Below, in pieces: positions 1 through 64,000 of a DNA stretch of 64,000 nucleotides. A program made the position numbers and the translations under genes. The notes under the pieces were generated by a model. That model saw only the letters and a program-made list of their open reading frames with translations, was not told where the DNA came from and did no database searches. Source of the DNA: Paraburkholderia sp. Tr-20389 (GTDB lineage Bacteria; Pseudomonadota; Gammaproteobacteria; Burkholderiales; Burkholderiaceae); the NCBI RefSeq assembly GCF_017104565.1, contig NZ_JAAGPD010000011.1, positions 1 to 64,000 of the forward strand, read 5' to 3'. Within the stretch, counting starts at the first letter, position 1; each line of letters starts with the position of its first letter.

Positions 1-29
1 GCGTGAGCGGCTCAAGCAACTTATCAACG

Positions 30-62
30 AAAAACGGCCCGGGCGCTCTTGCGCTCGGGCCG
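30..62 (-). terminator. Rho-independent terminator downstream of tcdA
   Basis: A 12-bp GC-rich stem (35-46 with 51-62, one G-T pair) closes on a TCTT loop. Read on the minus strand it is followed by TTTTTCG, a normal U-tract; on the plus strand there is no T-run. It lies about 115 bp past the tcdA stop. The intervening 63-175 holds no gene I can support. Confidence 0.6.
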
Positions 63-175
63 TCAAGTCCAGACCGTTTCGTTATACCGTTCGAGTCCTC
101 AAAAGAGACCTTAACTGAACGGCATTACGGCCACGAGCCGCGTTTTTTTCGTCAGGACGAAGCGTGATTCGCGCT

Positions 176-1036
176 TCAGGCCGCCTGCTTCGCCAGCGCG
201 CGCAGCACATGCGACACGGCGGCAAAACCAAAGCTCGCTGTCACGCACACGCTCGACCCGAAGCCCGCGCAGTTCAGACCCACGGGCCCGTGATGACCCG
301 GCGAGGTCGTGACGTGCTCGGCTTCCTCGTCGATATCGCACACGGCCGCTTCGGGGTAGATCAGCGGCTCGTCCGAATACACCGCGCTCACCTTGAATTT
401 CGCTTTCGGCCCGCGCGGAAAGCCATGAAGCTTGCGCAACTGTCCGCGTACTTTCGACAGCAGCGGATCCTGAATGGTCTGCGCGAGATCGTCGATACGG
501 ATACGCGTCGGATCGAGCTGGCCGCCCGCGCCGCCCACCGTGATCAGCGGCTGCTTGTGCTCGACGCACCACGCGATCAGCGCCGTCTTCGTGCGCACGC
601 TGTCGATCGCATCGACCACGAAGTCAAAGCCGGCGCCCAGCACCTTGTCGAAGTTGTCGGGCTCGATGAAGTCTTCGATCACCCGAACGTCGCACTGCGG
701 ATCGATCAGCTTGATGCGCTCGGCCATCGCATCGACCTTGGGTTTGCCGTAGTTGCCATCGAGCGCGTGAATCTGCCGGTTCGTATTGCTCTCGGCAACA
801 TTGTCGAGATCGATCAGCGTGATCTTGCCGATCGCGGTGCGCGCGAGCGCTTCCGCAGCCCAGGAACCAACCCCGCCGATGCCGATGACGGCGACGTGCG
901 CGCGCTCGAACGCAGCAAGCGCATCTGCGCCGTACAGACGCGCGACGCCCCCGAAGCGGCGCGCGCGATCGGCGGCTGCATGCTCGTTGTAGTCAGTAGT
1001 AAGATCGGATTGCCCGGTGACAAGAGGCGTGGACAT
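176..1036 (-). CDS. tcdA: tRNA threonylcarbamoyladenosine dehydratase TcdA (CsdL)
   Basis: 286 aa, ThiF/E1-like family. The enzyme uses ATP to cyclise t6A at position 37 of ANN-decoding tRNAs to ct6A. The nucleotide-binding loop GIGGVGS is at residues 52-58, followed by the acidic LIDLD stretch and the NTNRQ motif near 84-88, in the usual order; length is close to the E. coli enzyme. I chose the ATG at 1036 because the next ATG upstream (1234) would add 66 Arg/Pro-rich residues with no family counterpart. It is a single-gene minus-strand unit divergent from pdxH. Alternative: another ThiF-fold E1-like enzyme, but the overall pattern is TcdA. Confidence 0.93.
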   Translation of the reverse strand: MSTPLVTGQSDLTTDYNEHAAADRARRFGGVARLYGADALAAFERAHVAVIGIGGVGSWAAEALARTAIGKITLIDLDNVAESNTNRQIHALDGNYGKPKVDAMAERIKLIDPQCDVRVIEDFIEPDNFDKVLGAGFDFVVDAIDSVRTKTALIAWCVEHKQPLITVGGAGGQLDPTRIRIDDLAQTIQDPLLSKVRGQLRKLHGFPRGPKAKFKVSAVYSDEPLIYPEAAVCDIDEEAEHVTTSPGHHGPVGLNCAGFGSSVCVTASFGFAAVSHVLRALAKQAA

Positions 1037-1256
1037 GATAGGTAGCTTGGCTGATTCAGGCATGGGGCACGCGGACGGTACGCATCGATACGGCGTCGCG
1101 CCCTGCGTTCCTGCGCGGCATCGCGCGGGGCTTCGCGTGCATTCAAGCCCGTATTTTGCCTTATCACGCGGGCGCCCGCCCGTGGGTCGCGGCCAGGCCG
1201 CCGTGCAACGTGCACAGAACATGGCCCGCCTCAACGCAGAAAAATCCGTCCTTCGC

Positions 1257-1262
1257 TATACT
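1257..1262 (+). promoter_or_regulatory. Possible -10 element of pdxH
   Basis: TATACT lies 28 bp before the pdxH ATG. No convincing -35 hexamer sits 16-18 bp upstream, so this is a weak call. Confidence 0.3.
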
Positions 1263-1290
1263 GGCCCCACTGTAGCGCTTGCATAACAAT

Positions 1291-1929
1291 ATGAGCACTC
1301 TTGCCGACCTCCGCAAAAATTATTCGCTCGGTTCGCTGGACATCGCCGACGTCGATCCGAATCCGTTCGGCCAGTTCGACAGATGGTTCAAGCAGGCCAT
1401 CGACGCGCAACTCCCCGAACCGAACACGATGACACTGGCGACGGTCGACGCGCGCGGCCGGCCTTCGGCCCGCATCGTGCTGATCAAGGGTGTCGACGAA
1501 CGGGGCTTCGTCTTCTTCACGAACTACGAAAGCCGCAAGGGCCAGGAGCTCGCTCAGAACCCGCACGCAAGCCTCCTCTTCTACTGGATCGAACTCGAAC
1601 GTCAGGTGCGCATCGAGGGCACCGTCGTCAAGACGAGCGCCGAAGAAAGCGACGCGTACTTCGCGTCGCGTCCCATCGGCTCGCGTATCGGCGCATGGGC
1701 GTCGGAGCAGAGCAAGGTGATTGAAAGCCGTGCAGCGCTGGAAGCGCGAGAACGTGAATTCAGCGCACAATACGGAGAGAACCCGCCTCGCCCTCCCCAC
1801 TGGGGCGGCTATCGGCTGATTCCCGACGCAATCGAATTCTGGCAAGGACGGCCATCACGTTTGCACGACCGGCTGCTGTACACGCGCAGCGGTAGTGCCG
1901 ACTGGACGATTGCCCGTCTGTCGCCCTGA
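1291..1929 (+). CDS. pdxH: Pyridoxamine/pyridoxine 5'-phosphate oxidase
   Basis: 212 aa, cytoplasmic FMN enzyme making pyridoxal 5'-phosphate from PNP or PMP. The N-terminal half carries the FMN-binding segment [20 protein letters not shown] at 61-80, followed by SRKG. The C-terminal signature [12 protein letters not shown] (183-194) is the PdxH-specific substrate/FMN loop. Length matches the family (E. coli 218 aa). An in-frame TTG at 1279 would add four residues, but the ATG at 1291 aligns better with the family N-terminus. Monocistronic between tcdA and cfa. Confidence 0.96.
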
Positions 1930-2105
1930 CACATCGATACGCCGGCGCGCGGCCCGTCGTGCTCCGCACAGCATGACGCGTCGCGCCGACGGCAGGATCG
2001 CGTGCGTGCTGCCCGAAGCCCGAACGCGCGGCCTGTGCTGGCCCGCGCGCGGCGCACTGCGATTCGACAGGCTTTGCTTTGATTCATTGGACACGGAGAA
2101 ATCAC

Positions 2106-3320
2106 ATGTTCTGGGAGAAGAAGCTGGCGCAGTGGGTAGAAGAAGTAAAAGCAAAGGCCAATATTCCGGCGCGCCTCGTGCTGTGGGATGGCCAGCAACA
2201 TGACTTCGGCACGTTCGCCGCGCCGCAGGTCACGCTGAAAGTGAACAGCGCGTCCGCGCTGCCTCTCCTGCTCGAACCGAGCCTCGACAATCTCGGCGAG
2301 GCGTATGTGAAGGGCAAGATCGACATCGAAGGCAAGCTGTCGGACATCATCAATATCAGCTACTCGCTGGCACGCAGCACGGTGACCAACGCAAGCAAGC
2401 TGGCGCGCGTGCGGCGCTATTTCAATCACACGAAGACCTCGGACAAGAAGGCGATCCAGTATCACTACGACGTCTCGAACGAGTTCTACAAGCTGTGGCT
2501 CGACGAGAACATGGTGTACTCGTGCGCGTACTTCGAGAACGGCGACGAAGATCTCGCCACCGCGCAGATCAAGAAGATCGATCACATTCTGACCAAAATC
2601 CAGGTGCAACCGGGCCAGCGTCTGCTCGACATCGGTTGCGGCTGGGGCGCGCTCGTGCTGCGCGCGGCGCAGAAGTTCGGCGCGAAATGCGTGGGCGTGA
2701 CGCTGTCGCAAAACCAGTTCAATCTCGCGACGCAGCGCGTGAAAGATGCCGGTCTCGAAGGCCAGATCGAAATCCGTCTGCAGGACTATCGCGATGTCGA
2801 AGGCCAGTTCGACCGCATCACGAGCGTCGGCATGTTCGAGCACGTCGGCCGCAAGAATATGCCCGCTTACTTCCAGAAGGTCCACGACCTGCTCGCCGAT
2901 GACGGCATCGCGATGAATCACGGCATCACGTCGACGGATTACGACAGCGGCGAAACGGCGCTAGGCGGCGGCGAATTCATCGATCGGTACGTGTTCCCCG
3001 ACGGCGAACTGCCGCACATCAGCCTCGCGCTCGAATCGATGCAACGCGGTGGGCTCGAAGCTTTCGACATCGAAAGCCTGCGCCGTCATTACGCACGCAC
3101 GCTCGATATCTGGGCCGAGAATTTCGAGGCCAACGCGGCCGTAGCCAGGACGCTCGTCGAAGACGAGAAGTTCCGCATCTGGCGCGTGTACCTCGCGGGC
3201 TGCGCGTATGCGTTCGAAAACGACGACGTGTCGATCTATCAGGTGGTGTGCCGCAGGGCAGGCCGCAGCGCACAGACACTGCCCTGGTCGCGCCGCTTCA
3301 TGTACGAGAAGGCGCTGTAA
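2106..3320 (+). CDS. cfa: Cyclopropane-fatty-acyl-phospholipid synthase
   Basis: 404 aa, SAM-dependent enzyme that methylenates unsaturated acyl chains of membrane phospholipids, typically in stationary phase or acid stress. The N-terminal lipid-binding domain (about 1-115) precedes the class I methyltransferase fold. SAM motif LLDIGCGWG is at 173-181 and the YSCAYF motif carries the conserved catalytic-site Cys (C140). Start at 2106 is preceded by GGAGAA; an upstream ATG at 2079 lacks a site. The 176-bp gap after pdxH suggests its own promoter, not identified. Confidence 0.94.
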   Translation: MFWEKKLAQWVEEVKAKANIPARLVLWDGQQHDFGTFAAPQVTLKVNSASALPLLLEPSLDNLGEAYVKGKIDIEGKLSDIINISYSLARSTVTNASKLARVRRYFNHTKTSDKKAIQYHYDVSNEFYKLWLDENMVYSCAYFENGDEDLATAQIKKIDHILTKIQVQPGQRLLDIGCGWGALVLRAAQKFGAKCVGVTLSQNQFNLATQRVKDAGLEGQIEIRLQDYRDVEGQFDRITSVGMFEHVGRKNMPAYFQKVHDLLADDGIAMNHGITSTDYDSGETALGGGEFIDRYVFPDGELPHISLALESMQRGGLEAFDIESLRRHYARTLDIWAENFEANAAVARTLVEDEKFRIWRVYLAGCAYAFENDDVSIYQVVCRRAGRSAQTLPWSRRFMYEKAL

Positions 3321-3402
3321 AATCGCGTGATTCCGTTTTGGCCGCGCCGCGCGCTGTTTAGTACGGCGTGCGACGCGGCAAACTCACTCACGCCAGGCAT
3401 CA

Positions 3403-4566
3403 ATGCAACAGGACACGCCGGACGGCACCGCGCAACTCGACATGTTCGGCAACCCCGTCGAGCAGGCAACGGCTTCTTCGACTCCCTTGGCTCCCGAGAC
3501 GACGGCCTCGAATGCGTCATCGTCCCCATCGGCTTCCGCCTCCAACGACGCACCGCCTAAAAAGCGCCGCGCCCGCGACGTCCTGGCCGCGCCCCCTTCC
3601 GACGATCTGCTTCAACTCGCCGGCCAGTTGCCGCCGCAAGTGCATCTGGGCACCTCGACGTGGTCGTTTCCTGGCTGGAAGGGCATCGTCTACGGCGACG
3701 ACTACAGCAACAGCAAACTCTCGCGCGATGGCCTCACTGCTTACAGCACGCATCCGCTGCTGCGAACGGTGAGCATCGACCGCTCGTTCTACCAGGCGCT
3801 CACACTCACCGACTATCTGCGTTACGCACAACAGGTACCGGACCATTTCCGCTTCATCGTGAAGGCGCCCGCGCTCGTCACCGACGCGACCGTGCGCGCC
3901 GAACGCGGCGAGCCCGTGTCCGAGAATCCATGCTTTCTGAACGCGCAGCTGGCCATCGACGAGTTCGTGCGGCCGTGCATCGACGGACTCGGTGCGAAGG
4001 CGGGTGCGCTCGTGTTCCAGTTCTCGCCGTTGCCGAACGCGATGCTCGCGCAACCGGCGCTGTTCGTCGAACGGCTGACGTCGTTCCTCGCGGCATTGCC
4101 CAAGCTGGAAAGCGACACCTGCTATGCCGTGGAAATCCGCGATGCGTGCCTGCTGACGCCGCGTCTGATCCGCGCGCTGAAGGCCACCGGGGTGCGCTAT
4201 TGCGTCGGCATTCATGCGCGGATGCCTGACCCGTCGCGCCAGGCCGCCGCGCTCGCGATGCTCGACGACGCGCCGTCCGGTCCGCTCATCGTGCGCTGGA
4301 GCCTGCACGGCGGCTTCAAGTACGAGCAGGCGAAGGCGAAGTACGAACCGTTCGACAAGCTCGTCGACGAAGACCCCGACACCCGCACTGCGCTCGCCGA
4401 ACTCGCCGCGCGTTATGCGATCGCCGGCCAGCCGGTGCTGATCGCGGCGAACAACAAGGCCGAAGGCTCGGCTCCGCTCACGTGCGTGAAGCTCGCGGCG
4501 CAAATCGCGGCCGCCTGCGAGCGGCTTCGCGGCGCGCGAAAAGAAAACGCGGCCGAAGCCGCGTAG
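3403..4566 (+). CDS. DUF72 (YecE-like) protein of unknown function
   Basis: 387 aa. A low-complexity Ser/Ala/Pro-rich N-terminus (about 1-55) with a basic KKRRARD patch precedes the DUF72 core, which opens with VHLGTSTWSFPGWKG, the family's hallmark beta-strand motif. Other conserved stretches are HFRFIVKAP and FQFSPLP, and the late VRWSLHGG strand. The fold is TIM-barrel-like and no biochemical activity is established for the family. The N-terminal extension is longer than in most members. Co-directional with cfa, 82 bp downstream. Confidence 0.85.
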   Translation: MQQDTPDGTAQLDMFGNPVEQATASSTPLAPETTASNASSSPSASASNDAPPKKRRARDVLAAPPSDDLLQLAGQLPPQVHLGTSTWSFPGWKGIVYGDDYSNSKLSRDGLTAYSTHPLLRTVSIDRSFYQALTLTDYLRYAQQVPDHFRFIVKAPALVTDATVRAERGEPVSENPCFLNAQLAIDEFVRPCIDGLGAKAGALVFQFSPLPNAMLAQPALFVERLTSFLAALPKLESDTCYAVEIRDACLLTPRLIRALKATGVRYCVGIHARMPDPSRQAAALAMLDDAPSGPLIVRWSLHGGFKYEQAKAKYEPFDKLVDEDPDTRTALAELAARYAIAGQPVLIAANNKAEGSAPLTCVKLAAQIAAACERLRGARKENAAEAA

Positions 4567-4626
4567 TCGAACAACGGCGCGAGAGACTTGCGCCGCTCGC
4601 GTCAGCACACCCGGATCAAGCCGTGC

Positions 4627-5178
4627 TCACACGCCAGCCTTGATCCGATGCGCAAACTTCTGCCGGAACTTCGCCACCTTCGGCGCGACGACGAACGCGC
4701 AATAGCCCTGATCCGGATGCTGCGCGAAGTAGTTCTGGTGATACGCCTCGGCGGCCCAGTAGTTGCCGTCGAGCGGCAGCACCTGCGTGACGATCTGGCC
4801 GTCGTAGATGCCTTCGGCGCCGATTTCGCGGATCGCCTGCAGCGCCGTTTCGCGCTGCGCGTCGGAGTGCGTGAAGATCACCGACCGGTATTGCGTGCCG
4901 ACGTCGTTGCCCTGACGGTTAAGCTGCGTCGGATCGTGGATCGCGAAGAAAATATCCAGAACCTCGCGATAGCTGATGCGCGCCGGATCGAACTCGACCT
5001 TCACGACTTCCGCGTGACCCGTGTTGCCGTCGCACACCTGCTCGTAGGACGGGTTGTCGACCTGCCCGCCCGCATACCCCGATTCCACCGACGTCACGCC
5101 ATCGACGCCGAGAAACACCGCCTCCAGACACCAGAAACACCCGCCGCCCAGTGTGGCGGTCTCGACTGACTGACTCAT
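4627..5178 (-). CDS. msrA: Peptide-methionine (S)-S-oxide reductase MsrA
   Basis: 183 aa. Reduces methionine-S-sulfoxide in oxidised proteins with thioredoxin as reductant. GGCFWC near the N-terminus holds the nucleophilic Cys (C14); the conserved GYAGG and the YHQNYF and GYCAF segments near the end follow family order. The start at 5178 has a strong AAGGAG site; upstream in-frame ATGs would add a non-conserved extension. Convergent with the DUF72 gene and divergent from the flavin reductase. Confidence 0.95.
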   Translation of the reverse strand: MSQSVETATLGGGCFWCLEAVFLGVDGVTSVESGYAGGQVDNPSYEQVCDGNTGHAEVVKVEFDPARISYREVLDIFFAIHDPTQLNRQGNDVGTQYRSVIFTHSDAQRETALQAIREIGAEGIYDGQIVTQVLPLDGNYWAAEAYHQNYFAQHPDQGYCAFVVAPKVAKFRQKFAHRIKAGV

Positions 5179-5472
5179 GCTCGCTCCTTGGAATGGCTCG
5201 CCGCGACGTCCGCCTCGAGGACGAACGCACTGCTCGCCGCAGTCACCTGGACACTCATCACCGCATCCGACCGGCGCAATCTTCCGCGTTTTCGGGGATT
5301 CATGCAGGCCGTACGCACCATCCATACCAAGCGGCCGCCCTTGTCCCGCCGCCCGCCAGCGCCAGGGCCTCTGCGATTGCAGTTAAAATTGGGACAATTC
5401 GCCGAATTTCTACATGACCTTCGAACCGTTTTTCTCTATCTGGTCGCTTCATCAAGCGGTCCGTTCGCCGGA

Positions 5473-5997
5473 ATGCCTCAGCCGATGAAGCCCGCCAACC
5501 CGCCCAACTTCGACGACGCCGCTTTTCGCCGCGCGCTCAGCCAGTTCGCGACAGGCGTCACCGTCATTACGACACGCGCGCCGTCGGGCGCGCTGATCGG
5601 CATCACGGCCAGCTCGTTCAACTCTGTCTCGCTGACCCCGCCGCTCGTGCTGTGGAGTCTCGCGACGCGCTCGGCCTCGATGCCCGTGTTCCGCTCGAAC
5701 AGTCATTATGTCGTCAATGTGCTGGCTTCGTCGCAGCTCGACCTGTGCAAGCGGTTCGCGACAGTGAAGGGCGACCGCTTCGAAGGCGTCTCGCATGCGG
5801 CGGGCGACACGGGCATGCCCGTGCTCGACGGCGCGCTGGCGTGGTTCGAATGTCACAACCGCAGCCGCTACGATGAAGGCGATCACGTGATTTTCGTCGG
5901 CGAAGTGGAGCGCTGCGGCGTCCATGAGCAGGCGGGGGAGATCGCGCCGCTCGTGTTCCAGAACGGCGGCTTTCACGGCCTCACGCTGCTCGATTGA
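5473..5997 (+). CDS. Flavin reductase family protein (HpaC-like)
   Basis: 174 aa, split-barrel FMN-binding domain, of the kind that reduces FMN/FAD with NAD(P)H for a partner monooxygenase. The conserved core FATGVTVITT, ITASSFNSVSLTPP and the late GDHVIFVGEVE strand are present in order. Two starts are possible, 5473 and 5485, neither with a good ribosome site. A 24-codon reading frame from 5414 (MTFEPFFSIW...) ends at 5488 and overlaps the 5485 ATG as ATGA, which could couple translation. No monooxygenase is adjacent, so the partner is unknown. Confidence 0.85.
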   Translation: MPQPMKPANPPNFDDAAFRRALSQFATGVTVITTRAPSGALIGITASSFNSVSLTPPLVLWSLATRSASMPVFRSNSHYVVNVLASSQLDLCKRFATVKGDRFEGVSHAAGDTGMPVLDGALAWFECHNRSRYDEGDHVIFVGEVERCGVHEQAGEIAPLVFQNGGFHGLTLLD

Positions 5998-6045
5998 GCG
6001 CTGGCCGCCGCCCGTCGCGGCGAGCCGGCCTGACAGACACAGCCG

Positions 6046-6549
6046 CTAGCCCGGCTGCTGCACCTTTGCGCTCGTCACCAGCGACACGGGCACGCCCGAA
6101 TCTTCCTTGAGCGTCTGAAGCACGATGTTCGAGCGGATGTCCATCACGCCCGGCGCCTTGTACAGCCGGCCGAGCACGAAATCCGAATAGTGCTTGAGAT
6201 TGTGGGTGAGTACCCGCAGCAGATAGTGCGTCTCCCCCGTCACGACGAACGCGCCGACCACTTCAGGCCAGTCGCGCAACGCTTCCGCGAAGCGCTCGTG
6301 CCAGTTTTCCTGGTCGTTGCGCATCGACACCTGCACGAACGCTTCCAGTTCGAACCCCAATACCTCGCGGTTCAGGCACGCGCGATAGCGCTCGATCACG
6401 CCCTGCTCTTCCAGCAGGCGCAGACGGCGCAGACACGCGGACGGCGAAAGCGAGATGCGCTCCGCCAGATCGAGATTGCTGATGCGTCCTTCGTGCTGCA
6501 GCACCGTCAAGATACGGCAATCGGTGGCGTCCAGTGAGATCGCGTTCAT
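6046..6549 (-). CDS. kynR: Lrp/AsnC-family regulator, probable KynR
   Basis: 167 aa. N-terminal helix-turn-helix (about residues 8-60, with ISNLDLAERISLSPSACLRR) and a C-terminal RAM/ligand-binding domain with the GETHYLLRV strand. It is transcribed away from kynB across a 132-bp gap. Lrp-type KynR proteins adjacent to kyn genes activate them in response to kynurenine in Pseudomonas, so I infer the same role here from context. The gene name is an inference from neighbourhood; the family assignment is secure. Confidence 0.82.
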   Translation of the reverse strand: MNAISLDATDCRILTVLQHEGRISNLDLAERISLSPSACLRRLRLLEEQGVIERYRACLNREVLGFELEAFVQVSMRNDQENWHERFAEALRDWPEVVGAFVVTGETHYLLRVLTHNLKHYSDFVLGRLYKAPGVMDIRSNIVLQTLKEDSGVPVSLVTSAKVQQPG

Positions 6550-6594
6550 TTTCGGTCTCCCTTTCCCGTTTGCCTCAAATTATGTTCCAAAGGG

Positions 6595-6632
6595 GACGAA
6601 ATAAACAGTTTTTTTAGCAAGCACATTTCGTC
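6595..6632. promoter_or_regulatory. Inverted repeat in the kynR-kynB gap, candidate regulator site
   Basis: GACGAAAT (6595-6602) and ATTTCGTC (6625-6632) form a perfect 8-bp inverted repeat, centres 30 bp apart, with an A/T-rich interval containing a T7 run. Lrp-family octamers often bind AT-rich, phased half-sites, so this is a reasonable KynR site. The 30-bp distance is close to three helical turns. Confidence 0.45.
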
Positions 6633-6681
6633 TGATGCCGCCTATCATCGTTACATAGCAGCCAGATGACACCGGGAAGAC

Positions 6682-7311
6682 ATGGACACACTGTGGGACA
6701 TCACGCCCGCCATCGACACGGCGACGCCCGTCTGGCCGGGCGACACGCCCGTCGGCATCGAGCGGGTGTGGCGGATCGAGGCGGGCTCGCCCGTCAATGT
6801 TGCGCGGCTGACGCTGTCGCCGCACACGGGCGCGCACACGGACGCGCCGCTTCACTACGACGCCGACGGCGCCGCAATCGGCGCGGTGCCGCTCGATACC
6901 TATCTGGGCCGCTGCCGCGTGATTCATTGCATCGGCGCGAAGCCGCTGGTGTTGCCGGACGATGTCGCCGGGTCGCTGGACGGCGTGCCGCCGCGCGTGC
7001 TGCTGCGCACCTATCGCGAAGCGCCCACGGAGTCCTGGGACAGCGGCTTCTGCGCGGTCGCGCCGGAGACGATCGATCTGCTCGCCGCGCGCGGCGTGAA
7101 GCTCATCGGCATCGACACGCCGTCGCTCGATCCGCAGGAATCGAAAACGATGGATGCGCATCACCGTATCCGCGCGCATCGGATGGCGATACTCGAAGGC
7201 ATCGTGCTCGATGCCGTCGCACCCGGCGACTATGAACTGATCGCTTTGCCGCTCAAGCTCGCGACGCTCGACGCCAGCCCGGTACGCGCCGTGCTGCGCT
7301 CGCTTACATGA
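6682..7311 (+). CDS. kynB: Kynurenine formamidase (arylformamidase) KynB
   Basis: 209 aa, metal-dependent cyclase-like hydrolase converting N-formylkynurenine to kynurenine plus formate. The metal-binding motif [11 protein letters not shown] sits at 48-58, and the GIDTPSLDP segment is typical of bacterial KynB. First gene of the kynB-kynU-kynA operon, with 55 bp to kynU. The start follows GGGAAG. Confidence 0.95.
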
Positions 7312-7366
7312 TCCACGCTGAACCACGGCATTCCGCCTGAACGCTCTTTCGACTGAACGAACCATC

Positions 7367-8617
7367 ATGAATCAACGTGAAGAAGCACTCGCGCTCGACG
7401 CAGCCGATCCGCTCGCGCCGTTGCGCGACCAGTTCGCGCTCGCCCCGAACGTCATCTATCTGGACGGCAATTCGCTTGGCGTGCCGCCGGCCGCGGCCGC
7501 GCAGCGCGCGCAGACCGTGATCGGCGCCGAGTGGGGCGAAGGTCTGATCCGCAGCTGGAACACGGCCGGCTGGTTCTCGCTGCCGCGACGCCTCGGCAAC
7601 AAGCTCGCGACGTTGATCGGCGCGGCGCACAACGAGGTCGTGGTCACCGACACGATTTCGGTCAACCTGTTCAAAGTGCTGTCGGCCGCGCTGCGCATGC
7701 AGGACAAGCGCGACCCCAAGCGTCGCGTGATCGTATCGGAGCGCTCGAACTTTCCGAGCGACCTGTACATTGCGCAAGGGCTGATCAAACAGCTCGATCG
7801 CGGCTATGAACTGCGCCTGATCGACGATCCTTCGGAACTGCCCGCCGCGCTCACCGACGATGTCGCCGTCGCGATGATCACGCACGTCAACTACCGCACG
7901 GGCTACATGCACGACATGGCCGCGGTGACGAAGCTGATTCACGACAGGGGCGCGCTCGCGCTGTGGGATCTCGCGCATTCCGCGGGCGCGGTGCCGGTCG
8001 ATCTGAACGGCGTCGGCGCGGATTGCGCTGTCGGCTGCACGTACAAGTATCTGAACGGCGGCCCCGGCTCGCCGGCGTTTGCGTGGGTACCGCATCGGCA
8101 TCAGGGCGACTTCGACCAGCCGCTGTCCGGCTGGTGGGGACATCGCGCGCCGTTTGCGATGGATCCGACGTATGCCGCCGACGACGGCATCGGCCGCTTT
8201 CTGTGCGGCACGCAGCCGATGGTATCGATGGCGCTCGTCGAGTGCGGTCTTGACGTGTTCCTGCAAACGGACATGCAGGCGATCCGCAAGAAGTCGCTTG
8301 CGCTGACCGATCTGTTCATCGAACTGGTCGAGACGCGCTGCAAGGAGTTTCCGCTCGAACTCGTCACGCCGCGCGTGCATGCGCAACGCGGCTCGCACGC
8401 GAGCTTCGAGCATCCGCATGGTTATGAGGTGATGCAGGCGTTGATTGCGCGCGGCGTGATCGGCGACTATCGCGAGCCGCATGTGTTGCGGTTCGGCTTT
8501 ACGCCGCTGTATACGCGTTATGTCGATGTGTGGGATTCCGTCGAGCATCTGCGCCACGTGCTTGCGCACGAAACATGGCGTGCGCCTGAATTCGCCGCAC
8601 GCGGCGCCGTGACCTGA
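7367..8617 (+). CDS. kynU: Kynureninase KynU
   Basis: 416 aa, PLP enzyme cleaving kynurenine to anthranilate and alanine. The cofactor lysine is K227 in [13 protein letters not shown]; the upstream DLAHSAGA supplies the Asp that pairs with the PLP nitrogen. N-terminal YLDGNSLG is the family hallmark. Length is normal. Second gene of the operon, 10 bp before kynA. Confidence 0.96.
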
Positions 8618-8627
8618 GGAGCGTGCG

Positions 8628-9563
8628 ATGACCGATCATATGAAGATGATGGAAGACAAGCCGGCGCAAGGATGTCCGTTTGGACACGGCGGCACGCAGA
8701 CGCAGCGCGCCGATCATCCTTCGCACATGGCTGTTGATGAAGGCGAAGGTTGGCACGACGCGCAGCTCGATTTTTCGAAGTCGATGAGTTATGGCGATTA
8801 CCTGTCGCTGGGTTCGATTCTGCATGCGCAGCATCCTTTGTCACCCGATCACAACGAGATGCTGTTCATTATTCAGCATCAGACGAGCGAACTATGGATG
8901 AAGCTCGCGTTGTACGAGTTGCGCGCGGCGCTGGCTTGTGTGCATCGCGATGAATTGCCGCCTGCGTTCAAGATGCTTGCGCGGGTGTCGCGGATTCTTG
9001 AGCAGCTTGTGCAAGCGTGGAATGTACTGTCGACGATGACGCCTTCCGAATATACGTCGATGCGGCCGTTTCTCGGCAGTTCGTCGGGGTTTCAGTCTTA
9101 TCAGTATCGCCAGCTGGAGTTCATGCTTGGAAACAAGAATGAGCAGATGCTCAAGCCGCATGCGCATCATCCTGATGTTCTTGCTGAAGTAAAAGCTGCG
9201 CTTGAAGCGCCTTCGTTTTATGACGAGGTGATTCGCCTGCTGTCGCGGCGTGGGTTTGCTATTGATTCGTCACGGCTTGAGCGTGACTGGACTCAGCCTA
9301 CTGTGTACGACGCTTCTGTCGAAGCGGCCTGGCTTGAGGTTTATCGCAATCCGTCCCAGCATTGGGAGCTGTACGAGATGGCCGAAGAACTCGTCGATCT
9401 TGAAGATGCTTTTCGGCAGTGGCGGTTCCGGCATGTGACTACTGTTGAACGCATTATTGGGTTCAAGCAGGGCACTGGTGGGACCAGTGGTGCGCCTTAT
9501 CTGCGCAAGATGCTGGACGTTGTGTTGTTTCCTGAGCTTTGGCAAGTTAGGACAATGCTGTAG
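8628..9563 (+). CDS. kynA: Tryptophan 2,3-dioxygenase KynA
   Basis: 311 aa, haem enzyme catalysing the first step, tryptophan to N-formylkynurenine. [12 protein letters not shown] at 81-92 holds the active-site His; [18 protein letters not shown] near the end holds the probable haem-ligand His and the GTGGTSG loop. The start follows GAGGAGCG. Third codon positions become visibly more T-rich through the second half of the gene, unlike kynB and kynU, as it approaches the repeat region at 9600. Confidence 0.95.
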
Positions 9564-9600
9564 TTTTGCCTGCGGCGCGGCTTTGCCGGTTTGGTTTTTT

Positions 9601-9726
9601 GCTTTTGCTTTTGCTTTTGCTTTTGCTTTTGCTTTTGCTTTTGCTTTTGCTTTTGCTTTTGCTTTTGCTTTTGCTTTTGCTTTTGCTTTTGCTTTTGCTT
9701 TTGCTTTTGCTTTTGCTTTTGCTTTT
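9601..9726. repeat. Perfect hexanucleotide tract (GCTTTT)21
   Basis: Twenty-one uninterrupted copies of GCTTTT, preceded by six T and followed by decayed units up to about 9750. It begins 38 bp after the kynA stop. Because the unit is six bases, it stays open in all frames and produces artefactual dipeptide-repeat frames. Such a tract is expected to be length-variable by slippage. Confidence 0.97.
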
Positions 9727-9751
9727 GGTTTTGCTTTAGGTTTTGCTTTCG

Positions 9752-10036
9752 CTGGCATCCGCGTTGGGTTTCTGGTTTGCTGGCGTTGCCCCTGTGCGGG
9801 GCGGCACCTACTTTTCTTTGCAGCGGCAAAGAAAAGTAGGCAAAAGAAAGCCGCTCACACCGCTAGCTCTTGTGCTTGCCTGCGGGCTCCCATCGGGTCC
9901 CGCACTCCAGACGGCAACTCACTTTTTCCCGCTCGTTGCCAGCGCTCCTGGATTCGCATCCCCCACTTCACACTCCCGCGTCACGGACTGTGTTACCAGA
10001 CGCCCACCGCCGCCCAGGTGGCAAACTCTGTGTAGG
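9752..10036 (+). repeat. Dispersed intergenic repeat, left arm of an inverted pair
   Basis: About 285 bp that matches the reverse complement of 10117-10400 over nearly its whole length, with substitutions and small gaps. Landmarks shared in order: GGCATCCGCG, the stretch TTGCCCCTGTGCGGGGCGGC, a long hairpin, TGCCTGCGGGCTCCCA, and GCCGCCCAGGTGGCAAACT. The hairpin at 9807-9821/9826-9840 is a perfect 15-bp stem with an AGCG loop. The element resembles a high-copy intergenic sequence I recall from Paraburkholderia genomes; copy number here needs a search. Confidence 0.75.
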
Positions 10037-10116
10037 CCGTCTCGACGTAGATGCACCACTCCGGACTGAATAGCGGATCGGTGTCGTAAGAGCGCAAACG
10101 CATATGGCGCGACAAC

Positions 10117-10400
10117 CTACACACAGTTTGCCACCTGGGCGGCGCTGACGATCCGCTGCCGCTGGCTGCCTGCGGGTGGCTGGAGTGGGTGATGCGCCTG
10201 TTGAATGCGCTGGCAACGGGCGCAAAACGATGTGTTGCCGCGTGGAGTGCGGGACCCGTTGGGAGCCCGCAGGCAAGAACAAGGGCTGGCGGTGTGAGCC
10301 CGCTTTCTTTGCTTACTTTCTTTGCGGCGGCAAAGAAAGTAAGTGCCGCCCCGCACAGGGGCAACGCCAGCAAACCAGAAGCAAACCGCGGATGCCATCG
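10117..10400 (-). repeat. Dispersed intergenic repeat, right arm of an inverted pair
   Basis: Inverted partner of 9752-10036. Its own hairpin (10312-10325 with 10330-10343) is a perfect 14-bp stem with a GGCG loop, while the stem sequence differs from the left copy by compensated changes (CTTACTTTCTTTGC versus CTACTTTTCTTTGC). The arms are separated by about 80 bp of unique sequence (10037-10116). Confidence 0.75.
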
Positions 10401-10481
10401 AAAGCGCAGAGCGAAAACAAAAAGGCGAAACCCGCGCCGAGAAGGCCAGAATGGCGACTGCGTCGCAGACAAAAAAAACAT

Positions 10482-11222
10482 CTACCTCGCGGTGTAACCG
10501 CCATCGATCGGTAAGGCAACACCACTAATCATAGAAGCCGCATCGCTGAGCAAAAACAAAATCGGCTCAGCAACTTCCCTCGGTTCAGCGAACCGCTTCA
10601 ACGGAATCGCCTGCAAAGCGGGATCACGCCTGGAGGGCTCGCTCCAAGCCTTCACCGCCATCGGCGTCAAGGTAACAGTAGGATTCACGCTATTCACCCG
10701 AATGCCATGAACTCCGAGTTCAACGCATAAAACACGAGTAATAGCATCCATAGCCGCTTTGGAAGCGCAATAACTCAAATGATCATCAAGGCCCACAAGC
10801 GCCGCCTGGCTAGACACATTGACGATACTGCCCGCGCGCCCAGCACCGATCATCCCGCGCGCAACGTGCCGCGCCACTAGAGCCGCACCTCGAGCATTAA
10901 CATTCATCACGCTATCGAAGCTCGCCGCCGTCGTATCGATCGCGCGCTCCAACACCGTCGTGCCCGCACAATTGACGAGACCATCGAACACGACATCGAT
11001 CGAGCCTAAAGCTTCATCAATCGCGCGCTCGTCGCCGACATCGAGCACCAGGGGCTCACACCCCGTCTCCTCAGCGAGCCGCGCCAGTTCGCCGACGTTG
11101 CGCGCCGCCGCCACAACCTGCGCGCCGCTAGCGCACAACAGTTCGACCGTCGTGCGGCCAATGCCGCTCGATGCCCCCGTCACGAGTATCGAGCGCCCGG
11201 AAAAATCAAAGGTCATGTTCAT
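10482..11222 (-). CDS. Short-chain dehydrogenase/reductase, putative polyol or ketose oxidoreductase
   Basis: 246 aa. Classical SDR: cofactor loop TGASSGIG at 15-22, the NCAG segment, and the catalytic Tyr151-x3-Lys155 (YCASK). The start overlaps the stop of the upstream FGGY kinase as ATGA, so the two are translationally coupled; a second ATG two codons in (11216) is also possible. Last gene of the minus-strand polyol cluster. Substrate is inferred only from context. A T8 run follows the stop on the coding strand, but without a good stem. Confidence 0.85.
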   Translation of the reverse strand: MNMTFDFSGRSILVTGASSGIGRTTVELLCASGAQVVAAARNVGELARLAEETGCEPLVLDVGDERAIDEALGSIDVVFDGLVNCAGTTVLERAIDTTAASFDSVMNVNARGAALVARHVARGMIGAGRAGSIVNVSSQAALVGLDDHLSYCASKAAMDAITRVLCVELGVHGIRVNSVNPTVTLTPMAVKAWSEPSRRDPALQAIPLKRFAEPREVAEPILFLLSDAASMISGVALPIDGGYTAR

Positions 11223-12763
11223 TTTGCTTGCAGTCGATGCATGACCGGCTTCAACGCCGGATACAGTTCCGTATAGATGCCGAAGCGCTCCGCGTACATC
11301 GCCTGCCGTGCCGCATCGGGCTTCACGCGTTCGATCAGCTTCACCCAGCCGCCACGCGCAGTCTCCTGCGAAATCAGCTTCGTGCCGTATGCCGCGAGCA
11401 GCGCCGCACCCATCGCCGCTTCGACATCCTGTTCGATCGTGTACACAGGAAAACCCGTGATATCCGCGATGATCGACATCCACAGGTCCGAATGCGCCGC
11501 ACCGCCGACCACGATCAACTTGTCGTCGAGCGACTTCGCACCCTTGCGTCCCGCGACGATGTTGTGTTGCAACGCAAACGCAACGCCCTCCAGCACCGCC
11601 CGATACAGATGCGCTCGCGTGTGATACAGGTTCAGGCCGACGAACGCGCCGCTCGCCTTCGCGTCCCACACGGGGCTGCGCTCGCCCATCAGATACGGCA
11701 GGAACATCACGCCATCCGCACCCGCCGGGATCTGCGCCGCGTCTTCTTCGAGCAGCCGATGCGCATCGCCACCTGGTATCGCCTTGGCGGCTTCGATCTC
11801 CGCGTGACAAAACTGCTCGCGATACCACGTCACCGATGCGCCCGCCGTGATCGCACCGCCGAACACGTAAATGTCCTGCAGCCCGTTGAACACATGCGGC
11901 ATGCTGACAAGTCCATGCCGCGCGTCGACGCTCTGGTTGATGTAGCCCCAGCACATGCTCGTGCCGATCATCGCGACATGCTGGCCCGCACGCGTGACGC
12001 CGGCGGCATAAGTGGCCATCGCCGCATCGACGCCGCCCGCGACGATCGCCGTGCCTGCTTCGAGTCCAAGCTGCTCCGTCCATTGCGACAGCAAACCGCC
12101 CACCACATCCGACGATTCGACGAGATGCTCCGGCATCATCGTTGCTGGAATGCCCAGCATGTCGAGCGCTTCGTCGGACCAGTCGCGCTTCGCGATGTCG
12201 TACACGCCGCCGATATTGCCCGCCGAACTGTGATCGACGGCCACTTCGCCCGTCAGCAGATAGATCACGTACGCATTCGGCGGCAGGAAGAACCGCGTAT
12301 TCGCCCACACGTTCGGCTCGTTGTCGCGCAGCCACAGCATCTTCGTGTAGCCGTAGTAGCTGTCGACGCTGTTGCCCGTGATCGCATACAGACGGTCGAG
12401 ATCGACGTTCTCGCGCACCCAGTCGACCTGCGCGGTCGCGCGCCGGTCCATCCAGATCAGACACGGATACAGCGGCTTCATGTCGCTATCGACAGGAATG
12501 CCCGAACCGCCGTACAGGCTGCTCACGCACACGGCCTTGATCGCGTTCGACGCGACACCTGCTTCGCGCGCTTTGGCGACGCAGCGTGCGATGCATTCGA
12601 CGACCGCCTTCATCCACACGGTGGGCCACTGCTCAGCCCACAACGGCTTCGGCGTGTCCGGGTGATAGCCGCTCGAATGCTGCGCGACGATTGCGCCGTT
12701 CTGGTCGACGAGCACGGCCTTCGTGCTCTGCGTGCCGATATCGACGCCGATGACGTAATTCAT
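11219..12763 (-). CDS. FGGY-family carbohydrate kinase
   Basis: 514 aa, ATP-dependent sugar/ketose kinase. The ATP-binding N-terminal motif is GVDIGTQSTK; the FGGY signature regions are around MGERSPVWD and the GGAAHSDLW strand near the C-terminus. It groups by eye with xylulokinase-like FGGY proteins but lacks the GLSGQMHG motif of true XylB (here VSSLYGGSG), so the substrate may be another ketose such as erythrulose or ribulose. Preceded by GGAG; 68 bp after the dehydrogenase and coupled to the SDR. Confidence 0.85.
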   Translation of the reverse strand: MNYVIGVDIGTQSTKAVLVDQNGAIVAQHSSGYHPDTPKPLWAEQWPTVWMKAVVECIARCVAKAREAGVASNAIKAVCVSSLYGGSGIPVDSDMKPLYPCLIWMDRRATAQVDWVRENVDLDRLYAITGNSVDSYYGYTKMLWLRDNEPNVWANTRFFLPPNAYVIYLLTGEVAVDHSSAGNIGGVYDIAKRDWSDEALDMLGIPATMMPEHLVESSDVVGGLLSQWTEQLGLEAGTAIVAGGVDAAMATYAAGVTRAGQHVAMIGTSMCWGYINQSVDARHGLVSMPHVFNGLQDIYVFGGAITAGASVTWYREQFCHAEIEAAKAIPGGDAHRLLEEDAAQIPAGADGVMFLPYLMGERSPVWDAKASGAFVGLNLYHTRAHLYRAVLEGVAFALQHNIVAGRKGAKSLDDKLIVVGGAAHSDLWMSIIADITGFPVYTIEQDVEAAMGAALLAAYGTKLISQETARGGWVKLIERVKPDAARQAMYAERFGIYTELYPALKPVMHRLQAK

Positions 12764-12831
12764 AGTGTCTCCGTGTGCGCGTCTGCACGACGCGCACTGT
12801 GTATTTTTCGAATGACGGACGAACTATCCGG

Positions 12832-13920
12832 CTATCGGGCAGGCTTCATCAACACCTTGATCGAATCGAGCGAATTCGCGACCTTGATCGCTTCATCCCA
12901 TTCTTCGAGCGAGAAGCCGTGCGTGACGATGCCTTTCGACGCGACGTGTCCGCGCGCCAGCAGATCGATCGCAATCGGGTAGCAGTAAGGGCCGAGATGC
13001 GCGCCGCGCACATCGAGTTCCTTGCGATCGCCGATGATCGACCAGTCCATTGTAGTCTCCGCACCGAACACGGAAAACTCGACGAAACGCCCAAGCTTGC
13101 GGATCAGATCCATGCCCTGATTCACGCCGGCGGGCACGCCCGTCGTTTCGATGTAGACATCGCAGCCGTAGCTGTCCGTCAGCGACTTCACGATGGCGAG
13201 CGCATCGTCGTTCTTCGGATTGATCGTCACGTCCGCGCCGTATTCGCGCGCGAGTTCCAGACGTTCGTCGACCAGATCGATCACGACCAGTTTCTTCGGT
13301 GTCTTCAGATGCGCGACTTGCGTCATCATCAGACCGAGCGGCCCCGCCCCCGCAATCACGACGACATCGTCCAGTTGAATATCGCCGCGATTGACGGTGT
13401 GAATCGCACACGCGAGCGGTTCGATGATCGCGGCATCTTCGAGCGAGATGCCATCGGGAATCTTGTGCACGATGGCCGTCGGCGGAATGCGCATGTATTC
13501 GGCCATGCCGCCGTCCGCGACTTCGCGCTGGAAGCCGAAAATGTTGTGCACTTCGCACATCCAGTACTGGCCCGACTTGCAATAACGGCATTTGCCGCAC
13601 GGCACGATCTGCTCGGCGATCACGCGGTCGCCCTTCTCCACGCCGAAATGTTCAGCCGCGCCTTCACCGAGTTCTTCGACGTAGCCAAAGAACTCATGCC
13701 CCGGAATCACGGGCGCCTTCACCCACGGGCTCGGTCCGCCCCAGAACATCTTCGCGCCGGAATGGCACTTGCAGTCGCTCGCACAGATACCGCACGCGGC
13801 GATGCGAATCACGAGTTCATGCGCGCGCGCCTGTGGCTTCGTCACGCGTTCGACACGATAGTCTTTCGGCGCGTGACACACGATCGCCGTCATGCTTTTG
13901 CTGTTGTCCTGAGTAGTCAT
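12832..13920 (-). CDS. Zinc-dependent MDR dehydrogenase, erythritol/L-threitol dehydrogenase type
   Basis: 362 aa, medium-chain dehydrogenase. Catalytic zinc ligands are probably C46 (CGICASD), H75 (PGHEFFG) and a Glu in the IIEPL segment; structural zinc cysteines are C108, C111, C114 and C122. Rossmann motif GAGPLG follows. The stretches EQIVPC, KSGQYWMC, DWSII, KELDVRGAHLGPYC closely resemble, from memory, the EltD erythritol/L-threitol dehydrogenase group of mycobacteria. Its place between a ribose-type transporter and a ketose kinase fits a four- or five-carbon polyol pathway. Confidence 0.82.
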   Translation of the reverse strand: MTTQDNSKSMTAIVCHAPKDYRVERVTKPQARAHELVIRIAACGICASDCKCHSGAKMFWGGPSPWVKAPVIPGHEFFGYVEELGEGAAEHFGVEKGDRVIAEQIVPCGKCRYCKSGQYWMCEVHNIFGFQREVADGGMAEYMRIPPTAIVHKIPDGISLEDAAIIEPLACAIHTVNRGDIQLDDVVVIAGAGPLGLMMTQVAHLKTPKKLVVIDLVDERLELAREYGADVTINPKNDDALAIVKSLTDSYGCDVYIETTGVPAGVNQGMDLIRKLGRFVEFSVFGAETTMDWSIIGDRKELDVRGAHLGPYCYPIAIDLLARGHVASKGIVTHGFSLEEWDEAIKVANSLDSIKVLMKPAR

Positions 13921-13964
13921 TGCATTGCCCTGCTTTTAAGTGGAGAACAGAGGAAAGGGAACCT

Positions 13965-14966
13965 TCACTTCTTGCGTTCGCGGCTGATGTAGATCGCGAG
14001 CAGAATGATTCCGCCCTTGATCACGTTCTGCACATACGGATTCACGCCGACCATGTTGAGGCCGTTGTTCAGCACGCCGAGCAGCAGCGCGCCGATCAGC
14101 GTGCCGATGATCGAACCGCGTCCGCCCGAGATCGACGTGCCGCCCATCACCACGGCCGCGATCGCGTCGAGTTCGAAGCCGACGCCGGCATTCGGCTGGC
14201 CGCTCATCAGGCGCGACGTCAGCACGATGGCCGCAAACGAAGACGTGAGGCCGGCGAGCGTGTAGACGATCAGCTTCACGCGCGCGACGCGCACGCCCGA
14301 CAAACGCGTCGCCTGTTCGTTGCCTCCTATCGCGTACACATAGCGGCCGAACGGCATGCGTTCGAGCAGCAGCCACGCGATCGCGTAGACGACGAGCATG
14401 ATGAGCACGGGCGCCTGGATGCCGAGCACCTTGCCGCTGCCGAAGAAGCTGACCCATTCGGGCAAACCGTCGATCGGATAGCCACCCGTGTAGATGAGCG
14501 CGAGGCCGCGCGCGATGCCCATCGTCGCGAGCGTGACGATGATGGGCGGCATGCCCGCGAACGCGACGAAGAAGCCGTTCGCGACACCGAAACCAAGCCC
14601 CACCGCAACGCCGATGACGATCGCTGCGACGCCGTTGAGTCCTGCCACCATCAGCCCGGCCGCGAGCGTGCCCGATAGCGCCATCACCGACCCGACGGAC
14701 AGGTCGATGCCGCCCGTCAGGATCACGGCTGTCATACCGACCGCGATGATCGCGTTGATCGACACCTGCCGCAGCACGTTTTCCAGATTCGCACCCGACA
14801 GGAAGCTGTCGCTCGCGAACACCATCACGATACAGACGACGAGCAAGCCGATGAACGGATAGAACAGCGTCGAGCGCTTGATGCTCGCCCAGTTCAGGCG
14901 AAACGGCGCACCCGGCGTATCGGATGCGACCGTCGAGGTCTTTGGAGAAGAGTTAGGCGTGTTCAT
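13965..14966 (-). CDS. Ribose-type ABC transporter permease (RbsC family)
   Basis: 333 aa, polytopic inner-membrane protein with about eight to ten hydrophobic segments. The family motifs [13 protein letters not shown] and [14 protein letters not shown] are present. The ATG at 14966 lies inside the end of the ATPase gene, giving a 14-nt overlap, as expected for a co-translated transporter. Forms the membrane pore with the ATPase at 14953-16488 and the binding protein at 16552-17517. Confidence 0.92.
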
Positions 14967-16488
14967 GCTCTGTTGCTCCACGAGTGCCGGCTGTTGCACC
15001 AGCCGTTGCATAAGTCATCACGGCATTCGATTCGATCTGGTCGCCTTCGAGCATCGCTTCGATGCGTCCCTGCCGGAATACGGCGACGCGATCGCACATA
15101 CCGACGATCTCCGGCAGTTCCGACGAAATCATGATGATCGAGTAGCCGCGCGCGGTGAGTTCGCGCATCAGCAGATAGATTTCCGCCTTCGCGCCGACGT
15201 CGATGCCGCGCGTCGGTTCGTCGAAGATGAGGATGTTGGTGTGGTGATTCAGCCAGCGCGCGATCACCACTTTCTGCTGGTTGCCGCCCGACAGCGTCGC
15301 GACTTCGGTGTGCATCGTCGGCGCCTTCACGCCGACGCGCTTCATGATGTCGGCCGTCGCCTTCGCTTCGCTGCCGTGATCGATGAAGAAGCGTCCCGTG
15401 CGGTACTTGCCGAGATTGTTGATCGAGATGTTCTGCTTGATCGAGAACGACGTAATCAGCCCTTCCGTCTTGCGGCTCTCGGGCAGAATGCCGATGCCCG
15501 ACTTCAATGCATCCGCGGGATCGGACAGATTCACGGCCGCGCCATTGATGCGAATGTCCTTCACGTGCGCCGCATCCGCGCCGATCACCGCGAGCGCCGT
15601 CTCCGTGCGGCCCGAGCCGACGAGTCCCGCGAAGCCGAGTATTTCGCCTTCGCGCAGCGTGAAGCGATTGACGGGTCCGTCCTTGTGCAACTGCAACGCG
15701 TTCACTTCGAGCACGTGCTTCGCATTGGCGGGCAGCGCCGGCTTCGGCGGAAAGCTGCTTTCGATCCTGCGCCCCACCATCATCTCGACCAGCCGGCTCA
15801 CGTCCGTCTGCGCGACATCTGTCATGCCGACGTACTGTCCATCGCGCAGCACCGTAATGCGGTCGCACACTTCGAAAATCTCTTCGAGGTGATGCGAGAT
15901 GAAGATCATCGCGACACCCTGCTGTTTCAGATCGCGCATGATGGTGAACAGATGCTCGGCTTCGGCGGGCGTGAGCGTTGCCGTCGGCTCGTCCAGAATC
16001 AGGATGCGCGCGTTCAGCGACAACGCCTTGCCGATTTCGACGAACTGCTGCTGCGCGACGGACAGTTCGCGGATCGGCACGGACCGATCAATCGCCACGC
16101 CCAGCCGCGCGAAAATCTCCGCCGCCGCACGGCGCATCTTCGCGCGCTCCAGCATGCCGAAGCGATTGCGCAGCTCGCGTCCGAGGAACATGTTCTCGAC
16201 GGCGTTGAGATACGGAATCAGGCTGAACTCCTGAAACACGATGCCGACGCCCGCCGCCACGGCATCGTGATAGTTCGTGAAGTGCCGCGCTTCGCCGTCG
16301 ATTACGATCGTGCCGTCGTCGGGCTGATAGATGCCGCACAGGATCTTCATCAGCGTCGACTTACCCGCGCCGTTCTCGCCGAGCAGCGCGTGGATCTCGC
16401 CGCGCGCGATCTCCAGATGAATGCCCTGCAACGCCTTCACGCCTGGAAAGCTCTTCGTGATGTTGTCGAGTTTGAGGATCGTGTCCAT
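14953..16488 (-). CDS. Ribose-type ABC transporter ATPase with two nucleotide-binding domains (RbsA family)
   Basis: 511 aa, two fused ABC domains. The first has Walker [10 protein letters not shown] (37-45), an ABC signature reading LSVAQQQ, and Walker B LILDEPTA. The second has the usual degenerate Walker [10 protein letters not shown] but an intact LSGGNQQK signature and LIFDEPTRG. Start follows AAGGAA. Energises import of a polyol or pentose-like substrate. Confidence 0.93.
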
Positions 16489-16503
16489 CGCGTTTCCTTG
16501 TTC

Positions 16504-16537
16504 ATGCGGTGACGCATGCCTGTGCGCGTCACCGCAT
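16504..16537 (-). other. Intercistronic stem-loop after the binding-protein gene
   Basis: A perfect 12-bp stem (16504-16515 with 16526-16537) and a 10-nt loop lie 14 bp past the binding-protein stop and 15 bp before the ATPase start, without a T-run. Such structures commonly protect the upstream mRNA so that binding protein exceeds the membrane parts. Confidence 0.6.
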
Positions 16538-16551
16538 ACACGACACAGTGC

Positions 16552-17517
16552 TTACCAGCTGAAGCCCTTCGCGTTGTCCTTGTCGACCAGCTTCACATCG
16601 ACGGGAATCGTCTTCGGCACATTGGCGCCCCACTTCTTCGCGAGCGCCACGCCGATCGCGAGGCGAATCTGGTCGCGCGGGAACTGCGCGGACGTTTCGA
16701 TGAACTTCGAGTTCGGCTTCTGGATCGCGGTGATCGCTTCCGGCGCGCCGTCGACGCTCGTCAGCTTGATGTCCTTGCCCGACGATTCGATCGCGGACAA
16801 CGCGCCCATCGAGCCGCCGTCGTTCACGCTGAAGATGCCCTTCAGGTTCGGATGCGCCTGGATCATGTTCTCGGTGACGGACAGCGCCGTCGCGCGTTCC
16901 TGCTTGCCGTTCTGCGTATCGACGATCTTCACGTTCGGAAACTTCGCGAGCGCCGCCTTGCAGCCGCGCACGCGTTCGAGAATCGGCACGACGGGAATAC
17001 CGTCGAGAATCGCCACCTCGCCGCTGCCGCCGATCGCCTTCGCGAGGTACTCGCACGACATCTGGCCGGCGTCGAAATTCTTCGAGCCGACGAACGAATC
17101 GACGGGACCATTCGCGTTCGCATCAACGGCGACGACCACGGCGCCCGCCTTCTTCGCCGACGTCACGGCCGACTGGATGCCCGTCGAATCCGTCGGGTTC
17201 ACGAGCAGAATGTCGATCTTCTTCTGCAACATGTCTTCGACGTCGCTGACCTGCTTGCTCACGTCGTGGTGCGCGTCGGTGACGACAACGGTGGCGCCGA
17301 TCGACGCGGCGGCATCGTTGAGCGCCTTTTGCATCGTCACGAAGTACGGATTGTTCAGCTCCTGGAACGTCATGCCGATCTTCAGCGGCGCCGCGTTCGC
17401 GGCGGCGGGTGCGAACAGCGGCGCGCCGAGCATCACGGCGGCGAAGGCGAGCGTCGCGCGAAGGCGCAGCGTGCGGGGCTGATGCGATGTGCCAGTTGAT
17501 GCGTTGCTGTGCGTCAT
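16552..17517 (-). CDS. Ribose-type periplasmic sugar/polyol-binding protein
   Basis: 321 aa, substrate-binding protein of the LacI/ribose type. A signal peptide ends near APAAANA-APLK. The mature start KIGMTFQELNNPYF and later NDGGSMGALSAI match the periplasmic binding protein family. First transporter gene of the cluster, 88 bp after the AraC gene. Start at 17517 is preceded by GGAGA; an upstream extension would be Arg-rich and unrelated. Confidence 0.92.
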   Translation of the reverse strand: MTHSNASTGTSHQPRTLRLRATLAFAAVMLGAPLFAPAAANAAPLKIGMTFQELNNPYFVTMQKALNDAAASIGATVVVTDAHHDVSKQVSDVEDMLQKKIDILLVNPTDSTGIQSAVTSAKKAGAVVVAVDANANGPVDSFVGSKNFDAGQMSCEYLAKAIGGSGEVAILDGIPVVPILERVRGCKAALAKFPNVKIVDTQNGKQERATALSVTENMIQAHPNLKGIFSVNDGGSMGALSAIESSGKDIKLTSVDGAPEAITAIQKPNSKFIETSAQFPRDQIRLAIGVALAKKWGANVPKTIPVDVKLVDKDNAKGFSW

Positions 17518-17605
17518 GGTTTGTCTCCGTTTATGAGGATGAGTGCTTCCCTCGCGCTGTCTGAGGCGCGATGAGCAGGTGAAACGTCGGGATTGCTGGA
17601 GTGCC

Positions 17606-18628
17606 CTAGTTCGTCGGGAGCGGCGAACCGAGAGGCGGATACGCCGCAGGTGCGGCGCGCGGCTGGCCGTGCGCATGAACCTGCGTCTGCGCGGCCGGCA
17701 CGATCGAGGGTGCGTTGGCGATGCCCTTGCCTTGCGCCGCGGCCGCTTCCGAAGCGACGCGGCTCGCGTCGTTCAGTTGCTGGAAGCGGCGGAACTTCGA
17801 CGGGGCCATGCCTTTCGCGGTGAGGAACTGCCGGTTGAAGTTCGACAGATTGTTGAAGCCCACCTTGTAGCAGATGTCGGTGACGCTCAGCTCATCGTCC
17901 ATCAGCAGTTGGCACGCGAGGTTGATGCGCATCCGGTTCACGTACTGCACGAACGTCAGGCCCGTATGCCGGCGGAAGTATCGCGAGAATGCGCTCACGC
18001 TTTGACCGGCGAGCTGCGCGAGTTCGGACTCGCGCAAGTCGGATGAGAGGTTCTTGCCGATATACGACAGCACGTGATTGATGCGCGTCGATGCGTAGCT
18101 GGTCGGGTCGATCTGATACGCGGGGCTCGCGAGCAGTTCGCGGTCGCTCGCGTTCAGCAGGATTTCCATCATCGACAGGAACAGCACGATGCGGCGCAGG
18201 CCGCGCGCGTCGAGCAGTTCCATAAAGAGCGGCTGGATCTTCGCGCTGGTTTGCGGGCCGAACGATACGCCGCGCCGCGAATCCGCCAGCAGCGCTTCGA
18301 GCGTGCGCCACTCGGGAAAGCTCTCCGTGCAGTGCGCAACGAAGTCCTGCGGGAACTGCACGACGAGATTGCGCTGTTCGATCGTCACGCCTTCGGGCAC
18401 TTCGCTGACCCAGTTGTGCGGCAGGTTCGGGCCCATCAGCACGAGATTGCCCGGCGCGAACGGACCGATGTAATCGCCGACGAACATCTTGCCCGTGGTC
18501 GCGACGATCAGATGAATTTCGAATTCCGGATGGAAGTGCCAGCGCACCGTGCGGTACGGGTAGCCGTGATACCACGCCTTGAACGACTCGTCGCGGCGCA
18601 CGGTGACCAGTTCGAGATCGGGTTGCAC
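17606..18628 (-). CDS. AraC-family regulator of the adjoining polyol transporter cluster
   Basis: 340 aa. An N-terminal cupin-like sensing domain (VRWHFHPEFEIHLIV) is followed by two helix-turn-helix motifs (LAQLAGQSVSAFSRYFRRHTG and VTDICYKVGFNNLSNFNRQF segments). The C-terminus has a disordered Ala/Pro/Gln tail of about 50 residues. No ATG fits; I chose GTG at 18628 because AGGAG sits six bases upstream and the family domain begins right after. It heads the minus-strand cluster and probably activates it. Confidence 0.87.
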   Translation of the reverse strand: MQPDLELVTVRRDESFKAWYHGYPYRTVRWHFHPEFEIHLIVATTGKMFVGDYIGPFAPGNLVLMGPNLPHNWVSEVPEGVTIEQRNLVVQFPQDFVAHCTESFPEWRTLEALLADSRRGVSFGPQTSAKIQPLFMELLDARGLRRIVLFLSMMEILLNASDRELLASPAYQIDPTSYASTRINHVLSYIGKNLSSDLRESELAQLAGQSVSAFSRYFRRHTGLTFVQYVNRMRINLACQLLMDDELSVTDICYKVGFNNLSNFNRQFLTAKGMAPSKFRRFQQLNDASRVASEAAAAQGKGIANAPSIVPAAQTQVHAHGQPRAAPAAYPPLGSPLPTN

Positions 18629-19234
18629 GTCGGTCTCCTGATGCGGTGGCTCAAAGGCCCGGCTGTGCGCAGCGCGCGCGTCGCGCACGAGCAGTACGCA
18701 GAGCCGCACATCCAGAAGCAGCTCGATGCGTATGCAACCAGGTAACCGGCATGACGATGCCCTTCATCTGTCTTCCTCCTGTGTCTACGTCGCTCTTGTT
18801 GTGTGTAACGAAAGTTAGTCCCCGGACGCAATGGCGGCCACTAGAAATAAGACCGCGGACCGATACTTTTTTGCATTCGGGTTAATCCTGGCCCTTCCGC
18901 TGTCAAATTTGATGCAACGCAACAGCATGGCGCGCGCCCGCCGCGCAAGACGTAGCGAGACCACCGCACACCTCGGACAGCCCCGCCCCGTCGCGCTGCG
19001 CCACGAAAAGCCGCGTCCTTCGTCTTGACATTCAACCGGTCGAATACGATCATTAGTTCACATGTAGAGCAAATGCTCTTTCAGTCGAACACACTGGCGC
19101 ACACCGCCGGGACAGCTTCTAGACTTATTCGAAGGAACGCACGCGCAAGACCGTGCGGATAACACGTTCAAAACCAGCATGGGACCGGAGCAAGGCGCAA
19201 GTAGCACGAACTCCGGCCGACACAGGAGACGCAC
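18629..19234. other. 606-bp divergent control region between the araC-type gene and dalD
   Basis: No gene seen. The right part contains the dalD promoter and operator (19025-19078). The left part has a weak minus-strand promoter-like pair, TTGACA (18906-18901) and TAACCC (18884-18879), 16 bp apart, that could serve the araC-type gene. The GAGCAA-type operator found at dalD is absent on the left side. Confidence 0.5.
19025..19078 (+). promoter_or_regulatory. dalD promoter and operator
   Basis: TTGACA at 19025-19030, 17 bp, GATCAT at 19048-19053, 13 bp, then the 12-bp interrupted palindrome GAGCAAATGCTC at 19067-19078. The operator would cover the transcription start, a repressing position. 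The smoS operon promoter at 31621-31674 has exactly the same spacing and nearly the same operator. Confidence 0.65.
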
Positions 19235-20644
19235 ATGAACAGCGGCCCAAGCAGCGGCGCAAGCACGCAGGTGATCCTGCATATCGGCGCAGGCTCATTC
19301 CATCGCGCGCATCAGGCCTGGTATCTGCATCGGCTCAATGAAGCGCGCCAACCGAACGATCCGCACTGGTCGCTGACCGTCGGCAACATTCGCAGCGACA
19401 TGAACGCCGTCGCCGACGCGCTCGCCGCGCAAAACGGCGTCTACACGCTCGAAACCGTCACCCCGCAAGGCAAGCGCGCATATGAAACGATCCGCTCGAT
19501 CGAACGCGTGGTGCCGTGGTCCGCGAATCTGGACGCACTCGTCGAAACGGGCGCCGACCCCGCGTGCAAGATCATCGCTTTCACGGTCACGGAAGGCGGC
19601 TATTACCTCGACGAACACGACAAGCTCGACACGGCCAACCCCGACCTCGCCGCCGATCTGAACGGTGCGCGCACTACCATCTACGGCGCGCTCGCCGCGA
19701 TTCTCGAAGCGCGCATGCAGCGCAATGCCGGCCCCGTGACGCTGCAGACCTGCGACAACCTGCGCAGCAACGGCGACCGTTTCCGCGCGGGCATGACGCA
19801 GTTCCTCGACCGGCGCGGCGCGGCTACGTTGCGTCAGTGGTTCGATGCGAACACCGCGTGTCCCAACTCGATGGTCGATCGCATCACGCCGCGTCCGACG
19901 CCCGACGTGCGCGAACGCGTGAAGGCCGCAACGGGCTTCGACGATGCCTGTCCCGTGATGGGCGAATCGTTCATCCAGTGGGTGATCGAAGATCATTTCA
20001 TCGCAGGGCGGCCCGCATGGGAGCAAGTCGGCGCGGAACTGGTCGAATCGGTGCTGCCGTATGAAGAAGCGAAGATCCGCATTCTGAACGCGACGCATAG
20101 CTGCATCGCGTGGGCGGGCACGCTGGTCGGCCTGTCGTATATCCACGAAGGCACGCTCGATCCCGAGATCCGCCAGTTCGCGCACGACTACGTGACGCAA
20201 GACGTGATTCCGTGCCTCACGCCCAGTCCGCTCGATCTCGCGAAGTATCGCGACGTCGTGCTGGAACGCTTCGGCAATCCGTATATCCAGGACACGAATC
20301 AGCGCGTCGCCGCCGATGGCTTCTCGAAGATTCCCGGCTTCATCGCGCCCACGCTGTCCGAGTGCTTCGCGCGCAAGGTCGAACCGAATGCGACGGCGAT
20401 GCTGCCCGCACTGTTCCTGCGCTTTCTCGACAGATGGCAGCGCGGCCAGTTGCCGTACACGTATCAGGACGGCGTGATGGATGAAGGCGTCGCGCGTGGC
20501 TTCTTCAAGGCAGGTGATCCCGTGCAGGCGTTCTGCGCGGACCGGCTGCTGTGGGGCAGCATGGCGGGGTCGGCTGCGCTGGAGAACGTCGTGCGTTCCG
20601 CGCTCGGACGCGTCGATGCATGGCTCGACAAGCGCCGCAAATAA
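19235..20644 (+). CDS. dalD: D-arabinitol 4-dehydrogenase
   Basis: 469 aa, polyol-specific long-chain dehydrogenase of the mannitol dehydrogenase family, oxidising D-arabinitol to D-xylulose with NAD. The N-terminal [20 protein letters not shown] segment and the catalytic signature K280-IRILN285-ATH288 are clear, and the sequence follows the Klebsiella/Ralstonia DalD pattern through [14 protein letters not shown]. Followed after 170 bp by xylB; that gap holds a 13-bp hairpin with one mismatch (20669-20681/20687-20699) but no T-run, perhaps an mRNA-processing element. Confidence 0.93.
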
Positions 20645-20814
20645 AGACTTAAACATTCGCAAGCTCATGGCCGCGCATGAACCCCGTTCACGCGCGGCCG
20701 CTCTCATTGATCGCCGCTCACGACGCCTCGCATCCGTCAGGTCTTTTGCGCATGGCATCGCAGGCGGCATGCGGCTAAAGTAGCGCATCTCCTACCGACG
20801 AAGGTTTCGCGCCC

Positions 20815-22299
20815 ATGTATCTCGGCATCGACCTCGGCACGTCCGAAGTGAAAGTTCTGCTGCTCGCGTCCGATGGACACGTGGTCGGCACGGCAGGTTC
20901 TCCGTTCACTGTTTCGCGACCGCATCAGCGGTGGTCGGAGCAGAATCCGTCCGACTGGTGGCAAGGCACGCGCACCGCGCTGTTCGCGCTGCGCGACCGC
21001 TTTCCGGAACAGTTCGCGCAGATTCGCGGTATCGGCCTGTCGGGGCAGATGCACGGCGCCGTGCTGCTCGATCACGAAGACCGCGTGCTGCGCCCGGCGA
21101 TTCTCTGGAACGACATGCGCGCCGTCGAAGAGTGCGACGAGCTGTATCGCCGTGCACCGGACCTGCACCGGATCGCCGGCAATCTGGCGATGCCCGGCTT
21201 CACCGCGCCGAAACTGTTATGGGTCGCGCGCCATGAGCCCGAGATTTTCCGGCAGACGGCGTGTGTGCTGCTGCCGAAGGATTACTTGCGCCTGCAACTG
21301 ACGGGCGACAAGGTCTCCGATCCGTCCGACGCCGCCGGCACGCTCTGGCTCGACGTCGCGCAGCGCGACTGGTCCGATACGCTGCTCGCGGCCTGCGACC
21401 TGAACCGCTCGCACATGCCGCGTCTCGCCGAAGGCAGTGCGCCTTCGGGCATGCTGCGTCCCGAACTCGCACGCGAACTCGGCTTGCGCGAACCCGTCGT
21501 GGTCGCGGCGGGCGGCGGGGACAACGCGACCAGCGCGATCGGCATCGGCGCGACGCAACCGGGCGACGGCTTCGTATCGCTCGGCACGTCGGGCGTGCTG
21601 TGCGTGATCGGCAACAGCTTCCGGCCGAATCCGGAATCCGCCGTGCACGCGTTCTGTCACGCGATTCCAGACCGCTGGCATCAGATGAGCGTGGTGCTGT
21701 CGGCGGCGAGCTGCCTGCGCTGGGTCTGCAAACTCACGTCGACCGACGAGCCCACGCTGCTCGCCGAAATCGAAAAGCTGCCCGACGAAGCGCTCGCCAC
21801 GGCGCCGTTGTTCCTGCCGTATCTGTCGGGCGAGCGCACGCCGCACAACGACCCGTATGCGCAAGGCGTCTTCTTCGGCATGACGCACGCCACCGACCGC
21901 ACGCTGCTCGGCTACGCGGTGCTCGAAGGCGTGACGCTCGCGCTGACGGACGGCCTCGACGCGTTGCGCGCGGCGGGCACGGAAGTGAACGCGTTGTCGC
22001 TGCTGGGCGGCGGCGCGCGGAGCAACTACTGGGCGCAACTGCTGGCCGATTCGCTGAACACGACCACGCGCAAGCATGGTGGCGGCGAAACGGGTGCGGC
22101 GCTCGGCGCAGCGCGCCTCGGCTGGCTTGCGGCAGGTGGCGATCCGGCAAAGGTGTTGACCAAGCCGCCCGTCGAAATCGAATTCACGCCGAATGCAAAG
22201 CGGCACGCGGTGTTGCGCGAGCGGCTCGCAGGCTATCGCGCGTTGTACCGTCATGTGAAGCCGATGTTCGCGCCCACGCGCGAAGCGAACGCAACGTAG
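20815..22299 (+). CDS. xylB: Xylulokinase
   Basis: 494 aa, FGGY kinase phosphorylating D-xylulose to xylulose 5-phosphate, which enters the pentose phosphate pathway. True XylB features: GIDLGTSEVK at the start, GIGLSGQMHGAVLLD, PSDAAGTLWLD, YLSGERTPHNDP and GGGARSNYWAQLLAD. It directly completes the arabinitol route begun by DalD. Confidence 0.95.
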   Translation: MYLGIDLGTSEVKVLLLASDGHVVGTAGSPFTVSRPHQRWSEQNPSDWWQGTRTALFALRDRFPEQFAQIRGIGLSGQMHGAVLLDHEDRVLRPAILWNDMRAVEECDELYRRAPDLHRIAGNLAMPGFTAPKLLWVARHEPEIFRQTACVLLPKDYLRLQLTGDKVSDPSDAAGTLWLDVAQRDWSDTLLAACDLNRSHMPRLAEGSAPSGMLRPELARELGLREPVVVAAGGGDNATSAIGIGATQPGDGFVSLGTSGVLCVIGNSFRPNPESAVHAFCHAIPDRWHQMSVVLSAASCLRWVCKLTSTDEPTLLAEIEKLPDEALATAPLFLPYLSGERTPHNDPYAQGVFFGMTHATDRTLLGYAVLEGVTLALTDGLDALRAAGTEVNALSLLGGGARSNYWAQLLADSLNTTTRKHGGGETGAALGAARLGWLAAGGDPAKVLTKPPVEIEFTPNAKRHAVLRERLAGYRALYRHVKPMFAPTREANAT

Positions 22300-22410
22300 T
22301 GTGAACATGCAGCAGACTGCGATGAACGTCACCAGCATGCAACGCACCAGAACGCCTGTCGAGGGCTTCCTGGTGTCACGCGCTTCGGCGCAATCCTGAC
22401 CGCCAACATC

Positions 22411-23379
22411 GTGCCCAAGTCCACTGAAAAACTCGATCTCGCGACGCGCGCCGCCTGGCTCTATTACGTCGCGGGCAATACGCAAAACGAGATCGCGGAA
22501 AAACTGCAGGTGTCGCGGCCCGTCGCGCAGCGGCTCGTCGCGTTCGCCGTCGAAAAGAACCTGATCCGGGTGCGCGTCGACCATCGGCTCGCCGACTGTC
22601 TGTCGCTGGCAGATCAACTGTCGAAGCGCTACGGCCTCTCGATGTGCGAAGTCGTCCCCGTCGACAACGACAAGCCGGAAGAAATCGACCGCAAGCTCGC
22701 CGTCGCGGGCGCGCAGGTGATGGAACGCTATCTCAACGAAGAACGGCCGATGGTCGTCGCGGTGAGCAGCGGCCGGACGCTGAAGGCAGTCGTCGATCAG
22801 GTCGGGCAACTGGAGCGGCCGCAGCATCGGCTCGTGTCGATGGTCGGCGCGATTGCACAGGACGGTTCGTCGAACCGTTACGACGTCGCGCTGCACATCT
22901 CCGAGAAGACGGGCGGCAAGCACTTCCTGCTGCCCGCGCCGCTGATCGCCGATAGCGAGGCGGAACGCGCGCAGTGGTGCAATCACCGTCTCTACCGGAT
23001 CGTCGAATCGCTATCGGGCGAGGCGGATGTCGCGTTCGTCGGGATCGGTAACATCGGCCTGCATTGTCCGCTGCACGAAGACGGCTTCATCACGTCGGAA
23101 GAAGTGGAAGAACTCGTGTCGCTAGGCGCCGTGGCCGAACTGCTCGGCCTGCCCATCGACGCGGGCGGCGCACGCGTCGAATCGCCGACGGGCCGCCGCG
23201 TCACGAGCTTGCGCCTCGATTCGCCGCCGAAGCGTCCCGTGATCGGCTTCGCGGGCGGTGAACGCAAACGCAATGCGGTGATTGCCGCGTTGAAGGGCGG
23301 CTGGCTATCGGGGCTGGTGACCGATGAACTGTGTGCACGCGCCGCGCTGAATCACGAGAACGGAGCGGCGGCACGCTGA
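22411..23379 (+). CDS. SorC/DeoR-type sugar-binding transcriptional regulator, candidate polyol regulator
   Basis: 322 aa. N-terminal helix-turn-helix (about 10-55, NTQNEIAEKLQVSRPVAQRL) and a C-terminal sugar-phosphate-binding domain of the SorC family (VAVSSGRTLKAVV; VGIGNIG; GFAGGERKRNAVIAALKGG). GTG start at 22411. It lies 111 bp after xylB in the same direction and so is probably cotranscribed. By position it is the best candidate for binding the GAGCAA(A/T)TGCTC operators at dalD and smoS. Confidence 0.88.
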   Translation: MPKSTEKLDLATRAAWLYYVAGNTQNEIAEKLQVSRPVAQRLVAFAVEKNLIRVRVDHRLADCLSLADQLSKRYGLSMCEVVPVDNDKPEEIDRKLAVAGAQVMERYLNEERPMVVAVSSGRTLKAVVDQVGQLERPQHRLVSMVGAIAQDGSSNRYDVALHISEKTGGKHFLLPAPLIADSEAERAQWCNHRLYRIVESLSGEADVAFVGIGNIGLHCPLHEDGFITSEEVEELVSLGAVAELLGLPIDAGGARVESPTGRRVTSLRLDSPPKRPVIGFAGGERKRNAVIAALKGGWLSGLVTDELCARAALNHENGAAAR

Positions 23380-23407
23380 CGCGGGTGAAGTAAGAGGCGC
23401 TGCGTGG

Positions 23408-25189
23408 TTATAGTGCTTCGAGCGCGCTGCGCACGGATTCGACCACGGGCGTCCAGTCGCCCAGAACCTGCTGCCGGAACAGACGTGCGGTCGGATACCA
23501 CGGGCTGATGTCGCCCGACATCATCCAGCGCCAGTCGGCCTGCTGCGGCAGCAACACCCACACCGGCTTGCCGAGCGCACCCGCCAGATGCGCGACGGAC
23601 GTATCGACGGTAATGACGAGGTCCAGTGACTCGATCACGGCGGCCGTCGCGTCGAAGCTGTCGAGCCACTGGCCGAGCGCGCAGATCGGCCAGCGATGCG
23701 CGAGGCCATCCAGCTGCGATTCGCCCGCGCCCTTCTGCAACGCGAACCACGCGAGGCCGCGCACCGATGCGAGCGGTTCGAGCACGGCGAGCGGCGCTGA
23801 ACGGTACACATCGAGGTAGTGCTGCGGATTGCCTGCCCACACGAGTCCGACTCTCCTGCTCGAACCCGCGGCCTGCCCGATCCGCTCGCGCCATGCGTCG
23901 ACCTGCGTCTCGTCCGCCGACAGATACGGCACGACACGCGGAATCGCATCGTCGTCGAGCCACGTGGGCACGCTCATCATCCGGCAGTAGTAGTCGTAGC
24001 CGCCTGTCGGTGCGTGGTTCAGCACGCGACGCACGCCGCGCGTGCGCGCGAAGAGCGGCGCCAGTTCGTCGCTCGTCCAGACGTCGACGGTTGCGCCCAG
24101 ATCGTGCAGCACGCCGGCATAGCGAACGAACTGCAACTGGTCGCCCGCACCCTGCTCTCGCGCCAACAGAAAGCGCTTGCCGTCGAGCGGCTCGCCCTGC
24201 CATTCGGGCAGGTCGAGTAATGGGTAATCGCGCAGGCCGCTCTGCGTCGTCTTGCGATGCTCGTAGTACGTCCAGCCCTTGCGAAAATTCCCGCGCCGCA
24301 GTTCCGACATGCCGAGCAGCTTGTACGCGTTCGACACATCCGGTGCGATTTCGATTGCGCGGCGAAGATGTTCGTCGGCTTCGTCGTAGCGCGACATGCA
24401 GGTCAACGTGAAAGCGATGTTGTTGTGCAGCGTCGCCGAATTCGGCAAGACCTCCAGCGCGCGTTTATAGCGGATGACTGCGTCTTCGAAATTCAGTTGG
24501 GCGTCGACCGCGAAGGCGACGCCAAACAACGCGTGTACATTCTCCGGCTCCAGTTGCAGCGCGCGGTCGAAACACGCTGCGGCGTCCGCGTGGCGGCGCA
24601 CTGCGTTGAGCGTCACGCCGAGGCCCAGCAACACGCGCATATCGTCGGGTGCAAAGCGCGCGGCGAATTCGTACGCAGTCACTGCTTCATGCGGACGCGC
24701 GAGGGTCTCGAGCATGTCCGCGCTGCCGAGCGCCGCTTCGAAAGAATGGTTGTCCAGTGCGAGCGCCCGTTGAAAGCTGGCCAGCGCATCTTCCGGCTTC
24801 GACAGTCGCCGTAGCGCCTTGCCCAGGTTGCAGTGCGCGAGCGCATCGTGCGGCGCGCAGTCGATTGCTCTGCGAAAGAAGTTCGCCGCGTCTTCGTTCT
24901 CGCCACGCGAAAGCGCTGCGATGCCGCGATCGTTCAGACAGTCCGCGTGATCCGGCTGCAGCGCGAGCGTTGCATCGAAGCACTCGATCGCGCGCTCCAC
25001 ATCCTGCCGCTGCAGATACAGCACGCCGAGCATATAGCGCGTGTTCGTGTCGTCGGGTTGTATGTCGAGAATCGCGCGATACGCCTGTTCGGCGCGATCG
25101 AGTTCGCCCGCGCGATGCAGCGCCAGCGCATGCTCGACGTGCGGCATCGGGACGGTGTTTTCGTGTGTGAGGAGGGAAGCGTTGTGCAT
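23408..25189 (-). CDS. TPR-repeat protein with glycosyltransferase-like C-terminal domain
   Basis: 593 aa. Roughly residues 15-310 are consecutive tetratricopeptide repeats (for example AIECFDATLALQPDHADCLN). The C-terminal ~270 residues match the ADP-heptose-like glycosyltransferase fold: LLAREQGAGDQLQFVRY, GLVWAGNP, and DLVITVDTSVAHLAGALGKP followed by WVLLP. Such fusions are thought to glycosylate proteins or surface polymers; substrate unknown. Start could also be 25147; neither has a strong site. It stands between the SorC gene and the transporter operon and has no obvious link to polyol use. Confidence 0.8.
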   Translation of the reverse strand: MHNASLLTHENTVPMPHVEHALALHRAGELDRAEQAYRAILDIQPDDTNTRYMLGVLYLQRQDVERAIECFDATLALQPDHADCLNDRGIAALSRGENEDAANFFRRAIDCAPHDALAHCNLGKALRRLSKPEDALASFQRALALDNHSFEAALGSADMLETLARPHEAVTAYEFAARFAPDDMRVLLGLGVTLNAVRRHADAAACFDRALQLEPENVHALFGVAFAVDAQLNFEDAVIRYKRALEVLPNSATLHNNIAFTLTCMSRYDEADEHLRRAIEIAPDVSNAYKLLGMSELRRGNFRKGWTYYEHRKTTQSGLRDYPLLDLPEWQGEPLDGKRFLLAREQGAGDQLQFVRYAGVLHDLGATVDVWTSDELAPLFARTRGVRRVLNHAPTGGYDYYCRMMSVPTWLDDDAIPRVVPYLSADETQVDAWRERIGQAAGSSRRVGLVWAGNPQHYLDVYRSAPLAVLEPLASVRGLAWFALQKGAGESQLDGLAHRWPICALGQWLDSFDATAAVIESLDLVITVDTSVAHLAGALGKPVWVLLPQQADWRWMMSGDISPWYPTARLFRQQVLGDWTPVVESVRSALEAL

Positions 25190-25382
25190 GGCGTCTTGAG
25201 TCGGCCGCACGCGAATGTTTGCGCGATCTGACGAGCAATCGCGCGAATGACGTGCTGGGCGGGGTGGACGGATGCCGGACAGAACCACCTGAAGAACGGC
25301 TCAGATGCACGCTGTCAGACGATGCACAATTTTGATATGGGATACGGCGCGGAACTATCGGACAAGTCCGAGTCTTCCATAA

Positions 25383-25416
25383 AGAAAAAGCGCCGTTGCA
25401 GCGATGCCGACGGCGC
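25383..25416 (-). terminator. Terminator of the smo-type operon
   Basis: A GC stem (GCGCCGT 25390-25396 with ACGGCGC 25410-25416, with possible inner pairing) is followed on the minus strand by CTTTTTCTTT. It lies 25 bp past the stop of the ATPase gene at 25442. Confidence 0.65.
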
Positions 25417-25441
25417 CCTCTTTGCGATGTAAAACGGTGAA

Positions 25442-26551
<1,110 letters not shown>

Positions 26552-26639
26552 GATGTGTCTCCAATGTCGACGGGTGTTGGCGCCTTGGCGCTGATGTCCG
26601 TCCCGTACGAAATAGTTGCTGTCCCTGCTACGTCGAATC

Positions 26640-27335
26640 TCACGCCACCGTCACGCGATGCAGCCATTGCGCGACCAGCTCCGGCAAAAGCTTCATGTCG
26701 TCGAATATGTGTTGCGCGCCGAGCTGCCGCAGCGTGTCGACCTGCTCGTCGCTCGCATGCCCGCCGCCGATAAAGCCATACACCGTCATGCCCGCCGCCG
26801 TCGCCGCCGTTACGCCCGCCACGCTGTCCTCGATCACGAGGCACGCTTCGGGGTTCACGCCGATCGCGCGCGCGGCGGCGAGATAGACGTCGGGAGCGGG
26901 CTTCGGCGCCTCGACGGTATCCGCGCAGAACAGACGGGTTCCGAAGTGCTTCACGAGACCCGTGCGCTCGAGCACCGCTTCGACGTAGCCGCGATCGCTG
27001 TTGCTCGCGCAGGCCTTCGTCAGCGGGATTTGCGCGAGCGCCGCATCGATGCCTTCGACCATCGGCGCCTTGACGGCCGACGCGCCGACCGACACGCGGA
27101 TCGCGTCGATATCGTCCGCCGTCAACGTCATGCCGAGCGCCGAGGCCGCACCTTGCAGCACGCGCTCGGTGCGCAGCCCGAGGAGCGGCATCACGACGGG
27201 CGCGATGTCGAGGCCGGGCCAGCGCGCTTCCAGTTGCTGCACGATGACCGTGGCCGCGACGGCTTCGCTGTCGATCAGCACGCCGTCGCAGTCGCAGATC
27301 AGCGCGAGGTTCGCGTCGGTTCTGAGGTCCGTCAC
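26640..27335 (-). CDS. HAD-family phosphatase in the polyol operon
   Basis: 231 aa, subfamily like beta-phosphoglucomutase/sugar-phosphate phosphatases. Motif I CDCDGVLIDSE holds the nucleophile D15 and acid D17; motif II is KACASNSD; motifs III/IV are APKPAPDVYL and VIEDSVAGVTAA. Its start overlaps the permease stop by 4 nt, so it is truly part of the operon. The transporter imports free polyols, so the substrate is not obvious: a sugar-phosphate detoxifier or a mannitol-1-phosphatase-like role are both possible. Confidence 0.85.
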   Translation of the reverse strand: MTDLRTDANLALICDCDGVLIDSEAVAATVIVQQLEARWPGLDIAPVVMPLLGLRTERVLQGAASALGMTLTADDIDAIRVSVGASAVKAPMVEGIDAALAQIPLTKACASNSDRGYVEAVLERTGLVKHFGTRLFCADTVEAPKPAPDVYLAAARAIGVNPEACLVIEDSVAGVTAATAAGMTVYGFIGGGHASDEQVDTLRQLGAQHIFDDMKLLPELVAQWLHRVTVA

Positions 27336-28198
27336 TTGACCGCCCCGAAGGTAAGGCCACGCACCAGCTGTTTCTGCGAAACCCAGCCGACGATCAGGAT
27401 CGGCGCCACGGCCAGCAGCGACGCCGCCGACAGCTTCGCCCAGAACAGCCCTTCAGGACTCGAGTACGACGCGATGAACACGGTCAGCGGCGCGGCGTTC
27501 GAACTGGACAGGTTGATGCTCCAGAACGCTTCGTTCCACGACAGGATCACCAGCAGCAGCGCCGTCGATGCGAGACCCGGTAACGACATCGGCATCAGCA
27601 GATAGACGATCTCCTGCCACGTCGCCGCGCCGTCGATCCGCCCCGCTTCGAGAATGTCGCGCGGAATTTCGGCGAAGTACGTGAACGACATCCACACGGC
27701 AATCGGCAGATTGATCAGCGTGTAGACGATCACGAGTCCGCTGACGGTATCGAGCAGACCGCTGTTCTTCCACAGCAGATAGATCGGCACCAGCACGCCG
27801 ACGGACGGCATCATCTTCGTCGACAGCATCCACAGCAGCACCTTCTGCGTGCGCCGGGTCGGGAAGAACGCCATCGCATAGGCGCACGGCACCGCCAGAA
27901 TCAGGCACAGCAGCGTGACACCGACCGAGATCAGGATCGAGTTCCACGCGAAGCCGAAGTAATTGCTGCGCGCGAACACTTCGCGGAAGCTCTCCAGCGT
28001 CGGCGTGAAAAACAGCGACGACGCGTAAGCCTGCTGCTCCGTCTTGAATGCCGTGATGGTCATCCAGAAGATCGGGAAGAACAGCAGCAGCGCGATGAAC
28101 CACGCGAGGATGCCCGGAATGCTGCGGCCGACGATTGCGAGCGGCGAATTGACCTTCGTCGGCTTCGTCGTGACAGGTGTAGCGGCAAGCTGGCTCAT
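27332..28198 (-). CDS. smoG: Polyol ABC transporter permease (SmoG/MalG type)
   Basis: 288 aa, six predicted membrane segments with the EAA loop around EIPRDILEAGRIDGAATWQ, which docks on the ATPase. Starts within the stop of the preceding permease (4-nt overlap at 28195-28198) and ends within the HAD start. Length is typical for the MalG subfamily. Confidence 0.92.
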   Translation of the reverse strand: MSQLAATPVTTKPTKVNSPLAIVGRSIPGILAWFIALLLFFPIFWMTITAFKTEQQAYASSLFFTPTLESFREVFARSNYFGFAWNSILISVGVTLLCLILAVPCAYAMAFFPTRRTQKVLLWMLSTKMMPSVGVLVPIYLLWKNSGLLDTVSGLVIVYTLINLPIAVWMSFTYFAEIPRDILEAGRIDGAATWQEIVYLLMPMSLPGLASTALLLVILSWNEAFWSINLSSSNAAPLTVFIASYSSPEGLFWAKLSAASLLAVAPILIVGWVSQKQLVRGLTFGAVK

Positions 28199-29133
28199 TT
28201 TTCGTACTCCCCTTTCAGGTTCTTCGCGAGCATGCGCACGAGGAAGAACGACACGATGTTCGCGAGCACCACGGCGAGAATCCCGCCTGCGGAAGCAAGG
28301 CCGACGTCGAACTGTTGCAGGCCGAGCGCGTAGATCAGGTAAGACAGGTTGGTCGTCGCGTTGCCCGGACCGCCGCCCGTCGTCGTGTAGATTTCGGCGA
28401 AGATCGACAGCAGGAAAATGGTTTCCATCATCACGACCACGGCGATCGCGCGTTTCAGGTGCGGCAGCGTGATGAAGAAGAACATCGCGAACGGACCGGC
28501 GCCGTCGATTTTCGCGGCTTCCTTCTGCTCCTGATCGAGCGACTGGATCGCCGTGAAGAGAATCAGGAACGCGAACGGTAACCACTGCCACGCGACGATG
28601 ATGATGACGGACGTCAATGGATAATCCGCGAACCAGTCGATCGGCGCGAGCCCGACCGCGCGCATGCCGTCTGCGATGAGCCCGTACACCGGGTGCAGGA
28701 TCATGTTCTTCCAGATCAGCGCGGAGACGGTCGGCATCACGAAGAACGGTGCGATCGCGAGTAATCGTGCGATGCCCTGCCCGTAGAACTTGCGGTCGAA
28801 CAGCACCGAGAGCAGCACACCGCCGACCACGGTGATGAGCAGCACGGCGATGATCAACTCCAGCGTGTGGGCGATCGATGGACCGAACGCCGGATCGCTG
28901 GCGAGATACTTGTAGTTGTCGAGCCCTGTGAAACCCTTTTCATCCGGGTTCAGCAAGTTGTAGCGCGAGAACGAAAACCAGATCGTCATCGCGAGTGGAA
29001 TGGCCATCCACAGGACGAGGACGCCGACGGATGGTGTCACCAGCCAGCGCGCGTGCGCGGCCTTGCGCTCTTCGCGCTCGTGTTCGGTCTGGGGTTCGGC
29101 ATGCATGAGGGGTAGACGCAAGTGTTGACGCAT
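28195..29133 (-). CDS. smoF: Polyol ABC transporter permease (SmoF/MalF type)
   Basis: 312 aa, six membrane segments and an EAA loop (SLDQEQKEAAKIDGAGPFAM). An Arg/Glu-rich cytoplasmic N-terminus (residues 10-27) precedes the first membrane segment. I chose the ATG at 29133, preceded by AAGAGGTGG; longer in-frame starts add an unrelated stretch. Confidence 0.9.
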   Translation of the reverse strand: MRQHLRLPLMHAEPQTEHEREERKAAHARWLVTPSVGVLVLWMAIPLAMTIWFSFSRYNLLNPDEKGFTGLDNYKYLASDPAFGPSIAHTLELIIAVLLITVVGGVLLSVLFDRKFYGQGIARLLAIAPFFVMPTVSALIWKNMILHPVYGLIADGMRAVGLAPIDWFADYPLTSVIIIVAWQWLPFAFLILFTAIQSLDQEQKEAAKIDGAGPFAMFFFITLPHLKRAIAVVVMMETIFLLSIFAEIYTTTGGGPGNATTNLSYLIYALGLQQFDVGLASAGGILAVVLANIVSFFLVRMLAKNLKGEYEK

Positions 29134-29295
29134 GATGGACCACCTCTTGGGTAGTGCGCGGGCCGCGGGGGCGTGCGGCTCACTGTGCTGCCAGGAGTCC
29201 GGCTGACGATGCATTGACCTGCACTGTCGGCCGGCGTTGTGCATCGGTTCCGGCTGGGTGCTGCTTCCCTGCGAGGCTACGGGTAGGGTCTTGGA

Positions 29296-29329
29296 CACGC
29301 CGTCCGCGTGGGGTGAAGCAGACGGCGTG
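29296..29329 (-). other. Intercistronic stem-loop between smoE and smoF
   Basis: CACGCCGTC (29296-29304) pairs perfectly with GACGGCGTG (29321-29329) around a 16-nt loop. It lies 28 bp after the binding-protein stop with no T-run, in a 224-bp gap. The placement mirrors the stem-loop at 16504-16537 in the other transporter. Confidence 0.5.
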
Positions 29330-29357
29330 CCAATTTCACAGCAGGCGTAACGCGGGC

Positions 29358-30680
29358 TTACTTCTGATAGCCCGCCTGCTTCACGGCGCGGTCCGCCGTC
29401 GCGTTGCCTGCTGCCAGCGCCTGATCGACCGACATCTGGCCTGCCACCGCACCCGAGATGCTCTGACCGACCACCGTGCCGAACGACTGGAACTCAGGGA
29501 TACCGACGAACTGCACGCCCGTGTACGGCACGGGCTTCGCCGTCGGATGCGTCGGGTCGGCCGTTTCGATGGCCTTCAGCACGAAATCGGCGAACGGTGC
29601 GGCCTGCTTGTATTCAGGACGCGCATACGTCGACTGACGCGTGCCCGGCGGCACCGACGCCCAGCCTTCATCCTTCGCGGCGAGTTCGATGTACTGCTTC
29701 GACGTCGCCCACGTGATGAACTTCTTGGCCGCGTCGGCCTGCTTCGACGACTTCGGAATCGCCAGCGCCCACGCCCACAGCCAGTGCGAGCCATTCGGCG
29801 TGGCTTGCGTCGGCGCAGCCGCGAATCCGACCTTGTCCGAGATCTGCGATTGCTGCTTGTTGTAAAGCATGCCGGCCGCAACCGTCGCGTCGATCCACAT
29901 CGCGCACTTGCCCGACGACATCAGCGTGAGGTTTTCGTTGAAGCCGTTCGAGCTCGCTCCCGGAGGGCCGTCCTTCTTCAGCAGATCGACGTAGAACGAC
30001 ACCGCCTTCTTCCACTCCGGCGTGGTCAGCTGCGCGTGCCACTTTTCGTCGAACCAGCGTCCGCCGAACGTGTTCACGAGCGTCGTCACGTACGCCATGT
30101 TCTCGCCCCAGCCTGCCTTGCCGCGCAGACAGATGCCGTAGGTGCCTGCCGCTTTGTCGGTGAGCTTGTCGGCAAACTGGGCGATCTGGTCGTAGGTCGG
30201 GTTGTCGGGCATCTTCAGGCCCTTCGCCGCGAACAGATCCTTGCGGTAATACGTCATCGAGCTTTCGACGTAAAACGGCAGCGCGTACAGCGAGCCGTTG
30301 TAAGAAAGACCGTCGCGCGCCGTCTTCACGACGTCGTTCAGATCGTAATCGGCGGGCAGGTCGGTGAGCGGCGTGAGCCAGCCGCGCTTGCCCCATTGCG
30401 GCGTTTCATACGCGCCGATCGTCATCACGTCGAACTGGCCGCTGCCCGTCGTGATGTCCGTCGTCGCGCGCTGACGCAGCACGTTCTCTTCCAGAATCAC
30501 CCAGTTGAGCTTGATGTCGGGATTCGCTTTCTCGAATGCCGGCGACAGCTTCTTCAGCTCGATCATGTCCGGGTTGTTCAATGTCGCGATCGTCACGGTC
30601 GCCGCGTTGGCGCTGAAAGCAGCGCACGCGAGCGCCGCTGTGCCGAATGCGTTGAGCGCGGGTTTGCAGGTGGGCTTCAT
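29358..30680 (-). CDS. smoE: Periplasmic polyol-binding protein (SmoE type)
   Basis: 440 aa, family 1 extracellular solute-binding protein. The signal peptide ends near FSANA-ATVT. Mature features include TIATLNNPDMIELKKL, VMTIGAYETPQWG and GWGENMAYV, as in sorbitol/mannitol-binding SmoE/MtlE proteins. Specificity between sorbitol, mannitol and arabinitol cannot be read directly. Second gene of the operon, 89 bp after smoS. Confidence 0.9.
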   Translation of the reverse strand: MKPTCKPALNAFGTAALACAAFSANAATVTIATLNNPDMIELKKLSPAFEKANPDIKLNWVILEENVLRQRATTDITTGSGQFDVMTIGAYETPQWGKRGWLTPLTDLPADYDLNDVVKTARDGLSYNGSLYALPFYVESSMTYYRKDLFAAKGLKMPDNPTYDQIAQFADKLTDKAAGTYGICLRGKAGWGENMAYVTTLVNTFGGRWFDEKWHAQLTTPEWKKAVSFYVDLLKKDGPPGASSNGFNENLTLMSSGKCAMWIDATVAAGMLYNKQQSQISDKVGFAAAPTQATPNGSHWLWAWALAIPKSSKQADAAKKFITWATSKQYIELAAKDEGWASVPPGTRQSTYARPEYKQAAPFADFVLKAIETADPTHPTAKPVPYTGVQFVGIPEFQSFGTVVGQSISGAVAGQMSVDQALAAGNATADRAVKQAGYQK

Positions 30681-30769
30681 CGTTTGTCTCCTTTATTCGT
30701 ACTTGCGTTTTGGTACGTGACCGGCGGATGCGTGTGCGCCGGGTAGCGGTTGCGGCGAATGAATGCCCG

Positions 30770-31552
30770 TCAGCTCATCCAGTTGCCGCCGTCGACGTTC
30801 AGGGTTTGCGCGGTGATGTAATCCGCATCGGACGATGCGAGGAACAGCGCCGCCCCCGTCAGATCCGCAGGCAGCCCCATCCTGCCCAGCGGCACCGCTT
30901 CACCGACGAGACGCTTCTTCTCGCCGAGCGGCCGGTTTTCGTAACGCGCGAAGAGTGCATCGACCTGCTCCCACATCGGCGTATCGACGACGCCTGGTGC
31001 GATGCCGTTCACGTTGATCTGGTGCGGCGCGAGCGCGAGCGCGGCGGACTGCGTATAGCTGAGCACGGCTGCCTTGGTCGCGCAGTAGTGCGACACGAGC
31101 GCCTCGCCGCGGCGGCCCGCCTGCGACGACATATTGATGATCTTGCCGCCATGGCCTTGCTCGACCATGCGCTTTGCGACAGCCTGCATCAGAAAGAACA
31201 TGCCTTTCACGTTGACCGCGAAAAGCTTGTCGAAGATGTCCCAGGATTCGTCGAGGAGCGGCCGCATGTCGAACAGCGCCGCGTTGTTGAAGAGAATGTC
31301 GATCTGGCCGAAACGCTGCACCGTCTGCTCGACGATGCGCGCGATGTCTTCGCGCTTCGTGACGTCCGCACTCACGGTCAACACGCGATCGCCGTCCGAT
31401 TCGCGCAGCGCATGCGCGAAATCGCTCGCCGGCTTCACGTCCACCAGCACGCAGCGCGCGCCCTCTTCGAGATATCGCCGGGCCACTGCCTCGCCGATAC
31501 CGCTCGCCGCGCCGGTGAGAATCGCCACCTTGCCTTGCAGTCGGGCTGTCAC
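30770..31552 (-). CDS. smoS: Sorbitol (L-iditol 2-)dehydrogenase-like SDR (SmoS type)
   Basis: 260 aa. Cofactor loop TGAASGIG (13-20), NNAALFD, and catalytic Y156-x3-K160 (YCATK). Long stretches such as KIINMSSQAGRRGEALV, INVNGIAPGVVDTP and DYITAQTLNVDGGNWMS follow the Rhodobacter SmoS sorbitol dehydrogenase pattern closely. First gene of the minus-strand operon, preceded by GGAGACA. Probably oxidises D-sorbitol to fructose and perhaps galactitol or other polyols. Confidence 0.9.
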   Translation of the reverse strand: MTARLQGKVAILTGAASGIGEAVARRYLEEGARCVLVDVKPASDFAHALRESDGDRVLTVSADVTKREDIARIVEQTVQRFGQIDILFNNAALFDMRPLLDESWDIFDKLFAVNVKGMFFLMQAVAKRMVEQGHGGKIINMSSQAGRRGEALVSHYCATKAAVLSYTQSAALALAPHQINVNGIAPGVVDTPMWEQVDALFARYENRPLGEKKRLVGEAVPLGRMGLPADLTGAALFLASSDADYITAQTLNVDGGNWMS

Positions 31553-31601
31553 AACCTGTCTCCGGTTCGTTTGATTCTTCGATCGATGTTTCGATCAGCA
31601 T

Positions 31602-31674
31602 GAGCTAACGCTCGGTGATCGAGCAATTGCTCTCGTTGTGATCGAATGATCGGATACGCGTCCGGTCATGTCAA
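31602..31674 (-). promoter_or_regulatory. smoS operon promoter with operators
   Basis: On the minus strand: TTGACA (31674-31669), 17 bp, GATCAT (31651-31646), 13 bp, GAGCAATTGCTC (31632-31621), a perfect 12-bp palindrome. A second, weaker inverted element GAGC-N4-GCTC is at 31602-31613, centre 19 bp further on. The core arrangement equals that of dalD; even GATCATT-G-TCAC between -10 and operator is shared. Confidence 0.65.
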
Positions 31675-31784
31675 GGCGCGCCGCGCAATTTCGATGGTGC
31701 AGCGCGGCAGCGCCAAAAAGGTTCGTCCAAGGCTGTCTTACTAAGAATCGGCGATGACTTTGCAACGGGCAATGACATTTTTTC

Positions 31785-31803
31785 GAGATACGTTATATCA
31801 TTG
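31785..31803 (+). promoter_or_regulatory. Possible Zur box upstream of zur
   Basis: GAGATACGTTATATCATTG contains a GTTATA half-site and a GATA-N5-TATC dyad within an A/T-rich island 40-57 bp before the zur start. Proteobacterial Zur boxes are built on GTTATA dyads. The second half is poor, so confidence is low. Confidence 0.35.
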
Positions 31804-31841
31804 CGCCTTCGTTCAATCCGACGTTGCCCAGAGTTCGTCCG

Positions 31842-32333
31842 ATGCCTCGCTCATCCGATCTTCATGCCGCTGTCCCCGCCGGTCAGGCGGCCCGGCTAGC
31901 GCACAAGCTCGCGCGCGCCGATGCGCTCGCCGCCGAGCGCGGTCTCGCACTGACCACCCTGCGCCGCCAGGTCTACACGCTGATCGCAGAGAGCGAGCGT
32001 CCCGTCGGCGCGTACGATCTGCTCGCCGCGCTGGAGCCGCAGCGCGGCCGCGTGCCGCCGACCACCGTCTATCGCGCGCTCGAATTCCTCGTCGAGCATG
32101 GCTTCGTGCATCGGATCGAATCGAAGAACGCGTTTTTTGCGTGCTGCCAGATGGGCGAGCCGCATCAAAGCCAGTTCCTGATGTGCGACGCATGCGGCGA
32201 AACCGTCGAGATTCCCGGCGATGGACTGGCCACGCAGTTGTCGCACAGCGCGCCCGCACACGGATTCGAAGTGCATCACCAGGTCGTCGAGCTGAGCGGT
32301 CTGTGCGCCGCCTGCAAGCACGGCCACGCCTGA
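31842..32333 (+). CDS. zur: Fur-family zinc uptake regulator Zur
   Basis: 163 aa. Winged-helix domain with the recognition segment VPPTTVYRALEFLVEHG, then the dimerisation domain with two Cys pairs, C115/C118 and C155/C158, which form the structural zinc site. Immediately followed by znuA-znuC-znuB, so Zur rather than Fur is the sensible call. Start at 31842; a TTG at 31824 would only add six residues. Likely represses its own operon when zinc is sufficient. Confidence 0.88.
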   Translation: MPRSSDLHAAVPAGQAARLAHKLARADALAAERGLALTTLRRQVYTLIAESERPVGAYDLLAALEPQRGRVPPTTVYRALEFLVEHGFVHRIESKNAFFACCQMGEPHQSQFLMCDACGETVEIPGDGLATQLSHSAPAHGFEVHHQVVELSGLCAACKHGHA

Positions 32334-32390
32334 CGCCCACACTCGCTATTCCATCCAACCCAGACGCCTCTGAGTCAACAGGTCATCCCG

Positions 32391-33320
32391 ATGAAGAAGA
32401 ACAATTCGATGTGGAAGTTTCTGACGCGCGCCGCCGCGTCGACGGTGTTTGCTTTTGCGCTCGGCCAGTCCGCGTGCGCGCAGGAGGCGAAAATTCCCGT
32501 CGTCGCGGCGGAGAATTTCTACGGCGACGTCGTGCAGCAACTGGGCGGCGACCGCGTCGACGTGACGAGCATTCTCAGCAATCCGGATCAGGATCCGCAT
32601 CTGTTCGAAGCGAGCCCGAAGACAGCGCGCGCGTTGCAGCACGCGAGCCTTGTCGTCTACAACGGCGCCGATTACGATCCGTGGATGACGAAGCTGCTGA
32701 ACGCGTCGAAGAGCAATGGGCGCAAGACCATCGTCGCGGCGGAACTCACCGGCAAGAAGAGCGGCGACAATCCGCATCTGTGGTACGACCCGTCGACGAT
32801 GCCCGCCGTCGCGCGCGCGGTGAGCGCGGCACTCGCTTCGGCTGATCCTTCGCACAAGGCGGCGTATGATGCGAACCTCGCGAAGTTTCTCGGCTCGCTC
32901 AAGCCGATCGGCGACAAGGTCGCGGCGCTGCGCAGCCAGTACGCGCACGTGAGCGTGACGGCAACAGAGCCTGTGTTCGGCTACATGTCGGATGCGATCG
33001 GCCTCGACATGCGCAACCAGCGTTTCCAGCTGGCCGCAATGAACGATACGGAAGCGAGCGCGTCGGATATCGCCGCATTCGAGCGCGATCTTCGCGAGCG
33101 GCGGGTGCACGCTCTGATCTATAACAGCCAGGCAACCGAGGCCCTGACCAAACGCATGCTGAAACTCGCGCAGCAATCGCACGTGCCGACGGTGAGCGTG
33201 ACGGAGACGCAACCCGCCGGCCAGAACTACCAGCAATGGATGCTGGCGCAACTCGATGCGCTCGGCAACGCGCTCGCCGCGAGCAACACCGGCAGCGCGA
33301 ACAAGGGAAAGACTCAATGA
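32391..33320 (+). CDS. znuA: Zinc ABC transporter substrate-binding protein (ZnuA/TroA fold)
   Basis: 309 aa with a signal peptide ending near GQSACA-QEAK. TroA-type metal ligands probably include H70 (DQDPHLFE) and H129 (DNPHLWYD). Where classical ZnuA has a His before the FGY motif, this protein has TEPVFGYM, with E193 in that position. The His-rich loop usual in ZnuA between the first two ligands is absent. Stop overlaps the znuC start (ATGA). Confidence 0.85.
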   Translation: MKKNNSMWKFLTRAAASTVFAFALGQSACAQEAKIPVVAAENFYGDVVQQLGGDRVDVTSILSNPDQDPHLFEASPKTARALQHASLVVYNGADYDPWMTKLLNASKSNGRKTIVAAELTGKKSGDNPHLWYDPSTMPAVARAVSAALASADPSHKAAYDANLAKFLGSLKPIGDKVAALRSQYAHVSVTATEPVFGYMSDAIGLDMRNQRFQLAAMNDTEASASDIAAFERDLRERRVHALIYNSQATEALTKRMLKLAQQSHVPTVSVTETQPAGQNYQQWMLAQLDALGNALAASNTGSANKGKTQ

Positions 33321-34258
33321 ACACGCCTCGCCGCCAGGGATCGTCGGGCACGTCCCCCGTGCTCGAACTCGATCGCGTGACGCTCGAACTCGGCGACCGC
33401 ACGATCCTGCGCGACACCAGCTTCACGATCAACCAGGGCGAATTCATCGGCGTGCTCGGGCCCAACGGCGCGGGCAAGACGACGCTGATGCGCTCGGTGC
33501 TCGGCCTCGTGCCTGCAGCGAACGGGACGGTTCGCGTGCTAGGCGAACCCGTCGTGCGCGGCAATCCGTCGATCGGCTATATGCCTCAGACGCGCAGCGC
33601 GCTCGCCGGCCGGCGCGTACGCGGCCGCGACTTCGTGGCGATGGCCGCGGACGGGCATCGCTGGGGCTTGCCGCATGCCGACGCCAAGGCGCGCGCCGAT
33701 GTCGACCGCGTGCTGGAACTGGTCGGCGGCAGCGCGCTCGCCGCGCGTCCGCTGTCGGAGCTGTCGGGCGGCGAGCGCCAGCGGCTGCTGCTCGCACAGT
33801 GCCTGCTCGGCAATCCGCGTCTGCTGCTGCTCGACGAACCCTTGATCAGCCTCGATCCGCATCATCAGAAAACCGTCGTCGAACTGGTCAAACGCGTGCA
33901 GCAGGAACTCGGCATCGCCGTGCTGTTCTCGGCGCACGAGCTCAATCCGCTGCTGCATGCGCTCGACCGCGTGCTGTATCTCGGCAACGGCGTCGCGGCG
34001 CTCGGCACCGTCGATGAGGTGATCACGAAGCCGGTGCTCTCGCGCCTTTACGGCTCGACCATCGACGTGATGCGCGTGAACGGCCGCATCTTCGTGATGT
34101 CGGGTGACTTCGATGTAGAAAAGCACGATCACGAACACGAAGACGACGACCATCAGCACGGCGAGCCGCACGGGCACGGGCATTCGCACGGCCACGCGCA
34201 TGGGTCGAAAGAGACTCACCACCACGCCTCACGCGACGGACACACGCACGATGTTTGA
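33317..34258 (+). CDS. znuC: Zinc ABC transporter ATPase with His-rich C-terminal tail
   Basis: 313 aa. Walker A GPNGAGKTT at 48-56, signature LSGGERQR, Walker B LLLLDEPLIS. The ABC domain ends around residue 255; the last 48 residues contain 16 histidines with Asp/Glu, a probable zinc-binding or buffering tail. It starts inside the znuA stop and its end overlaps znuB by 8 nt. Confidence 0.92.
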   Translation: MNTPRRQGSSGTSPVLELDRVTLELGDRTILRDTSFTINQGEFIGVLGPNGAGKTTLMRSVLGLVPAANGTVRVLGEPVVRGNPSIGYMPQTRSALAGRRVRGRDFVAMAADGHRWGLPHADAKARADVDRVLELVGGSALAARPLSELSGGERQRLLLAQCLLGNPRLLLLDEPLISLDPHHQKTVVELVKRVQQELGIAVLFSAHELNPLLHALDRVLYLGNGVAALGTVDEVITKPVLSRLYGSTIDVMRVNGRIFVMSGDFDVEKHDHEHEDDDHQHGEPHGHGHSHGHAHGSKETHHHASRDGHTHDV

Positions 34259-35042
34259 ATACGATTTCATGGTGAACGCCTTCGCGGCGTCGGGGATTGT
34301 GGCCGTGCTGTCGGGCATCGTCGGCTATTTCCTCGTGATGCGTGGGCAGACCTTCGCGGGCCATGCGCTATCGCACGTCGGCTTCACGGGCGCGACGGGC
34401 GCGGTGCTGATCGGCATTTCGCCGATCTGGGGGATGATCGGCTTCACGCTCGCGGCGGGCGTCGGCATGGGCGCGCTCGGCGAAAAGCTGGCGGGGCGCG
34501 ATGTCGCCATCGGCGTGATCCTGTCGCTGGCGCTCGGCTTCGGTCTGCTGTTTCTGCATTTCTTCACCGCGTATGCGACGCAGGTGACCGCGCTGCTGTT
34601 CGGCAACGTGCTCGGCGTCAGTTCGTCGACGCTGGCCGTGCTCGCGGCGCTCGGCGTCGTCAGTCTGATCGCGCTGGCTGCGATCATGCGCCCGTTGCTG
34701 TTCGCTTCACTGCAGCCCGAACTGGCGGAAGCGAAAGGCGTGTCGCTGCGGCTCGTGTCGGTGCTGTTTCTCGCCATCGCGGCGCTTGCCGTGGCCGCGT
34801 GCACGCAGATTGTCGGCGTGTTGCTCGTGTTCACGCTGATGGTCGGACCGGCCGCCGCCGCGCAAAACCTGTCGACGCGTCTGTCCGTCGGACTCGTACT
34901 CGCCGCGCTGCTCGCGCTTGCGCAAGCGTGGATCGGCGTGACGCTCGCTTTCTACACCGACTGGCCGACGAGCTTCTGGATCACGCTGCTCGCGGCGCTG
35001 GTCTACGGAGCGAGCTTGTTGATGCAACACATGCGCAGATAA
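34251..35042 (+). CDS. znuB: Zinc ABC transporter permease
   Basis: 263 aa, ABC-3 family membrane protein with about eight hydrophobic segments. Typical opening (FMVNAFAASGIVAVLSGIVGYFLV) and the conserved RGQTFAGHALSHVGFTGA motif. Overlaps the end of znuC by 8 nt and is followed directly by a strong terminator. Confidence 0.92.
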   Translation: MFEYDFMVNAFAASGIVAVLSGIVGYFLVMRGQTFAGHALSHVGFTGATGAVLIGISPIWGMIGFTLAAGVGMGALGEKLAGRDVAIGVILSLALGFGLLFLHFFTAYATQVTALLFGNVLGVSSSTLAVLAALGVVSLIALAAIMRPLLFASLQPELAEAKGVSLRLVSVLFLAIAALAVAACTQIVGVLLVFTLMVGPAAAAQNLSTRLSVGLVLAALLALAQAWIGVTLAFYTDWPTSFWITLLAALVYGASLLMQHMRR

Positions 35043-35048
35043 CATGAA

Positions 35049-35080
35049 AAAACGGGGTGGCTGATGAGCCACCCCGTTTT
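35049..35080. terminator. Bidirectional terminator between znuB and fghA
   Basis: A perfect 14-bp stem (35049-35062 with 35067-35080) and GATG loop, flanked by A-run and T-run, so it can end transcription of znuB on the plus strand and of fghA on the minus strand. Confidence 0.9.
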
Positions 35081-35106
35081 GCTTTCGACGCTTCCCGCCT
35101 TGAAGT

Positions 35107-35952
35107 TCAGCCGAGCAATACCTTCGCGTGATGCGCGAGGTGATCCTCGATGAACGTCGAAATGAAGAAGTAGCCGTGGTCGTAGCCTTCATGCCGACGC
35201 AGCGTGAGCGGCTGACCGGCCGCCTTGCACGCTGCTTCGAACACGTCAGGGTTCAACTGCTGCGCGAGAAAGTTATCGGCGAGCCCCTGATCCACCAGAA
35301 TCCCCTCGGCGAATTTGCGTGACGCCTTGCCGACGAGTTCGCTCGCGTCATAGTGCTTCCACGCTTCACGATCCGCGCCCAGATAGCCACTGAAAGCTTT
35401 CTCGCCCCACGGGCAACGCGTCGGCGCGGCAATCGGCGCGAATGCCGACACCGACCGATAGATGTCCGGGTTGCGCAGCGCGAGCATCAGCGCGCCGTGA
35501 CCGCCCATCGAATGCCCGAAGATGCCGAGCCGTTCGCCGTCGACGGGCAATTCATCGACGACGGTCTCGCGCAGTTCGTCCCGTACATACGAGTACATCC
35601 GATAGTGCTTCCCCCACGGTTCCTGCGTCGCATCGACATAGAAACCTGCACCCACGCCGAAGTCCCACGAGTCCGTCTCGCCTGGCACGCCTGCGCCGCG
35701 CGGGCTGGTATCGGGTGCGATCAGCGCGATGCCATGCTGCGCGGCGAAGCGCTGCGCACCCGCCTTGATCGGAAACGTCTCTTCGGTGCAGGTCAGCCCG
35801 GCGAGATAGAACAGCGCCGGCACCTTCTTCTGCGACGCCTCTTTCGGCATGAAGACGGAAAAGCGCATCGGCAGCCCGATCGCCTTCGACTCGTGCTTGT
35901 AGATTCGCTGCGTGCCGCCGAACGACGCGTGCGATTCGATCAGTTCGAGCAT
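35107..35952 (-). CDS. fghA: S-formylglutathione hydrolase
   Basis: 281 aa, serine esterase of the alpha/beta-hydrolase fold. Nucleophile S148 in GHSMGG, and the His of the triad in the late GYDHGYFF segment. Hydrolyses S-formylglutathione to formate and glutathione, the second step of formaldehyde detoxification. Lies 12 bp after adhC, forming an operon. Confidence 0.95.
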   Translation of the reverse strand: MLELIESHASFGGTQRIYKHESKAIGLPMRFSVFMPKEASQKKVPALFYLAGLTCTEETFPIKAGAQRFAAQHGIALIAPDTSPRGAGVPGETDSWDFGVGAGFYVDATQEPWGKHYRMYSYVRDELRETVVDELPVDGERLGIFGHSMGGHGALMLALRNPDIYRSVSAFAPIAAPTRCPWGEKAFSGYLGADREAWKHYDASELVGKASRKFAEGILVDQGLADNFLAQQLNPDVFEAACKAAGQPLTLRRHEGYDHGYFFISTFIEDHLAHHAKVLLG

Positions 35953-35964
35953 CGCGCCACTCCC

Positions 35965-37071
35965 TTAGTAGATGACGACCGAGCGGATCGACTCGCCCTT
36001 CTTCATCAGGTCGAAGCCTTCGTTGATCTGGTCGAGTTTCAGGTGATGGGTGATCAGGTCGTCGATGTTGATCTTGCCTTCCATGTACCAGTCGACGATC
36101 TTCGGCACGTCCGTACGGCCGCGTGCGCCGCCGAACGCCGAGCCCTTCCACTCGCGGCCCGTGACCAGCTGGAACGGACGCGTGCTGATTTCCTGGCCGG
36201 CCGCCGCCACGCCGATGATGAACGACTGGCCCCAACCCTTGTGCGTGCATTCGAGCGCCTGGCGCATCAGCGTGGTATTGCCGACGCACTCGAACGAGTA
36301 ATCCGCGCCGCCATCCGTGAGCTGCACGATGTGGTCGACCACGTTCTCGACTTCGTTCGGGTTGATGAAGTGCGTCATGCCGAACTTCTTCGCGAGTTCG
36401 ACGCGGCCCGGATTGATGTCGACGCCGATGATCTTGTCGGCGCCGACCATTTTCGCGCCTTGAATCACATTGAGGCCGATGCCGCCGAGACCAAACACGA
36501 CGACATTCGCGCCCGCTTCGACCTTCGCCGAATACACGACAGCGCCGACACCCGTCGTGACACCGCAACCGATGTAGCAGACCTTGTCGAACGGTGCGTC
36601 TTCACGAATCTTCGCGACCGCGATTTCCGGCACGACGATGTAGTTCGAGAACGTGGACGTGCCCATGTAATGAAACAGCGGCTTGCCGTCGAGCGAGAAG
36701 CGCGAGGTCGCATCGGGCATCAGGCCCTTGCCTTGCGTCGCGCGGATCGCCTGACACAGGTTCGTCTTGCGCGACAGACAGAACTTGCACTGACGGCATT
36801 CGGGCGTGTAGAGCGGAATGACGTGATCGCCCTTTTTCAGCGTGCCGACGCCAGGACCCGTATCGACGACGACGCCCGCGCCTTCATGGCCGAGGATCGC
36901 GGGAAAGAGACCTTCCGGATCGGCACCCGACAACGTGTAGTAGTCGGTATGGCAAATGCCCGTTGCCTTCACTTCGATCAGCACTTCACCGGCGCGCGGA
37001 CCTTCGAGGTCGACTTCTTCGATCGTCAACGGTGCGCCTGCTTTCCATGCGATTGCTGCTTTCGTCTTCAT
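35965..37071 (-). CDS. adhC: S-(hydroxymethyl)glutathione dehydrogenase, class III alcohol dehydrogenase
   Basis: 368 aa (FrmA/GSNOR family). Catalytic zinc ligands C40 and H62, structural zinc cysteines C92, C95, C98 and C106. The [13 protein letters not shown] coenzyme motif and [20 protein letters not shown] stretch are class III hallmarks. Oxidises S-hydroxymethylglutathione and reduces S-nitrosoglutathione. No frmR-like repressor is adjacent. The 192-bp gap upstream should hold the promoter; no convincing element seen. Confidence 0.96.
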
Positions 37072-37263
37072 CGTGAATACTCCTGTAGTTCCTTGAACCT
37101 GTTATCCGACTGTTCCTGCGAATCCGTTGGCTGATTGCCGCGAACCGTTGCGGCCCGCATTGTCCCTTATGCTCGCGCGCCGCGCTCCGAACATGATCGC
37201 GCATCTGCAAGGCGCGTGAATGGCAAGCCGCGTCGCGCGATTGTCCTCATGCGACGGCGCGCG

Positions 37264-38688
37264 TCACGTGGACGGCTGTGCGAACCAGGGCTCGACGCGG
37301 CCGTAAAGATCGATGAAGCGCGCATAACGCGCGGCGAGTTGCGCGTCGTCCTGCGGCCCGGCGACGCGCGTTGCGGCAGGGGCTAGCGCAGCGAGATCGC
37401 CTGCATGCCAATGCCCTGCTGCGATGCCACCGAGTAGGGCAGCGCCACGTGCGGCCGCGTTCGGGCAATCGACGGCGTGCAGTTCCACCTGCAGCGTATC
37501 GGCGAGCAACTGCCGCCAACGTGGATCGACGGAACCGCCGCCCGCGAGGCGCACCGCCGGTACACGCGCACCGCTTTGCCGGATCGCATCGAGTCCTGCG
37601 CGCAACGAGAACGCGACGCCTTCGAATGCCGCGCGCATCATCGCGCCCCGCGACATGCCGAGCGCAAGGCCCAGCCATCCGCCACGCGCGGCGGGATTGA
37701 GCCACGGCGTGCGCTCGCCCGTCAGATACGGTAGAAACGTGAGGTCGGGTGCGGCATCGCACGCGAACGCATCGCGATAGGCGTCCGGCCATTCATACGA
37801 CAGCCAGCCGCGCACGGCTTCAAGCGCGACGCCGACGTTCTGCATGGCGGCCATCCGATACCAGTGATCCGTCGCGGCCCGATAGCAATGCAGCCCTGTC
37901 ACCGCGTCGGGTTCCTCGTTCGCGAGCACGAGAATCTGGCCGCCCGTGCCTGTCGTCAACAGAGCATCGCCGTCGCCGGCCAGTCCGCTGCCGAGCGCAG
38001 CGCAGGGCGTGTCGCCCGCACCGGTCGCAAGCAAAATGCCCGCGGGCAAACCGAGCGCCTGCGCCGCTTCATCCGACAGCGTGCCGCCCGCGGCATACGA
38101 CGGCGCCAGCGGCGCGAACCAGTCGCCTGGCAATCCAAGCCGGTCGAACAATGCGCGATCCCAGGCGCCGGACGGTTCTGCGAGCGCGGTCGCGCAAGCA
38201 TCCGATGGATCGGTTGCGATCGCGCCGCCCAGTTTGAAGCGCAGCCAGTCTTTTGGCTGCAAGGCCCAGCGTGCAGCATGCAGCGATTGCGGTTCGTGCA
38301 GCGCGACCCACCGCAACAGCGGACCTGCCATGCCGGGCGCAACGGGATTGGGCTGTGGCGCGGGCCATGCATCCAGTAAGGACAAGGCCCGTGTGTCGGG
38401 CCACAGCATCGCGGGACGCACGGCATTGCCATGCGCGTCGCTCAGCACGACACCATGCATCTGACCGGAAAAGCCGATCGCTCGCACTGCCCTGCGTTGC
38501 GAATCAGGCAACCGCGCGGCCGCTTCGCACAGCGCGCGCCACCAGACTTGCGGGTCGATTTCCGCCCAGCCGGGATGCGGCGTGTCGATTGCATACGCGA
38601 TGCTCGTCGAGCATTGCTCGCGGCCTTCATCGTCGATGATCGCGAGCTTCAGCGAACCTGTACCGAGATCGATGCCAAGAAAGGACAT
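37264..38688 (-). CDS. FGGY-family kinase, xylulokinase-like
   Basis: 474 aa. GIDLGTGSLK, AIGFSGQMHGVVLSD, PSDACATALA and YLTGERTPWLNP match the XylB group, and AGGGSVDPRWRQLLADTL is the usual late motif. It is the third FGGY kinase in the window and the second with XylB motifs, but has no dehydrogenase or transporter beside it; the next gene downstream is adhC, 192 bp away. Substrate is inferred as D-xylulose or a similar ketose. Confidence 0.82.
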   Translation of the reverse strand: MSFLGIDLGTGSLKLAIIDDEGREQCSTSIAYAIDTPHPGWAEIDPQVWWRALCEAAARLPDSQRRAVRAIGFSGQMHGVVLSDAHGNAVRPAMLWPDTRALSLLDAWPAPQPNPVAPGMAGPLLRWVALHEPQSLHAARWALQPKDWLRFKLGGAIATDPSDACATALAEPSGAWDRALFDRLGLPGDWFAPLAPSYAAGGTLSDEAAQALGLPAGILLATGAGDTPCAALGSGLAGDGDALLTTGTGGQILVLANEEPDAVTGLHCYRAATDHWYRMAAMQNVGVALEAVRGWLSYEWPDAYRDAFACDAAPDLTFLPYLTGERTPWLNPAARGGWLGLALGMSRGAMMRAAFEGVAFSLRAGLDAIRQSGARVPAVRLAGGGSVDPRWRQLLADTLQVELHAVDCPNAAARGAALLGGIAAGHWHAGDLAALAPAATRVAGPQDDAQLAARYARFIDLYGRVEPWFAQPST

Positions 38689-39110
38689 GAATGCGATGCG
38701 TTGAGTAAGCGGTTGCTATGGATGATTTTTCGCGCACTTCGAGGGTATTGCGCGTGCCTGCTTTGCACGGCAGACCGCGGACAGCCATTGTCACACGTCA
38801 CGCTCGCCCGCGAGGGTTAACCCACCCCCGATTTCGCGCACTCCGAAAACGCATTATGTGCGAACCGCAATACACATCATATGGGCACGCATACGTCGCG
38901 GCGGCATGCCGTGTTGATGAATTTCCCGCAAGCCACCACACCATAAGGGCCCGCGGCGAATTTACGCGATCTCGCATAACTTGAGCGTTCCAAATCTGGT
39001 TCGCGCATATCGTCGCGGCAAAGGTTGAAATAGGGAGGCGTGGTCTTGTCGCGCTTTTTCGTCCCGCATACCTTGGAGTCATCCCAAAACGAGATGTGGA
39101 GAGAGACAAG
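38689..39110. other. 422-bp divergent region upstream of the NCS2 permease
   Basis: No gene seen. It must contain promoters for the FGGY kinase (minus) and the permease (plus), but I find no hexamer pair good enough to call. A GGAGAG ribosome site precedes the permease ATG. Confidence 0.4.
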
Positions 39111-40526
39111 ATGCACTCGAACACGGTTCATCCGTGCGACGAGCGACTGCCCTTCGGCCAGTTGCTGACGCTCGGCATTCAGCACGTACTGGTGATGTAT
39201 GCAGGGGCCGTCGCCGTGCCGCTGATTATCGGCAGCGCGCTCAAGCTCCCGAAAGAGCAGATCGCATTTCTGATCAGCGCCGATCTCTTTTCCTGCGGGA
39301 TCGCCACATTGATCCAGACGCTCGGCCTGTGGATCTTCGGGATCCGGCTGCCAGTGATCATGGGTTGCACGTTCGCCGCTGTCGGTCCGATGGTCGCGAT
39401 CGGCACGAATCCGAGCCTCGGCATACTCGATATCTTCGGGTCGACCATCGCGGCGGGCGTGATAGGCATCGTCGTTGCACCGATGATCGGCAAGCTGCTG
39501 CGCTTCTTTCCGCCCGTCGTGGTGGGCGTGGTGATTTCGGTGATCGGGCTTTCGCTGATGGAAGTCGGCATCAACTGGGCAGCGGGCGGCGTCGGCAATC
39601 CGGATTACGGCAATCCCATCTATCTCGGCCTGTCGCTCGTCGTACTCACGCTGATCCTGCTCATCAACAAGTTCGGCAAAGGCTTCATTGCGAATATTTC
39701 CGTGCTGCTCGGCATCGTCGCGGGCTTCGTGATTGCCGCTCTGCTGGGCCGCGTGAACATGGAAGGCGTGACGAATGCACCGTGGGTCGGTTTCGTCATG
39801 CCGTTCCACTTCGGCCTGCCGCACTTCGATCCGCTTTCCATCGCGACGATGGTGACCGTGATGTTCGTCACGTTCATTGAATCCACGGGGATGTTCCTCG
39901 CGGTCGGCGACATGGTGGAGCGTCCCGTCGACCAGAAGGCCCTTGTTCGCGGTCTGCGCGTGGACGGCCTCGGCACGCTGATCGGCGGCATCTTCAACTC
40001 GTTCCCGCACACGTCGTTCTCGCAGAACGTCGGTTTGATCGGCGTGACGGGCGTGAAGAGCCGCTTCGTCTGCGCGATGGGCGGCGTGATCCTCGTGCTG
40101 CTCGGCCTGTTCCCGAAGATGGCTCAGGTGGTCGCATCCGTGCCCGCCTTCGTGCTCGGCGGCGCAGGCATCGTGATGTTCGGCATGGTGGCCGCAAATG
40201 GCATCAAGGTGCTGTCAAAGGTCGACTTCGTGAAGAACCATCACAACCTCTTCATCGTCGCAGTGAGCATCGGTCTTGGACTCGTGCCCGTCGTCTCGCC
40301 GCATTTCTTCTCGAAGCTGCCGCCTGCCTTGTCACCGCTTCTGCACAGCGGCATTCTGTTGGCGTCGGTTTCGGCCGTCGTGCTGAACCTGATCTTCAAT
40401 GGTGTGAAGGGCGAGCGCGCCGCCAAGCGCGACATTCGCCGCGCCGGCCACGACTTCGACGGACGCGGCGGCAATGACGACGCCGTCGCCGGTGACGAAA
40501 TGCTGCGTGCCGCCGACATGCATTAA
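39111..40526 (+). CDS. Nucleobase:cation symporter-2 (xanthine/urate/uracil permease)
   Basis: 471 aa, inner-membrane NCS2/NAT family with about 14 membrane segments. The family signature QNVGLIGVTG is present, and the first segment carries the conserved QH motif (GIQHVLVMYAG). The AFLISADLFSCGIATLIQTLG stretch resembles bacterial xanthine/uric-acid permeases more than uracil ones. The C-terminus is a hydrophilic Asp/Gly tail. Single gene ending in a strong terminator. Confidence 0.9.
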   Translation: MHSNTVHPCDERLPFGQLLTLGIQHVLVMYAGAVAVPLIIGSALKLPKEQIAFLISADLFSCGIATLIQTLGLWIFGIRLPVIMGCTFAAVGPMVAIGTNPSLGILDIFGSTIAAGVIGIVVAPMIGKLLRFFPPVVVGVVISVIGLSLMEVGINWAAGGVGNPDYGNPIYLGLSLVVLTLILLINKFGKGFIANISVLLGIVAGFVIAALLGRVNMEGVTNAPWVGFVMPFHFGLPHFDPLSIATMVTVMFVTFIESTGMFLAVGDMVERPVDQKALVRGLRVDGLGTLIGGIFNSFPHTSFSQNVGLIGVTGVKSRFVCAMGGVILVLLGLFPKMAQVVASVPAFVLGGAGIVMFGMVAANGIKVLSKVDFVKNHHNLFIVAVSIGLGLVPVVSPHFFSKLPPALSPLLHSGILLASVSAVVLNLIFNGVKGERAAKRDIRRAGHDFDGRGGNDDAVAGDEMLRAADMH

Positions 40527-40549
40527 GCAGACGCCGCAACAAACTGAAC

Positions 40550-40583
40550 CTGCGTGCGCATGACTCTGGTCATGCGCACGCAG
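40550..40583 (+). terminator. Terminator after the NCS2 permease
   Basis: A perfect 15-bp stem (40550-40564 with 40569-40583), TCTG loop, followed by CGTTTCTT on the plus strand. It lies 23 bp past the permease stop and between convergent genes. Confidence 0.7.
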
Positions 40584-40599
40584 CGTTTCTTCCAGACGA

Positions 40600-41124
40600 T
40601 CACGCGACCAGGTTGTTGAAGTGTCGCGTCACCTTCGGCTCCAGATCGCGAGCCTCCTTCATCAGATTGATCTGCTTCGCCGACCTTGCGACCTCGAAGA
40701 CTTCCGGCGCAATGTCATAGTCGCCGCGATCGTGCATCCATTCGAGCACATCGGACAGATGCCAAAGCGACGTGCTGCCCTCGTGCACAGGCGCCGGGAA
40801 GTCCGTGGCGTGCGATTGCATCAGCTTGCGCATGTTCTGACGCGAGACGCCCGCCACTTCCGCGACATCCGTGAGCCCGACAAAGTCCGGCGCAGCCTCG
40901 ACGATCTGCGCAGTCGGCACAGCGCGACGCACGTCCTTCAATGCGCTGACGAGCGCATGCGTCGCGCTTTTCGCCTCGCGCGCGAACGCGAGCGCAAGTC
41001 GTCCCGGTTGACCGACACCAATGGTTGCGTCGTCGCAACCTTCCGCCGCGAGTCGCTCCACGATGTCGTCGTGATCACAGTCTTCCGCGCTCAGGCGGTA
41101 CTTCAATGTGAAGGTGTATTCCAT
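40600..41124 (-). CDS. Putative antitoxin-like DNA-binding protein with AlpA/excisionase-type helix-turn-helix
   Basis: 174 aa, function not recognised. Residues 1-80 form a small alpha/beta domain (EYTFTLKYRL...GQPGRLALAF). Residues about 83-132 read as a winged helix-turn-helix of the AlpA/MerR type: LTDVAEVAGVSRQNMRKLM then FPAPVHEGSTSLWHLSDVLEWM. Its first 22 nt lie inside the end of the upstream small gene, with AAAGGGG as ribosome site, so the two are coupled. I infer an autoregulating antitoxin or regulator; it could also be a plain transcription factor. Confidence 0.7.
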   Translation of the reverse strand: MEYTFTLKYRLSAEDCDHDDIVERLAAEGCDDATIGVGQPGRLALAFAREAKSATHALVSALKDVRRAVPTAQIVEAAPDFVGLTDVAEVAGVSRQNMRKLMQSHATDFPAPVHEGSTSLWHLSDVLEWMHDRGDYDIAPEVFEVARSAKQINLMKEARDLEPKVTRHFNNLVA

Positions 41125-41474
41125 GTCTGCCCCTTTTCCTTTCCTTGCTGCTCCTGTTGCTGCCCTTGCGAATCACGTTCACACGCACGCTTTGCTCCCG
41201 CGATGACGTGCAGTGAAATGACCTTCTGACGGTGCGGCGCGCAGTTCTCAACAATGCGCCGCAACGTTCTTGCATGACTCCCGGCGTTACGGGGCGTGCA
41301 CCAGATACTGGCGATGCAAAACTCGCCGCATCTGCATGTCGCGTCGTGGTAGGGACAATACATTCGCCCCCACGCGTGGCCGTTGCCTGCGGCAGGCGCG
41401 ACACGCCAGCCGTTTGCTTCCGCATAGCCGAGTGCCGACTCGACTTCCTTCTTTGAATGACTTCGACGATTCAT
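41103..41474 (-). CDS. Small Cys-rich protein, candidate HicA-like toxin
   Basis: 123 aa, function not recognised. The first ~77 residues look folded: KKEVESALGYAEANGWRV, then GHAWGRMYCPY, a four-Cys cluster (CPYHDATCRCGEFC), IWCTPRNAGSHARTLRRIVENC. The order helix, GW-V strand, G-H strand, P-strand, TLRRI helix recalls HicA mRNA interferases. The tail (about 78-123) is Gln/Lys-rich and partly reflects the overlap with the next gene. GGAG lies six bases before the ATG. The toxin idea is inference from layout and pattern. Confidence 0.6.
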   Translation of the reverse strand: MNRRSHSKKEVESALGYAEANGWRVAPAAGNGHAWGRMYCPYHDATCRCGEFCIASIWCTPRNAGSHARTLRRIVENCAPHRQKVISLHVIAGAKRACERDSQGQQQEQQGKEKGQTWNTPSH

Positions 41475-41506
41475 GAACAGCTCCAGTCTAAGGCGTATCT
41501 CACATG

Positions 41507-41522
41507 GTTGTCAATTGACAAC
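41507..41522. promoter_or_regulatory. Perfect 16-bp palindrome upstream of the small gene pair
   Basis: GTTGTCAATTGACAAC is self-complementary over all 16 bases, 33 bp before the ATG at 41474. It contains TTGACA and TTGTCA, so it would overlap the -35 region of a minus-strand promoter; the -10 is not clear. This is the expected place for an operator bound by the HTH protein of the pair. Confidence 0.65.
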
Positions 41523-41631
41523 TTAGAGAATCGTCGACGAGTCGACGATCCGCATTCGATGCTAGCGGTTGAAAACGATCTGGAGAACTGAACTGGCCAT
41601 CAGGCCAAGGTTTGTAGGACGCGTCGCAAAA

Positions 41632-41663
41632 AAAAAACGCCACGGCGTGCCGTGGCGTTTTTT
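41632..41663. terminator. Terminator after oprB
   Basis: A 14-bp stem (41632-41645 with 41650-41663) of A6-GC-T6 form with a CGTG loop, so effective in both orientations. It lies 41 bp past the oprB stop on the minus strand and closes the efflux operon. Confidence 0.88.
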
Positions 41664-41703
41664 GCTGTCAGGAAGGAAGCGACTGTCGCTCGAACCCGGC
41701 GTC

Positions 41704-43221
41704 TCAGCCTGCCGTCGCAGCCGAAGCAGCAACGGGCGCGCTGGCCGCGCCGTAATCGACAGGCGCATCCGCCGGACGCGGCTGATCGCCCGCACGTTCG
41801 ATCCAGCCGCCGCCGAGCGCCTTGTACAGATCGACGAGGTTCGTCAGACGCTCCATGCGCGCCGTGATCAGCGTCCTCTGCGCGGTGTACAGATCCGTCT
41901 GCGCAGTCAGTACGGCGAGATAGCTGTCGACGCCGTTCCGGTAACGCAGATCCGACAGATCGAGTCGGCGCTGCTCCGCGAACGTATTCCGTTCGAGCGC
42001 CTGGATCTGCTGATCGTAAGTGCCGCGCGCAGCGAGCCCGTCGGCCACTTCGCGGAACGCGGTCTGTATCGCCTTCTCGTACTGCGCGATCTGGATGTTC
42101 TTCTCGACGTTCGCGAGATCGAGGTTCGCCTTGTTCTGACCGCCTTCGAAGATCGGCAGCGTGATCGTCGGCGCGAAGCTCCACGCCGCCGAGCCCGGCT
42201 TGAACAGCCCGCCGAGCGACGGACTCAGCGTGCCGAAGCTGCCTGTCAGCGAAACTTTCGGGAAGAACGCCGCGCGCGCCGCGCCGATGTTCGCGTTGGC
42301 CGCTAGCAGATTCTGCTCGGCTTCCATGATGTCGGGACGACGCGTGAGCAGATCCGACGGCAGACCGGCGGGAATGTCGGTCAGCAGAGTCTGATCGTTA
42401 AGCACGATGCCGCCCGGAAGATCCGACGGCAACGGCTCACCGATCAGCACGACCAGTGCATTCTCCGCCTGTGCGCGCAGACGCGCCTGCGACTGCAGAT
42501 CCGCCTTGGCCTGTTCGACAACCGTCTCAGACTGACGCAAGTCCAGTTCGGAACCCGTACCCGTGTCGTATTGCAGCTTCGTGATGCGATACGAATCTTG
42601 CGCAGTCTTGAGCGTGTTCTCCGTGACCTTCAGCAGATCATCATAGGCGAGCACGGTCATGTACTGATCCGCGACCGAAGCGACCAGCGCGATTTCCGCC
42701 GCCTTGCGTGCCTGAGCGGTCGCCAGATATTGCGCGAGCGCCTGGTCCTTCAGGCTGCGAATGCGGCCGAAGAAGTCGATTTCCCACGACGCATTCAAGC
42801 CGACCGAATACTCGTTGGAAATCGTATTGCCGAACACGGACAGATCCTTCGGCGTGCGCTGCTTCGTCTGCGATGCAGACGCGTCGAGCGTCGGGAACAG
42901 CGCTGCGCGTGCAATCTGATACTGCGCGCGCGACGCCTCGATGTTCAGCACCGACACGCGCAGATCGCGATTGTTCTGCAACGCGATCTCGATCAGACGT
43001 TGCAGACGCTGATCGACGAAGAAGTCGCGCCAGCCGATCTCCACCGCCGACTGGCCGTTCGCCGAGCGCGCGCCCGCGCCGGGCGCGGGCTGCGTCGCGT
43101 ACACGCCGTCGCTCGGGAAGGCGCCCGAAACGGGTGCGGCCGGCTGGTGGTACTTCGGCTCCATCGTGCAGCCCGTGGCGAACAGCGCGACGGCCACTGC
43201 CATCAAAGAATATTTATGCAT
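41704..43221 (-). CDS. oprB: RND efflux outer-membrane lipoprotein (OprM/NodT family)
   Basis: 505 aa, outer-membrane channel of the tripartite pump. A lipoprotein signal ends in the lipobox LFATGC. Two repeated TolC-type halves follow, with motifs such as ASWEIDFFGRIRSLKDQAL, LLTRRPDIMEAEQNLLAANANIG and PTITLPIFEGGQN. Start at 43221 preceded by GAGGA; 10 bp after bpeB. The name rests on the Burkholderia bpeAB-oprB arrangement with divergent bpeR. Confidence 0.9.
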   Translation of the reverse strand: MHKYSLMAVAVALFATGCTMEPKYHQPAAPVSGAFPSDGVYATQPAPGAGARSANGQSAVEIGWRDFFVDQRLQRLIEIALQNNRDLRVSVLNIEASRAQYQIARAALFPTLDASASQTKQRTPKDLSVFGNTISNEYSVGLNASWEIDFFGRIRSLKDQALAQYLATAQARKAAEIALVASVADQYMTVLAYDDLLKVTENTLKTAQDSYRITKLQYDTGTGSELDLRQSETVVEQAKADLQSQARLRAQAENALVVLIGEPLPSDLPGGIVLNDQTLLTDIPAGLPSDLLTRRPDIMEAEQNLLAANANIGAARAAFFPKVSLTGSFGTLSPSLGGLFKPGSAAWSFAPTITLPIFEGGQNKANLDLANVEKNIQIAQYEKAIQTAFREVADGLAARGTYDQQIQALERNTFAEQRRLDLSDLRYRNGVDSYLAVLTAQTDLYTAQRTLITARMERLTNLVDLYKALGGGWIERAGDQPRPADAPVDYGAASAPVAASAATAG

Positions 43222-43231
43222 CTCAATGTCC

Positions 43232-46200
43232 TCAGCTGGCGTTGCCCGGGCCGCTGCCGCCCTGCGGGTCATGCGGATGGTGCTCGTTGTAGTGCTTCAT
43301 CGCTTCGTCCGGGTCTTCCTTCTCGCCCGTGAACTTCGCGCGAATCACGACGAAGAACATCGGGATCATGAAAATCGCGAGGAAGGTCGCCGTCAACATA
43401 CCGCCGATCACGCCCGTGCCGATCGCGTGCTGGCTGGCCGAACCCGCGCCGTTGCTGATGGCGAGCGGCAGCACGCCGAGAATGAACGCGAGCGACGTCA
43501 TCAGGATAGGACGCAACCGCAGACGCGCCGCTTCCAGCGCCGCCTCCACCGGCCCCATCCCTTCACCCTGCTGCAGCTCTCGCGCGAATTCCACGATCAG
43601 AATCGCGTTCTTCGCGGACAGACCCACTGTGGTCAGCAGACCGACCTGGAAGAACACGTCGTTTTCCAGCCCGCGCAACGTCGCGGCGAGCAGCGCGCCC
43701 AGCACGCCGAGCGGCACCACCATGATCACCGAGAACGGAATCGACCAGCTTTCATACAGCGCGGCAAGACACAGGAACACGACGAGAATCGAGATGCCGT
43801 ACAGGATCGGCGCCTGCGAACCCGACTGGCGTTCCTGGAACGACAGACCCGTCCATTCGTAGCCGATACCGGCCGGCAGCTTGGCCGCGATCGCTTCCAT
43901 CGCCGTCATTGCCTGACCCGTCGACTTGCCCGGCGCGGCCTGACCCTGGATTTCCACGGCCGAGATACCGTTATAGCGCTCGAGCTTCGGCGAACCGTAC
44001 GTCCACTGCCCGCTTGCGAAGGCCGAGAACGGCACCATGCTGCCCGCCGTATTGCGCACGTACCAGTCGCTCAGGTTCTCAGGCGTCATACGGAACGGCG
44101 CGTCGGCTTGCAGATACACCTTCTTGATCCGGCTGTCCGTATCGAGGAAGTTGTTCACGTAGGCCGATGCCCATGCGATCGAGAACGTCTGGTCGATGGT
44201 CGAGAGGCTCACGCCTTGCGCCGCCGCCTTTTCGTGATCGATCGACACCTTGAACTGAGGCGTGTCGTTCAGACCGTTCGGACGCACCTGCGCGAGCGTC
44301 GGATCTTTCGCGGCCATGCCGAGCAGCTGGTTACGCGCCGCCATCAGCTTTTCGTGGCCGAGACCCGCGCGATCCTGCAGCTCGAAGTCGAAGCCCGACG
44401 CCGTGCCCAGTTCCGGAATGGACGGCGGATTGACCGGGAACACGACCGCGTTCTTGTAGCCCGCGAAGTGCATGTACATCCGGCCGACCAGCGCCTGAAC
44501 CTTCTGGTCCGCGTGCTGACGCTCCGCGTAGTCCTTCATCCGCACGAACACGAGACCCGAGTTCTGACCGCGGCCCGCGAAGCTGAAGCCGTTCACCGTG
44601 AAGGTCGATTCGACGATCGACTTCTCGTCGTTCAGCAGCCAGTCGGAGATGTCCTTCAGCGCGCGCGCCGTGGTTTCCTGCGTCGAGCCCGACGGCGTCT
44701 GCACCAGCACGAACATCGTGCCCTGGTCTTCATCCGGCAGGAACGACTTCGGCAAACGCACGAACAACAGACCCACCGCGACGATCACCACCAGATAGAT
44801 GATGAGCCAGCGGCCCGAGCGCTTGATCACGTGATGCACGCCCGAGTGATACTTGTCGCGGCTCTTGTCGAAGGTCTTGTTGAACCAGCCGAAGAAGCCC
44901 TTCTTCTCTTCGTGATGTCCCTGCGGAATCGGCTTGAGGATCGTCGCGCACAGTGCCGGCGTCAGAATCAACGCGACCAGCACGGACAGCACCATCGCCG
45001 CGACGATGGTCAGCGAAAACTGACGATAGATCGCGCCGACGGAACCGCCCGAGAACGCGACGGGCACGAACACCGCCGACAGCACGAGCGCCACGCCGAT
45101 CAGCGCGCCCGTGATCTGGTCCATCGCCTTGCGGGTTGCCTCTTTAGGCGACAGCCCTTCCTCGGACATCACCCGCTCGACGTTCTCCACGACCACGATC
45201 GCATCGTCCACCAACAGGCCGATCGCGAGTACGAGACCGAACATCGACAGCACGTTGATCGAGAAGCCGACCGCGCTCATGATCGCGAACGTGCCCAGCA
45301 GCACCACGGGCACCGCGATCGTCGGGATCAAGGTGGCGCGCAGGTTCTGCAGGAACAGGTACATGACCAGGAACACCAGCACGATACCTTCGAGCAGCGT
45401 CTTGACCACTTCCTCGATCGACAGGCGCACGAACGGCGTCGTGTCGTACGGATACTTCACGACCAGACCGTGCGGGAAGTACTTCGACAGCTGGTCGATC
45501 TTGTCGCGCACGGCCTTCGCCGTCGCCAGCGCATTCGCGCCCGTCGCCAGCTGGATACCGAAGCCCGCCGTCGGCTGACCGTTGTACTTGGTGTCGAAGT
45601 TGTAGTTTTCGCCGCCCAGCTCGATCCGCGCGACGTCCTTGATGCGCACCTGCGAGCCGTCCTGGTTCACCTTCAGCAGCACGTTGCCGAACTGCTCGGG
45701 TGTGGTCAGCAGCGTCGCTTCGCTGATCGTGGCCTGCAGCAGCTGGCCCGGAATCGACGGCGTGCCGCCGAGCGAGCCGCCCGCCACCTGGACGTTCTGC
45801 GCCTGCAACGCCGTTTCGACGTCGACGGGCGTGAGGCCGAAGTTGGTCAGCTTGTGCGCGTCGAGCCAGATCCGCATCGCGTACTGCGAGCCGAACAGCG
45901 TGACGGTACCCACGCCGTCGATACGGCTGACAGGATCCTGCACGTTCGACGCGACGTAGTTCGCGAGGTCGTACTTGGTCATGCTGCCGTCCGTCGACAC
46001 GAACGCCATCACCAGCAGGAAGCTGCTGCTCGACTTCGTCACCTTCGTGCCGAGCTGCTGCACCACCTGCGGCAACAGCGGCGTCGCGAGCTGCAGCTTG
46101 TTTTGCACCTGCACCTGCGCGATGTCCGGGTTCGTGCCGGCCGCGAACGTCAGCGTGATCGTGGCCGTGCCCGAGTCGTCCGAAGTCGACGACAGGTACA

Positions 46201-46426
46201 GCAGGTGGTCGAGACCGCTCATCTGCTGCTCGATCACCTGCGTGACGGTGTTTTCAACCGTTTTTGCCGATGCGCCCGGATACGTCGCGCTGATCTGCAC
46301 GGCAGGCGGCGCAATCGTCGGATATTGCGCGACCGGCAGCGTGAAGATCGACGCCAGACCCGCCAGCATCAGAATGATGGCGATCACCCAAGCAAAGATC
46401 GGGCGATCGATAAAAAACTTTGCCAT
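43232..46426 (-). CDS. bpeB: RND multidrug efflux transporter (BpeB/AcrB family)
   Basis: 1064 aa, proton-driven inner-membrane pump, HAE-1 family. The N-terminus [19 protein letters not shown], the proton-relay segment [22 protein letters not shown] (two adjacent Asp), and two large periplasmic loops give the normal 12-segment layout. Length is as expected. Between bpeA (18 bp) and oprB (10 bp). In Burkholderia this pump exports aminoglycosides, macrolides and acyl-homoserine lactones in some species; substrates here are not readable. Confidence 0.94.
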
Positions 46427-46444
46427 GAAACAGGCTCCCCTTGA

Positions 46445-47677
46445 TTACGCGCCCGATGCTGCGGAGGCCGCGGCCGCGCCGCTTGCAGCGGGCGCGCCCG
46501 GCGCAGCCGCCGCGCTTGCGTCCGAAGCTGCGCCCGGCGGCGGCAGTTGCGCCGCCACGCCCTTCGCCTGCGCGCCCGGTTTGATCTTGTCGACACCGTT
46601 CACGATCACGCGATCGCCCGCATTCAGGCCGCCTTCGACCACCCAGTACTGACCGTAAGTGGACGTAGCCTGCAGCGTGCGCAGCTCGACCTTGTCGTCC
46701 TTGTTCAGCACCAGCGCCGTCGGCTGGCCCTTCTGGTCGTGCGTGACGCCGATCTGCGGCACCAGCAGCGCGTTTTCGTTGACGCCTTCCTCGATGCGCG
46801 CGCGCACGAACATGCCCGGCAGCAGCACGTGATCCTTGTTCGCGAAGATCGCGCGGATCGTCACGGAGCCCGTGGTCTGATCGACGGTGACGTCGGTGAA
46901 CTGCAGCTTGCCCTTCTCCGAATAGACGCGGCCGTCTTCGAGCACCAGCTCGACCTGCGCGGCATTCGGGCCGTTGGTCTTCAGGCGGCCTGCCTGGATT
47001 TCGCGGCGCAGCTTCAGGCCGGCGAGGCTCGACTGCGTGACGTCCACATAGACGGGGTCGAGCTGCTGCACGGTCGACATCAGTGTCGCCTGGCTCGCCT
47101 GCACGTACGCGCCCGGCGTGACCTGCGAAATGCCGACCTGGCCTGTCACAGGCGAAACGACGTCCGTGTAGCCGAGGTTGATCTGCGCGGTGTCGACGGC
47201 GGCCTTGCCCGCTGCGACGTCGGCGGCCGCCTGACCTTCGGCGGCCACGGCGTTGTCGTAGTCCTGCTTCGACACGGCGTTCGCCGCCACCAGCACCTTA
47301 TAGCGGTTCGCTTGCGCGGTGGTCGACGCGAGATTCGCCTGCGCCTTGGCAAGCGATGCCTTCGCGTTGTTCAGCGTGGCGATGTACGGCGCCGGGTCGA
47401 TCTTGTACAGACGCTGGCCGGCCTTGACCTGCGTGCCTTCCGTGAATTCGCGGCGCAGCACGATGCCGTCGACCCGCGCGCGCACCTGCGCGACGAGGAA
47501 TGCATTGGTGCGGCCCGGCAATTCGGTGACGACGGGCACGGCTTGCGGCTGGACCGTGACGACACCGACTTCAGGCGTTTGAGGCGGAGGTGCTGATTGT
47601 TTTTGTCCGCACGCTGCCAGCATTACGGCAGCCGTCGCGGCAGTGAGTAAGCGGAATGGAACCCGTTCGACGCGCAT
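46445..47677 (-). CDS. bpeA: RND efflux periplasmic adaptor lipoprotein (BpeA/AcrA family)
   Basis: 410 aa, membrane-fusion protein. Lipobox VMLAACG gives an acylated N-terminal Cys. Lipoyl halves flank an alpha-helical hairpin (about 95-165), then barrel domains with the VDQTTGSVTIRAIF stretch. The C-terminal ~35 residues are an Ala/Pro/Ser low-complexity tail. Start at 47677 with AGAGG; a farther upstream ATG has no site. First gene of the operon. Confidence 0.93.
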   Translation of the reverse strand: MRVERVPFRLLTAATAAVMLAACGQKQSAPPPQTPEVGVVTVQPQAVPVVTELPGRTNAFLVAQVRARVDGIVLRREFTEGTQVKAGQRLYKIDPAPYIATLNNAKASLAKAQANLASTTAQANRYKVLVAANAVSKQDYDNAVAAEGQAAADVAAGKAAVDTAQINLGYTDVVSPVTGQVGISQVTPGAYVQASQATLMSTVQQLDPVYVDVTQSSLAGLKLRREIQAGRLKTNGPNAAQVELVLEDGRVYSEKGKLQFTDVTVDQTTGSVTIRAIFANKDHVLLPGMFVRARIEEGVNENALLVPQIGVTHDQKGQPTALVLNKDDKVELRTLQATSTYGQYWVVEGGLNAGDRVIVNGVDKIKPGAQAKGVAAQLPPPGAASDASAAAAPGAPAASGAAAASAASGA

Positions 47678-48104
47678 GGAGCGACCTCTGTCAAAGACTG
47701 AGAAGGAAAAAGTGCGTGCATCTCTCTCCGGAGAAGGCTTGTGCACATTGGCATCTCAACGACGCCGTGACCGGACGCTCACGAATGCTTTTCCTGCGGG
47801 TGCACCCATTGCGAAATGCGCCAAACCGGGAAATGCCGCACCGCGCTGCCCATTCTTTGAGACAGCGCAAAAGTGCATGGAAATACAACAGTGACGGATA
47901 TTAACCGTTCACTCCAACATGAGCCATCCGATCGATGGGGTGCTATTATATATACATTCATGAATGCACGTAAAAGTGCGTTCAACCCCAAAGAAGGCCT
48001 TCCCCCGAAAGATCAGCCAAGCATTAACGTGCACGTGAAATGATCTTTATCAGGCGCGTTTAAAAACGTCAGGGGAAACCCCGTATCCACCGCAGGTCAC
48101 AAGA
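47678..48104. other. 427-bp divergent control region between bpeA and bpeR
   Basis: No gene seen. It holds the bpeA promoter with an AcrR-type operator at 47945-47973. If that promoter is used, bpeA mRNA carries a leader of about 260 nt, which is long for an efflux operon. No clear bpeR promoter was identified. Confidence 0.6.
47945..47973 (-). promoter_or_regulatory. bpeA promoter overlapped by an AcrR-type operator
   Basis: Minus strand: -35 TTACGT (47973-47968), 17 bp, -10 TATAAT (47950-47945). The interval holds the perfect palindrome CATTCATGAATG (47955-47966). The wider 24 bp at 47949-47972 agree by eye at about 20 positions with the E. coli acrAB operator as I remember it. A repressor here would block RNA polymerase directly. 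Confidence 0.72.
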
Positions 48105-48740
48105 ATGGTCCGTCGAACCAAGGAAGAAGCGCAGGAGACGCGCACCCGCATCCTCGATGCAGCCGAGCAGGTTTTTTCCGAGAAAGGGGTGTCGCGTACG
48201 TCGCTGGCCGACATTGCGCAGACGGCGGGCGTCACGCGCGGCGCGATCTACTGGCACTTCGCCAACAAGGGCGAGCTCTTCACGGAAATGTTCGACCGCG
48301 TGCTGCTGCCGCTCGACGAACTGAAAGCCGCTTCCGTCGACCCGAACGAGGCCGATCCGCTCGGCCGCCTCATCGAAATCTGCACGGTCTGTCTGCGCGA
48401 CACGGCGAACGACCCGCACCGCCGCCGCGTGTTCGACATCCTGTTCCACAAGTGCGAGTTCGTCGAAGAAATGGGGCCCGTGATGGCGCGCTATCAGAAC
48501 ACGATGCGCGAGGGCCTGACGAACATCCAGACGTGTATGCGCAACGCGATCTCCAAAGGGCAACTGCCCGCGGACATGAATGTGCCCGTGGCCGCGTCGA
48601 TGGTGCACGCGTTCATCAGCGGATCGTTGAAGGACATGCTGTTCGTACCGGAAGTGCTGGACTTCGGCCGGCATGCGCGGCAGATGGTCGAGAGCATGAT
48701 CGATGCGCTGCGCAGTCCGGCACTGCGCATGGGCGCCTGA
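48105..48740 (+). CDS. bpeR: TetR/AcrR-family repressor of the efflux operon
   Basis: 211 aa. N-terminal helix-turn-helix in the AcrR style (VRRTKEEAQETRTRILDAAE then VTRGAIYWHFANKGELF), C-terminal ligand-binding domain. Divergent from bpeAB-oprB across the operator described above, matching the Burkholderia BpeR arrangement. Start codon is the only ATG consistent with the family N-terminus. Confidence 0.92.
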   Translation: MVRRTKEEAQETRTRILDAAEQVFSEKGVSRTSLADIAQTAGVTRGAIYWHFANKGELFTEMFDRVLLPLDELKAASVDPNEADPLGRLIEICTVCLRDTANDPHRRRVFDILFHKCEFVEEMGPVMARYQNTMREGLTNIQTCMRNAISKGQLPADMNVPVAASMVHAFISGSLKDMLFVPEVLDFGRHARQMVESMIDALRSPALRMGA

Positions 48741-48828
48741 CTTCGCTTCTTCGTTAGCTGCGGCTCTTTGCTGACCGCTTGCACGCGTCGAATGGGCGCC
48801 GGCAAGCCAGGCGCCCTTCCAACTTCAC

Positions 48829-49458
48829 TCACGCCGCGGTCTTCCCGCGCGCCTTCTGATTCGACGTATAGATCGAGCCGCGTTCCAGCTGCCCGCCCGA
48901 CTCCACGGCCGCCACCCATTGCTGCGTGCTCGCGACCGCCGCGAAGCGCGACTGCAAGACGACACTGAACACCCGATGGATCTCTTCGGCGCTGGCAAAG
49001 CCCGCACTGTTCTCATAGGGCACCGAACCCGTCGCGTCGTGCAGAAACTCGACGGCAAGACCCATGTGCAAGGCGTGAACGATCGTCGACGCGTCGCAGT
49101 TATGCGTCATGTAGCCGACCACCGTGAGCGTGTCGATCTCATGCGCGGCGAGCCAGCCGGCCAGATCGGTGTTTGTGAACGCGCTCGGCAGCGCTTTCTC
49201 GACGTAGTGATCGCGTTCGCGCGACGCGACCACGGCATGCAGCTCAGCGCCTTCGCTGCCGCGCGCAAAGATCGGCGAGCCCGCCGGCGCGAAGTTCTGC
49301 ACGACGACGACGGGAATCTGTGCGGCGCGCGCCGTATCGATTGCCCGGCCGATGTTCGGCAGCGACGTCTGCACGTCGGGGTATTCGATCGGCAGGTCGC
49401 CCGTGACGTACTCGTTCTGCACATCGATGACGATCAGGGCGCGGCGTGGCGTCGGCAT
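48829..49458 (-). CDS. Isochorismatase-family cysteine hydrolase
   Basis: 209 aa. The family's catalytic triad is visible as D12 (VIDVQNEY), K88 (HYVEKALPSAF) and C121 (GYMTHNCDAST). The family includes nicotinamidases and isochorismatases; here the metal-site histidines of nicotinamidase are not evident, so the substrate is unknown. Divergent from the GlxA-type regulator, which may control it. Confidence 0.87.
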   Translation of the reverse strand: MPTPRRALIVIDVQNEYVTGDLPIEYPDVQTSLPNIGRAIDTARAAQIPVVVVQNFAPAGSPIFARGSEGAELHAVVASRERDHYVEKALPSAFTNTDLAGWLAAHEIDTLTVVGYMTHNCDASTIVHALHMGLAVEFLHDATGSVPYENSAGFASAEEIHRVFSVVLQSRFAAVASTQQWVAAVESGGQLERGSIYTSNQKARGKTAA

Positions 49459-49605
49459 GACAACTCTCCTTGATAGTTAGGACCGGCGGCTGACGTTGCA
49501 GCCGGGATGTGCGCATTGTTCGCTTTCCGCCCGTCGCACGACAGTGACCCGAATGACAATTTTCGCTAGGATCGGGCCATTCGCCATATCGAACGGGAGG
49601 CCGCG

Positions 49606-50664
49606 ATGGCCCACTCCGCTGCAAAGTCGATCCAACATCCTGTCGAACGGCCCGCGTCCGATGCGAGTGCCCGTCAGCAACAGGACGCCGCGAGCCGCGC
49701 CGCGCGAAGGCAGGCGCACACCGTCGCGGCCATCGCCTTCGACGGCATCAGCCCGTTCCATCTATCCGTTCCGTGCGTCGTGTTCGGCGAGGACCGCAGC
49801 GACGGCGGCGTACTCGGCTTCGAGTTCCGCGTGTGCTCGATCGACGCCGGCCCGCTGTCGACCACCGCGGGCTTTTCGATCGCCGCGCCGCACGGGCTCG
49901 ACGCGCTCGCCGACGCCGACACGATCATCGTGCCCACCTGGCGCGATCCCGATGAAGCCCCGCCCGCCGCGCTGCTCGACGCACTGCGCGCGGCGCACGC
50001 ACGCGGCGCGCGGCTGGTCGGCCTGTGTCTCGGCGCCTATGTGCTCGCCGCCGCGGGTCTCCTCGACGGACGCCCGGCGACGACGCACTGGGCGTGGGCC
50101 GCCGACTTCGCCCGGCGCTTTCCGAACGTGCAGGTCGATCCGCAAGTGCTGTATGTCGACGACGGCGACATCCTCACGTCGGCGGGCACGGCGGCTGGGC
50201 TCGATTGCTGCCTGCATGTGGTGCGCAAGCTGTGCGGCGCGCAGAGCGCGAACTACATCGCGCGGCGTCTGGTGGTGCCGCCGCATCGCCAGGGCGGTCA
50301 GGCGCAGTACGTGCAGCAGCCGATGCCGCGGGACGTCCGCGGCAACCGTCTGTCCGCCTTGCTCGACTGGGTGAACGGTGCGCTGGACGCGCCGCACACA
50401 CTCGATTCGCTTGCCGCTCGCGCCGCGATGAGCCGCCGCACGTTCACGCGGCATTTCAAGGCGGCGACGGGCACGACGGTGAGCGCCTGGCTGCTGACGC
50501 AACGGCTTGCACGCGCGCAGCAACTGCTCGAAGGCACGGACGAGCCGATCGAGTCGATTGCGGGTATGGCGGGATTCGGCTCGACGGCGTCGCTGCGTCA
50601 GCATTTCACTGACGCGTTCAGGACGTCGCCGTCCGCGTGGCGGCGGGAATTTCGTGGCGTGTGA
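49606..50664 (+). CDS. GlxA-type transcriptional regulator (DJ-1/PfpI plus AraC domains)
   Basis: 352 aa. After a ~38-residue disordered start come a DJ-1/PfpI-like domain (about 40-210, with VGLCLGAYVLAAAGLLDG at the nucleophile elbow) and a C-terminal AraC DNA-binding domain with two helix-turn-helices (LAARAAMSRRTFTRHFKAATG; IAGMAGFGSTASLRQHF). Divergent from the isochorismatase-family gene, 147 bp apart, which suggests it activates that gene in response to an unknown metabolite. Confidence 0.88.
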   Translation: MAHSAAKSIQHPVERPASDASARQQQDAASRAARRQAHTVAAIAFDGISPFHLSVPCVVFGEDRSDGGVLGFEFRVCSIDAGPLSTTAGFSIAAPHGLDALADADTIIVPTWRDPDEAPPAALLDALRAAHARGARLVGLCLGAYVLAAAGLLDGRPATTHWAWAADFARRFPNVQVDPQVLYVDDGDILTSAGTAAGLDCCLHVVRKLCGAQSANYIARRLVVPPHRQGGQAQYVQQPMPRDVRGNRLSALLDWVNGALDAPHTLDSLAARAAMSRRTFTRHFKAATGTTVSAWLLTQRLARAQQLLEGTDEPIESIAGMAGFGSTASLRQHFTDAFRTSPSAWRREFRGV

Positions 50665-50730
50665 TGCTTGTGACGCGCGGCGACAGCAGCGCGATGAGGA
50701 CGGCCGGGCTCGTACCCGGCCCGACGCCTG

Positions 50731-51477
50731 TCAGCCCTGAGTAAAGTATCGCGCAACGTAAAGCAGCAACGCGACGAAGAAGATCATCACCGCCCACGCC
50801 CAGTGCGGCAGCACGTGCGGGTCGTGCTCGTGATGCAGGCCGTGCAGCAGCGAGTGCGCGGCGCGGCCTGTTAGCGTGCCGCCGTGCTGCTGATCATGCA
50901 ACCGCGCACGGCGCGCGACGCCGCTCAGGCTGATCGGCCGCAGGAACACATGCTGCCGACGCCCCTGCGTACCCGTCGCGCGGTTCGGGCCTTTGCCGTG
51001 CTTCGCCTGCACGACGGCGCAGAACTCCGTGAAGAAGTCATCGGCGAGTTCGTGCAGCGCGTTTTCGATCTGGCGCGCGGGGAGTTGCGCAAGCGGTCCC
51101 GTCGAGGTCGCCCACACCGAATAGTCGATGCGTGTGCTCGGACCGCGGCCCGGCAGATGGAGGTGATCGTCGGTACGCAATGACACGTCGATTTGCCCGC
51201 GCAGCGAGCCGACGCCCTCGGCGCGCGCCTTGAAGTTCAGCGTGCGATGCGGCTTCGCGCTCATCGCGCCGTCCTCGCTCGCGACGTGCGCGCGTATGTG
51301 ATAGTGCGCGCGCAGCGGCCCGAGCGGCACCGTCATCGTCAGCAGATATTCACCGCCCTGGAGTCGACGCAACGACTCGCAATTGTCGAGACTCGCGCGC
51401 AGCAGCGCGAGATCCTGCAGCGCGTCCCAGACTTCGGACGGCGCCAGCGGCACTCTCAATGCGTCGTTCAATTCCAT
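50731..51477 (-). CDS. CoxG/SRPBCC-family membrane-anchored protein
   Basis: 248 aa. Residues 1-150 follow the CoxG (carbon monoxide dehydrogenase subunit G) START-like domain: VPLAPSEVWDALQDLALLRASL, and GPLAQLPARQIENAL. A basic linker with several His residues leads to one C-terminal membrane segment (WAWAVMIFFVALLLYVARYF), so the domain is tethered at the membrane. No CO or molybdenum hydroxylase genes are nearby; role unknown. Confidence 0.78.
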   Translation of the reverse strand: MELNDALRVPLAPSEVWDALQDLALLRASLDNCESLRRLQGGEYLLTMTVPLGPLRAHYHIRAHVASEDGAMSAKPHRTLNFKARAEGVGSLRGQIDVSLRTDDHLHLPGRGPSTRIDYSVWATSTGPLAQLPARQIENALHELADDFFTEFCAVVQAKHGKGPNRATGTQGRRQHVFLRPISLSGVARRARLHDQQHGGTLTGRAAHSLLHGLHHEHDPHVLPHWAWAVMIFFVALLLYVARYFTQG

Positions 51478-51510
51478 GACAGCCTCCCCGAAGAACGCGC
51501 GACTGCGGGA

Positions 51511-51966
51511 TCAGGACGTCTGATCGATGCGGTCGACACTCGATGCGCTAAACGCAACATACCCAGCTATCTGCTTCACTCGCTCCAAAGGGTTTTCGTA
51601 GCTCCAGACTGCGTTCTCGATCGTCTCGTCTTCCGTATGCAGATGGAAGTACGACGCTTCACCCTTGAACGGGCAATGCGACATATGGGTCGATCTGATG
51701 AGCCGCGCCATGTTCACGTCGGCGCGGGGGAAATAAAACACGTCGGCACAACCGGTTTCGCTCAGGGTGAGTCCGGTGTGCGTATCCGCGAACGTCACGC
51801 CCTGATGGATCACGCGCACCCGATGCTGGTTGGCCGTAATGGTAATCGTATGGCTCGCTTCTTCGCTCCCGCTGTGCGCTGGCGCACCGCCGGACGCAAC
51901 GCCGCCGTGTCTGGCATTGCCGCTGTCCGCGTCTTCGGCGCTTGCGCCTGATGGGGCATCGTTCAT
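51511..51966 (-). CDS. DUF427-family protein
   Basis: 151 aa. A variable Gly/Ser/Ala N-terminus (1-38) precedes the DUF427 core, marked by FYFPRADVNMARL, THMSHCPFKGEASYFHL and AVWSYENP. Function of the family is not established. Start at 51966 has GGAG upstream; longer frames are Arg-rich. 33 bp before the CoxG-type gene, probably one transcript. Confidence 0.85.
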   Translation of the reverse strand: MNDAPSGASAEDADSGNARHGGVASGGAPAHSGSEEASHTITITANQHRVRVIHQGVTFADTHTGLTLSETGCADVFYFPRADVNMARLIRSTHMSHCPFKGEASYFHLHTEDETIENAVWSYENPLERVKQIAGYVAFSASSVDRIDQTS

Positions 51967-52364
51967 GTCGTCCGCTCCGCTGCTGGCACGTGCGTGCACG
52001 CTCCGATCGGCCGCCCGGCTGGATCGCCAGCCCGGCATTCGTGGCACGCGCCGCTTCGTTGTGATTCTGCGATGCGCGTCTCCCTCGGTCGCCCGGCGTC
52101 GGCTTCGAATGCAAAAGCCACGGAGCGTGTCCGTGGCTTCATTATTGACCAAACGCGCCGCACTTGCGCGCCCTTAGTGGGACATCGGGTCTCTACGGAT
52201 TGCAGCGCGTTTCTTCACGGATTGCCGAGGCGCGCCGTGGCCGTTCTCCCTGAAACGCGGGCCGTGCGCCGGCTGCCGGGCGCGTTCCTGTTGCCCTTCG
52301 CCGACGCCGGCCCGCGCCTGCCGTTCCTTGCCCGCTCAAGTTGCGAGCGAGACGCCAGGCAGGC
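51967..52364. other. 398-bp gene-free stretch
   Basis: No gene seen. A 10-bp stem at 52115-52124/52130-52139 (GCCACGGA core, GCGTG loop) is followed on the minus strand by TTTTGC and may terminate the gene at 52365-52862, though it is about 225 bp away from its stop. Confidence 0.45.
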
Positions 52365-52862
52365 TTACTGCGTACCCCAGTAGAAGCCCGCCTTCGCCGT
52401 GCCCTTCGCCGGGATGGTGACGGGCTTCGACTGATCGTTGTCCTTGTAGGCGGCGTGCACGGTGTAGCGGCCGGGGCGCAGTCTGACAAGCATATAAGGT
52501 CCGCGCGACGTGGTATCCAGCACGCTGCCGCCGTGCGCATCGACGATCTTGACCTTCACGTCCGCGAGATAGTCCGAGCCGGGCCCCGTGAAGCGCAGCG
52601 ACAGCGGCCACTGACTTTGTGCGGCAAGCAGCGCCTTCGATTCGTCGAGGCCGACGCCGCCCGACGTGTACGACACGTCGCCCTGTTGCTGCACTTGCGG
52701 CAGGCCGCCGCCGTTGACGTTGCCCGCGCTGGTGCTGTCGGCGGTGGTGCCGCCCGTGACTTCGCTCGCCTGCTGCGCATATGCGCCGCCCGTCAGACCG
52801 AGCGTGAGAACGGTCGCAGCCGCAGCCGAGACGGCGCGGGCGACGATGCGACGATGAATCAT
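52365..52862 (-). CDS. Secreted small protein with carboxypeptidase-regulatory-like fold
   Basis: 165 aa, no specific family recognised with certainty. A signal peptide (1-29) is cleaved near GGAYA-QQ. The N-terminal mature part is Gly/Ser/Gln-rich. The C-terminal ~70 residues have a beta-sandwich pattern (YMLVRLRPGRYTVHAAYKD...GTAKAGFYW) typical of carboxypeptidase-regulatory or surface proteins. Likely periplasmic; lies downstream of the DegP-like gene in the same direction. Confidence 0.75.
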   Translation of the reverse strand: MIHRRIVARAVSAAAATVLTLGLTGGAYAQQASEVTGGTTADSTSAGNVNGGGLPQVQQQGDVSYTSGGVGLDESKALLAAQSQWPLSLRFTGPGSDYLADVKVKIVDAHGGSVLDTTSRGPYMLVRLRPGRYTVHAAYKDNDQSKPVTIPAKGTAKAGFYWGTQ

Positions 52863-52983
52863 TGCGTGGCTCCTTAAGGGCGAACTCGAACAGTCCTGAT
52901 CGACTCAGCACACGCAATCTGTATGCCCGTAGCGCACGCATCGCTGCGCGGCCCGGCGCGGCCCCGTAATTCGGGCCTGTACG

Positions 52984-53028
52984 AAAAATGGCGGCTCGCC
53001 CGGACAGGAAGCGAACCGCCACTTTTTC
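52984..53028 (-). terminator. Terminator after the DegP-like protease gene
   Basis: TGGCGGCTCGC (52989-52999) pairs with GCGAACCGCCA (53011-53021), one mismatch, around an 11-nt loop; on the minus strand it is followed by TTTTTCG. It sits 75-120 bp past the protease stop. Confidence 0.7.
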
Positions 53029-53102
53029 CACGGCCGGCAGCTTTTACCGGACGCCGCCTGGTGACGCCATCCGGTGCTGCCGCTATTCCCGTCTCAGTCG
53101 AA

Positions 53103-54608
53103 TCACCCGAGATCGACCGGCACGAAGATCTGCGAGTTGTCGCGCTGGATCAGCAGCGCGATGCTGTTGCCCGCTCCCGATACCGCCTGCTTCAACTGGT
53201 CGACGCTCGACACCGCCCGTCCGTTGACGGCCAGAATCACATCGCCAGGCTGGATACCGGCGCTGGCTGCCGCGCCGCTCGCGTCCTGCACCAGCAGACC
53301 ATGCGACACGGATGCGCCGCTCTTCTCCTGCGGCGTGAGCGGACGCACGGCGACGCCGAGGCGGCTTTGCATCTGCGCGGGCCCGCCGTCGGCGTTCGCA
53401 GCCGCCTTCACATCCGACAGCGAGCCGATCGTCACTTTCAGATCTTTCGTCGACTTGTCGCGCCATACCTGAACGTCGGCTTGCGTGCCCGGCTTGATAC
53501 CGGCGATCTGCGACGGCAATGCCGACGAGTCCGCCACATCGACACCGTCCACCGACAGGATCACGTCGCCCGGCTGCAGGCCTGCCTTCGCGGCCGGACC
53601 GCCCGGATCGACGGAGCTGACGAGCGCGCCTTGCGGCTTCTTCATACCGAACGAATCCGCGAGCGTCTGGTTCACGCTCTGCACGGCGACGCCAAGGCGG
53701 CCGCGGCTCACGTGGCCCGTCTTCACGAGATCGTCCTTGACCTTGATCGCCTCATTGATCGGGATGGCGAACGAAAGGCCCTGGAAGCCGCCCGTCTGCG
53801 AATAGATCATCGAGTTGATGCCGATCACTTCGCCTTGCAGATTGAACAGCGGGCCGCCCGAATTACCCGGATTCACGGGCACGTCCGTCTGGATGAACGG
53901 CGTGTAGTTTTCGTCCGGCAGCGAGCGCGATTTCGCGCTGATGATGCCCGACGTCACCGTGTTGTCGAAGCCGTACGGCGAACCGATCGCGACGACCCAC
54001 TGTCCGACCTTGCTCTGGCGCGGATCGCCGATCTTCACGGTCGGCAGATCCTTCGCGTCGATCTTCAGGACTGCGACGTCCGACTGCTTGTCGGCGCCCA
54101 CTACTTTCGCCTTGTACTCGCGCTTGTCGGTGAGCTTCACGGTGACGACGTTCGCGCCGTCGACGACGTGCGCATTGGTCAGCACATAACCATCGCTGCT
54201 GACGATGAAGCCCGACCCAAGGCTCGCGCTCGGACGGTCGCCGCCGTCGTCACCGCCGCCATTGGGGCCGCCCGGCATCTGGCCGAAGAAGTGACGGTAG
54301 AACTGATAGAACGGATCGCTCGGGTCGATGGGCAACTGGCCGCTGTTATTGCCGCCGCGCATCGCCGTCTGCTTCACGACATGCTTCGCGCTGATGTTCA
54401 CGACAGCGGGACCATACGTTTCGACGAGCCCCGAGAAGTCGGGGATACCCGTTTTGGCCGCTGCTTCGGCGGGCATCATCGCCGCGGCGACTGCGGGGGT
54501 GATCACCGCGGGCGCCGGGACGTTGCGGTGGCCGGCCACATAGCCCGCCGACAAAGCGATGACGACGGCCGCCGCGACGGCGCTACGGGTCAGCATGTTT
54601 GCTTTCAT
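53103..54608 (-). CDS. Do-family periplasmic serine protease (DegP/MucD-like)
   Basis: 501 aa. N-terminal hydrophobic signal/anchor (about 7-26), trypsin-like domain with triad H147 (NAHVVD), D177 (SDVAVLKID) and S250 (GNSGGPLF), then two PDZ domains (around 315-400 and 415-500). Q-linker stretches are Gly-rich. Start at 54608 with AGGAG. Cell-envelope quality control. It follows a two-component system by 114 bp in the same direction, as in many Burkholderia genomes, so that system may control it. Confidence 0.93.
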   Translation of the reverse strand: MKANMLTRSAVAAAVVIALSAGYVAGHRNVPAPAVITPAVAAAMMPAEAAAKTGIPDFSGLVETYGPAVVNISAKHVVKQTAMRGGNNSGQLPIDPSDPFYQFYRHFFGQMPGGPNGGGDDGGDRPSASLGSGFIVSSDGYVLTNAHVVDGANVVTVKLTDKREYKAKVVGADKQSDVAVLKIDAKDLPTVKIGDPRQSKVGQWVVAIGSPYGFDNTVTSGIISAKSRSLPDENYTPFIQTDVPVNPGNSGGPLFNLQGEVIGINSMIYSQTGGFQGLSFAIPINEAIKVKDDLVKTGHVSRGRLGVAVQSVNQTLADSFGMKKPQGALVSSVDPGGPAAKAGLQPGDVILSVDGVDVADSSALPSQIAGIKPGTQADVQVWRDKSTKDLKVTIGSLSDVKAAANADGGPAQMQSRLGVAVRPLTPQEKSGASVSHGLLVQDASGAAASAGIQPGDVILAVNGRAVSSVDQLKQAVSGAGNSIALLIQRDNSQIFVPVDLG

Positions 54609-54721
54609 CGTGTACTCCTGATTGGGAGAGTTGACTCTTTGATGAATCGAAGAGTACGTGGCATCTCTTAAATCAGTCTTAAACAACGCAACCGCGATGA
54701 AAGCCTTGCTGGAAGGGAGAT

Positions 54722-56023
54722 TCAGAAGCGCACGCTGACCAGCAAACCGCCCGAGGCGGAGTCGTCGAGCGTGACGTTCGCGTGATGCTGGAGCGCGATG
54801 CGGCGCACGATCGCAAGGCCGAGGCCGCTGCCCGACACGTCGGTGCGAGCGCGGTTCGCCCCGGCGCCAACGCGGTAGAAACGGTCGAACACGCGAGTGC
54901 GCTCGTCAGGCGGAATGCCGGGACCACTGTCGCCGATCTCCACGACGGGTCGGCCGTTGTCGACGCGCAGGCAAACGTCGACGCGCCCGCCTTCCGGCGT
55001 GTATTTGGTTGCGTTGTCGATCAGGTTGTTGAGCATCACGCGCAGCGCTTCCATGTCGCCCGCGACGCTCGCGGGCTCGCTCGCCTCGATGCCGAGATCG
55101 ACGCCGCGCTTCTGCGCGAGCGGCAGATACGCGGTCACGCAATCGTGCACGAGCGCGTTGAGGTCGACTGTGCCCGTGGCCGCGTGTCCGTCCGGTTCGG
55201 AACGCGCGAGCGCGAGCAGCTGCTCGGCGAGACGCGTCGCGCGCGTGACGCCCGCCTGCAGATCGCGCAGCGCTTCGCTGCGCTCGGCTTCGTCGTGCGC
55301 GCGCGCCACCAGTTGCGACTGGATCTGCACGGCTGCAAGCGGCGTGCGCAGTTCGTGCGCGGCGTCGGCGACAAAGGCCTTTTGCGTATCGAGCGCGACG
55401 GCAAGCCGTTCGAGCAGGCCGTTCAACGCCCGCACGAGCGGCTGCACTTCAAGGGGCAGACGCGAGTCGGGCAACGGATCGAGCGCTTCGGGATGACGCG
55501 TGTCGAGCGCGCCCGTCACGCGCCGCAGCGGCGCGAGCCCGCGTCCGACCACGCCCCACACGGCCACGCCCAGCAGCGGCAGCAGCACGATCAGCGGCCA
55601 CAGCGTACGCAGCGCGACGTTCGCGGCGAGCCGGTTGCGCACCGACAGCGGCTGCGCCAGCTGTACGACGTTGTCGCCGACGATCGCGCCATACACGCGC
55701 CAGTCGCCGCGCTCCGTGCGCTCCGTCGAAAAGCCCAGTTCGGCGCGCGGCGCGAGCGGCGCGCGCGGATGTGAGTAATACATCAGCACGCCGTTGCGAT
55801 TCCAGATTTGCAGCACGATGCCTTCGTCGCCCGTATCGCGCGAGCTGAGCACCTGCGAAAACGGCTCGGCGGGCAGCGCGGCGGCGATTTCCTGCAACTG
55901 GTAATCGAACAGTTCGTTGGCTTCGGCGAGCGCCTGGCGGTAGATCAGCCAGCCCGCGATGCCGACGCCGAGCAACACGATGGCGAGCAGCCAGAAAAGC
56001 AGTTGACGGCGAATCGAACGCAT
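54722..56023 (-). CDS. Sensor histidine kinase (QseC/TctE-like)
   Basis: 433 aa. Two membrane segments (about 10-28 and 138-160) enclose a periplasmic sensor domain, followed by a HAMP-like linker. Phospho-accepting His is H223 in FVADAAHELRTPLAAVQ. ATP-binding boxes: N-box NLIDNATKYTP, G1 DSGPGIP, F-box FDRFYR, G2 SGSGLGLAI. Starts 4 bp after the response regulator stop. Signal unknown; the class often senses cations, peptides or envelope stress. Confidence 0.93.
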   Translation of the reverse strand: MRSIRRQLLFWLLAIVLLGVGIAGWLIYRQALAEANELFDYQLQEIAAALPAEPFSQVLSSRDTGDEGIVLQIWNRNGVLMYYSHPRAPLAPRAELGFSTERTERGDWRVYGAIVGDNVVQLAQPLSVRNRLAANVALRTLWPLIVLLPLLGVAVWGVVGRGLAPLRRVTGALDTRHPEALDPLPDSRLPLEVQPLVRALNGLLERLAVALDTQKAFVADAAHELRTPLAAVQIQSQLVARAHDEAERSEALRDLQAGVTRATRLAEQLLALARSEPDGHAATGTVDLNALVHDCVTAYLPLAQKRGVDLGIEASEPASVAGDMEALRVMLNNLIDNATKYTPEGGRVDVCLRVDNGRPVVEIGDSGPGIPPDERTRVFDRFYRVGAGANRARTDVSGSGLGLAIVRRIALQHHANVTLDDSASGGLLVSVRF

Positions 56024-56027
56024 CGTG

Positions 56028-56690
56028 TCAGGCTTCCTTCGCGATCATGTAACCAAGACCGCGCACGTTGCGGATCAATTCCGCGCCGAGCTTCTTGCGC
56101 AGCGCGTGAATATAGACTTCGACGGTATTGCTGCCGATCTCCTCGCCCCAGCCGTACATCTTTTCTTCGAGCTGGCTCTTCGACAGCACCGCGCCCGGCC
56201 GCGCGAGCAATGCGGCGAGCAGCGCGAACTCGCGCGCGGACAGCGCGACGGGCGCGCCGTCGAGCGTCACCTGATGCGACGCCGGATCGAGCGTGAGATT
56301 GCCGTGGCGAATGGTCGAGTCGCTCCGTCCCGACTGGCGGCGGATCAGCGCGCGCATCCGCGCGCCGAGCTCGTCGAGATCGAACGGCTTGACGAGGTAA
56401 TCGTCGGCGCCCGCGTCGAGCCCCTTGACGCGATCCGCGACGGCGTCGCGCGCGGTGACGATCAGCACGGGCAACTGATGACCGCGCGTGCGCAGCGTGC
56501 GCAGCACGTCGAGACCGTCGCGCTTCGGCAGGCCGAGATCGAGCAGCACCAGATCGTACGGCTGGCCCTCGACCGCGTTCAACGCGGACTCGCCGTCCTG
56601 CACCCAGTCGACCGCGAAGCCTTCGCCGCGTAGCGCCTTGCGCACGCCTTCGGCGATCATCCGGTCGTCTTCAACGAGAAGTATGCGCAT
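56028..56690 (-). CDS. OmpR-family response regulator
   Basis: 220 aa. Receiver domain with phospho-acceptor D51 (LLDLGLP), acidic pair near residue 8 and the conserved Lys in YLVKPF; C-terminal winged helix with the EVYIHALRKKLG recognition region. QseB/PmrA/TctD-like by eye. First gene of a minus-strand unit with the kinase and probably the protease. Confidence 0.94.
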   Translation of the reverse strand: MRILLVEDDRMIAEGVRKALRGEGFAVDWVQDGESALNAVEGQPYDLVLLDLGLPKRDGLDVLRTLRTRGHQLPVLIVTARDAVADRVKGLDAGADDYLVKPFDLDELGARMRALIRRQSGRSDSTIRHGNLTLDPASHQVTLDGAPVALSAREFALLAALLARPGAVLSKSQLEEKMYGWGEEIGSNTVEVYIHALRKKLGAELIRNVRGLGYMIAKEA

Positions 56691-57026
56691 CGCTATTCAT
56701 CCGTCCCGGCCATGTGTTTTCGATGCCAGCATTCTAGCGCCCGAGCCCTCGTTCGATCTTTCATGGATGCCGGCTGCATATCGGCCGAATGTGAAACCGC
56801 GTTACACGTGACGCACACGAAACACACGCCATCATTTTTTTCGCGACGTCATCGCAACTCTCTACAATGAGCGCTTTTGCACGGCGCGGCCGGCCTCGTC
56901 GCTGGACATTGCCCGCCTCGCCTTGCGCTTGCAATTGCCTTTCCGCGCAGACCGTATCGGGCTGCCGTGACTGTGCGCGGCAACGCCGTCCGACGACGCG
57001 CCGCAATTTCGCCGATTTCTCCGTAC
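56691..57026. other. 336-bp divergent gap between the response regulator and dacB
   Basis: No gene seen. On the plus strand TACAAT at 56863-56868 is a good -10, with only a poor -35 (TTCGCG). If used, the dacB leader is about 150 nt. An in-frame extension of dacB into this gap is Arg-rich and unlikely to be protein. Confidence 0.4.
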
Positions 57027-58667
57027 ATGCCGCTCGCCTTCGTTTCACTTGCTTCGTCGTATGCCCGCTCGCTCGGACGCCGTTTCGCGACGCCCACACC
57101 GAGTCCTCTCGCCGCTTCGCGCGCTGCCGCCGTGCTGTTCGCGTGCGCGGCGCTCGCGGTCGCCGCACCCGCCGAAGCGCGCAAGAAAGCGCAACAACCC
57201 GCCGTCAGCGTCAGCACCGTGTTGCCACCCGCCGTGATGGCAGGCCTGCAGCGCGCGCACGTGCCGCTGTCGTCCATCAGCGTGGTGGTCGAAAAGGTCG
57301 GCGACCGCACACCCGTGCTCGCGCTCAACGCCGGCAAGCCGATGATGCCCGCGTCGACGATGAAGCTCGTCACCACCTATTCCGGCCTGTCGATACTCGG
57401 CCCGGACTACCGCTGGAAGACGACGGCCTATGCGCAAGGCAACATCGACGGCAACGGCGTGCTGCACGGCAATCTTTACATCCAGGGCACGGGCGATCCG
57501 AAGCTGGTGCCGGAAGAGCTGATCGATCTCGTCCAGAAGATTCACAAGGCGGGCATCACGGGCATCGACGGCGCGCTCGTGCTCGACAAGCGCTTCTTCG
57601 ATCCGTCGACACGCGATCTGCCCGCCTTCGACGACGACGCCAACGCGCCGTACAACGTCGGTCCCGATCCGCTGCTGTACGCGTTCAAGTCGCTGTCGTT
57701 CACCATGTCGCCGTCCGACGACGGCAAGGTTCAGATCGACGTGCTGCCTGCCCTCGCGCAACTGCAGATCGACAACGAACTGCACGCGACGCGCGGCCCG
57801 TGCCGCGGCGAACTCGTCACGCCCGCCGTCACGCCCGCCGCGAACGGCGTGGTCAATGCATCGTTCATCGGCGACTATCCGCTGCGCTGCGGCGAGCGCA
57901 CCGTCAACGTAGCCGTGCTCGATCACACGGCGTTCTTCGCGGGCGGCTTCCTTGCGCTGTGGCAGCAGACAGGCGGCACCTTCAACGGCACGACGCGCGA
58001 AGGACCCGTGCCCATCGACGCAAAACTCGTCGCCACGCATCAGGGGCCGATGCTGTCGGACATCGTTCACGACATCAACAAGTTCAGCAACAACACGATG
58101 GCGCGCAACCTGTTCCTGACGATCGGCGCCGTGATGAACCGGCCGCCCGCGACGCCTGCGAAGTCGGCGGAGGCGATCGAATCGTTCCTGCATCGCAGCG
58201 CGATGCCGATGGAATACCTGAGCCTCGACAACGGCTCGGGCCTGTCGCGCGACGAGCACATCACCGCGCTCGCGCTCGCCGATCTGTTGCAAAGCGCGAA
58301 CGCGAGCCCCGTTGCGCAGGTGTTCGTCGATTCGCTGCCCGTCGTCGGCGTGGACGGCACGATGCGCAACCGGCTGACCGCGAAGCCCGTCAACGGCAAC
58401 GCGCACATCAAGACGGGCACGCTGCGCGACGTGCGCGCAATCGCAGGCTATGTCGCATCCGCCGATGGGCAGAGCTATGTCGTCGTGAGTCTGATCAACG
58501 ATCCGCATGCGGAGGCCGCGCGCGCCGCACACGACGAACTGCTCGAATGGGTCTATCAAGGTCCTTCCACATTGCTCGCGAGCACGGCCAACGCGGAAGC
58601 CTCCGATGCCGCGCAAGAGCCCCACCGCAAAATCCGGAAAAACCCTCAGCGCCGCGGCGCCCACTGA
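57027..58667 (+). CDS. dacB: D-alanyl-D-alanine carboxypeptidase/endopeptidase (PBP4)
   Basis: 546 aa, periplasmic class C penicillin-binding protein that trims peptidoglycan cross-links. Signal peptide ends near APAEA-RKK. Catalytic motifs: S110-TM-K113, SNN in KFSNNTMARN, and KTGTLRD near the end; a large insert between the first two motifs is typical of PBP4. The start at 57027 gives a plausible, if long, N-terminal region before the hydrophobic core (about 33-47). Confidence 0.92.
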   Translation: MPLAFVSLASSYARSLGRRFATPTPSPLAASRAAAVLFACAALAVAAPAEARKKAQQPAVSVSTVLPPAVMAGLQRAHVPLSSISVVVEKVGDRTPVLALNAGKPMMPASTMKLVTTYSGLSILGPDYRWKTTAYAQGNIDGNGVLHGNLYIQGTGDPKLVPEELIDLVQKIHKAGITGIDGALVLDKRFFDPSTRDLPAFDDDANAPYNVGPDPLLYAFKSLSFTMSPSDDGKVQIDVLPALAQLQIDNELHATRGPCRGELVTPAVTPAANGVVNASFIGDYPLRCGERTVNVAVLDHTAFFAGGFLALWQQTGGTFNGTTREGPVPIDAKLVATHQGPMLSDIVHDINKFSNNTMARNLFLTIGAVMNRPPATPAKSAEAIESFLHRSAMPMEYLSLDNGSGLSRDEHITALALADLLQSANASPVAQVFVDSLPVVGVDGTMRNRLTAKPVNGNAHIKTGTLRDVRAIAGYVASADGQSYVVVSLINDPHAEAARAAHDELLEWVYQGPSTLLASTANAEASDAAQEPHRKIRKNPQRRGAH

Positions 58668-58865
58668 GGATTCCTTCTATTGAAGCGGTGCGCCGTGCGC
58701 CGCTTCGCGTTGTACGCTGTCGGGCAGTATCGAACCAGGCGCAGACAAACATGCATGGTGGCGCGAGCAACAGGCGCCATCGGTAGAACAGCGCCGCATT
58801 CAAACAATAAAGACAATGCCGGCTTCCCTCGAGGAAGCCGCAGGGACCCTCGGAGGGAGACGTCA

Positions 58866-59786
58866 ATGCAATTCGATGCCGAATTGCTTCTGCTCGGCAT
58901 GGCGCCCATCTTTCTTGCGTGCATTGGCTGGGAAGCGTGGCACGCGCGGCGCACACATCCCGAAGCGCATAGGTACAGCTGGCGCGACACCGCGTGCAAC
59001 ACCGCGCTCGCGCTGATGCACCAGTGCGCCGACAAGCTCGCATGGCTGTTCGTGATTCCCGTCTATGCGTATTGCTACACGCACTACCGCCTGTTCGACT
59101 GGCGTGCGGGATGGCTATCGTTCGTCGTGCTGTTCGTCGCGCAGGATCTGCTCTATTACGCGTTTCACCGCTGCAGCCATCGCGTGCGCTGGCTGTGGGC
59201 CGCGCATGTCGTGCATCACTCGTCGGAGCGCATGAACTTCTCGACGGCGTTTCGCCAGAGCCTCATGTATCCCGTCGCGGGCATGTGGCTGTTCTGGATT
59301 CCGCTGGCGTTTCTCGGCTTTCCACCGAAGCAGATCGTCGGCATCGTGCTGATCAATCTGGCGTTTCAATTCTTCGTGCATACGCAGTCGGTCGGCAAAC
59401 TCGGCTGGCTCGAATACGTGCTGAACACGCCGTCGATCCATCGCGTGCATCACGCGCGCAACGACCGTTATATCGACCGCAACTATGCGGGCGTGCTGGT
59501 GATCTGGGACAGGCTGTTCGGCAGCTATGTCGCCGAGGATCCTGTCGAGCCGCCTGTGTACGGGATCGTCGAGCCGCTGCACACCTATAACCCGCTGAAG
59601 GCGACGTTTCATGAGTGGGTGTCGATGGCACAGGACGTCGTGCGCGTGCGCGGCTGGCGCAACCGGTTCAGCGCCCTGTTCGCGCCGCCTGCATGGGCCG
59701 TGCAGTATCACGCGAGCCTGAGCGGCGCTCGCGATACGCATGAGGCTGTGGAGCGCGGCGAACACAACAACAACGCAGCCATTTGA
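58866..59786 (+). CDS. Sterol desaturase/fatty acid hydroxylase-superfamily membrane protein
   Basis: 306 aa, several hydrophobic segments. The di-iron His boxes are present: HRCSH, HVVHHSSERMN, and HRVHHARN. Family members hydroxylate or desaturate lipids or cleave alkylglycerol ethers; the bacterial substrate is unknown. GGAGGGAG precedes the ATG at 58866. The C-terminus is a short polar Asn-rich tail. No lipid gene is adjacent. Confidence 0.88.
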   Translation: MQFDAELLLLGMAPIFLACIGWEAWHARRTHPEAHRYSWRDTACNTALALMHQCADKLAWLFVIPVYAYCYTHYRLFDWRAGWLSFVVLFVAQDLLYYAFHRCSHRVRWLWAAHVVHHSSERMNFSTAFRQSLMYPVAGMWLFWIPLAFLGFPPKQIVGIVLINLAFQFFVHTQSVGKLGWLEYVLNTPSIHRVHHARNDRYIDRNYAGVLVIWDRLFGSYVAEDPVEPPVYGIVEPLHTYNPLKATFHEWVSMAQDVVRVRGWRNRFSALFAPPAWAVQYHASLSGARDTHEAVERGEHNNNAAI

Positions 59787-59948
59787 ACGGCGCGACGCAG
59801 TCAAAAAACAAAAACAGGCAGCAAAAAAGAAGCAAGCAGGGAAGGTGTTGCAGGCTGCCGCCCGATCCACTCGACGGGCGCGACCTGCAAGGAATGGCGC
59901 ACGAGACACATCGCTCGAAGCCAGTACATACGAGGAGATAAGGACTTT

Positions 59949-61160
59949 ATGATGCAAGCATCAAACAATACTGGCGTCGTGCATTTCGTGCGCGCGGCGC
60001 GGATCGCCGTCGCATGCGCGGCATTCGCGACGCTCGTCGCTTGCGGGGGCGGCGGAAGCAGCAACAACAATAGCAGCGCGAGCAGCACGCCGGCGGGCGG
60101 GGTCAAGCTGCAGGTGGTGTCGTTCGGGGACAGCCTGTCGGACGTCGGCACGTACTCGCCTGTGATCACGGCGAGCTTCGGCGGCGGTCGCTTCACGACG
60201 AACCCCGGCGAAGTGTGGACGCAGAAGATCGCCGAATACTACGGCGACACGCTGACGCCGGCGTACGTGGGAGGCTTCGGCAAAGCGCTCGTCGCAAACG
60301 GCGGCATGGGCTACGCGCAGGGCGGCTCCGACGTATCGCGCACCGACGGCAACGGCTACGCGCCGAACAGCATGGCGGCAACGACGTGGCCGGTCACCAA
60401 GCAGGTCCAGCAGTATCTGACCGATCACGGCAGCTTCAATTCGAATCAGCTCGTGCTGATCAACGGCGGCGCCAACGACATCCTGCAGAACCTGTCCGCG
60501 ATGCTGACGTCGATCCAGACGCAGGTCGCGCAACTGACCGACCCGACCCAGGCGCCCCTCGTCGTCCAGTCCGTTGCTGCGAGCACGGTCGGGCCGATGG
60601 CGCAGACGCTCGCGACGCAGATCGGCACGGTCCTCGCAAGCGGCGCGACCCATGTGGTCGTGATGGATGTGCCCGATATCGGCAAGACACCGCTCGCCAC
60701 GAGCCTCGCAACGCAGCTCGGCTCGACGCAGATTCCGACGCTGATCTCGGGCATCGTCGCGACGTATAACGGCGTGCTGCAGAAGGCGCTGGCGGCCGGC
60801 GGCCTGACGAGCAAGGTGGTCTACGTGTCGACCAGCGACTGGCTCACGCCGCTGCTCGCCAATCCGGCGGCGCAAGGCTTCAGCAACACGACGGGCACGG
60901 CCTGCAACATCACGCAGATGGCCACGAATGCAACGGCTTACGCGACCGCGAACCCTTCCGTGCTGACGGGCGGCATGACGGCGGCGCAGTATGGCCAGCA
61001 ATTCGCATCGTCGCTGTTCTGCTCGCCGAATACGCTGACGGTCGCAGGCGCGGACCAGTCGTATGTGTTCGCCGACACGATCCACCCGACAACGCATGCG
61101 CACGCTGCATTCGCGACACTCGTCGAAGGCAAGATCGCGGCGTCGGGTCTGGGCAAGTAA
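59949..61160 (+). CDS. GDSL/SGNH-family esterase lipoprotein
   Basis: 403 aa. A lipobox LVAC (C32) is followed by a Gly/Ser/Asn linker, then block I FGDSLSD with S62, block III GGANDI, and the catalytic DTIHPTTHAH at the end. Outer-membrane-anchored esterase or lipase is likely. Start could be 59949 or the next ATG; GGAGATAAGG lies upstream. Preceded by a 162-bp gap with no gene; ends in a strong terminator. Confidence 0.88.
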   Translation: MMQASNNTGVVHFVRAARIAVACAAFATLVACGGGGSSNNNSSASSTPAGGVKLQVVSFGDSLSDVGTYSPVITASFGGGRFTTNPGEVWTQKIAEYYGDTLTPAYVGGFGKALVANGGMGYAQGGSDVSRTDGNGYAPNSMAATTWPVTKQVQQYLTDHGSFNSNQLVLINGGANDILQNLSAMLTSIQTQVAQLTDPTQAPLVVQSVAASTVGPMAQTLATQIGTVLASGATHVVVMDVPDIGKTPLATSLATQLGSTQIPTLISGIVATYNGVLQKALAAGGLTSKVVYVSTSDWLTPLLANPAAQGFSNTTGTACNITQMATNATAYATANPSVLTGGMTAAQYGQQFASSLFCSPNTLTVAGADQSYVFADTIHPTTHAHAAFATLVEGKIAASGLGK

Positions 61161-61197
61161 GCGCTCTGCCCGGCTTGTTCCGGTGTATTCCGATGTT

Positions 61198-61236
61198 AAA
61201 AAGCCCGGCTCTCGCGAGTCGGGCTTTTTGTTTTTC
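61198..61236. terminator. Terminator between the GDSL gene and tsaC
   Basis: AAAAAGCCCGGCT pairs with AGTCGGGCTTTTT (one G-T) around CTCGCG, followed by GTTTTT on the plus strand and TTTAAC on the minus strand. It can end both convergent genes. Confidence 0.85.
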
Positions 61237-61259
61237 AGGTGTCGGCTTCTACGATCGTG

Positions 61260-62303
61260 TCAGGCTTCGTTCGCCTCGAACGCCGCCGCTGCACGCCCCA
61301 GCCTGTCATTGACGGCGATCCATTCGATGGTATCGGGGAGCTTCTCGATCAGAATGCGCGACACGTTCGCCCGATCCAGCGCGCGCAGCAAACCATAGAG
61401 ATCGCGCGCATACAGATGCGGATCTTCCGGCGCGGCGACGAAATGCACGCCCTCTGCTTCCGCCCACCGCCCGGCACGCGACGCACGCGCGACCAGCGCC
61501 ACGCGCTCACCGGGAGCGCGCGCGGTCAGCAGTGGCTCTAGCACGTCGAACGGCAACAAAGCGAGCGGCGTGCGCGGCGCATAGTGCGCTTTCAGCGTGC
61601 CAGATGCACGCGGCGCGCTCGCATCCGAACCATCGGGCAAACGCGGCATTTCGCCGAGCACGTCGGCGATGTCTTGCGGCGTGACATGGCCCGGCCGCAG
61701 CAACGCAGGAAAACCACGCGACAGATCGACGATGGTCGACTCGATGCCCACGTCGGAGGATCCGCCGTCGAGCACGTGAATCGCATCGCCGAACTCGTCG
61801 CGCACATGTTGTGCCGTGGTCGGGCTGACGTGACCGAAGCGATTCGCCGACGGCGCCGCCACGCCGCCATGGCCATTGCGCAACGCGCTGAATGCCGCGA
61901 GCAGTGACTGCGCGACAGGATGCGACGGGCAACGCAATCCGACGGAATCCTGACCACCGCTCACTGCTGCCGGAATATGCGCGGCACGTTTAAGAATCAA
62001 CGTAAGCGGACCCGGCCAGAACGCGTCAATCAGGCGCTGCGCATCGGACGGCAACTGCGCGACCCAGTAGTTCGGGTCGCCGCCCGGCGCCAGATGGACG
62101 ATCACCGGATGATTCGCCGGCCTGCCCTTCGCGGCATAAATGCGCGCGACTGCATCAGGACTTTCGGCGTCGCCGCCTAGTCCATACACGGTCTCTGTAG
62201 GAAACGCGACGAGTTGTCCTGCATCGAGCAGCGCTGCTGCGTGCGCGATTTCGTCGGCGCCGACGCTCGACGCCACGACAGCAGGTTTCGTTTGATCCGG
62301 CAT
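61260..62303 (-). CDS. tsaC: L-threonylcarbamoyladenylate synthase (Sua5/YwlC type)
   Basis: 347 aa. Makes threonylcarbamoyl-AMP from threonine, bicarbonate and ATP for tRNA t6A37. The YrdC core has FPTETVYGLGGDA, KGRPANHPVIVHL and APSANRFGHVSPT; the C-terminal ~120 residues form the Sua5 domain absent from short TsaC proteins. Twelve bp after purK, so in the purE-purK transcript. Confidence 0.94.
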   Translation of the reverse strand: MPDQTKPAVVASSVGADEIAHAAALLDAGQLVAFPTETVYGLGGDAESPDAVARIYAAKGRPANHPVIVHLAPGGDPNYWVAQLPSDAQRLIDAFWPGPLTLILKRAAHIPAAVSGGQDSVGLRCPSHPVAQSLLAAFSALRNGHGGVAAPSANRFGHVSPTTAQHVRDEFGDAIHVLDGGSSDVGIESTIVDLSRGFPALLRPGHVTPQDIADVLGEMPRLPDGSDASAPRASGTLKAHYAPRTPLALLPFDVLEPLLTARAPGERVALVARASRAGRWAEAEGVHFVAAPEDPHLYARDLYGLLRALDRANVSRILIEKLPDTIEWIAVNDRLGRAAAAFEANEA

Positions 62304-62315
62304 CGGGGCTCGTGC

Positions 62316-63524
62316 TCAGTTCGTCGGGATATGCAGCAGACGCGCACAATCGCGCGCCGCAGAACGCGCATGCTCGAGCGTCGCGGCCGTGAAGTTCACG
62401 TGACCCATCTTGCGACCGGGCCGCGCTTCTTCCTTGCCATACAGATGCAGACGCGCTTCCGGCATCGCGGCGACTTCGTGCCACGGTGGCGTGACGGCGG
62501 CCGTTGGTCTGTCGCCCTTCGCGTTGGCCGGGAACCACACGTCGCCGAGGATGTTCAGCATCACGGCAGGCGAATGCTGGCGCGTGTCGCCGAGCGGCAT
62601 GCCCGTCATCGCGCGCACCTGCTGTTCGAACTGGCTCGTCGCACAGGCGTCGACCGTGTAGTGGCCGGAGTTGTGCGGACGCGGCGCCATTTCGTTCGCG
62701 ACCAGCGTGCCGTCTTCGAGAATGAAGAACTCCACGCACAGCACGCCGACATAACCGAGCTTGTCCGCGATCTGCAGCGCGGCCTGCTGCGCCTGCTCGA
62801 CGAGCGTCGCGTTCGCGTCAGGCGCGGGCACGATGGTGTGCGACAGCACGCCATTGCGATGTGTGTTCTGCGCAAGCGGATAGACAGCCGAGCAACCCAT
62901 CGCACCGCGCGCGATCAGCGCCGACACTTCGAACTTCAGCGGCAGACGCTTTTCGAGCACGCACGCGACGCCACCTAGCGACGCATACGCTGCGCGCGCT
63001 TCGGCGGCGTTGCCCACGCGCACCTGGCCCTTGCCGTCGTAGCCCATGCGCGCCGTCTTCAGAATGCCGGGCAGCACGGCTTCGAGCGCGGCGTCATTCA
63101 GCTCAGCCAGCGAATCCGGCGATTCGATCACGACATGCGGCGCAACCGGCACGCCCGACGAAGCGATGAAGCGCTTCTCCGCAATGCGGTCTTGCGCGAC
63201 GGCGACGCAGCGCCCCGCGGGACTGACGAACGTCGTGCGCGCGAGGAAATCGAGGCTCGCGGACGGGACGTTTTCGAACTCGGTCGACACCGCCGCGCAC
63301 AGGCGCGCAAGTTCGGTGAGGGCCGCTTCATCGTCGTAGGCGGCACGCAGATGGCGATCGGCGACAGCGCCCGCCGGACTGGTTTCGTCCGGATCGAGCA
63401 CGGCAACGCGATAGCCCATCGCCTGCGCGGCAAAGCAGAACATGCGGCCGAGCTGGCCGCCACCAACCATGCCGAGCCATGCGCCGGGCATAATCGGTGA
63501 AACCGGAGTGTTGTCTGGATTCAT
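62316..63524 (-). CDS. purK: 5-(carboxyamino)imidazole ribonucleotide synthase
   Basis: 402 aa, ATP-grasp enzyme carboxylating AIR to N5-CAIR in purine synthesis. N-terminal [15 protein letters not shown], central [15 protein letters not shown] and late [16 protein letters not shown] motifs are diagnostic. Seventy-four bp after purE in the same direction. An upstream start is not needed; this ATG gives the family N-terminus. Confidence 0.96.
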
Positions 63525-63598
63525 CTTGGTGGTCGGTCGCGGCCGACGTGAGAGTCGGCCGGGTGAGACATCGAACGGCGAAGCGGCACCGCTGCGCG

Positions 63599-64000
63599 TT
63601 ACAGCGGCGGCAGCGTCATCGCGTGAGCCGCCTGGTTCTGGCGCACGCGGAACGCAGCGAGCTTCTCCGCATATTCCGGCGATGTGCCGGACAGCAACGA
63701 CACGGCGAACAGCGCCGCATTCGCCGCGCCTGCTTCGCCGATCGCGAACGTCGCGACGGGCACGCCCTTCGGCATCTGCACGATCGAATGCAACGAATCG
63801 ACGCCCTTCAGATACTTGCTCGCGACGGGCACGCCCAGCACGGGCACCGTCGTCTTCGCGGCGAGCATGCCCGGCAGATGCGCCGCGCCGCCCGCGCCCG
63901 CGATGATCGCGCGGATGCCGCGCTCGCGCGCGCTTTCAGCATAGGCGAACATCTCGTCCGGCATGCGGTGCGCGGACACGACCTTCGCTTCGTACGGCAC
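63599..64000 (-). CDS. purE: N5-CAIR mutase PurE, 5' end cut by the window
   Basis: Partial: 133 C-terminal residues, reading in from the right edge with no start codon in view. [53 protein letters not shown] and [14 protein letters not shown] are class I PurE signatures, including the active-site SAHR. Converts N5-CAIR to CAIR, the step after PurK. First gene seen of the purE-purK-tsaC transcript. Confidence 0.95.

Follow-up and report, generated by a model that had tools for sequence, protein, structure and literature searches.

In S. meliloti, SmoC has been shown to be a negative regulator of smoEFGKS-mtlK (PMC10433430), and the passages of that paper on the smo locus contain no description of a SmoC operator. 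The S. meliloti record CP090106.1 carries a SorC-type regulator gene that precedes the same transporter, smoS and mannitol dehydrogenase genes, and its product is 43% identical to the SorC-type protein encoded in our window (the whole stretch of 64,000 nucleotides of Paraburkholderia sp. Tr-20389 DNA that was analysed); before its smoE gene we found TTGACA-16-GAGTAATTGCTC-7-AGGCAAATGCTC. This regulator was equated with SmoC (SMc01495) by gene order only, the record being labelled pSymB and PMC10433430 placing smo on the chromosome. The S. meliloti smo genes are reported to form one operon with a separately transcribed regulator gene (PMC10433430), whereas the locus analysed here has two convergent operons, with the sorC gene predicted to lie inside the dalD operon.

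A two-half operator is known for the SorC-family proteins DeoR and CggR of B. subtilis, which bind it as a tetramer and carry a phosphosugar effector domain, DeoR having the same type of HTH as the protein studied here (PMC11229326); on our side this likeness is read from the sequence. The half-sites differ, and the spacings of 22 bp for DeoR and 20 bp for CggR, as counted from the sequences printed in PMC11229326, compare with 19 bp between the putative operators O1 and O2 of our locus. While the DeoR operator extends from -60 to -21 (PMC11229326), O1 lies on the predicted -10, and there is a third site at smo. EryD is another repressor of a polyol operon with a short operator, eryO, of 29 bp (PMC10190533), against 31 bp for O1-O2; the two were likened by length and position, not by letters, and eryO lies between -35 and -10 (PMC10190533), unlike O1-O2. 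No prior description of this SorC protein was found in titles or abstract openings among the matches listed, and the word SorC does not occur in PMC12568896, PMC8231600 or PMC5343134.

The dalD and smo promoters

The gene cluster is convergent (dalD-xylB-sorC> <smoK...smoE-smoS). On the plus strand, dalD for D-arabinitol 4-dehydrogenase (19235..20644; NCBIfam NF043014, 775 bits, cut-off 600) is followed by xylB for xylulokinase (20815..22299; TIGR01312, 568 bits, cut-off 380) and by the SorC-type regulator gene with a GTG start (22411..23379), the third gene of the predicted operon. On the minus strand, smoS for sorbitol (L-iditol 2-) dehydrogenase (30770..31552; NF005472, 471 bits, cut-off 338) leads the predicted smo operon, and the other genes encode a smoE-like solute-binding protein (29358..30680; PF01547, 2.3e-57), a smoF-like permease (28195..29298; PF00528), a smoG-like permease (longest ORF, 27332..28591; PF00528), a HAD-family sugar-phosphatase-like protein (26640..27335; profile searches) and a smoK-like ABC transporter ATPase (25442..26551; UgpC NF008653, 479.6 bits, cut-off 432). 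Both permeases were named by position, and the true start of the smoG-like one is probably located further inside its ORF.

The two promoters have TTGACA-17-GATCAT-13-GAGCAAWTGCTC in common. An earlier sequence-only reading had pointed out this design at 19025-19078 (plus) and 31674-31621 (minus), and its coordinates and both spacings proved exact. It had also placed the design in two operons on opposite strands, which is right as to the strands, but the two operons make up the outer ends of a single convergent cluster, not separate loci. Three things escaped it: the position of GATCAT within an operator, the constant 19-bp step and a further upstream box.

At dalD (plus strand), the -35 hexamer TTGACA (19025..19030; TTGAC[AT] in 47/47 dalD promoters) is followed after 17 bp by GATCAT (19048-19053) and, 13 bp later, by the operator O2, GAGCAAATGCTC (19067..19078; GANCANNTGNTC fitting 47/47). 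Judged from its letters, GATCAT is the left part of an imperfect operator related to O2 (GAGCAAWTGCTC). This operator, O1, is GATCATTAGTTC (19048..19059; mean 1.68 bits per column, GANCANNNGNYC fitting 47/47), lies 19 bp from O2, start to start, and has the predicted -10 as its initial six bases. The smo promoter (minus strand) is arranged likewise: TTGACA (31669..31674; sequence scan), GATCAT after 17 bp (31651-31646) within O1, GATCATTCGATC (31640..31651; mean 1.78 bits per column, 17-bp spacer in 37/37), which covers the predicted -10, and, after 13 bp, O2, GAGCAATTGCTC (31621..31632; GANCANNTGNTC fitting 37/37 smoS promoters). The palindromy of O1 is poor, with on average 3.0 of six symmetric pairs at dalD and 3.8 at smoS, against 5.2 for O2. 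A site at 31602..31613 at smoS, which the earlier reading regarded as a second, weaker one, is indeed present, but it is more than that: this operator, O3 (GAGCGTTAGCTC, minus strand), found only at smo, follows O2 by another 19-bp step and is conserved (mean 1.42 bits per column at smoS vs 0.23 at the corresponding place of dalD). Because 19 bp corresponds to 1.8 helical turns, bending or untwisting of the DNA would be needed to bring O1 and O2 onto exactly the same face.

Occurrence and conservation of the operator pair

The palindrome alone is weak evidence, because its 16 matches with up to two mismatches on both strands of the window are at chance level (12.7 expected). Exact GAGCAAWTGCTC occurs at five places in the 9.0-Mb genome, and the three outside the dalD and smo promoters lack the design: one (contig C19) is within an ORF, one (C20) is upstream of an ORF, which we take to be glutamate-cysteine-ligase-like, without the upstream promoter parts, and one (C128:81922) lies between two ORFs in a repeat resembling a terminator. 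The strict operator-pair pattern, on the other hand, is restricted to the dalD and smo places in this genome, with no further regulon member found by it, and was matched in 119 of 299 family genomes, while its backwards control gave 0 in every one of the genomes listed. The earlier view that the likeness can hardly be due to chance is borne out. The other polyol cluster, formerly said to lack the motif, does lack the pair; it has one lone GANCANNTGNTC match, at 15946 within an ORF (plus-strand scan; GANCANNTGNTC reads alike on both strands).

The earlier reading had made conservation upstream of orthologous dalD and smoS genes a test, and the 17-bp spacer, O1 and O2 were present in 47/47 usable dalD and 37/37 usable smoS promoters of the genus, which were drawn from 61 scanned loci including the window. 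In a named set partly overlapping the first, the full pattern was matched in 70/74 dalD and 69/71 smoS promoters. The SorC-type gene has a match of at least 86% identity in 97 of 98 genus genomes, and the protein of P. xenovorans LB400 is 89% identical. In the aforementioned 299 genomes it occurred together with the strict pair in 118, alone in 20 and not at all, like the pair, in 160; G391 was the sole genome with the motif and without a SorC match. When 15 of the 20 SorC-only genomes were inspected, O1 was found in all 15, together with a variant form of O2 in 12 and with a half-site in its place in three (genus g16). These counts are not independent because the genomes are related, and because a genome usually has all of SorC, dalD and smo or none of them, co-occurrence alone cannot tell regulator from target. 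Taken together, the sequence comparisons show a conserved promoter and operator pair of 19-bp geometry linked to this SorC clade, and favour the small two-promoter regulon that had been proposed with the protein encoded at 22411-23379 as its regulator.

The SorC-type protein and its competitors

The protein belongs to the SorC family by its C-terminal sugar-binding effector domain (PF04198, 1.4e-53, 182 bits, cut-off 27), and it matches LsrR, DeoR and SorC structures by sequence (phmmer, 6.4e-23 for full-length DeoR and 1.1e-7 for the DeoR DNA-binding domain 7bhy). By sequence, the N-terminal part is an HTH of the homeodomain-like kind, 50-60 residues long, in which the arginines that contact bases in DeoR recur: R34 and R39 of DeoR, described as such in PMC11229326, align with R36 and R41 of the SorC-type protein, which are invariant in A1 (native DeoR numbering inferred). 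The scores for the LsrR equivalog NF011947 (127.6 bits, cut-off 486) and the DeoR equivalog NF053881 (119.4 bits, cut-off 420) are below the cut-offs. Linkage of a SorC-type gene to smoEFGK/smoS and polyol dehydrogenase genes, a trait of SmoC-type regulons, is found in the window and in the S. meliloti record. Two putative half-operators about two turns apart, as is typical of SorC/DeoR operators, occur at 19 bp in both promoters and near distant homologs; the 19-bp step beside a regulated promoter is a trait proposed in this work and not an established criterion. The predicted monomer structure was too poor (mean pLDDT 55) and was set aside.

Very probably, the SorC protein bridges O1 and O2 as a tetramer, represses both operons and is released by a phosphosugar of the pathway. 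It would bind as a dimer of dimers, with one HTH dimer on O1, which overlaps the -10, and another 19 bp further downstream on O2, which lies in the stretch transcribed first. If S. meliloti SmoC, DeoR and CggR are a guide, RNA polymerase would be blocked at dalD-xylB-sorC, making sorC autoregulated, and also at smoS-E-F-G-HAD-K, where O3 would add a second, overlapping O2-O3 pair. The releasing compound would be a phosphorylated pathway intermediate, most likely D-xylulose 5-phosphate from the co-encoded XylB, so that uptake and oxidation of arabinitol/sorbitol-type polyols would be induced together.

It is unlikely that the protein binds these sites mainly as an activator or a dual regulator, O1 over the -10 being tolerated with ligand bound, although EryD is described as a positive and negative regulator and SorC-family proteins can activate, and although the predicted -10 is weak (GATCAT, 4/6 to TATAAT) despite a perfect -35. 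O1 over the -10 and O2 downstream of the predicted start are in the position of a repressor, and smo is reported to be constitutive in an S. meliloti smoC mutant (PMC10433430). A conserved upstream box also suggests activation at both promoters. This box, GCGCTGCGCCACGAAAA at dalD (18993..19009, plus strand) and CGCTGCACCATCGAAA at smo (31689..31704, minus strand), ends 15 and 14 bp, respectively, before the -35, and is strong at smo but less so at dalD: counted in the same promoters from which its consensus GCRCCAYCGAAA was picked, 12/12 letters were matched in 37/37 smoS promoters, and at least 10/12 in 38/47 dalD promoters (1.2% in shuffles).

Allowing two mismatches, CGCTGCRCCAYCGAAA was found at 74 places in the genome of the window, against 40 in the backwards control; of six places retrieved, the three compared with ORFs were all within coding frames (two flagellin-like and one MFS-like, named by eye). 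The pattern GCRCCAYCGAAA-N8-30-TTGAC was matched in 56 of 59 genus genomes, mostly at smo or dalD promoters by coordinates; the scattered others include GCGCCATCGAAAA-N7-8-TTGAC, at nine places in seven genomes. Outside the genus, the inspected smo loci of genera g10, g12, g14 and g25 have 11-12 of the 12 letters and the dalD loci of g12 and g14 have 10-12; in g21, four of five loci have the box with up to one mismatch, by eye. The dalD box was not found in the four g25 loci, in g18 or in three g10 loci (L142, L156, L157), and the box is absent from the inspected loci of g16, g17 and g24. In its position, a binder of the box might resemble MtlR of P. fluorescens, which binds upstream of the -35 of PmtlE and controls an operon whose inducers are mannitol, arabitol and glucitol (PMC4514859). 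MtlR is an AraC/XylS-type activator, unlike the SorC-type protein, and its type of site (AGTGC-N5-AGTAT-N7-AGTGC-N5-AGGAT; PMC4514859) resembles neither GCRCCAYCGAAA nor the O1-O2 pair.

Binding of the palindromes by another regulator, with SorC controlling something else, is very unlikely. Besides any unlinked one, the candidates at hand in the window are an AraC-type gene (17606-18709), which diverges from dalD, and a zur-like gene, which diverges from smoS. The AraC-type protein is excluded as the binder because four genomes (G022, G115, G226, G177), which belong to the 13 of 20 searched without a match to it at E 1e-60, retain both promoters. The same geometry is also seen next to SorC-type genes of other classes. 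Recent copying between the promoters by duplication or gene conversion, without shared function, can practically be dismissed, even though both promoter ends are inside one cluster, as their agreement in 24 genomes is 85-89% in the -35, O1 and O2, falls to 64% in the 7-bp gap and is near chance beyond (38% in the spacer, 27-28% in the outer flanks), each promoter keeping its own signature.

Operator spacing beyond the genus

In genus g17 (three loci), the genes are in one operon with one promoter that has the operator pair, and in the genomes L141 and L145, O1-O2 plus flanks form a single long palindrome centred between the two sites. Divergence of the operator accompanies that of the regulator: where SorC is 55-56% identical, the operators are GATTATTTGCTC and GGACAATTGCTC, and at about 40% identity they are, e.g., TATCATTTGCCC and TTACATTTGTAA, the spacing still being 19 bp. 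In 32 distant loci (S. meliloti, a Klebsiella plasmid and 30 further genomes), 19 bp was the best-scoring spacing in 26, covering 13 of 17 genera, against 33 of 640 shuffles and two of 20 other SorC paralogs; the mean best-pair score was 16.2 at 19 bp vs 5.8-8.3 at the other 17 spacings. Some of the loci won by 19 bp have weak pairs (13.2-13.3 bits in L264, L265 and L271), and six loci have no such preference, two of them with a 19-bp pair within 1.0 bit of the best. Because 18 bp was best in five of the 20 paralog loci, neighbouring spacings do occur in the SorC family.

It is likely that the SmoC-like SorC clade of alpha-, beta- and gammaproteobacteria, linked to smo or dalD/xylB, uses one fixed operator grammar, a pair of 12-bp sites (GANCA-NN-TGNTC type) with a step of exactly 19 bp and with the first site on or beside the -10. 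Its geometry would outlast its sequence (the half-site becoming TTACA at about 40% regulator identity), and Burkholderiaceae would add a locus-specific activator box that stays in helical phase, at 14-16 or 25-26 bp from the -35. On this comparative evidence, a regulator, operators and targets can be assigned, as a prediction, to a conserved SorC protein of Paraburkholderia, Burkholderia, Caballeronia and Trinickia. Because the 19-bp spacing recurs beside related regulators in other Proteobacteria, it is usable as a rule for target prediction: pairs of 12-bp sites 19 bp apart at the -10 predict the operators of SmoC-like regulators, including that of the S. meliloti smo locus. The same rule can be used to probe how a SorC tetramer reads sites 1.8 helical turns apart, and for building polyol-inducible promoters.

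Promoters at the two ends of the polyol cluster

The genome around the window (9.0 Mb, 129 contigs) has its closest named loci in Paraburkholderia and Burkholderia sp. records. The plus strand of the cluster carries dalD, xylB and the SorC-type regulator gene (sorC, 22411–23379), and the minus strand carries the smo operon, with genes for the sorbitol dehydrogenase SmoS, a solute-binding protein, two permeases, a HAD phosphatase and an ATPase; the two transcription units are convergent, which places their promoters at the outer edges of a single cluster. The distance from sorC to smoK is at most 400 bp in 21 of the 40 loci with both genes, the window counted, and a gene for a TPR protein that weakly matches glycosyltransferase-9 (23408–25288, minus strand) lies between them in the window and in five fetched loci (L056–L060; SorC identity 97–98%). 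In locus L071 (genome G130) the matches to dalD, xylB, smoE, smoK and smoS are all short, as with broken frames or poor assembly. Elsewhere in the window there is a long low-complexity Ala-Lys repeat ORF (9270–9758 minus, 9445–10035 plus), whose neighbour we take to be a tryptophan 2,3-dioxygenase-like gene.

On the plus strand, the dalD promoter consists of TTGACA (19025), 17 bp, GATCAT (19048), 13 bp and GAGCAAATGCTC (19067), and the smo promoter has the same design from 31674 on the minus strand. In both, two predicted operators, O1 and O2, start 19 bp apart. O1, of the form GATCATTCG(A/T/C)TC (GATCATTAGTTC at dalD in the window), has GATCAT at its left end, and its halves, GATCA and GNTC, match those of GAGCAAWTGCTC in type; with a mean of 3.0 (dalD) and 3.8 (smoS) symmetric pairs of six, against 5.2 for O2, it is an imperfect palindrome. 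About the axis between them, O1 and O2 form 8.9 and 8.4 of 12 symmetric pairs. Their flanks are mostly asymmetric across the genus (1.3 and 2.1 of 6 pairs); at loci L145 and L141 the flanks extend the symmetry, and O1, O2 and flanks make one long palindrome. The second smoS site that the sequence-only reading had called weaker does exist, and is better described as a conserved third operator, O3, another 19 bp past O2 (GAGCGTTAGCTC in the window, often GAGCGTTCGCTC in relatives), its columns averaging 1.42 bits at smoS versus 0.23 at the corresponding position of dalD. With GATCAT taken as the −10, O1 would occupy about −12 to −1, O2 about +8 to +19 and O3 about +27 to +38.

Conservation of the shared design

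The palindrome alone showed no excess in a scan of the window, and its exact form occurs at five places in the genome. The genus scan covered 61 loci (60 fetched and the window), with usable upstream DNA for 47 dalD and 37 smoS genes, and TTGAC[A/T]-17-GATCAT followed by a GANCANNTGNTC-type site at 19 bp was found in 47 of 47 and 37 of 37 promoters, the rows having been anchored on TTGAC and GATCAT, an anchor present in every row. In a named collection, which overlaps the genus set (letter-identical promoters, 10/47 and 8/37), the full pattern was found in 70 of 74 dalD and 69 of 71 smoS promoters; the rest have a variant (four dalD, one smoS) or, at locus L219, none. A strict O1–O2 pattern (strict pair) occurs in 119 of 299 genomes of the Burkholderiaceae, mostly once per strand and about 10–17 kb apart where both places are listed, and the backwards control gave 0 in each family genome listed. 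These counts bear out the sequence-only reading that the shared design exceeds chance, and the conservation upstream of orthologous dalD and smoS genes that it had proposed to check.

Recent copying between the two promoters is unlikely, because in 24 genomes the dalD and smo promoters of one genome are 85–89% alike in −35, O1 and O2 and 64% in the 7-bp gap, whereas the spacer is 38% and the outer flanks 27–28% alike; likeness is thus confined to the −35, O1, O2 and, partly, the gap.

An upstream box, GCRCCAYCGAAA, stands before both −35 hexamers (18993–19009 plus at dalD, where it is weaker; 31704–31689 minus at smo), with 12 of 12 letters in 37/37 smoS promoters (shuffles, 0.6%) and 10 or more of the 12 in 38/47 dalD promoters (shuffles, 1.2%). 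At smoS the box ends 14 bp before the −35 in 23 promoters and 25–26 bp before it, about one helical turn farther, in the other 14, and at dalD the distance is 14–16 bp for 37 of the 38 promoters and 26 bp for the remaining one; beyond the genus, the box is well conserved at smo and often missing at dalD. It looks like a putative activator site, and its form recalls AraC/XylS-type single sites such as that of SoxS (GCAC-N7-TAAA, as quoted in PMC4514859), which we offer as a lead only. GCGCCATCGAAAA followed by TTGAC after 7–8 bp was also seen at nine places in seven genus genomes outside the polyol cluster (e.g. contigs G009:C37, G056:C1 and G106:C2). In the interval that separates smoS from the divergent zur-like gene, GATATAACGTATC (31799–31787, minus) resembles a Zur box, and similar letters were seen in several relatives.

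Association with the SorC-type regulator

Of the 98 genomes of the genus, 97 carry the SorC gene, with an identity of at least 86%. When SorC matches at E ≤1e-100 were crossed with the strict pair in the 299 family genomes, 118 had both, 20 SorC only, one (G391) the pair only and 160 neither, a joint occurrence that supports SorC as the candidate regulator, as the sequence-only reading had proposed. Fifteen of the 20 SorC-only genomes were inspected (all except G216, G233, G255, G262 and G295): in 12 the expected promoter bears a variant of the pair; the other three, of genus g16, have O1 and an O2 half-site with an 18-bp spacer. The AraC-type neighbour was rejected as binder: at E 1e-60, 13 of the 20 genomes searched lacked a match to it, among them G022, G115, G226 and G177, which retain both promoters.

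At three loci of genus g17, where smoK-dalD-xylB-sorC are consecutive, there is one pair-bearing promoter, before smoS or smoE. The pair is GATTATTTGCTC + GGACAATTGCTC in genus g24 (SorC 55–56%) and TATCATTTGCCC + TTACATTTGTAA or a relative in genus g21 (SorC about 40%), with 19 bp kept in 5/5 loci by eye; the g21 clusters (L151–L155) are ordered smoE...smoK-sorC-dalD, and it is the half-site TTACATTTGTAA that has changed.

A plasmid-collection search gave 36 records with homologs below 60% identity, two of which were examined. In Sinorhizobium meliloti CP090106.1 (Alphaproteobacteria), the homolog (43%) is followed by genes for a binding protein, two permeases, an ATPase, an L-iditol 2-dehydrogenase and a mannitol dehydrogenase family protein, and the interval between regulator and binding protein contains TTGACA-16-GAGTAATTGCTC-7-AGGCAAATGCTC. 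By gene order we liken it to smoC-smoEFGK-smoS-mtlK in PMC10433430, which puts smo on the chromosome, whereas the record is labelled pSymB. In a Klebsiella plasmid (Gammaproteobacteria), the homolog (44%) and dalD-xylB are divergently oriented, and GGGCATATGCCC-7-GATTAATTGCTC precedes dalD.

To avoid choice by eye, a symmetric matrix from 27 distinct genus sites was used to find the best-scoring pair at spacings of 13–30 bp in 32 distant loci, i.e., the best 30 found when the phylum was searched for the S. meliloti protein (match in 43 of 349 genomes) plus the S. meliloti and Klebsiella records. The best spacing was 19 bp in 26 loci and in 13 of 17 genera, these 26 being not independent (seven from one genus, g121) and three of them weak (13.2–13.3 bits); the mean best-pair score was 16.2 at 19 bp versus 5.8–8.3 at other spacings. 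As controls, block shuffles gave 19 bp as the best spacing in 33 of 640 cases, reversed sequences in 0 of 32, and loci of SorC paralogs (25–37% identical, same genus, chosen from 51 rows) in 2 of 20. Of the 26 loci with 19 bp as the best spacing, 20 were counted by eye as having, 15–18 bp ahead of the pair, a hexamer that agrees with TTGACA in five or more of its six letters; two orientations and six gaps were allowed, and the best fit was scored. Among the 20 paralog loci, 18 bp was best in five, which may mark a further SorC group with a spacing of its own; paralogs L291 (G058) and L290 (G092) have high-scoring 18-bp pairs, GAGCAAATGCTC-6-TGACAAATGCTC and GAACATTTGATT-6-GAGCAAATTCTC.

Predicted mode of action

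SorC-family repressors act as dimers of dimers on two-part operators, according to PMC11229326, and the spacing of operator halves, counted from the sequences printed there, is 22 bp for DeoR and 20 bp for CggR, a plan that the 19 bp found here fits. A SorC tetramer that bridged these two sites, O1 and O2, would lie over both the −10 and the start. DeoR R34 and R39, reported in the same paper as base-contacting, align with SorC R36 and R41, which are invariant in 10 diverse orthologs. Repression is the likely action by analogy, because expression of smo is constitutive in a smoC mutant of S. meliloti (PMC10433430). SorC effector domains bind phosphosugars, and the effectors of DeoR and CggR are intermediates of the controlled pathways (PMC11229326); on this statement, the effector may be D-xylulose 5-phosphate, the expected XylB product on the dalD branch. 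SorC would also repress its own gene, provided that dalD-xylB-sorC forms a single operon.

Among the papers listed by a literature search, incomplete for subscription papers, none was seen to describe the regulon, the operator sequence or a 19-bp rule for SmoC-like proteins. Regulators of this family and operators in two parts are already known; the operator geometry, as judged from the genomes compared, is unusually well conserved.
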